A DNA stretch of 64,000 nucleotides from Coprinellus micaceus (Eukaryota > Basidiomycota > Agaricomycetes > Agaricales > Psathyrellaceae). The notes below the pieces were generated by a model. It was given only the letters and a program-made list of their open reading frames with translations. It was not told the origin of the DNA and made no database searches. The DNA lies in contig OX596343.1 of assembly GCA_951394405.1 (NCBI GenBank), forward strand, positions 1,674,001 to 1,738,000, written 5' to 3'. The position numbers and the translations under genes are program-made. Positions within the stretch are counted from its first letter, which is position 1; every line of letters begins with the position of its first letter. Of the stretch, positions 1 to 64,000 are shown piece by piece.

Positions 1-1802
1 TGATCGGCGTGCCCTCCATCACACGTAACGGGTCTACATCGAAAGGGAGTGGGAGCTCATCTCAGGGCCCTTCCCTCCCAAGACGCTCGTTGTCCAAGTG
101 GCGCAAGAGGGATCGGGGGGAGTCGGCGGCAGGTGTGGCGGGGAACAAGGCGAAGAGTAAGAGCGCGCCGTCGTCGCCTACAAAGCGTCATAGCCGGCCA
201 GGTACTGCAACCAAGGACCAAGCCCACGTCGACGAGCAGCAACAACAGGGACAGCAAGGGAGAGAAGGCAAGCGTGGCCGCCTCGCGAGCTTCTTTTCGA
301 GGATTTCCGGGCGGGATGGCTCGCCCGCGTCGTTCCAGAGCGGAAGCTCCAGCTCGCATGCGTCGTCCCTCCCCCTCCTTCGTTCTAGTTCCAGGGCGTC
401 GAGTTCCAATACCGGTACTGGCGCTGCAGGGAGTGAGCCGGATTTGAGGCACGTTCATGGGGCGTGGGAGGCTTTGCCTGTTGAGAAGACTAGCTCCAGA
501 GACGAGAAGGAGAGGGAAGCGATCCCACCTGTACCGCCAGTTCCGCCCCTGCATACGCTGCCGAGGATGGCCTCCAGAGGAAGCTTGAGAGGCGTTGCGG
601 TGCTCAACTCGTCTGCGATGTCGGGTTCGACGCCGCCTACGGCGTACACCCAGCCCAATGGGACGCCGCCGACGTCGTATTTCCAGCCTTCCTTCACCCA
701 CAGCTCATCCTCGTCGCCACATAGCCATAGCTCAGCTACCTACTCGCCTGTGTTGGGCTCGCCGTTGAATGGTTCTCCGAGGGTATCGTACGTCCCCGCA
801 CATGCCCCTTCGCATTCTGGGAGCCCCCATGCGAGCTATGCCCCGTCCCCCATCATCTCACCACCGTCGTCATCCTCCATCGCCTACTCCTCCGGGAGCC
901 CGGCCACAGTTGCGAGCACGCTCAACTCGAGAAGGACGACGATGACTTCTGCCTACCCAGTCCTTGAGTTCCACGACGAAGAGTCTATCCCGCCCACGCC
1001 GAGCAGTATCACGAGCTTTGCGAGCAGCACTGCGTCTTCCCAGATCCTCTTACGGACGAGTCGGAGCGTGAGCAACCTATCGACCGTGGCTGCGAGTCCG
1101 CTGGACGACACCTTCCCTCTGCTTTCACCTGTATCGCCCTCGTTCCCTGCGTCCCCGCCAGCCAAACGCCCCTCGTTCTCCAGCGCGATTAGTCGTGGGT
1201 CGGGTGTGAGCTTGCCGCCTCCCCCAGTCCCACCCAAGGACGAGGGGTATAACCCGAACGAGGACATCCATATGGCGATCCCGAGTGGACATGGGAGGAA
1301 GGAGAGTAAGGGTGCGGTGGCGGGCGGGGTGTATGCCCCCGGGTATGAGTGGCCCCCGTCTGCACCGTTGCCGGCGAGCGCGTTCGTGCCTGACTCGGGC
1401 CTGCAAGCCCCTGGGGTGTCGTTCAAGAGCGGCGAGGATAGGGAGGAGAAAGGACAAGGGGTCCTGGGAAGGTTGAGGTTGAAGTCGAGCCCGAGTCTTG
1501 GGAATTTGCAGGCGGTAAGGGAAAAGGAGAAGGAGAAGGAGAGGACGGGGTTGAGAGGGTTCGCGGCGAGGATAGGGATTGGGAAGACGTGAGTCGATGA
1601 AGAGGAGAAATGGTGGAGAAGGTATGTGTGGATTGCTTTTTGGTTACCATGCGAATTCGTAGCTGACTCTTCGTTCCTTAGAGACCTAAGCTCGACGAGG
1701 ACCACAAAACACCAGCCATACAGCCCCTGCCCGTCGCCCATGCCGCGCCCAAAACCGCCTCCGGAATTACCAAAAGCAAAGCGTACCCTATGCCTAATCT
1801 AA
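1..1802 (+). CDS. Ser/Pro-rich protein, 3' part (5' end outside window)
   Basis: The reading frame is open from the left edge, so the true start lies outside; the codon at position 9 is GTG, not a eukaryotic start. About 530 residues are visible, strongly enriched in Ser and Pro, with basic patches near the start and PPVPPVPP and PPPPVPPK stretches that could bind SH3 or WW domains. No folded domain is recognised. The frame reaches TGA at 1592, but a good donor (GTGAGT at 1589) and an acceptor at 1680-1681 preceded by CTGAC allow a 93-nt intron; splicing would give a second exon 1682-1802 ending in TAA, adding about 40 residues rich in Pro and Lys. A nested alternative donor GTATGT at 1622 would lie after the stop. 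Low-complexity regulatory or scaffold protein is a guess only. Confidence 0.6.
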
Positions 1803-3330
1803 TCCATTATTGCATTAACATCACACTCCTTCATTTTTCGTCTCTCTATCTGGAACAAATCAAAAACAAACCAAGTCACTCGTTACTCTCGATAATCCCG
1901 TAATCAGTGGGCAGGGCGCGGTGTGGGAGGCGTGGACCATTCAACACCAAAAGACGTATGGCCAGGCGTTCGATCCTCAAACCATCGTTCATCTCTCGAC
2001 GACACCGCTCGATCATCCAAGACCCGGCCTCGTCCCACCCCTCTTCCTCGCCATTAATCATTTGTACTCATATCCAGCTGCATTCAACGGCATACGCAAC
2101 GCTCATTTGGATCTCTATCTCTTCTTCTGTTCATCGCCAACCCCTCTTTCGCTCTTAGCCTGGTCCTTACCGGCGAAAGCTACTTTGTATATTCCGGACC
2201 CCGTTGTCTATTTACTTTTCGCGTGCAGATTGCTTTCGATTTCTATTGCCTATTTACTCTTCAGGTCCTTGTCACCGGCTACTATCTATTCACATTCTAG
2301 ACCTATAGATCTCCCATTTCTCATCTCTCTTCCCCTGCCTATTTCTTTCCCTTTTGCTCCTCATCATTTCCTTGCCTATTCGTCGCTTTCTTTGCTGTAC
2401 AGATCTCGATCTATCATTCATCCTCGTCTACTTACCTATCTCACCGTGCACATACAACAAAAATTACCGGCATCTCCTACTCCAACTACTCATATCCGCA
2501 TCTTACCTTGCATAGATTACCAACCGTTACCTACTTAGAGGCCCCCGAAGGCGAAATTGAATTCGACTCTGCTTTGCATTTTCTTGGTTGCGACCCTCGT
2601 CAGCGTTTTTGGATCTTAAGACTTAAGTGGACCCGCTTGGCACTATTCAGGGGATGGGATGTTAGCTGCCAGGGCGACGGAACCGACCCTGGCGGTCCTG
2701 CGAGAATGCTGAGGAATGTAAGTAGACGATGAACGTGATGATGTCGAGGATGGTTAGGAACCTGGATGCCTCTCGATCGAGGAGGGACGGAAGCGCTTAG
2801 GTCGGCAATATGCATGCATTCGATCCAAGATATGGAGGCTGGAGCAAAGGGTCGTCGATCGAGTAACTGTGCATCTCGTGGCGAGGAATCATTCATCAAG
2901 AATTGTCGAAACGGATCCAGAAATGCGATTATACAGAAACTAAAATACAGGTATACATGCATGCGTGTGTCTGGGGGAAACCTATTGATACAGTGAATTG
3001 AAATGAGGGGGAGGTTAAAGTAGGGTCGAAACGGGACCAAACGAAGGAGGGGTCAGTATGCTGAGGTAGCCTACAGGTGGAGATGATGGAAGCGGAACCG
3101 GACGGGTATGTGTGAATGAATAAGCGCCCATCGTCAAGCATGGCACGCTACTGGAGTATCGTCCGCCGGTGTCCTAGGACTCGCCTAGGATGAACCGGCC
3201 GTGGGTGTGCTCAGTCGCGACAAGCACTGGACGCCACCTGCTTCGAAGCAGGCTTCGTTCAAGGGCGACTGAGGTCGTTATGTTTTGTCAAGGTTCGGAG
3301 GGCAGGAAGTGGGTGTCGAATTCAAAGTTC
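1803..3330. other. Intergenic, no gene recognised
   Basis: Stretch without a convincing gene. About 2060-2480 is pyrimidine-rich on the + strand, which keeps one frame open (1921-2538) without coding character. The part just below 3330 probably holds the 3' UTR of the minus-strand peptide gene. Confidence 0.5.
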
Positions 3331-3750
3331 TCAAAGAACGATGAGATCCGGACTCCGGTTGTACTTGTTCGGTGGTACGACGGCTACACAAGTCACAGTC
3401 AGTCAGTTAAGGGGTTCCTCAGTTAGGATTGGGACAAGCTCAACGTACCTGACCAAGCCCTAGCAATTACCTCGTCGGCATTGCGCTTCCACGAAGGCCT
3501 GTTCTGCTGAGGTTCAGGGGCCGCATCGCGCCTCCACGGCTGCGAGCTGGGGTGTTCGGGGGAAGGAGAGGGCTCGCGTCTCCATGAGGGTCGGTTCTGC
3601 TGAGCCTCGGGTGAAGGCGTTGGGGCGGAGGCGACGAGTGAGGTGAGGACGGAGACTAAGTAACGAGGGAAGTGAGCAAGGTAAATGAAGGAGAAAGAGA
3701 CAGACAAACGTACGGGAGATGAGGAGGATTTGGGCAAGGGGGAAGTACAT
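3331..3750 (-). CDS. Secreted Kex2-processed repeat peptide precursor (KEP-like)
   Basis: Spliced minus-strand gene with exons 3714-3750, 3449-3655 and 3331-3383; introns of 58 and 65 nt, both starting GTACGT and ending TAG. It encodes 98 residues. Residues 1-23 form a clear signal peptide (MYFPLAQILL..., ending ASA). Then come three heptapeptides, each followed by a dibasic Kex2 site: QQNRPSW-RR (31-39), HPSSQPW-RR (47-55) and QQNRPSW-KR (62-70). The spacers (EPSPSPE, DAAPEP) alternate with Pro/Ala, as in the dipeptidyl-aminopeptidase-trimmed spacers of yeast alpha-factor. This layout is known from fungal alpha-type pheromones, Kex2-processed repeat proteins and some RiPP precursors. Basidiomycete mating pheromones are instead farnesylated CaaX peptides, and no CaaX box is present here. 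Secreted signalling peptide or RiPP precursor is inference. The last exon is the least certain. Confidence 0.75.
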
Positions 3751-3908
3751 CGTTGCGATAGAAGACTGGCTTCAGTTGAGTGTAAAGAATGGCCTGGTGG
3801 GTCTGCGAGACTGGGCTCGATAGGGGTGAGGTCGAGGGGGAGATACGACGGATGCGACACGACAAGGGAGAACAGAGTACTGAGGGGAAATCACCCCCAA
3901 CCCGACGT

Positions 3909-3916
3909 CCTTATAT
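3909..3916 (-). promoter_or_regulatory. TATA-like box of the repeat-peptide gene
   Basis: On the minus strand this reads ATATAAGG, about 160 bases upstream of the ATG at 3750, a reasonable distance for a TATA box plus a 5' UTR of about 130 nt. Confidence 0.4.
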
Positions 3917-5003
3917 CTATCGAACCTCTCATGAATAATTTCCCAAGCACATTGTCAGGCCCCTGGCAGGACAAGGCACGCCTTCCATGGAGAACGTGCC
4001 TCCATGCCATTCTGGTAGAGGGACATCCCTTCACAAGTTTGGAGACGTAAGCGTCAAGTCTCTCCTGCGAAGGGTTGAAGGGTAAAGGGACATCCCGAAT
4101 TGAACATGGGTGTGGAGGTGAAGGGATAAAGGACGCGCCCATTTGGGAACGTGGGTCCTTGTATTTCTTGAGGCGCGTGATGGCATATCTGATGGGCGCT
4201 TCTTGCCAGGCGATCCTCGCCTCAAGCAGCAGGTTCAAAGCGCTCACGCTCCCCGTGACACCGGTAGACCGGAGGGGTAAGTATGCCTGAGGCCTCGAGA
4301 CCTTGTTCAAGTGAAGACAAGGTGGTGGAGTGAAGGAGCGCTTGGAGACCTTATACTCTCATCGTGCTGTAGAGGTAGTATCCATGGACTAGCTTGCTTG
4401 TGAGGACCGAAATCGAAATAGACCGTGTGTTATGAATATGCTACACTAGGCTAAGCTAGACTAATAATACAGTGGGGTGCAAAGGGAATATGTGCGCATG
4501 CGCTGCTATGGCTACAGGTGGTTGAACAGGTGAATGTCGAACCAGGAATGAATGTCAAAGGCCAAAGTGAATGATCCAAAGAGATGCAAGTGGACGGATG
4601 GAACGTAAAGGAAGATGAAGGGTGTGTTGGGCGTAGAAACGAACCGAAGCGAAATGAGAAGAAGTGAAATGAAATGAAAGTAAAGGAGACGGAAAGACGG
4701 AGGCGGGTGCAAAGGAGTGGAACGGCTCGGTGCTGCGGGGAAGCCTAAGAGTCTATGAACTTGAATCGCGAGACGAAACGAAGAATGGTAAATGGTAAAC
4801 GCATAGTGGATAAACGATCCATGATGCTGGTCGACGCCGGAAGGATGGGACGTTAGGCTGGTTGCCAACTGGTTTCGCGAAGGCGGGTCGAGTTGATTCT
4901 AAACCGAATAACAAGTCAGCACATTGGAATTGGAAAGTGGCAAAGCCAGGTCGACAACATACCTAGCGAAGCGAAGCTCGACACGCTGAGGAAACGAGGG
5001 GGC
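3917..5003. other. Intergenic between the two peptide genes
   Basis: No gene seen. Probably upstream sequence of the gene at 3750 and the 3' UTR of the gene at 5225. Open frames here are short and compositionally biased. Confidence 0.5.
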
Positions 5004-5225
5004 TTAGAAACACGCTTTCATCCTCCCGAATTCACCAATCTGACACCGGCGAGCCTCGAGCTCGACGATCGAAGCGGGGATCCCAGGCGCGGGTATAGGG
5101 GCGGCGGCGACCGAGGTCACTGCGACGACTACAGGACATTGTTAGTACCGACATTTGACAAGCTAAGAAGAGCGAGACGTACAGCAGACGACAGCGATAG
5201 AGACGAGGCGAGCGGTGAATTGCAT
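5004..5225 (-). CDS. Small secreted protein with a C-terminal Cys-flanked peptide
   Basis: Two exons, 5183-5225 and 5004-5128. The 54-nt intron has GTACGT, a perfect TACTAAC branch site and a CTGTAG acceptor. The product has 55 residues: a signal peptide (about 1-24, MQFTARLVSIAVV...SVAAA), a short Pro/Ala-rich pro-segment (PIPAPGIPAS), an acidic stretch ending ELEARR, then the 13-residue tail CQIGEFGRMKACF up to the stop. Arg-Arg at 41-42 is a plausible Kex2 site, so the mature product could be a peptide closed by a Cys43-Cys54 disulfide. As in the neighbour at 3331-3750, the intron is in phase 1, splits the signal peptide after about 13 codons and starts GTACGT, suggesting related genes. 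No known peptide family is recognised. Confidence 0.7.
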
Positions 5226-5392
5226 CTTGGCTGAAGATTGGTGGGGTAGCAAAAGAAGGATGAATGAAAGTGGTGGATGAAAGTGTAGCACGAGAGGCAG
5301 GAAGGACGATGCTGCTCAGCGGCTTGGGAGAGGGGGGAACTTGTCGGAAAAGACCGAGATAAGGAAGAATGGATGCCAGGACGACGTCGCCC

Positions 5393-5398
5393 TTTATA
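5393..5398 (-). promoter_or_regulatory. TATAAA box of the small secreted peptide gene
   Basis: Perfect TATAAA on the minus strand, about 170 bases upstream of the ATG at 5225. A pyrimidine-rich leader lies between them. Confidence 0.5.
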
Positions 5399-8284
5399 CC
5401 GCAGAAAGCTTACGCTTAAGCAAGAGCCTATGTTCTGTTGCAATGACAACAACGCAGCGTGCCTCGGATTGTGGAAGGAAGAGGAAGAAGGAAAGACATA
5501 TAAGGAGAAAGCCGATGTCGGCAGGCAGGCACTTATGCAGGCTAATGCTCGGGCAACACCCTGCGCCATGACGCAGGGCCAGCACAAAATACAACGACCA
5601 ACGTTGGAAATTCTTGAATGATTGCCACCTCGAGGCGCCAGTCGGACCCAGGGCAATTTGGACAAGCGTCTTGCCTTCTTGGGAGTATCGTTATACGAGA
5701 GTCGGTAGCAGAGACGAACAATGCCCGCCGAAGGCACCATGAGAGAGCAGGAAGCTTGTGAGTGGGGGAGCCTGGGAGACGACCGCCTTGACTCCGCCCT
5801 AACGTTGTTCTCGCTCAAGAACAAAGGAAGTGCCTGGAAGAACCCACTGGTATGGGCTGGAATAGGTGGGATTTGTGGGCGAGGGGTAATTTAAATGAGT
5901 ATCCTTGGTATCAAACTGACTGGCGGGGGCGCTTGTAGACGTCGGTGTCGCCAGGACGCGATAAAGATACGCCCCCAGCCCAAGTCGAACGAGAGGTATT
6001 GTATGACTGTGCCGCAAAAATAGACAAAGTGAAATATTTCATTATTCCAGAGATGTATTGAGCTTTGTCCGGTGCCGAGATGCGTTTGTGCGGAGAGGAT
6101 GGAAGGAGCAGAAGGGTCGTGGTCGTGGTGGTCGTCCATGAGGAAGTGAAGGTTCGATTGGGGAGGTTCGGCAACTCCCGATCGGCTGGGAGGATATTTG
6201 ATCCGGGTCTATGGTTATTTTCCCATCCGCCTCCAAGACACTCACCTTGTCCTCCTCCCACTGAGTGCTCTGACCAACGCTATCGAGGTCCCTGGGCCTG
6301 ATAGTCCCTCAATGGTTGAGAGACGAGCGTGGTGCCCATCGAACCGGATGGCTAACTGCTTCCCCGACGCTGTCACGTTGGAGTTCCACCTTGTCCAGGC
6401 CGCTCTGACTCGCTGCCTCTCGCTCTGGTCTCGCTTCTATACATATTGGCCGCCAGCTTCTCGTGACCTGCAGGGACCAGCCTCGAGAACTCTCAGAACT
6501 TCAATCCCAACCTTTGGCGAAATCCGACCCCTTCACCCAAGATACTCCTTCGAGCCTCAACCAACCTGTAAGTGCTCCGGCATCTGCCGGCGCTAAACCA
6601 CCTTGCTTCAGCACCACCTATCGGTTTCCTGCTCCTGCTCTTTCTTCCCCCATCTGGCCGTAATCCTGGTTCAGAAAAGGCTCATAATTCTTGAAAACAC
6701 GAACAATGACTGAAGTCCCATTTGATCTTTGTGATAAGCGCCCAAACGCTCGCTTGTCCATCGACGAGCGAACGTGAGGACGAATCACGGTCGGAAACCC
6801 AGCTTGACGTGCGGGAAGGTCCTTTCCTTTGATTATCCTGACAGCCCTTCAGGGTGTTCACCCACGTTCAAGGACAACAACCTATATTCTACTCGTATCG
6901 TCCACCAAGACGTCACCCCCCACTCCCCGGGATCGGATATGGCGTCTCCTTCAAGGCCGCAGAAGTTAGAACTTCTCGCCACTCCCCGAGAAAGCCTTCC
7001 TCTATGGGATAAAATAGATAGGCGCTCCTCCCTTCATCAATTCGACCCTCCACAGGCACCAAGGTTGTGGAGCGGCTCGACCCTGATGTCCAACTTTGCG
7101 ACGGGATGCTCTATCATAGTGGGTGGGCATATGAATTTCGCTGCACGCGGCCTTTCATCGAACGGGACATGGCTTGCCTACAATTGCTCGTTGAGAATGA
7201 CTTCCACCTTCAGCACCACAACAATGGCACTTCATAATTGACTGCAGCTCTCAGACGTCCTTCTCATCATTAAAGTGTTCAAACTCATACTCACGCAAAG
7301 CTGAGGAGACGAGAAAACGGGCTTCCGGCGTGTGCATTTCTCGTGATCCGAGCGCGAGCATGGCCATGCACATATTTCCTAAAGCCAGGTGTCGTCAGGC
7401 CCACAGGTGAGTTTGGGAACTGGTAGACCGATACAAGATGAAGGCTGTTTGCGGACATGGCCACTGCCAGTGGGCTGAAGAGCCCTTGGCGTCGGGGTAG
7501 TGGATGCCACCATTCAGGTTGAAGTGAAACCTTCTTCGTCCTGAACTTAGTGGACGTGTGGTTTCCCCTGGCAAGTCACTATACCCGGGAGATAAGGGAG
7601 GTCGTTACCCCCGACCCGTTGGGGCAATGCATTAATTTTCCGGGGCACAGACCGACGTGGTGTGGTCACGAGAAGGGGAGAAAGCAGAAAATCCGTTTCT
7701 CGTGATCAGAGACCAAGCAACAACAAATAGCGTTACATTTTATTGCCATTTATGGTGTTTAAGAGACATTCCACTGCCTTGCTGAAGCAAGGAACTGAAG
7801 CAAGGAACAGCCCATATCATGCCCAAATGGTAGAATCAACCCCCTCCTTCATCCTGCCGGATTCAGCGTTGCACCCAAGCTCTTCGACTGAAAGCAGAAC
7901 TCGCTTTACCTTCGCTCATCCCCACACAAGGCCCTGTTCCCCGCTTCTAGAAACGTGATTGTGCCCCCCACATCCCTTCGAGCGCGCTGGCTGAGCTTCG
8001 AGTTAAATTGGGTGGGCTTTGGTCGTGGGAGGCTGACCACGCCATTGTAGTCCATGGCTCCTACCCTGGTACCTAGTGGTTTCCCATGGTCTTTCGAACT
8101 TGGAATCATGCGAGGATAAATAGTGAGATTCGTATATCTGCGCAAACGCACCAGGGACCAAGTGAGGTGTTATACGATATCAGCCAAAATGGACTCATTC
8201 AAGATAGGCGCCCAAATATGCCTGTCAAAACTCGAACCGACCCCCGTTCCGGACGTCCCACACCCGTGATGCCAGCGGTCCATC
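5399..8284. other. Intergenic, no gene recognised
   Basis: About 2.9 kb in which I see no convincing gene. Several frames of 60-155 codons are open on both strands but none has a recognisable domain or a supported exon chain. The motif TTTCTCGTGATC occurs twice (near 7340 and 7700). Confidence 0.4.
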
Positions 8285-8560
8285 TCATACAGCGGTTGCG
8301 CTCATCGGTGGTTCTCCACGACGCTTCCTCTTCGCCCCCGCAAGTGGAGTTGTCTCGAATGACCCTAGCCCCGGTGTACCCCTAGTTGAGCTCGAGCGAA
8401 TAGAGCTCGAACGAGACCGCGGAAGGCTCGGATCCCTAACCCTAGGCATCAGTGAGAATGGCATTTCCTGCATCGCGGGCGACTGAGAAAGGAATAGACA
8501 AGCTGCCCTGAAATGCGAACGCCTTCGTCCCTGCAAGTGCACCCAGATCACCTTTACAAG
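8285..8560 (-). pseudogene. Decayed 3' fragment of a 2OG-dioxygenase-family gene
   Basis: Minus-strand remnant of the C-terminal end of the family described at 18367-21542. One frame reads GTKAFAFQGSLSIPF, nearly the same as the pseudogene at 12689-13714; after a frame change another reads LAGAKRKRRGE, matching the basic C-terminal ends of the copies at 33744 (IAGVKRKRTED) and 45016 (LAGTKRKHRE). No intact frame connects them and the rest of the gene is absent. Confidence 0.75.
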
Positions 8561-8757
8561 TTGATACTAAACGGATAAATTTGAGGACGGTTCTATTCAC
8601 ACTCGTTTCATTGATTAAGGCGCAGAGCGTAGCTAATGTATGAATTACTAAATGTACGAAGAGACTTCTCAACCGCGTAACACTAAGTGGACCAAAGGTA
8701 ACAGAAAACATGCGGGTAAGAAATTTCACATATGGTGGTACCAAACAAAGTTGCCCT

Positions 8758-10055
8758 TTAAATACACACAACCTTTCCAGTGCTCACTGGCGGGTCAGCG
8801 GGGCCAAGGGGCTGGCAGTTGCTGGACCAGTTAATGAGAGCGTCTTGATCCCACCCGATCTTCCCCATTTTTCGCGTGTGCTCGATGACTGACCCACGAG
8901 AAAGATTGCTTGATTCCTTTCGCTTGAAAGCTGGTGATGGATCGTCAGAGTCCACAGGATCGTAATGAGCACCCATCGTATTGGAGTTTCCAGCACGATT
9001 CGGGGTCGGAGATAGTCGTCTCAGTCTCTTGCGAGATGGACCGGAACCTCTCCCTTTTTCCGTGAAGACATCGTAGTCTTTGTCGTTGGGATCATCGCCG
9101 CCATTTCCTTCGTCGTCATCGTCATCGCCGTCATAATCGGGGTAGGGAGGCCAATAGGTCGGATCAGACTTGGCCTCAGCAGGGACAGGGACAGACCAAG
9201 ATATATATAATTTGAGGATGGTGATAAGGATGGGAGATGTCTGTGCGAGGGCTTCAAATTTGTCTGTCGGCATCGAATACAACTTAGAACCGCCCGATAC
9301 GATGACGAACTTTGGGTGAATGTGGCTGACAAGTGCGGGGAGAGTGGTGAAGGGGTACAGATGGGTCGTAAAGGCGTCATGGGAGAGTGGAATGCTGTCG
9401 TTCTGGCGGAGGAGCACGTTTTCCTCCATATTCTTGAGAGGTATGAGACGGTATTCGAACTTATTGTCGCGATCCTACACACACCAGACGTTAGCGCTTC
9501 GGTCTCAGTCAGCCCTGGAACCGCCCTTACTTCAATGATCGGGAACGACTTTCTGTTTGCCCGCAGCGGATCCCCGCGTAGAGCGCCAAAGTATCGCTGA
9601 ACAATGTCTTCTGCCGGTACCAATATATACTGACCGGCATCGAACATACGATGAATGGAAGCGCCAGCTATTCAGATGCATTGAGTATGAAGGCTGCCAC
9701 TAAGGTGCGAAAGCAGAGCGTACCAGGGAATACGTTCTGACGTGTGTCCAGGTTCAATGTGTTGCTACGCATCCCCCAATGCCACTCCAGCGAGCCGAGC
9801 TAGGTATGAAGGTGGTGAGGTTACGATATGTCAAACGACAGCAGAAGTTGCAGAACTGCGTACGAATTCTTTATTTTTCCAGGCCTTTCGGGCCAAGACA
9901 TGGCAATACTCGACGCCGCGGCTGGGCGGGGCATTCTCAACCAAGCAACGACCCTTGTTGGGGTCAGCCACCCCAACACGAGATTTGACGGCGTTACGTC
10001 TGTCGTGTTCGATCCTGGATTCGGGCGTGGAGTCTAAGTCGCTGATGGTCTGCAT
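8758..10055 (-). CDS. HNH-type nuclease family protein (basidiomycete)
   Basis: Four exons: 9864-10055, 9724-9799, 9531-9667 and 8758-9474, with introns of 64, 56 and 56 nt. Together they encode 373 residues without interruption. Residues 37-105 carry an HNH-like pattern: a Cys/His start (EYCHVLAR, His52), then W-HWGMRSNTLNLDTRQN, then SIHRMFDAGQYILVP (His94), as in the large HNH nuclease families of basidiomycetes. A middle region of moderate conservation follows, then an Asp-rich linker (DGDDDDDEG, about 253-263) and a basic segment SRKRLRRL that could be a nuclear signal. The start is set at the Met of MQTISDLDST; the frame stays open further upstream through a Pro run caused by a GGT microsatellite. 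Biological role unknown. Confidence 0.8.
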
Positions 10056-10062
10056 GTGTAGA

Positions 10063-10086
10063 GGTGGTGGTGGTGGTGGTGGTGGT
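10063..10086. repeat. (GGT)n microsatellite
   Basis: Eight consecutive GGT units just upstream of the HNH gene start and of the DUF1996 gene on the other strand. Confidence 0.95.
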
Positions 10087-10343
10087 TCAACCTGGATACG
10101 CCACACGAGAGCAGCAGCTGGACCAAACAACAAGAACAAGAACAAACAAGAACAATAACAATGGCAACAACCGCAACCACCAACCACCACCCACAGCTCG
10201 CTCGCACCGATCGTTAGGTGAGTTGTGGATATGGGAGAGCTGAGGAAGGACACGCAAGAAGTCTTCTGATATGTACCCTGTATTAACCACCGATTTCGGG
10301 CGTCCTCCGCACGATTTTGTTGAGACTAACACGCATATCCCAG

Positions 10344-11848
10344 CTTGGTTCTCCTGGAATCGTGTCTCCTCATGTTCACCAGATTGTCGGTGGTAATGCG
10401 TAAGTGTCGTATTATTTCCCTCCCGACCGAGGTGAATTAATCTTTCCATACAGATTCGACGTCGCTAGGACCCTAGCACCGACCTACGCGAAGGCCGCCA
10501 CCTGCACGACTTGCAAGTTCAAGGAAGATGCTTCCAACTACTGGACGGCCGTACTCTACTTCAAAAATCCCAACGGCAGTTACATCCGTGTAAGCATTCC
10601 CTTTCGGTGACGATATTGGGCGCCAATTGACACCCTGGCGCTTACAAGGTTCCTCAAATGGCCAATCAATTCACCGGTAGCCCCAATGGTGGCATGACCG
10701 TGTACTACATCCAGCCATCGAACAACCAGAAGGTCACCTCCTTCCCCAAGGCGAGTTCATCTTCACATCGGCACAGATTAGTCGGCTCACCACCAATATT
10801 CACATCATTAGATCTTCCGTATGATCGTCGGAAACCCTATGGTCCGTAACAACACCCACAGAGACGCCAACAGCGCTGCGGCTCGTGCCATTACCTGGCG
10901 TTGCTTCGGTGCCAACTTCGGCTCGGACAACGCATACCCCCACCCCGGTACTGGCCCTCTCGATACCATTGAACTCCCCAAGAGGGCTTGCGCTGGAGGC
11001 ATCCGCTCCAACATCTTCTTCCCGTCTTTCTGGAATGGAAAGGACCTTGACCCCGCCGACCACGCTGTGCGTCTACCGCTTCGCCACAGTTGTAGATATA
11101 ACCCAACCGCGATCGTTGTTGCAGAGCCTCGTTACCTGGCCCACTGGTGCCACCCCTCGTGACGGTCACTTGTTCATGGGTGGTTCTTGCCCCGCCTCGC
11201 ACCCCGTCCGTCTCCCCCTCCTTTTCCTCGAGATCATCTGGGACACGAGGCAATTTAACAACATGTGGCCCACCGACGGCAGCCAGCCATTCGTTTTTTC
11301 TCAAGGAGACCCGTGAGTATCTCAGCCAACCTTATATGTACGCCGTCTTACATATCGTAGGACCGGTTTCGGACAACACGCCGACTACGTCTTTGGATGG
11401 GACGGCGACTCTCTCCAGAGGGCTATGGACCGCTGCACTGACCTCGGTGGTAACCCCTCTGGCTGCCGTGAATTGACTCTCGTCTCCGACGCCGACATGA
11501 ACCGCTGCACCCAGCAGCCGCGTGTCGATGAAGCCGTCGAGGGCCGATGTGAGTCTGGATGCATACACCTCACCCACCCTCCGTCGCACTAACAGTTCTT
11601 CAATAGACCTTAACCTCATGCCCGGGTGCAACCCTGTTCAGAATGGACCTAACGAGGCGACCATGATCAACAACTGCAACACCATCTCGACTTACATCGG
11701 CCAGCCTGCTGCCCTGACCCCGACGAGCGCACCCACTGTGACTGTTGCTCCCCCCGTTCCTACTACCACCACTGTCGTCAACCCACAACCCACGGCACCC
11801 GCTGGCCCGCCGTTCCGAACTACGGCCAATGTGGCGGCGCTGGCGTGA
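10344..11848 (+). CDS. DUF1996 secreted protein, 5' end missing, CBM1 lost by frameshift
   Basis: Seven exons join cleanly: 10344-10399, 10454-10589, 10649-10750, 10812-11066, 11125-11312, 11361-11548, 11607-11848. Introns are 48-61 nt; the one at 10751-10811 is GC-AG (AAG|GCGAGT). Conserved DUF1996 blocks appear in order: SPHVHQIVGGNAF, CTTCKFKEDASNYW, GGMTVYY, FRMIVGNP, CAGGIRSNIFFP, GGSCPASHPVRLP, and MPGCNPVQNGP. A Thr/Pro-rich linker follows. Family members are usually secreted and found in plant-degrading fungi; their activity is not established. Oddities: no signal peptide exon is found. A preceding exon-like stretch reads LARTDR and then TAG before a GTGAGT donor. At the 3' end a CBM1 start (NYGQCGGAG) is present but in another frame, so the gene reads through to TGA at 11846. 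It may be a decaying gene. Confidence 0.8.
11816..11846 (+). pseudogene. Out-of-frame CBM1 remnant
   Basis: In a frame different from the one used by the DUF1996 gene, the DNA encodes NYGQCGGAG, the hallmark start of a fungal CBM1 cellulose-binding module (compare QYGQCGGQG in the LPMO at 33028). It sits exactly where a C-terminal CBM1 would follow the Thr/Pro linker. The second half of the module is not found downstream. Confidence 0.65.
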
Positions 11849-11961
11849 GTATCCTATCCGCGGGTCGCAGGTCGGCGGGTCTATTGGTGGTCCGATGTAT
11901 CATCGTTCCCGAAAGATTAGTGTCCCAAGCACTTTGGAGAGGGTCGTTGTCGAAGGCCATG

Positions 11962-12350
11962 TCACAGCCTGGGCTGCTTGAAGCCATATGGATCGGTCTG
12001 GCCCATGAAGTCCTCTGCACACATCGCCAAGTCGAGGATTAGCCACGTATCGTCGCGAATATCCGGCAGGATGGCCTCTGTCGAGTTGAAAGTGTTGAGG
12101 ACTTGCAGCACCATGGAACCTCGTTCGAAGTCTGTCCAGGCCGTGAAGTCGAGTGTGACCGATCTTGCACGTGTGATAATCCTCATGACCAGTTGTCTCC
12201 CTGATGCGGAGGTAACTTTCGTCAGCTGAACCCGTTCCCCCCAGCAGCGATCTGACGTTTGCCATGAAGTCGGATATGGTGAGCCTAGCTGGGGTGTATG
12301 GATCAACCTTGATGTGGACATCGACTGTCGCTGGGATGACCAGGACCCGC
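11962..12350 (-). pseudogene. Possible degenerate coding fragment, family unknown
   Basis: Two overlapping minus-strand frames look coding-like but are out of register: one reads VDVHIKVDPYTPARLTISDF, the other RIITRARSVTLDFTAW and DDTWLILDLAMCAEDF to a stop at 11962. I do not recognise the family. Either an undetected short intron or a frameshift separates them. Confidence 0.3.
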
Positions 12351-12688
12351 AAGAGGTGGATGCAGCGTACGCAACTACCTCCCTGAGATCAGGTGCTTTC
12401 TTGGTCTCCTCTCCCAAACCAGCAACCTCCACATCTATCGCTATAGCATCCGATCCGGAGGCGGCAGAGGAGTGGAATACTGGGCCGACCCCATTGGCTT
12501 GTTTGGAACCACGGTAATAGCGAGCACCAACGGGAGCTTACTACCCAAGTTGTGATACGTGAAGGTGGCTCGCCCACTCGAGTACTTGGAATACTTCTCG
12601 CTCGGGTCCTAGGAGGGGGACCTTGGGGCGCGGTATACTGACTTTGGGCGATGGGTAGTGGGAAGGGATGTCTCAATACATTTAAGCG

Positions 12689-13714
12689 TCACTGGGGGTC
12701 GGCCATGCAGAGCGGCGTTCCGTCACCCCCTGCATCACGGGCGACTGCGAAAGGAATTGACAAGCTACCCTGAAATGCGAACGCCTTCGTCCCCCCACGT
12801 GCACTCAGAACGTCATCGTGCCTGTCCAGCATAATCGCCTTCAGCTGCTCGCCCTCGGCTACGCCTGTGGTGAGCCCCTCTGCATCGGCCTGAGCCTTTC
12901 CCCAACTGACTTGTGCGACGAATTCAGGGCTTTTGGTGAGGAGTAGGGTGTACGGAGTGCTGCTCTTAACCGTTTCCATTTTGACCAGACCTCCGAGCTT
13001 TGCATTAAGAATTTCCTGCGCGATGTGCATGCGTACCCGCTGGACTGCTGGGAACCGGATTTCCCGAGGTGACTCCGGGCTGGTGAGAAGGTCTTGAGTT
13101 CACCACATTCCAGACATTTGCCTCATCCTATGGGTACCGAGGGACCTGGGACCGCGATGGTGGGGGTTTTGGGAGCAAGGATCCGAGACAAGGACAAGGA
13201 GATGGCGAGTTGGAAGAAGGATGCGAAAGGCTGCAGTGTGACAGGTATTTCGCACCCGACGAGCGTCGCCTTGAATTGAGGTAACAGGAATGTGTATATC
13301 TCGGGAGGGCTTGGAATCGGCCACTGTCGCGCTGAGTTGGAGGACATTGTTGAGAATGGTGACGCATGGGGCAAGGTTGTCGGTCGCAAGGCAGAACTCT
13401 GCAAGGACACAGACCCTGTCGATATTGGTTTCCCACTTGCTGACAGCCTTCCCAAGCGCTCTACCTTCCACGGTAGGGGAGGCCCTATCCCACTATGATA
13501 CGGCGGCGGCCATAACCAGGTTGTTCAATTTTTCATACTCAACTTTCCGTCCTTCACTTGTTACCGACTTGGGGAGGCTGTCATTCAGGGCCATGGTGTA
13601 GGCGATGCAGAATTCGTAAGATCCTTTCGATCGGACGTTCTCTGCGAGAGTTGTGCACAATTCCAGGTCGTCGATGAGAACGCAGAGTCTGACTATTTCG
13701 GAGAGCCGGTTCAA
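12689..13714 (-). pseudogene. 5'-truncated, frameshifted copy of the 2OG-dioxygenase family
   Basis: C-terminal part of the family, broken by a stop (after NNLVMAAAVS near 13493) and at least two frame changes. Recognisable blocks in gene order are DRVCVLAEFCLATDNLAPC, then PFASFFQLAISLSLSRILAP, then GKCLECGELKTF, a Cys motif aligned with CGECPNC in the copy at 33744, then KSPEFVAQVSWGKAQADAEG and GTKAFAFQGSLSIPF. Nothing of the dioxygenase half remains; homology stops near 13720, shortly before the ACGTT-rich element. Confidence 0.85.
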
Positions 13715-13856
13715 TGGTGAGTAACGTATCTTCCTACTTGGCTCTGTGATAAACTTGTTTTATTCCGCTCCGGTGGTTGAACCAACATCATTGTGCTCCG
13801 AGCGGAGCGGAGGGGTTTGTGGCCTCGATGGGGGTGTCACCCAGGACGAGTGAGCT

Positions 13857-14884
13857 AAACGTTACGTTTATGAGCCTAACGTTTCGAACGTTTCCGAGCG
13901 TTTCCAGGTGAATCTAACGTTTATTTTTTTTCCACACGTTGGCAAAACTGACGTTTCACGTTTCTAAAACGTTAAAGTTGCTGTAGAGCGGGGACATGTT
14001 TATTTCACGCTAGGTACTGTACAGTCTGTGGATGATGCTGTATTCAATGGTGAAGTAGAGCGGTACTCATTTTGTGGTCCAATTTTGCACTCAAGCGGTG
14101 TAAATGGAGAGTGACTCCCACGGCCCGTTTCAAGGCTGCCTGGGCGCTTTCGGCGGCGCTTATTCTGTTGCTACTGCTCTCAGCGCCCCTCCGCTCCGCT
14201 GGACACATTAAAGCGCCTTTTTCTGCCTCTAAGCACTGAATTACATGTATTTAATGGTTAACTGGATTAGTACCCATCGCCGAGCCGACCTCTGGAATGA
14301 GTGGCTCCGCACGGGCGTTGAAGTGCTCCGTGCGCTGCGGCACCCCAACAAGTCCAAGTTAGGGCCTGCGATGCGGCAGTCACCCGTGGCCGTCTTCCCA
14401 CTTCCCCAGCTTCAGGCTGAGGGTCTATCAATGCATTGTAGAAAGAGCTTGGGAGAGTCGTTCTACCTAGGTACTAGTTCCGAAGGTCACCACCTCATCG
14501 CCTCCGTGCTATTGGGGAAACAGAACCGCCGTTAGCCTCAATCATGGAGGTAGCTGAAAGCAGCATTGGTGGTAGCAGCAGTTTTCTGAGGCGACGGGCG
14601 CGGTCTGACCGCGCACTACGACTTTCAGTCATACCCATCCGGTGCCTGATAGGGTGATTGAAAAGTAAACCCTCAATCAGGGTACAAATTCGCCGTTATA
14701 TCCGATAGGTTCAAACGCGTATGTCTCCTCACCCCAACGTTTATATCAAACGTGACCTTTTGTACCACCGAATCTAACGTTTTGGCCTGAGAAACGTTAA
14801 TTTTGCTATAAAAACATTACGGTGACCAAATAAGGGAGAAACTAACGTTTCTCCCGTCAAACGCTCCAGAAAAACGTAACTTTT
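13857..14884. mobile_element. Candidate non-autonomous DNA element with subterminal ACGTT arrays
   Basis: Two clusters rich in ACGTT/AACGT (about 13857-13975 and 14738-14884) face each other across about 760 bases. The outermost parts are nearly complementary: AAACGTTACGTTT at the left and, read inward from the right, AAAAGTTACGTTT. Dense subterminal motif repeats inside short inverted ends are typical of transposase-binding regions in hAT- and Mutator-like elements. Inside, CCCCTCCGCTCCGCT (14188-14203) is the complement of a copy just outside the left end (13801-13815). No coding frame is evident and I saw no clear target duplication. Confidence 0.4.
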
Positions 14885-16137
14885 GTATGCACCCCCAGGA
14901 CAACGGTCTGAAAGGTTCCGAGCTCATCACCCAAGATGCAGCCACGTAGGGTGTGGGCCGGGAGGACACGGCCCTTGGGCGCTTATTTTGGGCGATACAG
15001 AATTGGGAACGTATGTTTGCACATCAAGGGGGTTTAAGGGGGCATTAAAACAGGGCGCGGGTAAGGGTGTCTTCAACAAACGTGCCCTGGTATAGGGGTG
15101 GCATCCTCGGGCTTTTAATAATTGAACTGTCATACGGGGTGTTTGAGTGACAGGGCGGGACTGGCTAGAGGTGACTACCCATGATACAACGGACCTTGAA
15201 CGGCCCAATCCTCTTCCTTGAGCATCGTGCAGCCTCTCAGAAGAGAATCCGTTTGAGATGAAATCCGAGAATATGAACTGGAGGAACTAGCGTACATACA
15301 CGGATAGCGGAGATCACTCCAGGTCGAAGGGTTTCCAGAAATTGCCCAAGCTCTGATGCACGCGACACGAGCGCGGTCGTTGCCCTTCAGGGGTGCCTTG
15401 AACGTGCTCGCGACCCTGCAAATTTTGTGATCAAGGTAGAGGCTAGTCCTCTCAATTGAATTCAGTTGCAGACCCGGAAGCACGCGTCGTTTGCGGGCCA
15501 CAGTCTTGGCCGAATGTGACCGGGCCAATGAATTCGGAGTTCGAGCTCCCTTCGATTTACTAGTCTCAAGTATTACCGGCTTCTGACCCAATTCCTGAAC
15601 GCCGGGGTCTGGGAATCTATGGTAATGCATGAAACTACGATTCGAACCCAGCTGCGGTAAACGGGTGTCGACTCGGCGTTGAACTTTCACGTAGGCCTAG
15701 AGCAAGATTAGGAGAGCGATGGTGCGCCGGGGGCTCCCGGGCTGTTGTCGCAAACTCAATAACGGTCCTCAGGCAAGAGTTCCAGGCTGTTTCTACGGTG
15801 CTGCAGGCTCGTTGGTCCGGACCTCGTTCAGTGCACACAGCCCTATCTCGCAAATTAACGAGGCGCCGGTGAATTATTCCTACAGCGATGCATCGTGCCC
15901 GAGACTCCATGAAACTCGAGCGCATATTACGTGTCGAATATGGTGTGTTGCGTCCCGCGATTAATAGTTTCTTCACCCTCCAGGTCGAACCATGTTACAC
16001 AACCGCAGGCACCTCAATTGGGGAAGGACTGCCCCCTTCACGAATCGTTCAGATTGAATGCCGGCCCTTCTGATACTGTCATAAAACGCGGGAAAGAGTG
16101 CTTTGGGTTCGATACAAATTCATCCCCACCCTCATCA
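14885..16137. other. Intergenic upstream of the P450 gene
   Basis: No gene seen. Short open frames on both strands lack coding character. A tRNA-like box B on the minus strand near 15640 was checked and not supported. Confidence 0.45.
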
Positions 16138-18248
16138 TGATATCTGCCGACACCGCCTACCTTAGCCTAAATATTGCGCTGGGCGCCTTCACCGTGCTGG
16201 CCATTGGTCTTGCGCTCAAAGCTGCTAGGCGACCGAAGCTGCCGCTGCCTCCCGGTCCCAAAGGTCTCCCTTTGATTGGTAACTTGCATCAGCTTCCTCC
16301 CGAATTCCCATGGAAGCAGTACTACAAGTGGTGTAGAGAGTACAGTATGTATCCGGGGCCGAGGTTGGAGCACGTCCTGTTCGCATATCTCACCACCGCG
16401 AGTCTTTAGACACTGATATCCTCTATGTCAATCTCGCCGGAACGAATATCATCGTTCTCAACTCCGCGGAGGTTACCACAGACCTCCTAGAGAGCAGGTC
16501 TTTGCTTTACTCTGGAAGGTAGGTGTCGTTCGGCTTGCTTCCTACCTTACTAACACACCTATATCAGGCCAAGGTTCGCCATGGTCAACGAACTCATGGG
16601 ATGGGATTTCAACTTTGGCTTTGGTGACTATGGTGAGGCAGGGAGGCCAGTGCTTGTGGCGGTGTGCTAACTTACGTTTCATTTTAGGGGATAGTTGGTG
16701 AGCAGGCGATTCAAAGCATTAATTTCCAGCACAAGAACTTACTCCGTGACCGTAGGCGGAAACACCGGAAACTGATGCACCAGTCGTTCCACCAAACCGC
16801 TGCTAAGCAATTCAGACCTTACATCGTAAAGGCTGCTCGCAACGCCTTGAAGCGTTTTCTTGAAGACCCTGAGCCAGACCAGATCATTCCTCATCTCAGA
16901 TAGTGAGTGCTTGTATCCCTGACTAACATTCAGACCTTGCTAAGGTCGTATTAAAGCATGGCCGGGGAGACGATCCTATCGTTCTCCTACGGAATCGAAA
17001 TCCAACCTAAGGATGACCCGTACATCAAGACGTCTACTGATGGTGTCCACCCTCTCATGGCCGCCGGTGTCCCTGGTGCTTTTCTTGTCGATGCGTTCCC
17101 GATCTTGAAGTATGTCCCTGCTTGGTTTCCAGGCGCGTCGTTCCAGGTGAAGGCTCGTGAGTGGCGCATGCTGTCTCGCAGGATGCTGGATATGCCCTAT
17201 GCCGCCGCAAAGGAAGCTATCGTAAGTTCCATATTTGTCCGAGCTTGTCTTCTCACTCACGTATAAATTTGTTTCCAGGAGGCGGGAAAATACACCATAT
17301 CCTTTGTCGGAGAAAACCTTCGGAGGATTGAGACAGGCCTTGAGAAAGATCCAGAGCATGAAACGATAACCAAGAACGTTGCAGGGACCATGTACGGCGC
17401 TGGTGCTGATACTGTAAGTTCGAGAACACGCCAAATTCTGCTCGAAACCTAAGCGCCCATCCATAGACCGTCGCTGCAATTACCACAAGCATTTTAGGTC
17501 TTCTGGAACATCCGGAGGCCCTCAAGAAGGCCCAAGCCGAGCTTGACAGAGTCATTAAAGTAGGCCATCTACCTGAGATTGACGACAGATCCTCGCTGCC
17601 GTATGTAACGGCGATCGCCAAAGAGACTTTGCGGTGGAGGGAGGTCGCTCCGATCGGTAACTATCATATCTCGTGCCCATATATCCGGTTCACTCACCGT
17701 AGTCTCTCAGGGGTCCCCCATTTTCTGAAGGTCGAAGACGAGTACAGGGGGTACAGGCTACCGGCAGGCTCGGTAATAATCGGGAGCCCATAGTGAGTCC
17801 CCTCCTTGTGCCTTGCAAACGGTGGGAGTACCAACCTGCTTCCAAAAGTGCTTTGCTTCACGACGAGAGGGTGTACGAGGATCCTTTCTCATTTAATCCG
17901 GATCGCTTCATCGACCCAGCGACCGGCGACCTCGACTTTACCCGTGCTCGAGACCCCGAGCATGCTTGCTGGGGTTTCGGCCGTCGAATCTGCCCGGGAA
18001 GATACATGGCCTTTGATGTGGTCTGGCTCGCAATTGCGTCACTCATCTACTGCTTCGACTTTGAGAAGACAGTCGAGCTGACACACGACTATGTCCCTGC
18101 TCTGGTCCAGTAAGCGAATATTTTATGTCAAATGGGCTGAACCTCAATTCCCATTAGTATGCCGATGCCATTCAAGTGCGCTATTAGGCCTCGCTCGAAG
18201 GAGAAGGAGGAACTCATACGCTCTGGCGTACAGGGTGAGAACGACTGA
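16138..18248 (+). CDS. Cytochrome P450 monooxygenase
   Basis: Eleven exons: 16138-16344, 16410-16518, 16568-16632, 16688-16697, 16756-16912, 16957-17221, 17279-17413, 17467-17656, 17711-17792, 17849-18109, 18158-18248; 523 residues, normal for a fungal microsomal P450. Exon 4 is only 10 nt. Residues 1-30 hold a hydrophobic membrane anchor, followed by the Pro-rich hinge LPPGPKGLPLIGN. Further landmarks: the oxygen-binding I-helix motif AGADT (312-316), ETLR (369-372, the ExxR salt bridge), FNPDRF (422-427), and the heme-binding loop WGFGRRICPGR with Cys455 as thiolate ligand. The C terminus MPFKCAIRPRSKEKEELI is typical. The style resembles Agaricomycete clans annotated as O-methylsterigmatocystin oxidoreductase-like, but substrate cannot be inferred. 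It would need the ER P450 reductase. No biosynthetic cluster partners are adjacent. Confidence 0.95.
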
Positions 18249-18366
18249 GGAAGAGTTGGTCCATTCGAACGAGGAGATATACATAGTATGCTGGTTCCCG
18301 CACTTGTCCCATAGTAACATGGACTTTACCTACCTGAGTACTCGCACGAGCGCCGAATTTAAGCCT

Positions 18367-21300
18367 TCACCCTTGCTGATTCTGAATCCCACCGAAAGCC
18401 TTCTCTCCATCAAGTGCCATCTTCAAATCACCATAGAACTCGCTCATGATTACCTTCAGTCCATCATCGTCCGCCACCTCGGCCAAGAACGCTATAGCTG
18501 CAGCCCGCCTACTCTCCCAGGTATAAGGCACCAGTGCCTCTGGCTTCTTGTGTACGGTGAGAGTGTACTCCTTCCTTAGACGGTCGGTGAGTTCCGCGGT
18601 GGTGGTAGTGGGGCCTGCATCCCCATACTCCCCTGTGAACCTGCGGAGCTTATTGTGAGCAACACCGGATATGCGGATGGGACCAGCGTCAGGGCTGTTG
18701 ACGAAAGCCACAAACTCTTGGCCTGGTTTCCCTTCGTCTGCGATGTAACGGAGCTCGATGTATGGGAGCGGAGGAGCAACATCGACGCTACCCAGAATGC
18801 GTTGAAGGTAGAGGGATATGACATCTTTGAAGAAGGCGCGGAACGGCTCTGAAGAAGGTCCTTTTTCATGCTTTTCCAACACCACCTTGAGGGAGCGGAC
18901 GAGAGGTTGGTAAAGATATCTGAATTTGGAGGCAACATCGGCACCGGGCTGCAGGTTGAGAGTCGAGAAGAGAAGTTGAATGCAGGGGTCGAGATCTTGA
19001 ACTGTGAGGGAGACATCGACAATCTCGCAAATTCGTTCGCTGCGGCGTTTGTTTTCCATTTCGGGGGTCCATTCATTTTGAAGAAGCTGTTCCCATCTTG
19101 CTAAGGCTTCTAGGAGACACTTGTGGACTGCCTCGGGGAGTGTTAAATCATCTGCGGTGACGAAATCCTGAGTTTTATCCGAGCCCTCTGTGGCAGGATG
19201 GTTGCACAGGGCCTCTGCCAACTTAATGAAGAATCTGTAGTCGCCCTTCAAATCGCCAGACTCGTTTCTGATACCAAGCTGACGAACAAGGCTATACACC
19301 GAGGGTATGTCAGCACCGATAGGGTCATTTTACGGGGAGGACACTCACATCTCAAGGACGTTTCGAAGTCCATTGTGGTGCGCAAAAGATGCTAGAGACT
19401 TGACATCGCAAACCTCTGCGGCATCGTATGTCATCAGGGCATCTTGGGTGAGCGCAACCAGCCACGCGGGTGAGGCTTTCTCCCCTGCGCTCGCGGCCAC
19501 CCCCTCGATGGCACGAACGCGAGAATCAAACGACGGTCCACAGTCAAGTACATATTGAAGAAGACTAACGATAAGTCCCGTCAGTTAACACTCAAATTGA
19601 TAATTAATGTGCCCACATACGCTGGCCTGATTGCATCATGATCCAGGTCGAAAATCCCGAGAGCTTGCTTCACGGTCGCCGCCTTCTCCTTCAGGCTCAA
19701 GTGACCTAGATTCAGGACGGCACTCCAGAGGGTCTCGTCCTTCCAGTCTAGCGCCAATCGTGAAACGGCTTGTGCCGCTCCGTCGATCACCGAGGGCTCA
19801 TCGGCATAGCGCCTTGGTGCGATCTCCTTCAAGGATATCAGGGCCGTATCCGCTGCAACCCGGAGGTCAAGGTTTAAGGACTTTGACTCGAGGTGTTCGA
19901 GAACCCAAGAAAGCCCTTTCACTCTGGTCACGATCGAGGTTTGATCAGCGTTACGGAACAAGAGGATAACAGAACTGAGGTATTCTGAAAGGCGAAGGTC
20001 AGCGAGCTGCACCAGAGTGGGGGAGATCGATGGATGATCGACGTACGCTGTTCTAATGGCGCACCATCCTGTTAGGTCTCGCGGTGAGCAAGAGTCCAAT
20101 GTTTTGACAAATGGAATCGCAGGACTCACATTTCCGGTATACCCCTCGAACTCTTCCTCATCTGGAACGGCGGTATCGAAGTGGTCCTTCGGCACGAGCG
20201 CATCGCCTTCAACTTCAAAGAAGCCCAATTTGAAGGAGAGCTCGCTATTGATCCGCACCAGTCTCGAGACTTCCATTGTGTCCTCTTCAACGTACGCCAT
20301 GACCAGATCACCATTGTTCCTTTCCTCGCCTGCATCGCCCTTCACCATCCTAGTCAGGTGTCCGAGACAGACAGAGAAATCCAGGTCTTTGGACATGGGA
20401 AGCAGGTGTTCCACAACGTAGGCATCCACTCCCTTGAGACAGTCTTCGCCTTTCTGAAGTTCCGCGGCACTGTACCAATGGGAAAGGATATAAGCCAGGA
20501 ACGGAACCTTCGGGAGAGTCTTGTACCCTCCGTCGTTCCAGGTCTGGAGGACGCGACGGAGGTTCTGGGTGGCGGCGTCCATCTTTGGCATCGAGGGTCT
20601 AGGAAGGCTGGGGGAGGTATGGATGAGGTTGTACGAAAGGGCGAGTCGGTACCCGGACTTGACGGGCTTGACTTCGTGTACAACGTCGGTGTACCATGCG
20701 AGGACGGAGAACTCGCAATCCGCCGCATTCGCCGCGGCGTCAAGAACGGCCGACCTCCCCCCATGAGAAACGTGGACCTCGCCGCCTTCGAAATCACAGG
20801 GGAGAACTATGACCACCGTGGCGAACATGCCTTCGGCCTTTGAGGAGCTGTTTGTGTAGGGGGTGAGAAGGCTGCGCACCGTCCGCGAAAGTATTACTTA
20901 CTCTTGATGAGGTAAGAAGCTAAAAGAAAATGCGTAAGGACCGGCCACAGGCTCGGAAAGTGAACATCGGACATACTGGGACCCAGTTTGGTACAGCAAT
21001 AATTTGTGGAGTTCGCAACGCGGAGGGGTGGTGAAAGGCGCGACTCCAAGCGACTCCCACACGTTTTTGGAAGCCATTCTGTCGACAAATTCGGTCCAGT
21101 CCGCGTTTCCAAAGGAGATATCGGCGGGTTGAACTTCCCAGGTGTCTCGTACCGACGTGTCGACGACAGTATCCTCGCCTTTCCCAAACGGTGCTTGAGA
21201 GGCACGAGAAATTATACTCTGCGCATCTTTCTCGCTTAAGGGCAGAGGAATTTTCCCGACACCCTCGATAGTCAACTCGGGATCGGGGGCGTGCGGCCAA

Positions 21301-21542
21301 GAGTGCGCTGAGTGGTGGTAGAAACTGCCTTTGAAGTTCAGGAACCCCTTGAGAGCGTTGTAAAAGTCGGGCTTCAGAGCAAGAACATTAGCCGTCGCCT
21401 CGGATGGGAGTTTCGGGGGAGGTTAGCGTACATTGAGGTCGTCTATGGCGGACAACACTGCGTCAGGGCTGTTCGAGTTCATCGACTCCAAAGAGGTGGG
21501 CTCGAGATCGGACATAGCGACGTCTTCATCCACGGCGGACAT
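18367..21542 (-). CDS. 2OG-Fe(II) dioxygenase (prolyl 4-hydroxylase-like) long protein, catalytically intact copy
   Basis: Eight exons: 21432-21542, 20977-21371, 20902-20919, 20130-20847, 20047-20068, 19621-19984, 19349-19564, 18367-19291; introns 54-62 nt; 922 residues, uninterrupted. An acidic N terminus is followed by a double-stranded beta-helix type domain: His173-Gln-Asp175 (HxD, encoded by an 18-nt microexon), FATVVIVLP and GGEVHVSHGG, then WYTDVVHEV with His232 and SGYR with Arg242. These are the expected Fe(II) ligands and 2-oxoglutarate anchor. The rest (about 300-922) is helical-looking, without a recognised domain. The gene belongs to an expanded Agaricomycete family with further copies at 22215, 33744 and 45016 and fragments at 8285 and 12689; it is the only copy here with all catalytic residues. 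Substrate unknown. Unlike the other long copies it lacks the CxxCxxC motif in its last third. Confidence 0.87.
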
Positions 21543-22214
21543 TTTCGATATGGGTGGTGACGGGGGAGGAATTGCTGGGGAGCCTGCATCTTGCTTTTGC
21601 CTTTTATCCCCCGGCGACCTAGGGCCTAACAAAGGGGGCCTCGAGGGAACGATCGTCACAAAGGGGCCATTCGTGACTCAGACTCATGCGTCGCGCCGTG
21701 GAATTAGCCCGATAAGGCCCAGAAGCTGCCAGGTTTGGGAATATACGGGGGTAGGCGGGGGTGAGTCAGAGGCCACACGGGGCGCGATGACGGTAGTTCG
21801 GGAGCAAGCGACGATGGCGCATCAACTGAGCCACAGAGAAGATTGATGGCCGCCAAGAGGCACGCTCACTGGTCCCATGATGACTCTAGAACCCTCTCAC
21901 CGGCTTCCGAGATATTAGTAGGAGGTGAGGATTTTCCAACGCTTGGCCTCTGTGTTTAAAGGCTAGCCGGACGCCAAGGCAATGCCTTCCACCTGTGTGC
22001 TTGGGGTAGAAGATGGAGTATCGAATCAACGCGAGTTCGGACCAACGCATCAAGAAACGGGAAGTTGGATGGAAAAAGGATAGGTTTGGATGCCTAATAC
22101 TAGGCACCTTCATCCACACCTAAATGGAATTAAGGGAATCCCGGGATGCCCCTGCTAGCGATACCGTCGAATTCGCCCATGTGAGCGGTTGAAACTTGAC
22201 GCGAGTACTACGAA
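21543..22214. other. Intergenic between two family members
   Basis: No gene seen. Contains the presumed promoter of the gene starting at 21542 and the 3' flank of the next. Confidence 0.5.
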
Positions 22215-23867
22215 TTAAGTTTTCTGCATTTGAGCCCTCCGGCTCGCGATATTCTCCTCGAGACTTCTGATAAAGCCCGCATTTCTCTCCTTATCCTTAG
22301 AGGCATTGTCGATAACTCTACAGCAGCAATCTGTGAGCCAGAAAGTGGCATTCCATACTCTAGATTTGCGGGGGATTTTACTCACATGCTCTCGAGGCTC
22401 TTTAAACCACTCCACCTTGCCGCGCGTATCAATAATGGAATGTCTCGCCGATCCGCGTCGGTATACCCTTCTAGTTGTTGCCTCATCCTCAGACTCAACC
22501 AGGGGGCGCATATAGCACGACAACTGCCATGAAGGAACATGAGAGTTTTGATCCCCGCAATTGGGTGCTCAATCTCGTCGAGGTAATCGTCAACTCTAAG
22601 TAAGATTGTGGAGAGAAAATCAGTTCAATGGTCTGAGGAGCTGCAGTAGACCCACCCCGTTTGAATGTCGGCAAAAGAACAATCGAACGTGAGCAGGGCC
22701 TTTGATGCCTCCTCCGCCAACTCGTGAGGCAGTAGGGAGCAAAGGGGAGCTGCGATCTCCCAAAGCTCGGGATCTTTCCATTTCAGAGAAAACTCCAAAA
22801 GGTCCCTCGCAACGACATAGATAAAGTCGATATCCTCAATACTGTTCGTGTTCTCGTTCTTGAAACGAAGGTACCTGACAGTAGCATCAAGCGCTCCCTT
22901 GTAATGTCCAGTGGGTTTACTCAGGAGGTCGCGAAGTTGCCCCAAGGCCCAGTCAACGCCTCGAAGGCCCCTGGCCGCCAGAATGAGATGTGGCTTATCC
23001 CGTTCCAGCAGAATCGCCAAGGCATCGCGCCGATAGACTGTTTGGAGCGGGGCTGAGCTCAGATAAGTCGCAGCGGCACCGAACACTTACTCTTTTCGAT
23101 TCTGCCCGGGCCCTGTTGGGTATGAGATAAGACCGCCTATTAGCACGGAGAAGAATGGGACCTAGAAAGCCAAGGTTACGCACGTTGTGATCGAGAAACC
23201 CCTCGTATTCGAACACGTCAGGAGTGGCGGTTGCTTCGTTAAAGAGCGTTTTAGGCGACAAGCAACCCTCAACCACTTCGAAAGTGAAGCCTCCCAGTGT
23301 AGTCTTTTGGGCAGGGCTTCCGACGGGTCGCATCTTCGAGAGGGTAACTCTCCTGCGAGAACCATCCCCCGGGACTATCGACGGAGCGAAGTCCTGAGTC
23401 TGATAGTCCCAGTCATGCTCCGAGAACCCGTCTTTCTGCCTTCGCGCATTGTATGCTTCCTGGGTATCATCCGCCCGACCGTCGATCCTAAGCTCAACGG
23501 CAGCTCGGTAGACCAAAAACCCTCCGACCTTCTGAGCGGCTCGAGTGACGAAGTGTTCAATAGGCATCCCGCTGTCAGATGGGTTGCATACGACCAAGGG
23601 AGGAAATGACATAGGTTCGTAGTAGACTCCCTCCTTCCACCGTTCAAGAACTGTTTTTAGTTGAGCTCCGGCACGAACAATTGGGGAAAATATCCCCAGA
23701 ACGCTCGGAGTTCCCGAAAGGTGACCCAATAGAGCTTCGTGGATGTCAGCCTAGCAGTGATATTGTCAGATACGACAGAGAGTCGTCGCGGAGTGCGGCT
23801 AAAGGAGTAGAGGTGCTCGCACAGCGATATCTTCTACTTTAATCTCAGGTTCCTCGATGTCGGACAT
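22215..23867 (-). CDS. Shortened 2OG-dioxygenase-family paralogue lacking the catalytic domain
   Basis: Six exons: 23823-23867, 23184-23750, 23091-23112, 22656-23037, 22386-22595, 22215-22317; 442 residues without a break. The start MSDIEEPEIKVEDIA resembles the acidic start of the copy at 21542, but exon 2 begins directly in the region after the dioxygenase domain (VLERWKEGVYYEP aligns with VLQTWNDGGYKTLP). The 22-nt microexon and the exon of exactly 382 nt are shared with paralogues. The product stops early (RRAQMQKT), so the C-terminal third is missing too. No HxD or distal His is present. Clean splice sites and frame argue against simple decay; it may be a non-enzymatic derivative or a recent truncation. 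Confidence 0.7.
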
Positions 23868-25832
23868 GGTGCGAACCCTGGAACGAGAGAAACTGGGGTG
23901 GATCGGTAGAGGCAGTCGAAGTTTTCCTCCTCCCAAGACAGCCACTGAATCGCCTCGAGTAAAAATGAAAAGATCGCCGGTTTAAAAGGCTGGGTGGAAG
24001 CCTCAGGGATCGATGGGGTCGTGGTTGTAGTCTTGAACTCGGTTTAACCACCGCTGTGCAACGCGGAAGTTGCCGAGCTACGGATGACTATCTCCGTGAC
24101 ACTCGCCACCGCCGGGCTCTTCAAGGCGGGGTACGAGCAGATATGGGGGTGCTCACGGTTTCGCTATCGACCGCGATAGAGCTCTTCAGAGTAACGAATC
24201 ACCTTGGCTATATCCCAGACTACCTTTGAGTTCGCAGAGAACGGTGGCCCGGGGGCACCCCGAAACATTTTCAGCCGATTCGAAACCATCGGCTAGTAGC
24301 TTCCTTCCTCAAGATAGAGAAAACCTTCCATCGCACCGGAGGCCAGCACTTCAAACGTCGCAAACTGCGCGCCGCAGCCACAGAGCAGTATAAGGCCATA
24401 TCACCGTTGCCAGCACGTTTCCGAGATTCCCCAATCCTATATTAATGAGCAGGCGATACACGCTGCGGTGGCCACACCTGCGTGGGGCCTCGTTCCACCC
24501 CCTTGATTGGCACATATGTGTAAATGCAATTAGACCGTCTCGACGCATAGTTACGGCACCCAGAAGCCAGAACCGTCATCTCCTCGTGCCTAGCGCATGT
24601 CGAAGCACCTCGCGGAAGCTGAGGACTACGAAAATAGCGGGTCCGACATTCAGTTGCCTGGCCGTAGGCACGAGGCACGGGTAGATGGACAGGGATCTGT
24701 GAAGAGGATGGTGAACTCGAGGGACCTGAGAAGGGTGTGGGGTGAGTGGTCCGGAGAGGGAACGCCGCTTCGAATTCTAGCGCGAGATAAAGATGTATCT
24801 AGAGAATAGAGTTCGATAGGTTATAGTTCGCGGGAACGGGTCACTGGGGAGTGTTTTACACATTAAAGACGTGGAGGGGATCCGAAGCGTGAAGCTTGGA
24901 AGTGGTACAGTATGCGAAACGTAATGTAAGAACATGAAGTTGTTGGAAAATGCGTGGAAACTAAAGTACTAACGATTCGTAAGGATATGGTATAGCTTCC
25001 ACGACGATGAACCGGGTGCCGAGTACACCCTGGTTTCGAAGGAGGATGGGATGCGAGGCGAATTGCGGAGGTATAAATACGTATATCGATAATCAAGAAA
25101 CATGACGGAGATGAAATGCGAATGCGACGAGCTGATGAAATGAGGGTACAACATGCGATATGATATAACAGGAATATGAGGCAATAAACAGGGAGAGATT
25201 AGAATGAAATCAGATGCAAAATATGACAGAGAGTTTGCGAATGGGGAATGCGGGGAGGTATCGGGGAAGCATAGGGATGGATATAGTCCTGCCAAGGGCA
25301 TCTGGGACCGGGAGAAAGATCGATGCGGAAGGGAGAGAAAGAGAGAAAGCGCAGGTGGAACGGGAAGGAACGAGTGGGACCCGGGACGGATTGACAAAGC
25401 AAAGCGATGAGATCGAAAACGAATTGAGAGAAGCAGCCGACTCGGGAAAGGTTCTGCAGCCACAGGTTAGAGAGAGTGATAGGATTCACCCCATCGCAGC
25501 CCTTCTATCAGAAACCTGCCCGAAAGGTCAGCCCATTACGACCACCCTTCCCCACACCGCATGGGGGGAGCGTGCGCGTCGTAAATACCACGGGCTGAGT
25601 CAGGACACGCTCATCTCAAGACCCAGGCCAGAACAACGTTCAATCTCTTCGAATGAACAATGTCTGGGAACCTAAAGCCCACAGAGGAAGGTGTCACTTA
25701 GGCTGCTGCTGCGGCGATCACAAGTAGGGATGGTGTACGGCTGGGGATCTGGGAATTTGAGATGATCAGCAATCGTCGAAGTGGGAATTCGTGTCCAAGC
25801 ACCCTGCGGTGGCCGGACACTCGAATCAGCAC
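23868..25832. other. Intergenic, no gene recognised
   Basis: About 2 kb without a supported gene. A 70-codon frame at 24597-24809 (MSKHLAEAEDYENSGSD...) has plausible composition but no partner exons or homology I can recognise. Confidence 0.4.
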
Positions 25833-28017
25833 TTACCTATCCAGTGGCTCGGTACATACGACCCCCTCCACACGAGCCTTCAACCACCTGACGATGTCCA
25901 AGCCAAGACTTGGGCACTCCAAAAGCTCCAGACCTTTCATTCTCACCGGTGTCACCCCAGCGACAGTTGCCGCGCTCGCGTTTCCAGCTGGGTTTCTCGC
26001 CTCAACCAGCTGCACAAGCCTCGCCACGCCCTCTCCGTGACTATGGCAATTTTTCATGCTCAGTCTCTCCAGTAGCGGGCACGCCCATGTACTGATGTTG
26101 TTCGCGTCGTCGTCCGGAGGCCCCAGGGCCGTAAGAAGCGCTTCTAGAGGAGTCCCTCCTACTTCCAGCGTTTTGAGATGATAGAGTTCCGAGAGTACGT
26201 TCCAGGAGATGACGATACCGCCGGGACCATAGTAGAATGACGCCACGCCGTTTGCGGAAGATACACCTGATAGCTCGCTGCCATATGCGATTGAAAGGTG
26301 CGATAAGGGCGGAGAACAGGAACGGGTCAGAAGGCTTGACAACGTGTCTTCTATGGGATCTCGCGATTCAATGTCCAGAGCCAAAGTCGTGAGGCTTGGG
26401 AGCACGAGGGTGTCGACGAGTTGGGTGAGGAGGTAGTGGCCCCCAATGGAGAAGGTCGTGAGGTTGGGGAGAGTTAATGGGGACATGGTAAGGATGGAGG
26501 GGAGTACGCCTTGGAAGTGGATGGAGAGCGTCTTTAGTTGGGGGCTGGACGATAGAATGTACTGTATCCGGTCGAGAGGGAGATGCGAAGTTGGAGTAGC
26601 CCGGAGGGATAAGTGTTCAAGGTCCTTGAGCATGGGCGAAGACCACTTGAACGGGGTGTGTTGGAGCGTAACGGATCGGAGGTTCGGCAATGAGGCCCCA
26701 GCTGAGTCACCGCAGTTGGGCAGCCATGGCCACTCGACATAGAACCCTGCTTCCGCGCTCGATACCTCAAACTCCTTCAACAACGGAGCGTCACCTATGA
26801 AATATACATGTCAGCACCCAGCCATCCAAGCACTTCGCATATCGCGGCCGACCCACCATTTATAGACTTCAAGGCACCCATCGACGTGAACTGTCTGTCG
26901 AACCGGAAGATGAAGCGTTCCCACCGGTGCATCTGTTCCACCAGATAGAAGAACGCAATATGACCCCAGTGCATACTCGACCGCGTCGCTGATGAATGTC
27001 GATCCGAAGAGTGGTGGGAGTTCCATAGGTCGTTTGGGTGAGCTGGAGGGGGCATAGCGATCGGGGGACCCGCAAATGCAGGAGGTGCACCAGGATTCAC
27101 GGTCGGGGGTGGCGGTGGGTGTTGTGGGACCGTATACGGAGCACCACCATTGTGCGACGGTGGGAGGCCGACACTCCATGTGGGTGGGGGAGCAGGTGTC
27201 GAAGGCGCATTCGCCGGTTCTCGGCGGTCGCGAGAACCACCGTTTTCAATCTGCTTCGGTGAGCCGACTCTTAGGAATATCTCGATGTCCAGAGGCACGA
27301 CCTCCCCAGATCGTTCGAGCCATAATCGTATAGTATCAGCAGAGGCCGAAGGCGTGGTGACGAGCCTGATCTAGAGAAAATGGTAAGTCAGCGAAACGCG
27401 GCGTTGGAGTTTTGGTTTGCATTGTTTACGAGCTTCCTCCCCGAAAGAGAAGGATTCTCAAAAGAGTGCGCAGATGGATGTGGGCATGGGTGTGAGGGTG
27501 GGCGATATAGTGGGGATTGGGGGTCCAATTCGGGAAAACGGGTGGTGAAGGTTTCCCAAACCGAAGTGCAGCTTTTGGAAGGGAAGGAAGGAAGGATCGA
27601 AACGAGGGTCGTGGTCCAGCGCATCGTGCAGTTACTCACTTTCGACCAGAGGAAAGGCATCCTCAAGGCAAGCCTTCGCCATGACGTGCTCACCGCCGCA
27701 AGGACCCACGCGCAACAGGGGTGTTCTTCGAAACACCACATGAATATCTCCCTCACCAGCTCTTGCGGCAGCCTCCGCACCGGGCTCAGGTACGCGAGCG
27801 TCGCGAGCTCCTTCTGCCTCAACCTCCCCCTTTCCTTCTCCATTTCACCTATCGCACATCTCGACTCGCGTACGATTTGGGCCAGGGTCGCCTCCGCCGC
27901 GTCGATCCGGGCGTTTAGGGCTTGTATCGAGTTGCGGTTCGTTTCCAAGAGCATCCTCGCGCCGGCCAGCGTGTCCTTGGTCGGGGGATCGGGGAATGGG
28001 AGTGGGGAAGGCGGCAT
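25833..28017 (-). CDS. F-box protein with LRR-like C-terminal region
   Basis: Three exons: 27640-28017, 26857-27370 and 25833-26794; introns 269 and 62 nt; 617 residues. Residues 25-70 form a coiled coil (LNARIDAAEATLAQIVRESR...). An F-box follows at about 78-122 (LPQELVREIFMWCFEE ... VSTSWRRLALRMPFLWSK), then LERSGEVVPLDIEIFLRV, the usual RSxxxPL motif after the F-box in basidiomycete proteins. A Pro-rich insertion lies around 155-215. The C-terminal 350 residues have leucine-rich repeat spacing (LPNLRSVTLQHTPF, LKDLEHLSLRATP, LPNLTTFSIGG). Such proteins recruit substrates to SCF ubiquitin ligases through Skp1. A GTAAGT directly at the TAA could be a further donor, so the 3' end may be longer. 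Confidence 0.87.
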
Positions 28018-29705
28018 TGTGTCAAAGGCACGTCAGCGCCGTGCGGGGGAGAAGGTGGCGGCCAGGATGGGTGTTGGGAGGAAGATATGGGTTCTGCAAG
28101 GCACTCTTCTCATAAGACGGAGACCTTCCTTTGAAACTCCGCTATCACCGGTCCCTTTCCAGGAGGAAGTAACGGAATCGATGCCAGGACAGGGCGTGCC
28201 CACTGGCTGGACTCCGGAATCTGGAAGGATGATGACGGCGTGAGCCTCGAGGTGGGCGGCGGCTGGGGAGTTTTGGAAACGACAGTCAACGACGTGCGCC
28301 GCAAGTCCGCTGTGTATAAATGTCCTGGCTCAGCACGCCACGGCGTTTGTAAAAATGGACGTTTGGACCACAGGATAAGCGTCGAGATGGTGTGGGCGCC
28401 GTCCCGAGTTGCGTCCGGGCGACTGAATGTCAATGGTTAGCGACCCTAAACCCCTGCTCCCCGAAATGAATTTCAAACCTTGATCTACCCAGAAGGGATG
28501 CGGAAGTGGGGTCCGAGACTCATCTCGAGGCCTTCTACTAGTCAACAAGCACGTCCCGGCGACAAGACACTACGAGTTGTCATAGTACTGTGAGCCAAAT
28601 GCAAGTTTAGTTGCACCGAAAGGCTTCGAAAAGACAAAAAGAGCGACCTTTGGAGGAGAAGAATGCAACCGGAGTGGATGATTAGAATGATGATACCAAT
28701 GGAGCGCCTCTGCGTGTCCGTATGGGAAGGAAGTCAATTCGACTGAGAACTAGCCTTCCAACAAGCAAGGATCTGCGTAGCGAGAAGGTGCATCCGTTTG
28801 TCTGAAGGCTGCGAGGATATCGCAAGGTTGGTACGTCGCGGCGACGACATGATGGTGCAAGTACAAGGAAGAGGTCGGCGCTTGCCGGCGCTTGTGCTGC
28901 AAATGGCTGACTGTTTACACTCAGACTCCCTATTCAGGGTCAAACATTCAATGGAAGAAAAGCGCAACCAAAACTCAGAATAAAATATGCTTCAGAACCC
29001 AAGGACGCAGAGAGACGCCCATCGATTTGACTTCCTCAAGAAGCGATTCTCACCAAACCCTCTGTACCCCGGACCGCCTCTGTTTCGTCATTTTCGTGAG
29101 AGTGAGCCTCATGCTATCAAGCTCATGACATACAGATCATCGTGGCGTCGAGCTCCAGATGCCCAGCGTACTCGGGTGGTGAACTCCGCGACCTCAAGGC
29201 TCAGAGGGCGACTGGAGGACATTCGGATCCCCAGGTCCGTTCGAACGGACGATGGAGCGCCTGTCACCCATCCCTTCCAGAAATGCAGCAGCACTAAGCG
29301 CCGAGCACCGACTGACCGAAGGACGTCTATGTCGATAAATCTATTGAATCCAGTTGTAGAGTAAGATAAATAGACTTCAAACCCGTAATCGGATACGATG
29401 GGGAGAGAGAAGGGCGGGGCACCGGAGGGGAAGTGGTCCAATGGCACCCCTCGGCCCTGCTAGTTCATCACTAGGCGCCGAGACTTTGCCCCATTTCAAA
29501 GCTCCTGGGGGGGCGGGAGGAGGATACGCGGATATCGCTGGCATGTGCGCATGTTGTAGAGGTTATTGCGTCGCAGGCGTCCATAAAATCGTAAAGGCAT
29601 AACTTCGTGGTTGACGCGGGTACGGGTGTGGTTTCGTGGGGATGGCATAATCGGCGGATGGGGGATGAGTGGACCGGAGATCCTTCTACAACGTCTTCCA
29701 CGCAT
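28018..29705. other. Intergenic, no gene recognised
   Basis: About 1.7 kb. Includes the presumed promoter of the F-box gene. No supported coding region. Confidence 0.45.
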
Positions 29706-30663
29706 TTACTTCTTCCCAGCTTCAATCGCATCTCCGTTCTTGCAAGCAATAATCTTGATCCGAGGCGCAGTGACCTGCTCGTTCGATTCCATTTTAAAGC
29801 TGGGGTTCTTGACGATGAACGTCCAGACGTCGTCGCAGAGACGATACGTGTGGAGGTGACCCTATAGGTGCGGAGCCGGGTGAGCGAGTGTTCGAGGATG
29901 TCTATGACTCGGATCCCGATCCTAAGACCGGAATTGGAGGAAGGTTCGGCGGAGAACGGTACTGACCTTGAGCGTGGTTTTCTGCTTCACCGACTTGACC
30001 ATCGTATCTGCCAGGGACTTGTCAAACTGTAAAATGAAAGTCCCGTCAGTTTCCGTCCCATAGAAATTGCGCCACAGGGCAGGCGCTTATAGAGTCATGG
30101 GATCGGCAACGGGATCGGAAGTGGGGCGGGCAGACTTCCAGAAGCCCCTGGCGGGTAGATAAGAGTGGGGAATGGGTGGTGAGAATGTGATATATGAACG
30201 AGCGATGCTCGAAACACTCCTGAGTGCAGGGGCCGGGAACAAGGCACCTGGCTGCTCCATGAACCACTGCTCCCTCTCCCTCTCCCAATACCTGCTCAAT
30301 CCCACGTTCTCCGTCGCCCTTTCCTCCTCCGAGTTCGATTTACGTCGTCCAGAACGTGAAAGCTCACCTGTTGGAGAACCTTCATCGCCAGCTGCGGGGT
30401 GATAGCGCCGCTTGTAATCAATTCGTCCAGCGAATCTGTGAGGGCCATTCCAATTCTTCATCCACCACCCAACCATTCCATCACCATCGAAAGCGTCCGA
30501 GATTCGCAAGGCAGATAGGTTCATTATATATAATTGGCGACCCCGCATCGAGAACGGGAGAGAAGCAGGAACAGAGCATCAGGTCAACAGCCTTGGACAT
30601 ATGGAAAGAGGGAAAGGAGACACACGATGACCCCCTATAGAACTCGTAGTACGCCGTCGCCAT
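29706..30663 (-). CDS. TOA2: Transcription initiation factor IIA small (gamma) subunit
   Basis: Four exons: 30626-30663, 30368-30455, 29967-30026 and 29706-29861, giving 113 residues, the normal length for this protein. The sequence follows the family throughout: [57 protein letters not shown], and [13 protein letters not shown] near the end. TFIIA gamma pairs with the large alpha/beta subunit and stabilises TBP on the TATA box; it acts in the nucleus. The introns (170, 341 and 105 nt) are long compared with the rest of the window. This is a single-copy housekeeping gene and a good anchor for synteny. Confidence 0.96.
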
Positions 30664-31888
30664 TGTTTCCTTCTTCTTTCCTTCGATTTCTGTCTTCTTG
30701 ACCAGTAAGACTTGTCCTGAGAACGACGAACGATAGTGGAGGTCGTCGAGGTCGAGGGAGAAGGTGGAGGACAAGGCTAAGCCGAGTGCCAGTGGCGCTG
30801 CCGGATGAGCGCTGTGCCGGTGACTAATAATGAGAGCACGCGGATCTCACGTGCATTCGTGTCACGTATCACGCGCCTTGTTGAGGGCAGGCCGATGTTG
30901 AGATGCCTCTTGAACCTTCTTGAACTCGAACGTCCATCTTCAACACGCTCTAACCTTGACAAAGGGATCCACGATGCAAGGCGCCTCTCTCTCTCTCAAG
31001 CTGGCCCTCGTATCATACCACAAGACAATCGCCAGGGAATCTAGCTAAATCTGCGTCGTTTGGTCCATGCGAAGTCGAACAAGAGCGAGGGGTCATATTG
31101 GCGCGCAAATGGCTCGAAGCTTCCGTGAGATGTAACAACGCGTGTACTACGGGGTGGCGGCCTGCGGCGGGGCTCACAGGACCATCGGAACCATTTATTT
31201 TAGAATTCTCGGAGGAAAGGACTCGCACCTTTCCGAGGATTATCCAAACAGCGTAGGTGCTTGCCCAAATGGATGTGAGGCGCCCAGGCGTCGTATTCTC
31301 ACTATCAAGTTGGCCACCCCAGTCATTCTGGTCAGTGTTTTAGCCTTCTACCTTACGTTCTCTATTGAGAACTATGCAAGTATGCGCGAGCAAACCGTGG
31401 CTTCCTGCTGCCCAGGAAGCAACATCGGATATTCCCCGGGCCCTCCCCACTCAATTTGAGTACCTACACGCTCGCTAGCAATTCCAGTCGAAGCCCCAGG
31501 GCATTCCCCAAGGCACTCTTCCTTCTTCTGACCTTCGGGTCCGGTACATCCTTTCCCCACATCCAAAGGAAAACTACCAGAACCTTTCAACCAACTCACA
31601 CGGATCACGAATTCATCCTTGTTCCACTCTCGTCTTCTTCTCATTTTACTCTGCGTTCTACCCAGTCCAGCAATGAGATACACATGGCCTGCCACACTTG
31701 GGGTCTGCCGAAGGTTATTTCTGACGTCGGACGCGAACGCGAGGTGCGTCACGATGCCTTGGTCTTGATGTTTTTGAGAACATGGTACCATGCCTTACCA
31801 CGCCGTATGATATCAGGTGCTGCGCGTCCGGGTTCCGTATTCTACTTGTGTCCTCGCTGCGAACCTTTGGAAGCTATTGCGAACGAGC
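30664..31888. other. Intergenic upstream of the LPMO gene
   Basis: No gene seen; divergent promoters for TOA2 and the LPMO gene are expected here. Confidence 0.5.
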
Positions 31889-31895
31889 ATAAATA
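31889..31895 (+). promoter_or_regulatory. TATA-like box of the LPMO gene
   Basis: ATAAATA, 49 bases before the ATG at 31944, implying a very short 5' leader. Confidence 0.45.
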
Positions 31896-31943
31896 CCCTA
31901 GGGCCCAGCCTCTATCATCCATCACCAACCCATCTCCTAAACC

Positions 31944-33128
31944 ATGCTCCTCACCGCAACTTTCGCCGCATCGCTATACGTTGGAGGTGTCGCCGCCCAC
32001 GGTGGTGTCATCGCCTACAGCATCGGTGGCAAGTACTACGACGGCTGGAAGCCCTACAACTCTGCCGCTGGTCAGACCTCAATCCAGAGACCATGGGCTA
32101 CCTTGTACGCTCCCCTCGTGCCATTGTTCCCCCTTCGCATCACGACCTGACTTTCAACTCCCGAATAGCGACCCCATCCTTGACCCTACTTCCCCAACCC
32201 TCGCTTGCAATAACGATGGACTCCCCGGTGCTTTGCAATTGACTGCTTCCCCGGTCGCTGCTGGCTCGAAAGTCACCGCCTTCTGGAACACCTGGCCCCA
32301 TGACACTGGCCCAGTCGTGCGTCTCCTTACTCTCTTTTTGAAATGTAGTCGTGATATTGACGCGTCGACGAAGATCTCCTACCTCTCCCAATGCCCCAGC
32401 AGTGGCTGCACCTCCGTCAACGCGCAGACTGCCAAATGGGTGAGCGATGTCCCTTGCCGGTGATCCTCGCGGTGAGACTGACGCTAAAACGAATGGTCTA
32501 TAGTTCAAGATCGAGGAAGCGGGTCTTCTCAGTGGGACTGTCGAGAAAGGAAACTGGGCTGCCGGCGCGATGATAGCCAACAACAACAGCTGGACGACGA
32601 CCATCCCTTCCTCCGTCCCCAGCGGCCACTACTTCATCCGATTCGAGACCATCGCCCTCCACTCGATGCCCGCTGTAAGCTTATTCTTCCTTCCTCGATT
32701 GTCCAAAGACACGCCACTCACCGTGTTGTTTCCAACGACAGCAATTCTACCCTGAGTGCGCCCAGATCGAGATCACCGGTGGCGGAAGCGTCGCTCCCTC
32801 CGCTGACCAGCTCGTCACCTTCCCTGGTGGATACAGCGCCTCCGAGCCCGGCGTTACCATCGACATCTACGGCAACGCAGCGAAAACCCAAACGACATAC
32901 GTCATCCCTGGTCCCCGCCTCTACGGCTCCAGCGGCGGTTCCAACCCCCCTACGCCAACCACCACTGGTACCACCACCACCACCACCGCGGCGCCGCCTA
33001 GCACTACCTCGACGACTGGCACCGTCAAGCAGTACGGACAATGCGGCGGACAGGGTTTCCCTAGCGCGACTTGCATCGCACCGTATGTTTGCACGAAGTT
33101 GAATGACTTCTACTCGCAGTGCTTGTGA
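31944..33128 (+). CDS. AA9 lytic polysaccharide monooxygenase with CBM1
   Basis: Five exons: 31944-32104, 32169-32316, 32374-32439, 32504-32674 and 32742-33128; 310 residues. An 18-residue signal peptide is followed by His19 as first mature residue ([11 protein letters not shown]). His19 with His98 ([10 protein letters not shown]) forms the copper histidine brace, and Gln183/Tyr185 (QFYPECAQ) supply the conserved Gln and axial Tyr. [19 protein letters not shown] is also typical of AA9. A Thr/Pro linker (about 255-275) leads to a C-terminal CBM1 ([15 protein letters not shown]...) with all expected cysteines. The enzyme is secreted and cleaves cellulose oxidatively, needing Cu, an electron donor and H2O2 or O2. 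Together with the DUF1996 gene it points to a plant-cell-wall-degrading lifestyle. Confidence 0.96.
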
Positions 33129-33743
33129 ATGGAAGGCGGAAATTTGAAAGCCAGGGCGCCTAACGAGTTCCATTGCAAAAGATTTATCTTACTTCAAACT
33201 TATATTGTCTGCCTAAAAATTTGCATTGTTAGCTACCAAATGAATTTCTCATTTATTCAGAAGCTCAAGTTGGGGAACATATAATGACCATCGCTCACCG
33301 CCCTCGCGATCGGTTGAAACTCCGATAAGCGCCGTTGTCTGATGTCAAGCGCGACATACCGCAAACCCCAGTTGTCACCAAGCGCCGCGAATTCGCCGCT
33401 TAGCTGGCTTAAAGGTAGGGGGCGTTCGAATTTGTTGGCCATCTGAGTATTCCAGCCACAATTGCAGCACAGGGCCTTGGTGCACTGACGGTCGCACGAG
33501 TTGGGAGCATGGCCTCGCATCGTGATTCACAGAGGAGTTCTGCTTTCTGCCACCCTCACGCCTTGGAATCTACAGTTTTACCTGCTTTCGTATTGTCGGA
33601 ACCGGCCTTGGTGACTTTGACGGTCTGACGAAGAGATAACGACTCTGACTTGCCGGCAAATATTGGCCAAATACGATCACTGCGATTGACCTGGCTCGAA
33701 CATACTGGCGGCAGCGCCATAGATTAAAGGAGGTCCATGAGAG
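33129..33743. other. Intergenic, 3' flanks of two convergent genes
   Basis: No gene seen; probably the 3' UTRs of the LPMO gene and of the minus-strand gene ending at 33744. Confidence 0.5.
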
Positions 33744-36700
33744 TTAATTGGTATCTTCGGTGCGCTTCCTCTTCACTCCGGCTATAGTACTTGAAGGCAC
33801 AAGGGGCTTTCTTGATTCGGTAATGGTGGATGACGCTGATCTCGCACCATTCGGGGCCCCCATCGCTTGCATCGCAGGGCCCTCCATCAAGAATACCTGC
33901 CTGCCTTTCAATGCACTCAGCATATCCCCATACACTTCAGGCCCCATCACCTCCTTCAACTTCTCTTCCCCGAATCCAAAGCTTTCCACGTACACAAGCG
34001 CTTTTGCTTGAGTCGTACCCCACTCCATCCTCGCCAATATCTCTGGCAGCTTCGCAACAACAAGTGTGTATGGGCGCGTGTTCACAATTGTCGTTGTCGC
34101 CTCAACGTCGTCGATCCCCGCCCTGGATATCTCCCGTTCTATATGCGTGCGTAATTTCCTGACGTCGGAGACCTGGAAGGGCTTCCTGTCGGTGCCATTC
34201 ACAAAGTCGTGCAGTTCTTTACAATTGGGGCATTCACCACATCCCACTGCTATGGGCCCCGTGGGGGCATCGGAAGGCAGTATCTTGGGGGTCTTGGGTC
34301 CGAGAACTCGGGCGAGATAGACCGATATGGCGATTCGGAAGAATGCCGTGAAGGCGTTGGGCATAGCGGCGAACTTTCCCTCCTCCTTCAGGAGCTGCGT
34401 CACTCGCTTCATGAGAGGCTCGAAGAATGCGGGGGCCCAAGCGGAATTATTGGGATCATCTGCGAGGGCCGCAGCAGGAATTTGGAGGACAGAGCGAAGC
34501 AGAGAAACGCAGAGGTTTGACTGTCCGCTGCGAAGGCACCAACGCATGAGCCACATGACACGTTCTACCCAAACGTTGGGGTGCTGCGTGTTCGAGTTCT
34601 GAACGGGTTGAGCCTGAGGCATTGCGACATCGTTCCACTTCTTGATGGCCTCCTCCCCCACTGCGCGCATTGTCTCTCGAAGTACTATTCGGGTGGGATC
34701 CTTTGTCGAGGTGATTTCGTTGATGGACTTCTGGATGGCCTGCATAAGTTGGAGAAGCCTCCAGCACGGTGTCTCGGGAGCCATGGAATTGAATAAGGAG
34801 CGACAAAGTTGCGGTTGACCGATGTCGAGTGAGAGCTGGACAAACTCGTCAATGTTCGCTCGCGCGGCTGTGCGATCTTGAGAAAGGTTCCAATCACCAG
34901 TTTGCTGAATGGCCGCTGAGATGCAGTTGTAAATAGCCCCTCGGATCCCGCTGACCTGCTCATGTCCCTCTGCATCCAGGGCTGGATCTAGGTGAGAGAC
35001 TGTCTCATGCAAAGCTTGAGCGAGAGCAATCTGAGTGCTGTATGTAGCTCCCTCTTGTACGGCATCCACAAGGCGTAGACAGAGGTCGAAATTGGTCGGA
35101 ACAAGGAGGCATATGCCAGCAAGGGAGCTTATTCGCCGCTTTATTTCTGCTTGAGATGGCTTGGGAGAATCAGGAAACACGTTCCAGCGCGAGAAGGCGG
35201 CGAGAAGGCACTGCCGAGTTACCCTTCCGAGGGCGTGCCCCTGCTCATTCTCAGCCGAGGCCGGGGGAATGAGATGACAAGTTAACAGCACCGCAAGAGC
35301 TGAAAGGAAGGTGCAGGACCCGGAGAGGACTGTAGTGAGGAAACTGGAGATATAATTTACAAAAATAAGTGTACATCACGGTTATAGAACCCAGGCAGAG
35401 GCGTACCTTGTATCGAGAATTTTTACACCCAATTTCCGTATTGTATCCGCGATGGTCGGAAGGTCCTCGGACAATGGAGTATCATACGACTGGAGGATTA
35501 GCTTTCTTAGGTCGCCGAGCTCGGCGCTGGCGTCTCCGTCCGCAGATGCAAGGGAGTTGACAATATTGATTTTAGTGCGGAGGCTCTGAGCACCTTTGAT
35601 GAGCTGGGACATTCTATAAAGATAGAGGGTAATTAGCAAATGTTACCAGACAGGGGCAGAAACTAACACACCCTGATTGTATCAACCTCAGCCCAAAAGT
35701 AGAATACGCTGTGGCAAGCAAACCTATTGTCGCCTCAGACTGAGGGTTCGAGTGTAAGATGGCAACATTCCAGAGGTTGAGATTCTCCCATTCGAGAGCG
35801 TGGGTGACGAGCGATTGCGAAACCTCCCAACACACTTCCTCTTCGTCAGAGCCATCATTGGTGGCTATCGGGTCCTTGGACGTTGGCAACCGCCGAAGGA
35901 GAGAACACACGACCAAGTCTGTGATTTCGCTGGGCCCATGCATAGCACTCAAAGCCTCGAGCTTACGGATTACCCATCCATGGGTGTGGGCCGACAGGCT
36001 GACGGATAGTCTCTCCTCATTCCGGAATAGAATCACAACTGATCGTTGGAGTGCTATTAAGGCACCCTTAAGTCAGGGCGGCAATGACTTTGGGGAACCA
36101 GCAACTCACTCCCATTCTCCTGGGCTGCCTTCTCGCAGTCCTAAGAAAGGGAGAGTGAGTGTGCATCAGGAGCGGGTGGATAGATGAGACGCACCATAAG
36201 ATTATGGCCCCTTCCGACAGCGTACTGATCGTTGCAGTACATGCACCTGTACTTTGGCACAACGTTCAGTTCATCAACAAAAATATCGTCTTCGAACCAG
36301 CCGTCGTTGGAGGTATCGAGGTCAACGACCCCAGCGATCCTGTGGCCATAGCTCCGCCTGTAAAAGTAATGCTTGAAGGAAGGAGGACCCCTCGTAACAC
36401 TCCCGAGGCAAACGGCGTAGCCCACACTACCTGCCGCACGGACGACATGACGAACAATATTCGCGTCGATGCCTCGCATTGCTTCCAGCCCTTTCCCAAG
36501 GTCGGTCGTGCTATAGCAATTTGCGAGTGTGAACGCAACCATCGGTATTTTCGGTAGGTACCATGTCATCTTTCCTTCCCTCCACCCCCGGAGGCATTCT
36601 ACGAGCAGGGCCTGGCCCCCATAGTTTTTGCGGCGCCCTGAATGAGATATATCTGGGGAAGGGTAGGTCAGGCTGTACGAGAGTACCAACGGGGAACCGG

Positions 36701-37460
36701 ACGTAAATTTGGTGGCGTCGAGCACGGCGTCGGCATACCATGCAATAACTGATGTGTTGTGAATAGAGCCTTTGGAAACGTCCAGGATTGTGGATCGGTG
36801 GGCGTAGCTGGAGTGAACCTCTCCTCCCTCAAATGCGGAAGGGAGGACGATGAGCATTGTGGCGAATGCCCCGTCCATTTTTGACCTCAAAGAGGTGCTA
36901 CATTGTCACTTTAGTATCAAGTTTTCGCAGGTTGCACTTGTTACTGGACTTTTGTGAGGACTTGCCTTTCGGTTACCCGGAAGCTAAAGGCTAGGGTAAG
37001 AATAAGCGACTCAATGAAGGGAATGGGGAAACTCACTGAGAGCCTGGCCTGTGGAAGACTATGGCATCCAGTTCGTACAGAGGGTCAACGAACTCAGGTG
37101 GAATTCCCAACGCTCGCGTCACTTCCCGAACTTTGCCCTTGACATAAGATTCCCAGCTAGGATTCCCAAACAGGATGCCCTGAGCTTGAGTGTGTATCCT
37201 CTTGTAGTCAATATAATCGACCCCAGCCCCACTGGGCACCTTAAACTTCGGCCAAGTCCAAGGGAGTCTGATGACCTGGACACCTTCATCGTCGACTATA
37301 CTCAGCTCCGGATCTGGGGCAGAGGAGTCTGTCGAGGAATATGCAAAGGATCGAGTCGGGAATTGCTCATAGCGACATTCCTCGAGCGCCTTGCTAAATT
37401 CTTTCTAAAAGACAAAATAAGCATTTGGGAAATACTGACCTCAAAACTTCGGGGTCGCAT
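33744..37460 (-). CDS. 2OG-dioxygenase-family protein, catalytic residues lost (pseudoenzyme)
   Basis: Exons: 37440-37460 (uncertain), 37037-37404, 36966-36983, 36195-36897, 36110-36140, 35672-36053, 35407-35613, 33744-35343; about 1109 residues, frame kept throughout. Layout matches the copy at 18367-21542, including an 18-nt microexon, here with a GC donor (GAAAG|GCAAGT). The first intron would be only 35 nt, so the 5' end is doubtful. The domain scaffold is kept (FATMLIVLPSAFEGGEVH, VIAWYADAV) but the catalytic positions are changed: the HxD tripeptide is TES, the distal His is Leu, and SGYR is SGSP. The C-terminal region carries GCGECPNCKEL, a possible zinc-binding CxxCxxC, and a basic tail GVKRKRTED. 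It is either a structural or regulatory pseudoenzyme or a gene early in decay. Confidence 0.75.
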
Positions 37461-37534
37461 TGGAGTATACCCGCTCAAGACGCTCCCGCCCCCGGCTCAG
37501 ACGAAAGGTAGGTTCAAAAATCAGGATAGCGGTG

Positions 37535-37553
37535 ATGTATGTATGTATGTATA
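37535..37553. repeat. (GTAT)n run at the retrotransposon 3' end
   Basis: Four to five tandem GTAT units. On the minus strand this is a TACA repeat at the expected 3' end of the LINE; short tandem repeats instead of poly(A) are common tails of non-LTR elements. Confidence 0.7.
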
Positions 37554-37823
37554 AGTTTCTAAGGTCGGGCGTCTCTGATGCCGAACCCCCTCATCAGCCT
37601 ATGCGAAGAACCCTGCTAACTTCCGGCTGACTCGGGACCGCGCGTGACGAGGGGCGACTGTCCCGTCCGACCAGTTCCATGCCCGATACCAGTCGCCGAG
37701 CGTCCATCCCCGGGTAGACCGCGCGGTCGGGGAAGGGTATTTGTTTGACTTGAGTTCCATTCAACGTGACCAGTTCCCTGCGTGTCCATTTCCGTAGTGT
37801 GTATTACACTTATATTACACATG

Positions 37824-40800
37824 TCACCCAGTGGGACTACCAGATCCATCGCCCTCCCAGTCAACCCACTCCTTCATCAACTGCTCTACCTCATACGCGT
37901 ACCGACCCATCACCGCCACCGAGTTCCTAACCGCCACCAACCTTCTCAGGCGTTCTGCGGTTCCAAGGCCTTGTAGTATCCACGTCACCTCGCCCCCCGA
38001 GCATCCCTTGGCGACGTCCAATGCCATCTGCCTCCGCAGTATGCACAGTTCCCCTTTCACCACGCACTCCAACCAAACATGCTCCGGCGATTCCACGGCC
38101 CCTCCACACAATCTGCATAGTCTAGCTTCCCTCGCCACCACAGTCCCTGTCCTTCTGAGCACTTCCACCATGTACCTATGTCCCGAGAGCAGTACCCTAG
38201 CCAGCGCCACTCGGTGCTTGGAGTTGCTTATCTTCAGGTAGTGGCGCTGCATCACTGCTACCGACTTGTTGAGTACTCCATTATTGTCGGGCTCGAGCCT
38301 GCCATGTAGCAGGTAAAGCTTCGGCGATGCATCCACTTGCCTCTGCAGCTCTGACCTCACTCCCTTCCTGATCACGCCAAGTAGTCTGTCCACCACGTCC
38401 GCATCTTCGATCTCACCATGTGAAGGGAAAGCACAGTTGAATGGTAGAGCTTCCACCACCTTCCTGATGTCTGTGAACCAGCCCGACAGCCCCTCGAAGT
38501 CCATCTCCACTGTCTCGCGCAATGCCTCTCGTACATAATGGCCCCGGGGACATTGCACCGCATATTGGAGGAATACCAGTGACAGCTCCAGCCGCCGGTA
38601 TTCCAGCGGTATGAGCCCCAGCTCGGTGAACAGGATCACCAGCATGCACAGCTTGCCCACGTCCAATACTGACCGCAAAAACCCCTCCTGCACCCCTGTG
38701 AGTTGTCCCAACGCTGCCCGCACCCGGTCTATCACCACTTCACACCCATGCGTCAGGTGGGGGTCCACCAGAGCCATGTACAGCCTTGTTGCTACCGGGA
38801 CCGGAAGTCTCCCTACAAGCTGTTGCACACCCCGTATCACCCTCGTTGCCCGCTTCGCCTTTTCTTCCTTGGCGCTATAGTGTTCGCGCAGGAACTTCCC
38901 TGGCGTTGAGGCCAGAACAAAGCCCAGGTACACCACTGTCTTGGCCACCCCAATTGGTACTCGCGCCTGCCCCGTTCCCACCCCAAAGTCAAACTCGCGC
39001 CTGGGCCTTGACCGTGCCACAATGAGAACGGCTGACTTGTTCGCGTTGAATAGCATGAGGTTGACCGCACACCACCTGTACATTCCATCCAGCTTCCTTT
39101 GTAGCCCCTCTGGTGTTGTTGAGAGCAGTACCACATCGTCCGCCTGTTCGAGATTCGTCACCACGGCCTGTCCCAATTTTATATCGTCACAATCCCTTGG
39201 GATATATTGAGGTAGGTCCGCCATGTAAATGGCCCAGAGGATTGGCGAACATGTGTCCCCAATCAGGATGCCGATTGTGGACTCGAAGTCATCGGACGCC
39301 GACCCCTCGTGGTGTGCACTGTAGGACATTTCGCGGTAGAGCTTGCGAAGCCAGTCGAAGATAGGGCCGCCTGCCCCATGCTTCCGTAGTTTCAGCCAGA
39401 GTGTGTCTTGATCTGTGGACGGGAAGGCATTGGACAGGTCCACGAAGGCAGCATACAGGGGTTTCCCATCTGCATCCGCCCTCTCCACCGCGCAACGCAA
39501 CACGAAGACATTGTTGTTGGTCCTGTACCCCTCTCTGAACCCATTCTGTGACGGGGGTAGTATGTTCAGGCTGTCTGCCACTTCCACCAGCCTCTCCTTC
39601 ACCATACCCGTCATCAGCTTCAGAAAGCAGCTAAGAAGCCCAATGGTTCGATAGCTCTCTGGTTTATCCTTTGGCTTCCCCTTCTTGCAGAGCCCAACAA
39701 GTTTCGTCCGCAACCACGATGTGGGAATCTCTCCCCGCTCGATGCACCGGTTCAGCAGCTCCAGGAGGCATCCGTTGTTCATCCTGCAGATGTCGCGGTA
39801 CGAAATCTCGTCCTCCCCCACCGCCGATCCCCACTTCTTCCTCAGCTTAACCTTCCCATCTTCTACTTCCTCAACCGTGAAGGGCCGGGACATCGATCCG
39901 AGTGGGGTGAGGTCATCCGACCCGTCTTGCAGTGCCAGCTCCGCTACCTGCCGTGTTGTCTCCATGCGCTGCAGGTCAAAGCTAGGTGGTGGTGGGTCCA
40001 CTGGGTTCATTCGCACCTCAAACACCTCCTTCAGTTCCTTCGCTCCAAATCCAGTCCCCGCCCGAGATTTCGGCGCCCTCAGCTTCTTGAACTCCTTGAA
40101 GAATTCGAGCGACGATTTAGCACCAAGGAGCCGTGACCTCGTTTCCAGTTGCTGCTGCTTGTCCCGTGCAAATTCCGCTGTGATAGCGCTCTTTGCCTCT
40201 TCCTCGCTCTCCACATATTGCCCCGCCTTGTCCTCTAGTCCTCTCCTCTTCCTCATCTCTCGCCGCACCTTCTCTTCCTGCACCACTGGGCCTTCCTTCC
40301 TACAACACGCACATGCACATCTCGTCTGAGCCGTAACGTGCCTGTCCATAGCCTCGTACGGAGGGGCCAGCGGTTTCCCTGATCCCTCCTTGGCCAGTGC
40401 GTCCGCCGCATCGTTGTGGGCATTCCCACTGTGCGCCTTCACCTTCCTGAAGGTGACCGGCGCTGGCCGGGCTCGCAGCATGAACACAATGTCCCTAAAG
40501 ATATCCCCATTGACCACCTTCCAACCCATACCATCCCTTCCAGGCGCCCACTCCGTCAACATGTTGATGACATATTCTGAGTCACTGTTGATGACTAGTG
40601 ACTGGTGCGTGTTGCACACCCTCAGGGTATGCAACACGGCATACACCTCCGCTCGGTTGTTCGTCTGGTTGTCCGGCACACGAATTGCCGCGTTCCTTCT
40701 GCTCCCCGGGCCAAAGTAGACTCCCGCACCTGCCACTGACCCCTCACGCCCATTCCCCAGGCACGACCCATCCACGTAAACCTGCACCTCACTGGTCTCA

Positions 40801-41847
40801 CAGAACGCCGGCCCATAGAACTCCTTCACTTCCTCCCCCTCATCTGGGATCGACTCGAGCGCCGCAATCACCAACCGATCCACCTCCGACTCATACGGGA
40901 ACACATACTCCGCTTTCTTCCTCCTCGGCTCCCTCTTCCTCACCGCCGCCGTCTCCTCCGACTTCAGGTGTAGTACCAATTCCGAATGGTCCGACCAAGT
41001 CCCTCTCCCCTCTCTGACCTCGAGCGTAACCGCATCTTCCAGAGCTCTGTCGTTCCCCACAACATAATCCACGACCGCCTCCCCGATCCCTACGTGATGG
41101 GAGGTCATTCTCCCACTCCCACTCCCAAAACGCTCCAGTCCGTTGAAGATACGATAGCCTTCCTCCTTGCACAGTCTCACCAGTGCCCGCCCCCGAACAG
41201 ACGAGGTCCCATCCTCTGATATTCGCTTCTCGGTGGGATGGGTGCTGATTGACGCTGTCCTCGCGTTCAGATCCCCGACCAGTAGAACCCGACGTGTCTC
41301 GCCCCCCAGTGCGGTGAGCACTTCCTCAACATGGTTGTATGGGCTCCTGTCATCTCAGTCACTATGGAACGACCCCCTTGAAGGCCTATTAATTTAGTGT
41401 TCCAATGGGGCCTTAAGGGGGTCGTTCCATAGTGACTGAGATGCTCCTGTCCGCAAACCCTTCCCAGCGTTCCCGCCCCCGTTCTCGACCCTCAGGTACC
41501 ACATACGCTGCCACCAGCACTATCGAACTCGACTCGAGCACCAGCACATCCGCCGACCCCAGCTCCTTCACTGCCTTCAGCCCCAGTCCCTCCCTCGCCA
41601 TGACCACGACCCCACCCCACTGTGGTTCTCCTTCCCGTCTGTATTCCCGCTCCACTGACCAAATATCGTACCCTCCAATCTTCACCATCCTTATCTGATC
41701 CTTTTCGACCCTCGTCTCCTGAAAAATATTAATCTCATACTGCTTCAATTCATCCCGAAAGTCAGAGCAAGCCGTCTTCAGCAGGAAACCACCTTTCACA
41801 TTCCAGAGTCGTATCGCTACAGTACTACTCGCGTTGTCGACATCCAT
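37824..41847 (-). pseudogene. LINE ORF2 (endonuclease, RNase H, reverse transcriptase), broken by a MITE
   Basis: The polyprotein starts at the ATG at 41847 and ends at 37824, about 1310 residues if the insertion is ignored. The endonuclease/exonuclease/phosphatase domain shows IFQETR, VGDLNART and WSDHSELVLHL. An RNase H domain follows (VYVDGSCLGNG, NNRAEVYAVL, INSDSEYVI, HNDAADALAKEG; Asp/Glu/Asp/Asp set complete). Next is the reverse transcriptase (SYRTIGLLS, YAAFVDLSNAFPSTDQD, catalytic ADD in EQADDVVLLS). The C-terminal zinc knuckle is CRLCGGAVESPEHVWLEC. A 91-bp element at 41352-41442 plus its duplicated target (100 nt in total) splits the endonuclease domain and shifts the frame, so this copy cannot make full ORF2. 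Everything else is open, so the copy is young. RNase H between endonuclease and RT is an unusual order. Confidence 0.93.
41352..41442. mobile_element. 91-bp MITE with 9-bp target-site duplication
   Basis: Perfect inverted ends of 28 bases (start ATCTCAGTCACTATGGAACG; the right end is its exact complement) around a core of about 35 bases. Both sides carry GCTCCTGTC (41343-41351 and 41443-41451), a 9-bp target duplication as made by Mutator-like transposases. The insertion lies in the endonuclease domain of LINE ORF2. Confidence 0.95.
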
Positions 41848-41891
41848 TGGCAGCTCCTGCGTATCGACGCGGGGATCTCGGCTTGCTCCTC

Positions 41892-43097
41892 TCAGTTTCC
41901 CTGCCTGACGACAGTCGCACCTGGGGTGATGGGGAGGACAGGGAACCGATAGTCATTCCATGCCCTAACCAATGCCTCCGCCGCCTCGGGGGGGTTGACC
42001 GCCGCAACCACGAAGTTCGGAGTCATCCCGTCCATACGAACTGGACCCACTGACTTGATCATCTCGCCTCCACCTGGGACGGAGAGCAGGTGATCTCTGA
42101 AGGCGTTGAACGGCAGGCGGCCCCGAAACTCCAGCGGCCCCACCCTTACGTCGACTGGTCCCCTACCCCTCTGTTGTCCTCCATGCTGGAGGAAAGACGA
42201 AGGCATAGCTGAGGCGGACGTGGGGTGATGACCTCCCTGATATCCATTCGAGGGTCCATACCCATTGGAGGAGGAGAGAGGGAACGACACCGAGGGGGGA
42301 GGGGAGGGATGGGAGGGCCGAAGCTGGTCGAAGTCGTCGTCGATCCGTTGCCTCTTCCCGAGCTGCTCATACTGGCGCTGCTGTATCTGCGACGCATCTT
42401 CCGCCTTGGCGAGCCGCGCCTGCATCTCCGCCATGAGTCCCTGCATGTACCGGGACTCCTTGACCTCCTTCTCCAGCCTATCGACTCGGTCCAGGGCCCT
42501 GGTGACAGACGTGGTGGACGACGCAAGGAGCGGGTTGAGCTGGCCGATCGTTGCCTGGAGGGCGTTGTTCTGGACCTCAAGGGCGCTGATGCGTTTCTGC
42601 TGCGCGCCTCTCTCCTCCTTGGCCATCTTCAGTGCTTCGAGCAAGCGCCTGTTGTAGTCCTCGAGGGCCGTGTCCTTCTCCTTGAGATCCACACATTTCC
42701 TGGCCAGCGCAGCTACGTCGTCGGCGAGAGACTGAGTCGGACAGGCGTGTTTGGCCCTGACCGGGGACTTCTTTGCCGCAACCGGTCCCTGCAACCCCCA
42801 CTCCCCGTCCTGCGCACCATCCTGGGACGCTGGGATAGCCTCCATATCGACCTCGAAAGCTTCAGAGCCCACAGTCACCTGCGCCTTCGCTGTCTTTTTC
42901 CCCGCCTTGGCGGGCTTGACGGCCCTGATGGCAGTCTTCTTGACTACCTTCGTCGCCTTCGGGAGTTCCTTGGGTGCAGGCGGGGTTTCCACACCGGCTT
43001 CTGGAGTCGTGACTGTGGTCGACCTGGTGAGACGGCGTTCTCCAGGCAGCTCTTCTCCCAAGGGTAGGATGAGCGCATCTAACGGGTCTTGCTCCAC
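41892..43097 (-). CDS. LINE ORF1 (gag-like, coiled-coil protein)
   Basis: 401 residues. The N-terminal third is rich in Lys/Ala/Thr (KATKVVKKTAIRAVKPAKAG), suitable for nucleic-acid binding. Residues about 125-250 form a long coiled coil (LKEKDTALEDYNRRLLEALK ... VQNNALQATIGQLN), expected to drive trimerisation. A Ser/Pro/Gly-rich linker is followed by an RRM-like C-terminal segment (VDVRVGPLEFRGRLPFNAFR ... NFVVAAVNPPEAAEALVRAW). This arrangement matches ORF1 proteins of L1/Tad-like LINEs. The ORF is intact and sits just upstream of ORF2. Confidence 0.88.
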   Translation of the reverse strand: MEQDPLDALILPLGEELPGERRLTRSTTVTTPEAGVETPPAPKELPKATKVVKKTAIRAVKPAKAGKKTAKAQVTVGSEAFEVDMEAIPASQDGAQDGEWGLQGPVAAKKSPVRAKHACPTQSLADDVAALARKCVDLKEKDTALEDYNRRLLEALKMAKEERGAQQKRISALEVQNNALQATIGQLNPLLASSTTSVTRALDRVDRLEKEVKESRYMQGLMAEMQARLAKAEDASQIQQRQYEQLGKRQRIDDDFDQLRPSHPSPPPSVSFPLSSSNGYGPSNGYQGGHHPTSASAMPSSFLQHGGQQRGRGPVDVRVGPLEFRGRLPFNAFRDHLLSVPGGGEMIKSVGPVRMDGMTPNFVVAAVNPPEAAEALVRAWNDYRFPVLPITPGATVVRQGN

Positions 43098-43560
43098 CTC
43101 GACTCCTCCGATCGGTTCAGTCAGCTACAGACGGTCGCATGAGTTCTTCGCCTGTACCCAACCAACACTCTTGACGCACCTGTGAGAGATCCGCCTCGTC
43201 CCCCTCCACATATTCCAGCCCTCCCTCAGGTTCGTCCGCCGCAGCCGCGCGGTCTGCGTTGGCCTGTGCGTTCCTCAGAATCTCGTCGAACGCCATGGGG
43301 TCCTGTGTACCCGTTTCTGCCTGGTGGGGTGGTGGTGGTACGTCGAAGGAGTCTCAGGCAAAAACTTATCGATCGTCCGCCCTCTTGTATCCCACCTCAA
43401 CCGTACTTGTGATCCGCACCCAGCTCCACCCCATCTGTTCCGCCTCCCCCACGGCGAGGAGGGCCCGTCCAACCCCCTGACCTTCTATCGACATCGACAG
43501 TTCCCTGACGCTCCGGGAATCTGCTGCGAGGCGGGCGCGCCCCACTGTCGTTGTAGTTTA

Positions 43561-43845
43561 TGAGGAAGAGGTGCCCAAGTGAGAGGGGAGCACAGCACAG
43601 CAGCGAGGTGTAAGTGGCAACCTGTCACGAACGTTCGTAACTTCGTCCCGGCCCTTCCCCATTCGCACACGAATCACGTGGCCTCCTCAGCGCACGGCCC
43701 CCCGAAAATTGCGCTGCACGATCTGCACGATGAGCTCGGGGTTGCGGGACCCTCCAGTTCAACCCAAAACCACCGAGACCAACGGGGCCATCGAGGCTGA
43801 CGACACCTGCGAGGCCAGCGAAACCAACGAGACCCACGACCCTGG
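43561..43845. other. Spacer between LINE and minisatellite
   Basis: No gene; the open frames here are extended by the neighbouring tandem repeat. Confidence 0.5.
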
Positions 43846-43963
43846 CGAAATCCACGAGACCAGCAAGATCCACGAAACCAGCAAGATCCACGAAACCAGC
43901 AAGATCCACGAAACCAGCAAGATCCACGAAACCAACACGATCCACGAAACCAACACGATCCAC
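43846..43963. repeat. 18-bp minisatellite
   Basis: About six tandem units of the type AAGATCCACGAAACCAGC with small variants. It makes repetitive frames on both strands (IHETSK on +, FVDLAG-like on -), which are not evidence for a protein. Confidence 0.92.
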
Positions 43964-45015
43964 GGTAGGCGTGTATTCGCCCGAAGTGACGAACATTATC
44001 GCCCAGGGTTCGATTCTCGAGCTGGAGTAGTTCGGACTCTTGTGCAGCCATGCCACCAAACGTACAGTGACGACTAAACGAAACCTGCCTTCACGGCGAC
44101 TGGCACCATATCGAAAAGGCAGGTCCTGAGTAAGTATGGTGAATTTACTCTTCTCCCGTTGGAAGATGTAGACGTCGACGGGTAGTCGTAGTGCGCTACA
44201 ACGTACCTTTGTTCCATGCCGCAATGTGCCCCATTGCTACCGGAATGAGCATGCACAATCCGGTTCGAACGAGACGGAGCATCTGGTGGCGGGCGCTCAT
44301 GGTATCGACACGGCTGGGGCAGGAGGAATTAACGCCCAAAAAAGAGGGCTACGACACGAGAAGAAGTGAAGTGGCTGCCAGAGCGTTATCGTAACGGACA
44401 AGAAACTGCACTGCAATCGACAATTCCAGTTGCGGTCGCTTCTACGTCGAGGGGTAGCTCGGTCGGCGTGTTCTTGTCAGTCGGTCGCGTTGCAAGCGCT
44501 GCTTGAACCGTGTATATAGTGGGATGGAGGCAGACGTGGCAATCGGGACGGTCGCGACACGTCGCATCACAACAACCAAATTCGGAAATGTCGGCAGTCA
44601 GGGCCCGGAGGAACAGAGTTTCCAAACTCTCGAGTCGGCGACCGTGCCATGGAGGTCGGGAGGTCTAAGCAACCAGGTTAGAGGTAGGGCAGCAAATTCG
44701 CGTGCCATCCCTTCGGCTGTCGCCAATTCGAAATCTTGGTCAGGATTGAAATACGAAGTCCTGAATGGCCCGGGCATGTACAGAGACTACCAAGAACCTA
44801 TAGGTCGCCACCAGACCGAGGAGGTACTCGATGTCAAAAACAGTTTGTGTTTCCTCAGGTTAGGTTAAGGTTAATGTTAAGTAGGCTAAGCGCCCGTCGA
44901 AATATGGATGTATTGGTAGCAGGTAGCATAATATATATCTCGAGCACGAGGAAGGTAAGAATTTTGGGCGCGGCCATGGCAATCGCTGAATGAAGGGAAC
45001 CGGGGCCTTCAAGCT
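43964..45015. other. Intergenic, no gene recognised
   Basis: About 1 kb without a supported gene. A short TTAGGTTAAGGTTAATGTTAAG stretch near 44860 looks vaguely telomere-like but is not a real array. Confidence 0.45.
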
Positions 45016-48000
45016 TCAAGTCAAGTCTATAGTGGCGATTGTATTCTTCAGGGGTTCACGATGCTTCCTCTTTGTCCCAGCTAGTGAGTTCGACGACGAA
45101 GCCACAAAGGGTAGCATATCCATTCGAGAGACTGCCTTTAATGGTTCGGTCGGAAGAGGTGGCTCAGCAGAGGCCCTGCGAGCCCTGCTGGCAGTTGTAG
45201 ACCCCAAAGGCAATTCCAAGCTCGTGACCACCGTCGAAGGGATCGACAAACCTCCCGGAAACACAAAAACCTTGGTCCCTCTCACCGCCCTCACCACATC
45301 CTCATATCTCTCTGGCATCAATCTCCTCAGGTCCCCGTCCTCGGCAACACCCCTCACAAATGCTGCCGCCTCCACCTGCGCCTTCCTCCACACCAGCTGC
45401 TTCATAACCTCTGGGCGCTTGGTCACGACAAGTATGGACCCCCGGTACTTGAGCGTCTCGGTCGTGACGGTGACAATGTCCCCGATTCGTGCCGAGGCGA
45501 TCTCCTGCTGGAGGTGTGTTCGTTCTTTTTGTGTGGTACTGAACCGGATATCTTTGGTGGAACCGTTGAGAAACGCTTTGAGGTCCCGGCAGTGCGAGCA
45601 TGCGGGACGGTTGCATCCGGCGGTGCGGGTTGGGAAGACGGGTGTGAGCGAAGCGGGCGTGAGGGGGCCGACGACGCGAGAGAGGTAGAGCGAGGTGGCA
45701 AGTCAGAAGAAAGACGCGAAAGGTTCAAGTAATAGATCCCTCCCGTGCTTTGCCAATGTTGACTTGAGCTGGGGTATCAGGGGTTTGTATATCCCTGTTA
45801 TCCGAGCGTCGTACGTCTCCCTTGGCGGGAGCTGAAGAAGGGTGTTGAATAGCGATACACATGGGGACAAGTCTCCCATGGCAAAGCACAGGTCCACAAG
45901 CTCGCAAACGCGTCTGGTCTTGAAGTTAGGGTTGTACCCAATGCTTGGAACCTCCCACTTGGTTATGGCACTTTCGACGCATTGATGTATGACCCGAGTG
46001 AGAGCAACCCTGGTCGGATCTGAAGGTGAAGGAGGTGACTTCCCGAGCGTCGAGCAGTACCCTTGCAGTGCGTTTGCCAGAGAAAACAGGACATCATACG
46101 TCCCTGTCTTTGCTACATGCGGGATGGCACTGTGACGGAATTTTTGGACGGTCAGTTGCTACGTTTCGCCAGGAGCTTGTTTGTGATGTTCACCTTGCCT
46201 CAACGACACCGATCCCCCCTTCCTTTACAATCTCGACGAGCAAAGGAACGTCGGCCACTGCGAAGGTATTATAGGACGCCAAAGCGTCCTTCGCCAAGCT
46301 CTCCGCCCATTCAGAGCTGGTACCTTGCATAACCTCGGATCCAATGGCCTTGATGAGGTCAAATCGGGCCTGCAGCGTGGAGGATTGTCGTACGAGCAGG
46401 GCGAGCCTGGAAAGACATGAGATTGTTAGTATTCGGTGATTCATTACTTAAGCGCCGAAAGACGGCTGAAGAATCGGGTAAGTACTAAGAGACGCACCCA
46501 GATTTCACCAAATCCACCGTAAAAACACTGAGCGCCTCTTCGACAGCGACACAAGCAGCCTCCAGGGTAAGCCCACAGTGGCCCACGGCCTTATTCCAAA
46601 CATCCGCCCTCGCCCATTTGACCGCGTACTTCAATATGATCCTCGCACATCTGCGATCCGTCTCTGCCCCTATCGGGCTCGCTTCTGGTGTGTGGACTCC
46701 AACGCACGCCCTTTCCTCATGTATCCTCTGGGTGCTTGCGATGCCTTCCAATACCACGCGGACTATTTCATCTGCGTTTGAGTCTGAGCATGATGATGAG
46801 CTGGTGAAGGGGAGACGTTGGAGCCCCCAGCTATAGCCGTGGAGGGAGACGCCGATGGGGATTACGTCTTCAGGTCGGAGGAGGACAAGGACGGAGCGGG
46901 TGTACCCTTAGTTCAGAGGGATAATGGTGAGTCTAGGGCTAAATGGTGCGATGGGAGAGAAGGAAGATGAGAAGATGTACGTACATTGTGTCAAATACCC
47001 AGCTCCCTGTCGTAGAGAAGCAAAATTCTTAGCTAGCTTTCAGAGAAGAACGGAGGGATGGAGACGTACAAATCCGGTGTACCCTTCGTATTCCTCGGAA
47101 TCGGGTAGGATCTTCTTGAAGGCCTCCTCCGGTACAAAGGTGTCAGGGTCAATAGTAAACTCCGCACCAAAGCCCACATCCCCATCATAGTCGCCCTCGT
47201 CAACTCGAACCATGCTCGTGATCTTATACTCGTCCTCCTCAATCTCCCCCATGGGAGGCGTCTCTTCTTCCGTTTCCGCATCCTCCGCATCCTCCTCGTT
47301 ATCATCAGCGTACCATTCCCTCTTCCTATTCCGTGCCAAGCGGCTGCGGTATGCACGCCCATCATCCTCTGCTACACCTGTAACCGTCCGCTTCAAGGTA
47401 GCCAGACACACGATAATCCCGAGATTTTCGGCCAGTGGGACAAGCCACGCGACTGTACTCGCGTCCTTCCCTTCTAAGCCCCCTCTACATCGAAACCCTT
47501 TCCGCAGCTCCTGCGTGCTGTACTGTCCGCGCAGCAAATACACTAGGAGCGGCGTCTCAGGCGTGGTAGCGAAACCGCAGTATTTCCACTTTTGCAGGCA
47601 CCGAAACAGGGGTAACATGTCCTTCTGCCTCGGGATGGCCGGAGGGGGCGTGCTAGGAGATGTGTGGATAAGGTTGTAGCATAGTGCAAAGAGGTAACCG
47701 GATGTAGTGGGCTGGATTTCGGGCGTGACGCCGTCGTTGTACCAAGCCAGAATGCTGGTGTCATATGTGGAGGCGGGGGATGCGTCGAGAACTTTTGTCT
47801 GTCCGGTGTGGCTGAGATGCACTTCTCCACCTTTGAATGGGGAAGGGAGGACGATGAGGATGGTTGCAAACGCTCCTGGAGCCTTTGCGGTGCTGGGTGA
47901 CATGATTAGGGAGGGAGCTTGAGCAATGCTTGGTTGCTCACAATTGTGAAGGAAGGAACCTGGATAATCGATAAAGGAAGTCAGTAAAGCAACTTGCCGA

Positions 48001-48542
48001 GGAATGGTTTGACAATGCTTACTGGGATCCGGGCTGACCCAACACCAACTTGTCCAACTCGCAACGTGTTTGCGTAGCCGACGCAGTGACACCCAATGTT
48101 GATAGCACAGCCGTCGATACGGTATGCTCAATGTAGCTCTCCCACATTGGATTTGCGAACGCGATATCCGTCGCGTCAGCCTTGACCGTGGACTCGACCT
48201 TTTTACTGTCCTGAAGCGTACTTGATGGTGCTTGAGCCACCCCCGAGATGATCAGCTGAGCCTCACGTTCGTTCAGCGGCAAGCCTATGAGACCGACACC
48301 CCGGACGTAGAGCCCAGGATTTGGTGCGTGCGTCTCCCTCGAGGAGTGGTAGAAGCTGCCTGTCCACGTCGATTCAGTGCCTTTGAGAGCATCGTAGAGG
48401 TCATCCTAAAAGTATCGTTACAGTATGAGTCAGATACTGGATGGAGCCAATGCTGGGAGCGACCAACCTTCAGATTTCCACTTCTCCGGTATTCTTGGTG
48501 TGTTAAGGGATGGTACTCGGTGAGAGGGTCGGAGAGGGACAT
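45016..48542 (-). pseudogene. 2OG-dioxygenase-family copy with premature stop and lost catalytic residues
   Basis: Exons: 48468-48542, 48023-48405, 47942-47959, 47070-47892, 46985-47006, 46498-46906, 46194-46406, 45016-46129; total 3057 nt, in frame except for one TGA at 45703-45705 (codon 790 of 1019). There, paralogues have Arg after Phe-Phe (TAFFRIAISVYLARV); here it is PFASFF-stop-LATSLYLSRV, which a single CGA to TGA change explains. The frame stays open for 229 codons beyond, including CNRPACSHC and the basic end LAGTKRKHRE. The catalytic set is also gone: HxD is SQF, the distal His is replaced in DGVTPEIQP, SGYR is SGYL. Splice sites all look functional. Either a recent pseudogene or a gene for a truncated 789-residue product. 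Confidence 0.88.
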
Positions 48543-48835
48543 GGGGGAAGCAAAACAAGCGCCTTGGCGGTCGACGCGTCGCGTCACGGTGGAACAGGTT
48601 CCGGGATGACCAAACGCGGAAGCTTGACCCCTGTATGAGCCTTACCTCAGCGGGAACACCTCGCTTTCGCAAACCCTCGTCAAAGACCAACTTATCAAGA
48701 GAGATAAATTATCGTCTGCACTAAGTACGGTAGGCAAAGAGCTAAACAATGAAAAAGGGTTAACACACGAGCCACCGATTATAACAGCGGGAGTAGGCGC
48801 CTGCGTGCATGCAAAGTATACGCTACTGGTACTAA

Positions 48836-51450
48836 CACCTAGGTCACCCAGCTGAGCTGGGTCGCCAGCTGGGCTGGGCTGAGTGCGGGCTCAGCTGTAG
48901 GACGCCGGCTGAGCTGTAAATCAGTGAGCTGAGCGGCTAGCTGAGCCAGGTGAGATGTTGCTCAGCTTATGCAAGGTGGGCTCAGCTCACATCCCAGCTG
49001 AGCCCGTCCAGCTGAGTCCAGCTGAGTCTAGCTGAGCAGCCTTAGCTGGGCCGACAATAACCATGCCCAACATTTGTAAAATATTTTGCGAAAGGGCTGG
49101 CTCAGCCCATCTCAGCTCAGCTGGCTCAGCCACAGGGCTGAGCCTCTGTCACACATCTGTCACGCTTTGTGTATGTTTGTATATGTTTGTCACATCCATG
49201 TCACACCTCGCAAAATTGGATAATGACATCATATCAAATAAAAATAATTATGATGTCATGGTGATAAGATCTATCAATGAGGTCATGATCGTCAGGCACA
49301 GGATGATGTCACACTCATTTAGATAAGAAACAGGCTGATTGCGATGAGCCTGATTGCACTCAGTTCCTGGCCGATAAGGATGGTTTTGGTACCGTTCGAA
49401 AGCCCTTATTCGGGGCTTTTCAATGCATGTAACGTTTCCAGAACCCATTCAATACAGCTGTCAAAAATAAGCATTTTCGTCGATTTCTCATGATTTGGGT
49501 GCTTGCGAGTGCCATTCCATCTCAATGCCTGCTCTCTGATGCCCGGTTATTGTATAAACGGTGTGAGGGTGGTGCAGAGTCTCCGTAATACCACTTATAC
49601 CACTTTTACCTATCCCCTGTCTTCATAAAACAACCAAAAACTGTAAAAACCTCGTGATCTGCAAGTGCGAAGGTCATTTCATGCTGCCCTGACACTCCAG
49701 ATGGCCAAATAAATATTTGAAAGTGTTATATGTGTTCCGTACTACCTCTTACAGGATCTCCCCCATCTTAAATGCACACCAGTCCTGCTGAATTCAGCTC
49801 AAAGTGCCAAAAGTGATGAGCAACAGCTATATTCATGCCCATTCAGTATGATGGAGACCGTGGGACAGTTGGCCACCATACACATAAAAACCAGGCCTTA
49901 AAATGATGCAGAATACAAAAGACCGGAAAGAAAACGGAGCACACATGCCCAAGATGTAGCAGGAACACTGCCAGCTTGCAGCAGTTGTGCTGAACAACTT
50001 TGCACTTCAGTTACAACTGGTACCAAATGGACAGTTTGGGCTATTCCATAGCAATGGGTGGTCTGTTTGCTTAGGTGTCTTTTGACATTTGTATTCGTGG
50101 ATGACCTTCTCCCAATTCCATAGACCAAAATGTGTGTGAACTATTGCGGGTGCCTCAAACAAGTGATACATCGGTTTTCGCACAGCTTATTTCAGAGCTG
50201 GTTGCAATGCATGGGGCTTGTCTGGTACTCAAAGCTGCAGTCCATACCATATGAGGTCACTATCCCAATACCTTCTAAGTGAGCTGAGAGTGTGTGTTTA
50301 TAAGCCCATGCCATGGAACAAGCATGCATCTACCATGCACACCACCATATGAGGTCAGGCAAATTTGATGAGGGGATCTTGTGTGATTTATTGGTGATAG
50401 CATATGGCTGGGTGATTACACTGCATGTGTCTGCCACCCCCCAATGTCAAGATCTGTTCGCTAATAACCCAAATACATCTGAACCCCAGCGTGTAAGGGA
50501 CCGTTGCATGTTGCATGGTGGTACTGGCCCTCACATAACACCCTATGCGGTCAAGCAAAATCAGGGGATGTGATCTTGTGTGATTTATGGGTGGTAGTAG
50601 GAAGCTGGATGACCACATTACATGTGTTCACTTGCCTCTACCACTGAAACTTGTCTTTTAATTATCCAAATACTCCTGAAACTGCAGTAGTCCTGGCCCT
50701 TCCTGTCCACCCAGTTTGTGCTGGAAAGGTTTTGCTAATCACATTCTCCACCAAACTAAGCCAAATGGTGTCCTTGCAAATCCTAGTATTGAGAAAACCA
50801 CTATTTGACATGTGTCAGTACCTCATTTGATTACCTACTATACAAATCCAGATAGAGGCCGCCAAGCGCTTTCTAACAATACCAAAATCACCCTTATCGG
50901 ACAAGAATTGACCATGATATCACACATGCGAATATCAATAGTCTTATCTAAATGAGCATCATTTTGGATCTATGACATCATATCTATTTGTGTATGTATG
51001 CCATCATCATTTGTTTGTTTGTCATGTTTGTCTTTGTTTGTTGTGTCACATATTGGTCACATCTGTCACCATGTGACCATCACACCTCAGCTGAGCTGAG
51101 CCAGCTTCAGCTCAGCCGCATAGACCAGCTCAGCTGGGTTATGTGAGTGTGAGGCTCAGCCCGATGACACTGGGCTGAGCTAGCTATGCGTTGGCTGAGG
51201 TCAGCTGAGGGCAGCTGAGCACGCACCCCCAGCTCAGCCGCACAAGCTGAGTCCACTCCAGCTCAGCTGAACATTGCTCAGCTGGGCTCAGCGAGCAGCT
51301 CAGCTCACTGATTTACAGCTCAGCCAGCGTCCTACAGCTGAGCCCGCACTCAGCCCAGCCCAGCTGGCGACCCAGCTGGCCGGCTCTAAGCCGGGCAGCT
51401 GAGGCCAGCTGAGTCCGGCTTAGAGCCAGCTCAGCTGGGTGACCTAGGTG
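48836..51450. mobile_element. Long inverted-repeat element with AGCTGAGC-rich ends
   Basis: 2615 bp bounded by perfect 25-bp inverted ends (CACCTAGGTCACCCAGCTGA... at the left, its complement at the right). The similarity continues inward for over 100 bp of sequence built from AGCTGAGC/GGCTCAGC motifs. A second inner pair of diverged inverted blocks (around 49240-49430 and 50860-50990) contains CTCATTTAGATAAG. The 1.4-kb core is AT-rich, with no frame above 90 codons. No clear target duplication. The element at 61.97 kb and beyond has the same inner blocks and a similar core (GACCGGAAAGAAAACGGA vs AACCGGAAGGAAAACGGA), so both belong to one non-autonomous superfamily. The right end touches the minus-strand gene at 51451-51911. 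Confidence 0.87.
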
Positions 51451-51911
51451 CGAACGGCATCGTTGGGTGAACCAATACTGAACGTTCTGTACAACACCGG
51501 AGGACGGCCAGCAAGTCAGCAAGTTTAGTGATGGGGGGAATGCCTTACCTTGACTACGCTTTTTCGCTGGGCGCTGGTCAACGCCTTCTTCTCCAAGATT
51601 TGGGCGATGAATTCGTCAGCGATGGAGCGGGTGAGGTGACCCTTCTGCTTCTTGGTGGAAGCGATGTACTCTTCCTTTCGCTCCTTCATGACTTCCAACT
51701 GCTTCTTGGTGAAGCGGTCATCCAGCAGCTTTTGCTCCTGAAGCAGGCTGTCGTCGACGACATCGGCAAGGGCCTCGTCGATGGCGGCGAGAGACACGTC
51801 CTTGCTCACCGCCTCGCTCGATTCAATAAGAGCCTTCGGCTCCACATTCTCGTCGAGGGGGCGAGCAGACATCTTCGATTCGGGGGAAGGCGTAGATCTT
51901 GGAGAAGGCAT
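51451..51911 (-). CDS. Small charged helical protein of the KDZ cluster, 3' end cut by the adjacent element
   Basis: Exon 1 (51549-51911, or from the Met at 51872) encodes up to 121 residues: a Ser/Pro-rich start, then a charged helical stretch (LLDDRFTKKQLEVMKERKEE, HLTRSIADEFIAQILEKKAL). A GTAAGG donor at 51548 and an acceptor ending at 51487 (after CTGAC) give a 62-nt intron. Exon 2 reads NVQYWFTQRCRS and then runs directly into the terminal repeat of the element ending at 51450. The natural 3' end is therefore missing or replaced. Function unknown; it may be an accessory factor of the transposon. Confidence 0.5.
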
Positions 51912-52183
51912 GGAGGAACGGGGAAGGGAGAGCGAATATAAATTAAATGATGAATAGGCCGGCGGCTTAAAGAGGTGGCGTCTACTTTGCCGATCCTTGC
52001 TCCCTCAGGCTGGCCTCGGTAAAGTATCCGAAACTCCATACATTCCCCTCCCACCGCCATATCTGTGCCCACTCGCCAATGCCGATTCCAAGAGGAGCGA
52101 CCGTGTTCGCCGATCGCCATGTTGAAGCCTAGCTCGACGTCGACGGCCTTACATCACGGTCCAGGGGGCGTAAGGGTGCCAAG

Positions 52184-55100
52184 ATGAGGGAGATAACTCC
52201 AGAGGGTAGCCCTACGAAGTCCTACAAGAAGCGCAAGAAGAACCCCCCCGATACGCCCCTCCCAATATTCACAGCTCTTGACCCCGCACACGAAGGGGAG
52301 CCAACCGGTGATATCGCTCCTGGGTCCCACGACGGGCGGGGGAATGAGTATGGAGACCCAGAGACTGGCTTTTGCTCGGATACGGAGTCGGTGTATCGCG
52401 AAGGCATCACAGAGCCGCATACAGGGAAAAAGAGCGAAGGCAAGGTAAGCTGCGGTATCTCTTTCTCCTGGTAATGATAAACTAACATTGGGTGCTTGTC
52501 GCAGAATACGCACGAATACATGGAGAGCTGGGTTAAGAATCACTGCGAGAGCTACCTCGCCGCCATCCTTGAAAGTGAAGGACAGTGCGCGTCTGCATGT
52601 GAGCTCTGTGGTGTTGGAAGTGTGGAGATGAGATGCCTGGATTGCATCTGCGTTCCTCGTCTATGCCGCCGTTGCTGTCGAACATCGCACAGAATGGACC
52701 CACTCCATCGCGTCGAGTCATGGATCAAGAACCGCTGGCAACCGTCTTGGCTATGGCATGTCGGATCCGTCGTCTGTCTTGGACACGGCGCGTCGCCGTG
52801 CCCTTATTATTCCAAGTCTCGTCCGGAGGTGGAGGAGATGGTTACCCGACTGGCGTACCTCGATACGAAGGATCCGAAGAGCTTTTCCGACGATCCTAGC
52901 TATGGCGCCAGGCCTGAAAGTGGATCATTGGGGGGTGGCCTCATGATCACGATCGTCCATACCAATGGCTTCCACAGACTCCCCCTCTTCCCCTGCTTCT
53001 GTGCAAACGCACAGCCCTTACACCTCCAGCTCCTGAAGGGTGGACTGTACCCCGCGACATCCGACGACCCCCAAACGGTGTTCACGCTTCGATTACTGAA
53101 ACATTTTCACCTAAGTAAGGTCGACTCCCACCTCTCCGTCGAGCACTATTGTGCACTCCTTCGCCGTCTAACCAACTACGTATTCCCAAGCCACGCAATG
53201 GTAAGTCTTACCTTATCGTAGCGCCTCCCTCATCTTGCTGAAGTCGTATCAGGAACGACGGAGGGAACTGACTCGCGTCTGGCAACAGTACGACCACCTC
53301 ACCGATCTGAAGCGCAACGGTTTCGGCATTATCAGCATCCGCCTTCAAACCCCTGGCAAAGGTTCGTTGGCCCTGTTCTGTGCAGTGTGCCCGCAACCTG
53401 GTGTAAACCTCCCCGAAAACTGGACAGAGCTTGATGATTCGTAAGGGACAGTTCACATTCCTGCCCTGGTCCGCGAAGCTGACTGTACCCTCAGATGGAG
53501 GTTCTGGAGGTACCTCACAACGGACGGGAACTTTGTTCTGGACCATCTCGAGGTCCTAGGCCCGGACGTGGCGGTTTGGCTTTCGAATGGAGCTCGGTTC
53601 TTCGCAGAGCGCAACAGATTCGAAGATTTCTTAATTTCCGCCGGCGCCCACGAGAAGAAGGAGGTCTGTTTTGGTTTGAGTCGTCCCTGGACCGAGCTGG
53701 GAACCTGACTACGAGAGCATACAGGATCTGACGTGCAACCAACTTCGTGCCGTAGCCGATAAATACAAGCTCAAGAGAGGCTACGACTCCACAGGCATTG
53801 TGGCATCCGCCTGCGCAAGGCACGGGTGCTACGCCCCGGCCTCCGTTTGTGACATGCAAAGGGGAGAGAAGTGGGTCCATGTCGGTCGAGAAAGAAACAG
53901 TGCTAACCCATATGAGCCCAGGCAAGCGAACAGAGATTACTCCGTCGCACAAGCCTACGAAACGACTAGAGCGAAAGATTTGTTGGGGTTCCGCCTCGCG
54001 TACGACGTCAACTGCCAATTCTGGGTGCACTTCCGGAAACGATTCGAAAACGAGTTCCTCAAGGGCGTCATTTCGCCCGAGGCCACCGTGCTATTTTTGA
54101 TCGGCCTGTTCCACGTTCACGGCCACAAAGAGGAATGTCTTCCTAGGTTCGCACCTACGTTCGCTCCTGGCGCCGGTATGGCCGCAGCAGAGATCCTGGA
54201 GTCACTCTGGGCTGGGATCATTGGTGCGGCGGGAATGACGAGAGCTATGATGGCCGCGCATCGAGTCGCAGTCTTGGACGCCATTATGCAAGACAGCAAC
54301 TGGAAAAAGCTTCAAGGCATGGGTGAGTCCAAATACCCTCCGTAAGATACGTTGTAGACCCCCGCGTTTCACAGTGGTCTGGCTGAACAAGCAGCTTCGA
54401 CGAGCAAGAAAGGGTCTCCTGGCTGCCGAGAAAGACTACCTGAGGTTGAATAAAACACGTAGGTGTACGCCCGCTCTGAGAAAAAAATGGGAAAAGGAGA
54501 TGGAGGAGGCCCACGAGGAACGTCTGCGTGGGAACGTCTCTGCTATGGATATCTACAAAACAGTTGCCTTTGAAGGTGAGCCAATGGCCTGATGCGAAAG
54601 TGGAACTCTTGCAAACCGAAATACAGCTGATGGCCAACAAGAAGTCCAACTTCGCTTGATGTCGCAGGAGAGGACACAGAAGACCCGGCGCGGAATTGCT
54701 CGATGGATGGCTTCTGGGATTCGTATCCAGGAATTGCAGTGAGCTCCGTGCCCCGCTCTTTAAGAGGCCTCCTTGACACCTTACAGGCTTGAGCTGAGAG
54801 CGTACATCAAGGCTACGCGTTCCGACGAAAAGCGCGGCGCCGTCGGGATCGAAACGGAGAGGAAACGGTCAGCCCTGTTAACGAAGGTGGAAGAGTTCTT
54901 CGAAACAGGGGGAGAGCTGTTCGACGGGCTTGAACTAGAAAAACTCGAGGTAGGTGAGGCCGTTGAGCGTAATCTCTGCGTCTGTGAAGATGCGTTGAAT
55001 TACTGCAACTGCGAGAGTGAGTTGGCGGAACCTGAGGAAGTCTCGGGAACGGGAGGGAAGAGGAGTACCAAATCGAAGAAGGTCGAAGTGCCGGTGGAAC

Positions 55101-56123
55101 GGATGAAGATACCACTCCCCTCCACGGCTGTCTGCCGCCCTGGAAAGTGGGAGTCTCAGGTGTGCAAAGAGGAGGACCTTCGCGTAGCACAGGCGCACGA
55201 GGCCCTCGAGGCGCTGCGGGGGCACATCGCCCACAAGTCTTACCTCTACCACACAAACAAGAAACTGGCCAAGGGTAAACGCGGAAGGAAGACCAAATAT
55301 GGGGAGATTAACTCGGTGGAGATGACAATGCGCCTCGAAGCCAAGCGCTACGACCTCGCACGGTGGGCGCTTATCCGCCTTGGGGTGATCGACAAGCACC
55401 CTGAACTGGAAGAGCTCACATCGAAGGACACAAAGGCGATCATATCGGTCTGGGACCCCAATGCGGCAGGACGTCGTGACGCGGAACTCCCTTGGATTTG
55501 GAAGATACGTCATTCCGGGGGGACAAAGGAAGCAAAGGACTATGTCAAGGACCGTGAGTCGAATTCTGTAACCCTCGAGATGCAGCCGCTGATAGAGCCA
55601 AGTGTACCGCGTTAATTGGATCCGAGCCCGCTCTCGCCGTGATCGTTGGGAGGAGGAGAAGAAGCTCTTAGAATCAGAGATGGAATGGTTCGTGCGATAC
55701 TGCAAAAGTCGGCGGGAAACGGCTTTAAATTGGGCAGGGCAAGGCGTAACCGAAGGTCACTCCGCCTATGCCTTTAGGCAGGCGGACATGTGGGGCCGAC
55801 TCGGACGTCAAGCCAAGGGAGAGTTCAAGAAGAACTCCGTCGTTATCGATGTAATGCTTGGGGACGAAGCCGAGGACAACGTCGACGAGCCTAATCAGCT
55901 CCCCCCCGATATAGAGAGTGGAGAGGAGTCCAACGCCGAGGATGAGAAGCAGGGCATCACGGAGGAGGCAGAGGACCCCTGGGAGGAAGAACCAGAAGCA
56001 GATGGCCGAGAGGAGTTAAGCGATGAGGAGGACGAGGAGGAGGAAGCGATGGGGAGGGACGGGACGGAGGTGCGGGTCGAGGAGGGCCCTTCGCTAACCC
56101 AAATCAAGCCAGAATGTAGTTAG
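52184..56123 (+). CDS. KDZ (Kyakuja-Dileera-Zisupton) transposase with CxC2 cysteine cluster
   Basis: Nine exons: 52184-52444, 52505-53200, 53253-53440, 53495-53663, 53725-54322, 54375-54575, 54627-54738, 54787-55553, 55603-56123; 1170 residues, no stop or frameshift. Residues 115-146 hold the CxC2-type cluster (CASACELC ... MRCLDCICVPRLCRRCC), followed by HRMDPLHRVESW and CLGHG, as in the KDZ-associated zinc region. The KDZ core follows: DGNFVLDH and VWLSNGARFF, CDMQRGE (480-486), YDVNCQ (531-536), FHVHGHKEEC (567-576) and AAAEILESLW, where family members usually have an Asp/Gly-Glu-x-x-Glu pattern. The last 120 residues are acidic. It should act in the nucleus as the DNA-cutting enzyme of the element. 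An intact copy suggests recent activity. Its 3' end faces that of the Ulp1 gene, 58 bp away. Confidence 0.95.
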
Positions 56124-56181
56124 TTCAATAAAACAGCGCGTCTCCTTTCCGACACGTTGAATTGATTGTAGAAGATTGTAT

Positions 56182-58891
56182 TTATACTTCGACTACTTCT
56201 ATGCCGGAATCCGAGGATATGTCAATGACCTCGACCTCCGTGTTTCCCCCCGCCCTTAGGCCAGTCACAGGTCCCACTTTGACCTCCAGATCGGCAATCT
56301 CTAGGAAATCCACGTCCGCCCCTTTCACTCCTCTCTGGTGGGTCACAAGTCCGACCTCTACGTCTGAACCCACTGTAGCAACATCGGGCATTCTCATCCA
56401 CTCCTCAGAGAGGGCTTCTATCACGGACCTTAGACGCTGGCGCATCGTTGAGACCGTCCACGTCTGCCACAGCGTCTCTCTCTCGCCCGGAGTGGTGGCG
56501 TCCTGCACGGGGCTTAAGAATGGGCTGGTCGTGCGTCGAAACGGAATACGTACGAAGCTCCTGCGGATGAGATTCCTGGCATCGGGTATAAAAGTCTCGG
56601 CAAAATGGATGGCGTACAATCCACAGTCACAGAAGTTGGGTTGCCTTGGAACCTTATTGATTGCTTTGTGAGTGGGGCAACGTCCCGCTTAGATGTGGGG
56701 CTAACCTCGACATGCCTTGACATGATCTCGACGGTGGAGGTCACTGCCTTCTTGTGTGCAGCCTCCAGTGAAAGGAAGCCCGACAGCTGTTTGCATGCAT
56801 GGTCATGGGTGTTGCCAAGCGAGTCGAAGATGAAGATATATGTGCTAATTAAGGAACAGAGGAGTCAGTATGGGGAGTAACGCTTGGAGATGTAGGGTCT
56901 CGAGCTCACTGGTTGGGTAAATAAGTCGGCTTCCTTGGCTTGGGGACTAAACGGCGAGGCTGGAGAACATGCTCGGGCTCGAAGATAATCGCCAGATACC
57001 AATGCAAACTGTATGAAGATGGATGAGTGGAGATCACATAGATTGTGCGGGCATCCGACACACTCTTCATTGATTGGCACGATGATGTATTTCTTGCGAA
57101 AGAGATCGAACCTAGAGGTCCACTTGCTTACACTCCTGAATCCCGACTGCAGGCTGCCGTATAATTTGGCCACATTCAGACGGATGGTCGTGCGGGTGTG
57201 GGAAGGGCACATACTCGGATTTGTTCAACTTCTTATAGAAGAAGGAGCTGCAGACATGCACCTGTGATGCAATCTCCGGAGACGCATCATGGAGTCGTTT
57301 CATCCAGTGCCTGTCCCCGAGTGAAAACATGAACGATAGTGAATAGAATGACGTGACCTACTTCAGGCCGAATTCTATGAGTGTATCATTCAGATACTCC
57401 CCCGGCTGGAGGCGCACAAGGTCTGCGTTCGTGATATTGACTCTCCCAATACCATCGTATGGAAAGCATAAAACCCTAAGTTGAAATATTTCACGGTCAG
57501 CAGAGCACGAAGCGGTATGGATGGGGAGAGGTGACGTACGTCCCGTCATCAGCGGGAGGAGGAGTCGCCTTCCTTGCCACCTCCGCCTCCACGAAGGATC
57601 TATCACCGAGGGGCGAATGGGCTCTCGAAGCCGGTAAACTGAGGGAGGTGGACAGGTCTGCACGCAAGATAGAGGGGTGGGGTTCGTCGAGGAAATGGAT
57701 GAACGAGTAGCCGTCGTCTGGCCTGCCGCCAGGTGGTGTGGAACTGCGCGAACCCGATTCAGCCGACTTGGGCCCAGAAATATCGTTTGCGAACACTAAA
57801 GAGGCAGGACTACAGAGGGCAGAGTCAGGTCCTGTGGCGTTGGCATATTGACTATCGTCTGGGTCCCCCGATCCGCCTAAAGGGACGGCGCGACCAATCA
57901 AGTCTTGCGAATAATTGGCGTCATGCGCCTCGTGCGAGTGATCGACCTTGCGCGGATCCGCCTCGTGCGAATGATCGCGGTCGTGTGCCACACCGGCCTC
58001 GTGCGAATGATTGCCTTCACGCGCCTTGTGTGAGCGTTTATGCGCCACACCCGCCTCGTGCGCGTGATTAGAACGGTGGATAGGCGCTAAAATGCACTTC
58101 GAGGGGATCGATGGTGAAAACCACTTGGGAGTACTCGACACAAATGTAACGGCGGAAGGAGTGCCGGCTTGAAGGGTGTGAGCCGGGGGAGAGGGAAGCT
58201 TGGGGGGTGCCTGGACCGTTGAGACAGCATCGAGAGTCGAGGACGCCGAGGACGAAGACTCCGGAGTAGCCGCAGTGGCCAAGGAGAGGGACGAGAAGGA
58301 GGCTCTGGGGTGGCACGACGGTGCGACCTCAGGCGTCGCGTACCCTCGTGGTATCTCCGCATTTCCGGAAAGCGTAGATATTTCCGAAGGTCTGAAGCGT
58401 ACCTGCGGCATACGCCCCTTTAGCGCTGTGAGTGGACTTCCTGAGAGTGGGCTTACCGAAGGGCGTCTGCGTTTCACGAACCTCCTGAGATCCAGTTCTG
58501 GAGGTCGTGGAATGTCTTCGGGCCTCGAGGTTCCAGTGAACCCGTTTCCAGCGCCCTCTTCCACCGGAGGCAGATCTCCTACCGTGGTGGGTAATGGAGG
58601 GATAGACCACGGTTCGATGGGTGCTCCCATCGTCCCCGCACCACACTGCCATTCAGGGCCGGTGTCTCTCTCAAGCTCCAATTGCGGCCAAACCGCTGGG
58701 AGCTTCGCCCTCTTCGCGGGGGGAAGAAGAGGGATATCCCACTGTTCAATGGGACTATCTCTCGATGCCTTCGTGGAGGAGCCCCACTCCGAGTGGCCGA
58801 CCTCTAGCAGCTTAAGCTGTGGCCACATCGGGCGCTTAGTACGAGCTGGTTTTGGAGTGGAGGCGGTGATGGCTGAAATTCCATGCCGCAT
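56182..58891 (-). CDS. Ulp1-type SUMO protease (C48) of the KDZ cluster
   Basis: Seven exons: 57540-58891, 57362-57475, 57215-57310, 57064-57153, 56910-57008, 56706-56844, 56182-56652; 786 residues, intact. Residues 1-450 are a low-complexity Ser/Pro-rich region with duplicated Trp-containing segments (MWPQLKLLE, VWPQLELE) and a His-rich repeat tract at about 274-330 (HSHEA units). The protease domain starts at 452 (YDGIGRVNITNADLVRL, then GEYLNDTLIEFGLKHW) and keeps the full catalytic set: His553 (LHWYLAIIF), Asp591 (FIFDSLGN), Gln634 and Cys640 (RQPNFCDCGLYAIHF). Such enzymes mature or remove SUMO. Within a KDZ element the target could be sumoylated host silencing factors or the transposase itself; this is inference. 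Confidence 0.94.
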
Positions 58892-58993
58892 TGTGATGTA
58901 AGCCCCTATAGGGCAGGGTTCAGCAATTTCAATTCGTCATCGCGATCGGACGTTCTCCTTTTCCTTCATCTACCTCTGCGACCCTTAACGACG

Positions 58994-59765
58994 ATGGATC
59001 CGCAGACAGCTCGGCGCATGAGGGAGTTGCCTCCCTCAGCCTTTCAGGCCCTCGTTGACTACGCCGCCGCCCGTTGTTGGGCGATTGCTGAAACATACGG
59101 CCGAACCATTGGAAAACTCCCAGGAGGAGTGCTGGTGTCATTCGTAGACGCCTTTGAGAAGGAGTTGGTGCGTGAAATCATATCCGCGCAGTTTAAACGA
59201 TTCACACCTTATTCTGTAGTTTTCTACGACTTATTTAATAGGTCTCGGCCGCCTTTATCATCTTGGTTCTATCGACCCTCCTGTGGTCGTGCAAAAACTT
59301 GCGAATATCCACTCATTTGGCCAGATACGAGACGCAGCCTCAATATCTGAGTTCGTCGCAGGGGAGCGTGGTAGCGCAAATCCTCCGGCCCTACGTCATG
59401 AAGGCGACTGGTGGACGCAGTACGAAGGACCGCTTCGCCAGATCGTCGCCCACCCAATCGCCACACCGGCAAAAGTATTCCAGTGGTGGCAGGAGTACCA
59501 GCGGGAGGGTCGCCCAGAAACACACCAGTCTGGACCCTCGCCTCCCGACTCACTTCGCCTCCTGTCCCTATCCCGCGACGACCTTCATGTGACCTTCCGG
59601 ATGTCAGAACAGCTGATGCAGGAAGCGGCCATGGAAGCGATCTCCACACTCAAATATCTGAAGGACGTTGACGAAAGCGTCGCGACTCTGGATAGAATCC
59701 TCGAAGCCCTCGACCTGGTTGAATCCTCAGAGGACATGAGAATCCCTGGGGCAATGCGCCGTTGA
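58994..59765 (+). CDS. Unknown protein of the KDZ cluster (gene 1)
   Basis: Two exons, 58994-59171 and 59242-59765, give 233 residues; the donor is GTGAAA and the acceptor AATAG, which keeps the frame (EKELVR-LGRLYHLGS). No known domain is recognised. The protein looks helical, with a Trp-rich patch (GDWWTQYE, VFQWWQEYQREG) and an amphipathic C-terminal third (LMQEAAMEAISTLKYLKDV). It is divergent from the Ulp1 gene, with only about 100 bp between the two ATGs, so the two probably share a promoter region. A role in transposition is likely only by position. Confidence 0.6.
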
Positions 59766-60041
59766 CTCAGAAAGGTATGAGGATCCCCCCGTACCTGTAA
59801 TAAGGCGTGCTAAAGTTCGCACCACTATTAGGTGCCGCCTTGCTTTCTTTGTCTGGTCCGAGTTGGGCTACCATTCGGCGCTTACTGTATACTTTCTCCG
59901 AATGATTGTACATATATCCGCGTAAAATTTACAATATACAATCGAGATACGATCACTCCTTCCCCTCGACCAACTCGTGCCTTATAACACATCCCGTCGA
60001 TCCCTATCCCGACAGTGTTCGAGTTAAAGTGCCTTTTAAAA
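59766..60041. other. Spacer between two unknown genes
   Basis: AT-richer spacer (around 59880-59950), presumably a 3' UTR and promoter. Confidence 0.45.
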
Positions 60042-60672
60042 ATGGCAATCCGTAACCTCCTGAAGATAGAGTGGCTCGCATTAAACTGCTACGTCTATTG
60101 GCGACGTCGCGCGTTCCTCGAGTTTGTGGGAACCGAGGGTCGCCAGAGCGGGTTTAATCGCAGGTACCTTAACCTGTTCCTATTGGACTTGGTATGGGTA
60201 AATCTATTTCCACGCAGCGGGTTGTCTAAACGAGTGGCAACAGGAGGCTTCCATCGTCCTACAGGGCTACCAGGCCTTGAGTGGAGTCGGCCGTCCGTTT
60301 GCAGGGCTGTCGCTTGCCTTGGAGGGCCTCGGCCGAAACGACACAGAACTGTGGAAAGCGTTGAGATCTGGGGAGCTGTTGGAAGACCTCCCCTTCGCGG
60401 TTTTACCCTTCAGCTTCACAGCGAAGCAGTGGTGGGCTGAAGGCCTGGCAGCTCCGTCAGCCGACTCTATCTTCGACGACTTTCTGGAAGCCTGGTATCA
60501 TCTGCTCAACAATCCAGTGCTCCCCGACACCCTTACCCAGTGCAAGTCTCTCAACGATGTGCTTAAGGAGGCATCCAGATATCTGGACAACGAAACCGCC
60601 CAGCTGAAGGAGATATTGAAACACTACGAGACGGCCGTAGCAAAAGCAGGAGAATGGTTGGATCAGCTCTAG
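60042..60672 (+). CDS. Unknown protein of the KDZ cluster (gene 2), splicing unresolved
   Basis: The second part, about 60218-60672, is one good frame of 151 codons: EWQQEASIVLQGYQALSGVG, then LEDLPFAVLPFSFTAKQWW, and a helical end with heptads (LKEILKHYETAVAKAGEWLD). A plausible first part from the ATG at 60042 (MAIRNLLKIEWLALNCYVYW) is in another frame. The best intron between them (GTACCT at 60164 to CAG at 60217, 54 nt) does not restore the frame, so either another junction is used or there is a one-base frameshift. It ends 26 bp from the end of the TET/JBP gene. Family unknown; the helical, Trp-containing character is similar to gene 1. Confidence 0.45.
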
Positions 60673-60697
60673 ATAAAACACAAAACTATAACATTTA

Positions 60698-61887
60698 CTA
60701 TTCCCGACCCCAAATATCCTTGTGGTCCACATTGGGTCTCCTCAAACCCAAATTCCTCTCAAGGGTCGCGGCCAAGGGCGGGAGTAGGTCCTGAAATCCT
60801 TCATCCAAAATGCCACGTCCGACAGCGGGTCGGAAGTAGCTCGCCAAGCAAACCCGCTCCCCATTCGTCTTGCTTGCGCCATGCTCGAAGAGGTACCCTG
60901 GCATGACGAACGCAGTGCGGGGATTGTATACAAAGCGGCCTCCAAGCAAAGGGACTTCCAACCGACCTCCACGGTAAGACCCAAATGTAGCAAGGATATC
61001 CAGGCAGTGAATACCGCCTTTGTTGTCCCTGTGAAACTCCGACTCGCGGTTGGCGATGGCGGCAAATACCTCAAAGGGGCTTGTCCAGTGCTCAAAAAGC
61101 TCTTTGGTGAGTTCGGGATCGTTCGAGTGCTTCCCGGGGTTGTCGTAGAGGGACTGGAAGACCCGGATTTGCTGGTTGTAGTACTCTGGGTGAACCACCG
61201 CAAATAAAGCACCAATGAGGGCGTTGGTAACTCTGAGCGAGGAGAGAAGGGAGCGACCCTCGGGCGACCTCAGCAAGACGGAGGGAGAAGGTAAGGAGTT
61301 GTGACGCTGGGCAAAGTGAGAGCCGTCAGCATCCACCAAGGTATCAACGACACTCTACGCACCCCATATCCCTGGTTGTACCAGCAAATACTGAAATTCC
61401 CGTTGCCTGGCTGGACTAGGCACCTCTCCGGATTCGCGAAGAGCTCACGATTCTGCCTCCACTGCTCCCCCCCAACTTCCAAAGCCTTTGCTCCACCATT
61501 TCCGAGGGAGCGCATGACATGATCCTTAGTAGGGGCGAACCAAAAAGTGAATCTTGGTGTCCTCCAGCAAAGGGACAGTACTCACAGATCGTGCGGAAGA
61601 GAACGCCCCAGGGATGTACCACGCGATTACGCGATCATCCCGGTCGATGTAGACTGTGGGCTCGTCGACGAGGGGGAGGGTGCCGTCGGGATTGCGGGGA
61701 TAGGCGCTTGCGAACATTTCCCGTAGCAGCTGGTCTCTGGGCTTCGAACCCCCTGACTTCAGCGCATCGGAAACCTCGGAAAGACTGAAGTCGAGCTTGA
61801 CTGCAACTGGGGTGAAACATGTTGCGCGGAGATCGCAAAAAGAAACGGACCTCTATTATTCCACGCCTGCACGATCTGGGACGACAT
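60698..61887 (-). CDS. TET/JBP-like 2OG-Fe(II) dioxygenase of the KDZ cluster
   Basis: Four exons: 61851-61887, 61586-61806, 61363-61524, 60698-61306; 342 residues from the first Met. The frame is open further upstream (IPLEIRGELET) to about 61950, where the next element starts, so the natural N terminus may be missing. Landmarks of the fungal TET/JBP fold: VYIDRDDRVIAWYIPG (76-91), HRD with His232 and Asp234, GSYRGGRLEVPLLGGRFVYN, FEHGA with His282, and GERVCLASYF with Arg291. These supply both Fe(II)-binding His, the Asp, and the 2-oxoglutarate-binding Arg. Characterised relatives oxidise 5-methylcytosine (TET) or thymine (JBP). Linkage to KDZ transposase matches the known fungal pattern. 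A role in relieving methylation-based silencing of the element is inference. Confidence 0.93.
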
Positions 61888-62312
61888 GGTCTCTAGCTCC
61901 CCTCGGATCTCCAGGGGAATATTCCCTATGTTGTCCGTGCTAGGATCGGAAATTTTACACCTCAGTCACATGGATGTGGGTACCTCTAAGGTATACACTT
62001 TGTACCGGAGTGGGTGCCTTAGAAGGTGACCTCCCCTGGATTGATCCAGGCTTGGACCTGTGGATCCTGGACTGGATCCTGGATGGCCTGGTCCATTTTG
62101 GGTCCAGTCCAGTCCATTGGTTGGCTGGATTCTTGTCTGGACAGAACCATGCTAGACTGGATTAGTGTGACATGTCACACTCTGGACTTCTGTCCAGCCA
62201 AAAGTCCAGACCAGGGGCTGGATCTATCCACCCCTTTTTGGACCAGGTCCAGCTTTAAATAGCCAGGGGGTGTCTGACCTAATGTCATCAGTGACATCAT
62301 GGTTGTCAGGCA

Positions 62313-62535
62313 CAGGTACCAGATTTGATGGCAGATAACCTTGCCATCAAATGACATCATAGATCTCAGGAACAGGTACCAGATTTGATGGGACATAATC
62401 TGTCCATCAAATGACATCACAGATCTCAGGAACAGATCCCAGATTTGATGGCAGATAGCCTTGCCATCAAATGATGTCACAGATCTCAGGAACAGGTACC
62501 AGATTTGATGGACAGCTTATGTCCATCAAATGACA
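62313..62535. repeat. 60-bp tandem repeat, each unit a potential hairpin
   Basis: Copies start at 62313, 62373, 62433 and 62493 (CAGGTACCAGATTTGATGG). Each contains ATTTGATGG ... CCATCAAAT, able to fold on itself, and CAGATCTCAGGAA. Confidence 0.95.
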
Positions 62536-62646
62536 TCACTTATGTCATGACATCACACTCATTTAGATAAGGGCAAGCAGAACTCGTGACTCTCTATCTC
62601 TGTCAGTTCTTATCTGATAAGGAAGCTCTGGGCATCATTAGAAAGC
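62477..62646. repeat. Left arm of long inverted repeat (pairs with 63831-64000)
   Basis: Read against the complement of 63831-64000 the 170 bases are nearly identical; differences are confined to the innermost few positions. The last window base (64000) pairs with 62477, so the repeat extends outward past the window. Confidence 0.95.
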
Positions 62647-64000
62647 CCTAATTTGACACTATCCATCTCTGTGAGCGCCTTGCCAACCCCATCACTTCCC
62701 ACACCACAATAGCACAAAGTATTGAAATATCTTCAGATGGCCAGTTTGCAAGCTCAGCTTTTGCCCTTAATATACAATTTTTGGCCCAATTTTTTTGTGG
62801 AACTTAAAGACACCAGCAAGAACTACCAAATCAATAGCATCACACCTCTCCAAATCCTCTTAATCAATCCCAAAAGCCCAAATTGTTCATTACTTACACA
62901 ATTGTTGTGGTAGCATCAAAATTACCAGCAATACAGGATGCTTCTGGAAGATATGGGGCATATAAATGATGGTTAGAGTGCTTATACACTATACCATGGT
63001 GTGACTTTCCTCCACACTTTAAAATTGGAAGCACAACACAAAGAAAGAAGCACAATTGTGGTGATCATAACAGTATGCATGCCAAATCATCATGAAGGCA
63101 GCTGTGGGAAAGTTGCCACTTGTGGGAAATAGAATCAGAATCAAAAATAGAGCAGAAAACAAAAAACCGGAAGGAAAACGGATCAGGGGTTGTAGAGATA
63201 TGGAAGGAGCACCACATTTTGACTGACTTTCAGTAGTTGCTCATAGCATTTTTAGAATGTCTGGTTGCAAAACAACAGTTTCTTCTATATCTTTTGAGTG
63301 TGTTATCTGTTTCCCATGGGGTCTTTTGTATTCTCCTCAGAATCAAATTTCATTTCTATATTGGTATTTTATATGGTGTGGGAACATTCACAGCTGCCAT
63401 AAATAGCCAAACAATAAAAACTCGCCTGTCTTGTTTGGGACAAGTGCATGCTATGCTGCTTGCAGATTGTGGTGTTATTACTTCATTGTCCCACTCAATT
63501 CACTCTATATAACTTCCAGTATAGCTCATAAAACATGTTTTCTCTTGTCTACACAGCACAGCTCAGATATCATACAACTTGTGTGTTACATTCAATTGTG
63601 GCATACTATGGCTGGACAATGGAAGAATGGGTCATAGGGACCCCAGGATTAGTGTATATAATGTGTCACCTTATTCTCTGGCCTGAAACCCACCCCATAT
63701 GGCTGTTAATCTCTGGTAAATTACACAACACATGACAGAAAATGCAGATACAAAGCTAAAACACATTCTGGCATGGGTGGGAACAGTGAATTCCCACACC
63801 ATGAACAAATTTGGAAAGCCCTAAAGGAATGCTTTCTAATGGTACCCAGAGCTTCCTTATCAGATAAGAACTGACAGAGATAGAGAGTCACGAGTTCTGC
63901 TTGCCCTTATCTAAATGAGTGTGATGTCATGACATAAGTGATGTCATTTGATGGACATAAGCTGTCCATCAAATCTGGTACCTGTTCCTGAGATCTGTGA

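Follow-up and report, generated by a model that had tools for sequence, protein, structure and literature searches.

The window, a stretch of 64,000 nucleotides on contig C10 of Coprinellus micaceus, probably holds a decaying transposon of the TET-carrying Kyakuja (KDZ) kind, whose lineage captured and kept a host Ulp2-type protease; the TET enzyme and the protease would aid the expression and movement of the element. Established are the gene block, its recurrence at an unrelated site, the derivation of the protease from the host, the conservation of catalytic residues and the constraint on the protein. The features, in window positions, are as follows.

48838..51448, no strand: unrelated repeat 'A', ends GGTGACCTAGG, CpG O/E ~0.36; borders the break, outside the element
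51452..61957, no strand: remaining body of the Kyakuja element, 99.65% identity to C8:1825561-1836071
51452..51486, - strand: start of HMG exon 2, cut at the break
51549..51911, - strand: exon 1 of the HMG-box gene (N-terminus, 121 codons), the sole complete exon in the window copy
52184..56123, + strand: KDZ (Kyakuja) transposase, 10 exons, 1134 aa, with CxC2 cluster
56182..58891, - strand: captured Ulp2-type SUMO protease, 7 exons, 780 aa, H547/D585/Q628/C634
58994..59765, + strand: small gene S59, 2 exons (58994-59171, 59242-59765), 233 aa
60042..60672, + strand: small gene S60, 2 exons (60042-60191, 60244-60672), 192 aa
60698..61887, - strand: TET/JBP dioxygenase, 4 exons, 343 aa, HRD233...H283...R292
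61958..64000, no strand: unrelated hAT-like repeat 'B', 8-bp duplication AAATTTTA, CpG O/E ~0.07

The gene block is mobile, because a near-identical copy on C8 (10,511 bp aligned at 99.65% identity) sits between different flanks, unlike those of C10 on the left and on the right. The C8 copy carries the transposase, the protease and TET; a sequence-only reading had suggested looking for other copies of the six-gene block in this genome. Likewise, the copies C8b and C13 lie at unrelated sites. It is hardly credible that host genes stand by chance beside a KDZ transposase. Among the best 120 of 330 matches, those nearest to the protease do look like host genes. Nevertheless, the recurrence of the entire block at C8 refutes a chance neighbourhood for this genome, and the closest host homologue of the protease is a separate gene on C7. 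It is very improbable that the similarity between C10 and C8 stems from segmental duplication or from a duplicate in the assembly instead of transposition. A segmental duplication does account for another KDZ pair (C2:4.54 and 5.14 Mb), whose flanks are 99.99-100% identical and which was of no use for locating the termini. However, the flanks of C10 and C8 differ on both sides, and their right break coincides with the end of the C8b/C13 family.

The same reading had described a composite KDZ transposon with an intact transposase. An intact composite element is not supported for the window copy, which has lost the left terminus and the greater part of the HMG gene. The proposed left edge (51451/51452) is a break adjoining another repeat, not an element terminus. 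The proposed right edge marks repeat 'B', an insertion that lies 70 bp upstream of the start codon of TET and extends beyond the window up to C10:1738519. The Kyakuja element picks up again at ~C10:1738520, and its final 419 bp lie to the right of the insertion. It ends in ...CACTG, with the last base at C10:1738937, within a Copia-like reading frame (read by eye). A right end in TG, where the copies diverge, is seen in two families (C8/C10 and C8b/C13); in a third family it comes from the alignment only. The left terminus was not found for C8 or C8b. A 7-bp target-site duplication with a CA start was found for neither of them, and none was placed for C10. At C13, AACTTTG with a CA start was considered as a Kyakuja left end and rejected: at C1:5273451 and C5:3186398 the same sequence continues across the would-be duplication, so this candidate is another repeat bordering the break of the C13 copy.

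The transposase matches the KDZ core PF18758 (110.6 bits, Pfam cut-off 26.6) and the CxC2 zinc cluster PF18803 (71.9 bits, cut-off 27). Its spliced frame is open over 1134 aa, and 9/9 introns are GT-AG. The CxC2 cluster and the absence of stops agree with the earlier description, but the exons are ten and not nine. The TG right end and the CcTet-like TET, rather than a transposase tree, point to Kyakuja instead of Zisupton or Dileera.

The three small genes reported as unknown proved unequal. The one at 51.5 kb is the stump of the HMG-box gene. In the C8 copy this gene runs on, to ~1,000 aa by open frames (no full splice model), with an HMG_box_2 match of 24.3 bits (cut-off 22.4). For S59 and S60 the Pfam result concerns the second exon: no domain was found in that of S59, and nothing above the cut-off in that of S60. 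Homologues of S59 occur at other KDZ loci; those of S60 occur there and in Coprinellus aureogranulatus. A predicted structure of S60 was set aside (pLDDT 42.8, from an alignment of four sequences).

The dioxygenase matches PF12851 (Tet_JBP) with 64.6 bits. This is the right family; PF20515, the one suggested before, has zero matches in this genome and likewise in the controls. Two solved relatives were found, CcTet (7vpn, 1e-33) and 8jkk (9e-34). The HxD...H motif and the 2-oxoglutarate arginine align with the CcTet-like chain 8jkk, and the complete HRD...H...R signature already noticed is present (HRD at 233, His283, Arg292). Its placement among AG-type TETs, suggested by the CcTet match, is putative. 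Activity of CcTet on 5mC has been reported (PMC12730594).

The protease matches PF02902 at residues 477-647 (107.5 bits). Its frame is open over 780 aa, with six introns, all GT-AG. His547, Asp585, Gln628 and Cys634 are kept, as first described, and the cleavage of SUMO conjugates is predicted from the sequence. Close to the C-terminus lies VEVIDISSD, which we take to be a SIM-like motif. Among solved structures, yeast Ulp2 comes out on top (E 1.4e-23), ahead of yeast Ulp1. In the tree (47/122 rows used, with the distant host homologue on C2 left out), the element protease groups with the host C7 gene and two Coprinellus proteins with support of 100/97. The branch order inside this four-member clade is weak (92/40), and the element branch is long (1.02 vs 0.06-0.31 for its three sisters). 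Compared with the host Ulp2/SENP6-7-like proteases of Psathyrellaceae, the catalytic domain is 64% identical to host C7 and 60% identical to Coprinellus P0001. However, the long N-terminus is another sequence, the catalytic loop between blocks is shorter (by eye), and the gene is transposon-borne. By its place in the tree it is a captured host gene, kin of the host's Ulp2. Single-copy host genes at this locus, the case that would have spoken against a mobile Ulp1 and TET, are not what we see; the nearest host Ulp homologue is on C7. Against the host gene, over 219 codons, pN is 0.234 and pS 0.755, values that the late capture of a diverged host paralogue would yield equally. Amino-acid change far below silent change suggests that the protease is under constraint.

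Across the KDZ loci of this genome the common layout is HMG(-) KDZ(+) S59 S60 TET(-). TET lies within 10 kb of a KDZ match at 25 of the 30 TET loci, convergent with KDZ in 25/25. HMG is near 23 of the 65 KDZ hit clusters and divergent in all 23. The protease is present at 2/20 TET-bearing KDZ hit clusters, the window and C8. At the other 18, an exon-wise search with the protease of the window, which a much diverged gene could escape, found no Ulp gene; the PF02902 profile search gave the same places. So TET and Ulp1 do travel with the KDZ transposase, as had been proposed, given the repeated block at C8 and the TET-KDZ pairing. Their joint absence from every other KDZ copy, which would have counted against the proposal, is not observed, since C8 has both, although it is nearly so, the search having found no Ulp gene at 18/20 clusters. 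The two protease-bearing clusters are near-identical and therefore represent one evolutionary event. The gap between KDZ and TET is 6.53 kb in the window and C8, and 3.35-3.62 kb at 14 of the 18 other TET clusters. From the transposase stop to S59 there are ~0.1 kb in C8b versus 2.87 kb in the window, with the protease inside.

Nearly all substitutions between C10 and C8 (34/38) are CpG transitions; the CpG footprint further includes 4/4 substitutions. The coding comparisons leave out HMG and S59, for which the exon limits were off, and, in a separate set, KDZ exon 9, which was out of frame. The CpG comparisons leave out repeat A against L028 and, for repeat B, the window and L009 against L010-L013, where register or orientation differ. 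The simplest reading of this divergence is that cytosine methylation left its trace in spite of TET. On that reading both copies were methylated after spreading, and TET gave them no lasting protection; the footprint suggests that these copies were without protection.

As a separate lead only, CpG content differs between 12 TET-bearing KDZ loci (one of them at 0.41) and 8 without TET (Mann-Whitney p 0.012), two sets that differ in sub-families and ages, the first including loci with the nearest TET 13-19 kb off and one locus without a KDZ domain match.

We propose the following course. TET would oxidise 5-methylcytosine on the element DNA, and the protease would remove SUMO chains from host factors. 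SUMO-dependent silencing proteins are our first guess as targets, and transposition or repair factors the second. Host CpG methylation would in the end silence and mutate every new copy, and the two enzymes would let the element be expressed and move before that happens. The earlier view that the three main genes all look functional is borne out for open frames and catalytic residues only. A fuller version is tentative: a two-enzyme counter-silencing kit, formed by a 5mC oxidase and a host-derived SUMO-chain protease, and convergent with the KIU-Vandal elements of plants. At the source copy the kit would act in a brief burst; the daughters would then be CpG-methylated and decay nearly exclusively by CpG transitions, and host-like CpG content would persist only through steady renewal.

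The protease could instead be a passenger: the element would have taken up a copy of a host gene that contributes nothing to its life cycle. Its confinement to one sub-lineage of two copies and its long branch fit this account, and captured genes usually decay or get lost (PMC13317346). Nevertheless, the full 780-aa frame with its six GT-AG introns and kept catalytic residues, together with a pN that is much smaller than pS in the comparison with the host gene, make a passenger unlikely. A role in the transposition reaction or in break repair, and not in silencing, is possible but doubtful. Ulp1 domains occur in Ginger1 transposases and Mutator elements, and the Ginger authors proposed such a role (PMC2836005). 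On the other hand, the protease here is a separate gene, and in plants the KIU Ulp1 domain sits on the anti-methylation protein (PMC13317346). The capture and retention of a useful protease by a TET-carrying Kyakuja lineage is the reading we prefer.

TET-carrying Kyakuja transposons are known from Agaricomycetes (Kojima 2025, PMC12730594). They have in common with the window element the KDZ transposase, a TET close to CcTet, a TG right end and many copies per genome (PMC12730594). Their termini are 5'-CA..TG-3' without inverted repeats, with a 7-bp target-site duplication (PMC12730594); the duplication and the CA left end are features located in those elements and not here (PMC12730594). The captured Ulp2-type protease sets the window element apart from them, and the main text of that report names no Ulp1, SUMO, protease or peptidase (PMC12730594). 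The literature searched, to which the founding KDZ paper did not belong, yielded no mention of a SUMO protease in TET-carrying Kyakuja. The KIU (Kaonashi) Vandal MULEs of plants are likewise DNA transposons, in which VANC, an anti-methylation protein, is paired with a Ulp1 domain (PMC13317346). However, they belong to another transposase superfamily, their anti-methylation protein is another one, and the Ulp1 domain sits on VANC instead of forming a separate protease gene (PMC13317346). Pfam scans found no MULE family in the proteins of the block, whose transposase is KDZ. The two systems are presumably of independent origin, and by analogy the plant elements are a convergent precedent. Ginger1 and Mutator are further DNA transposons with a Peptidase C48 domain, which in Ginger1 is fused to the transposase, and their description there does not mention TET (PMC2836005).

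The case is testable, for the genome holds many TET-bearing sister elements in which the searches found no protease. Because young copies diverge almost purely at CpG, they also let one read methylation on elements that carry TET. Should the protease prove important for the element, then transposons of plants and of fungi have each, on their own, combined a tool for DNA demethylation with a SUMO protease. SUMO would then look like a layer of transposon silencing common to both.

The window covers C10:1674001-1738000, and the block at window positions 51452-61957 contains six genes. The splice models are predictions from GT-AG sites and homologues.

Genes of the block, from left to right
Left end of block, minus strand: stump of an HMG-box gene, the remainder cut off
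Between HMG stump and protease, plus strand: KDZ transposase, 10 exons, 1134 aa (KDZ 110.6 bits, CxC2 71.9 bits)
Between transposase and S59, minus strand: Ulp-type protease, 7 exons, 780 aa (Peptidase_C48 107.5 bits)
Before the TET gene, plus strand: S59 (233 aa) and S60 (192 aa), both small and of unknown kind
Right end of block, minus strand: TET/JBP dioxygenase, 4 exons, 343 aa (Tet_JBP 64.6 bits)

In the domain search, the KDZ, CxC2, Peptidase_C48 and Tet_JBP scores exceed the curated cut-offs. The sequence-only reading had named a nine-exon KDZ transposase, a Ulp1-type protease, a TET/JBP gene and three unknown small genes. The three main genes are all present. The transposase has ten exons in our model, and one small gene is the HMG-box stump, leaving two.

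We searched the genome (50.3 Mb, 17 contigs) for other copies of the block, as that reading had proposed. Contig C8 carries one (C8:1825561-1836071), with 99.65% identity to window positions 51452-61961. The match picks up again past an inserted repeat, for 419 bp, up to C10:1738937 on the window's contig. Both copies end in ...CACTG, and the sequences beyond this shared right end are unlike; at C10, a Copia-like polyprotein frame adjoins it (read by eye, without domain search). A second KDZ family, the pair C8b and C13, shows 99.95% identity across 8,131 bp. Its related terminal region likewise closes in TG at the point where the two copies diverge. For a third family with a single locus (C8c), the TG end is deduced from alignment only. 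Kojima (2025, PMC12730594) describes 7-bp duplications and CA..TG ends for TET-bearing Kyakuja. Two loci on contig C2 (4.54 and 5.14 Mb, 597 kb apart) are 99.99-100% identical across the 12 kb compared, in a stretch that takes in a KDZ element and its two TET genes. This pair is a segmental or assembly duplication and was not counted as transposition.

Within this lineage, which is probably Kyakuja, the window holds a damaged copy. On the left it breaks off within the HMG gene, at 51452, next to an unrelated repeat (repeat A), and the missing remainder of the gene had no blastn match anywhere in window positions 1-51451. On the right, a hAT-like element (repeat B) has landed 70 bp upstream of the TET start and shows the 8-bp duplication AAATTTTA. 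So, of the intact composite transposon proposed earlier, the mobile block carrying transposase, TET and protease stands, and the intactness of this copy does not. The C8 copy retains a longer HMG gene, although its first frame has an early premature stop where the window copy stays open. The C13 copy is also broken within the HMG gene, adjoining another repeat. A left terminus was sought for the C8 and C8b copies and was not found. Elsewhere in the window, positions 37827-43124 hold long minus-strand frames resembling a non-LTR retrotransposon, with endonuclease, reverse transcriptase and RNase H-like stretches (by eye only).

Genome-wide, the exon-wise matches give 65 KDZ clusters (107 matches), 30 TET (31) and 24 HMG (34). 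The counts are minimum values, and a single element probably accounts for two of the clusters, on C3. Of the 30 TET loci, 25 have a KDZ match within 10 kb, all 25 convergent, against about 2.6% expected from coverage alone; the other five lie at 13-78 kb. Conversely, only 20 of the 65 KDZ clusters have a TET within 10 kb, and the majority are without one. An HMG match occurs within 10 kb of 23 of the 65 clusters, divergent in every case. The abstract of the founding KDZ paper (Iyer et al. 2014) reportedly mentions a divergent HMG domain in such elements. S59 has relatives at three other loci (39-40% identity) and weaker relatives at a further six (21-27%); S60 has relatives at four other loci. 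Between the window and C8b, pN is 0.34-0.48 in the TET, S59, S60 and HMG segments, in each case lower than pS (0.71-0.85, saturated or nearly so), so they look like constrained genes. Six KDZ loci (C2:4.54, C2:5.14, C4:4.18, C7:2.65, C13:1.58 and C1:4.59 Mb) each present two TET matches that point the same way, with a spacing of about 1.1-3.3 kb.

The protease is much rarer. The query matched both copies of the block (C10 and C8), one close homologue on C7 (the host's own Ulp2-type gene) and a distant one on C2. It is thus found in 2 of 20 TET-bearing KDZ clusters, although a much diverged relative could escape the search. KDZ and TET are separated by 6.53 kb in both of these copies, compared with 3.35-3.62 kb in 14 of the 18 others and 4.4-9.8 kb in the remaining four. 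Likewise, the transposase stop lies about 0.1 kb from S59 in C8b (by eye), and 2.87 kb in the window, with the protease.

Among solved relatives, yeast Ulp2 was the best (1.4e-23), then SENP7; yeast Ulp1 was far lower (4.5e-07). Near the C-terminus, VEVIDISSD presumably resembles a SUMO-interacting motif. None of the best 120 of 330 database relatives was nearer to the transposon protease than the C7 gene. The host's Ulp2 domain is 80% identical to its Coprinellus aureogranulatus counterpart, which places the host near Coprinellus. In a tree of 47 of the 122 available sequences, selected by us, the transposon protease groups with the C7 gene and two C. aureogranulatus proteins (100/97). The other named members of the enclosing clade (100/99) are Coprinopsis, Ephemerocybe and Candolleomyces. 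This placement makes the protease a Ulp2-type gene of host origin, with capture on the Coprinellus stem or later. Branching order within the inner clade is weak (92/40), and the transposon branch is long (1.02). Against the C7 gene, over 219 codons, pN is 0.234 and pS 0.755 (saturated). Its history would be either long carriage under constraint or capture of an already diverged host paralogue. P0005, a short second Ulp2-like protein of C. aureogranulatus (475 aa), groups with that species' long one (98/46); it could represent a further duplication or capture.

Between the C10 and C8 copies there are 38 substitutions. Of these, 36 are transitions, and 34 of them are CpG versus TpG or CpA, whereas 14.3% of bases lie in CpG (binomial p 1e-26). 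By our arithmetic, the CpG rate in this pair is about 50 times that of other sites. C8b and C13 show four differences, all CpG transitions. If CpG is the older state, C10 lost 20 and C8 lost 14. Protein-altering changes since the split (KDZ 5/7, Ulp 3/8, TET 3/4) look unconstrained, as expected for single copies. The near-pure CpG divergence of young KDZ copies is a strong sign that TET-bearing elements are subject to cytosine methylation. The element has a CpG observed/expected ratio of 0.95; window positions 1-48000 have 0.91, repeat A 0.36 and repeat B 0.07, the lowest among the stretches measured (8 CpG in 2.56 kb). Young copies of repeats A and B show a weaker CpG bias, with few CpG left there; any two of the three usable copies of repeat A differ at 4 positions, 2 of them in CpG. 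On a plain reading, new KDZ copies would begin with full CpG content and then be methylated and decay. This decay argues against any lasting protection from the TET of the element, and would be compatible with a brief period of TET action. CpG content is 0.66-0.90 at 8 KDZ loci without a nearby TET and mostly 0.86-1.04 at 12 with one (p 0.012, confounded by sub-family and age); one broken TET copy has 0.41.

The TET-bearing Kyakuja lineage is real and mobile, with a captured, constrained Ulp2-type protease aboard. The words Ulp1, SUMO, protease and peptidase are absent from the main text of PMC12730594. Our literature search, which did not cover the founding KDZ paper, returned no paper joining KDZ, Ulp1 and transposon, nor Kyakuja and SUMO; a broader search gave nothing relevant, judged on titles and abstracts, among the 10 of 66 records listed. 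Within the literature searched, such an Ulp2-type protease in a KDZ element is unreported. KDZ elements are reported to be mobile in Cryptococcus (PMC12810828), Ginger1 occurs with Ulp1 (PMC2836005), and plant KIU-Vandal elements carry a Ulp1 domain on VANC (PMC13317346). Counter-silencing by two enzymes, TET and the protease, is a plausible inference, and these plant elements offer a parallel.
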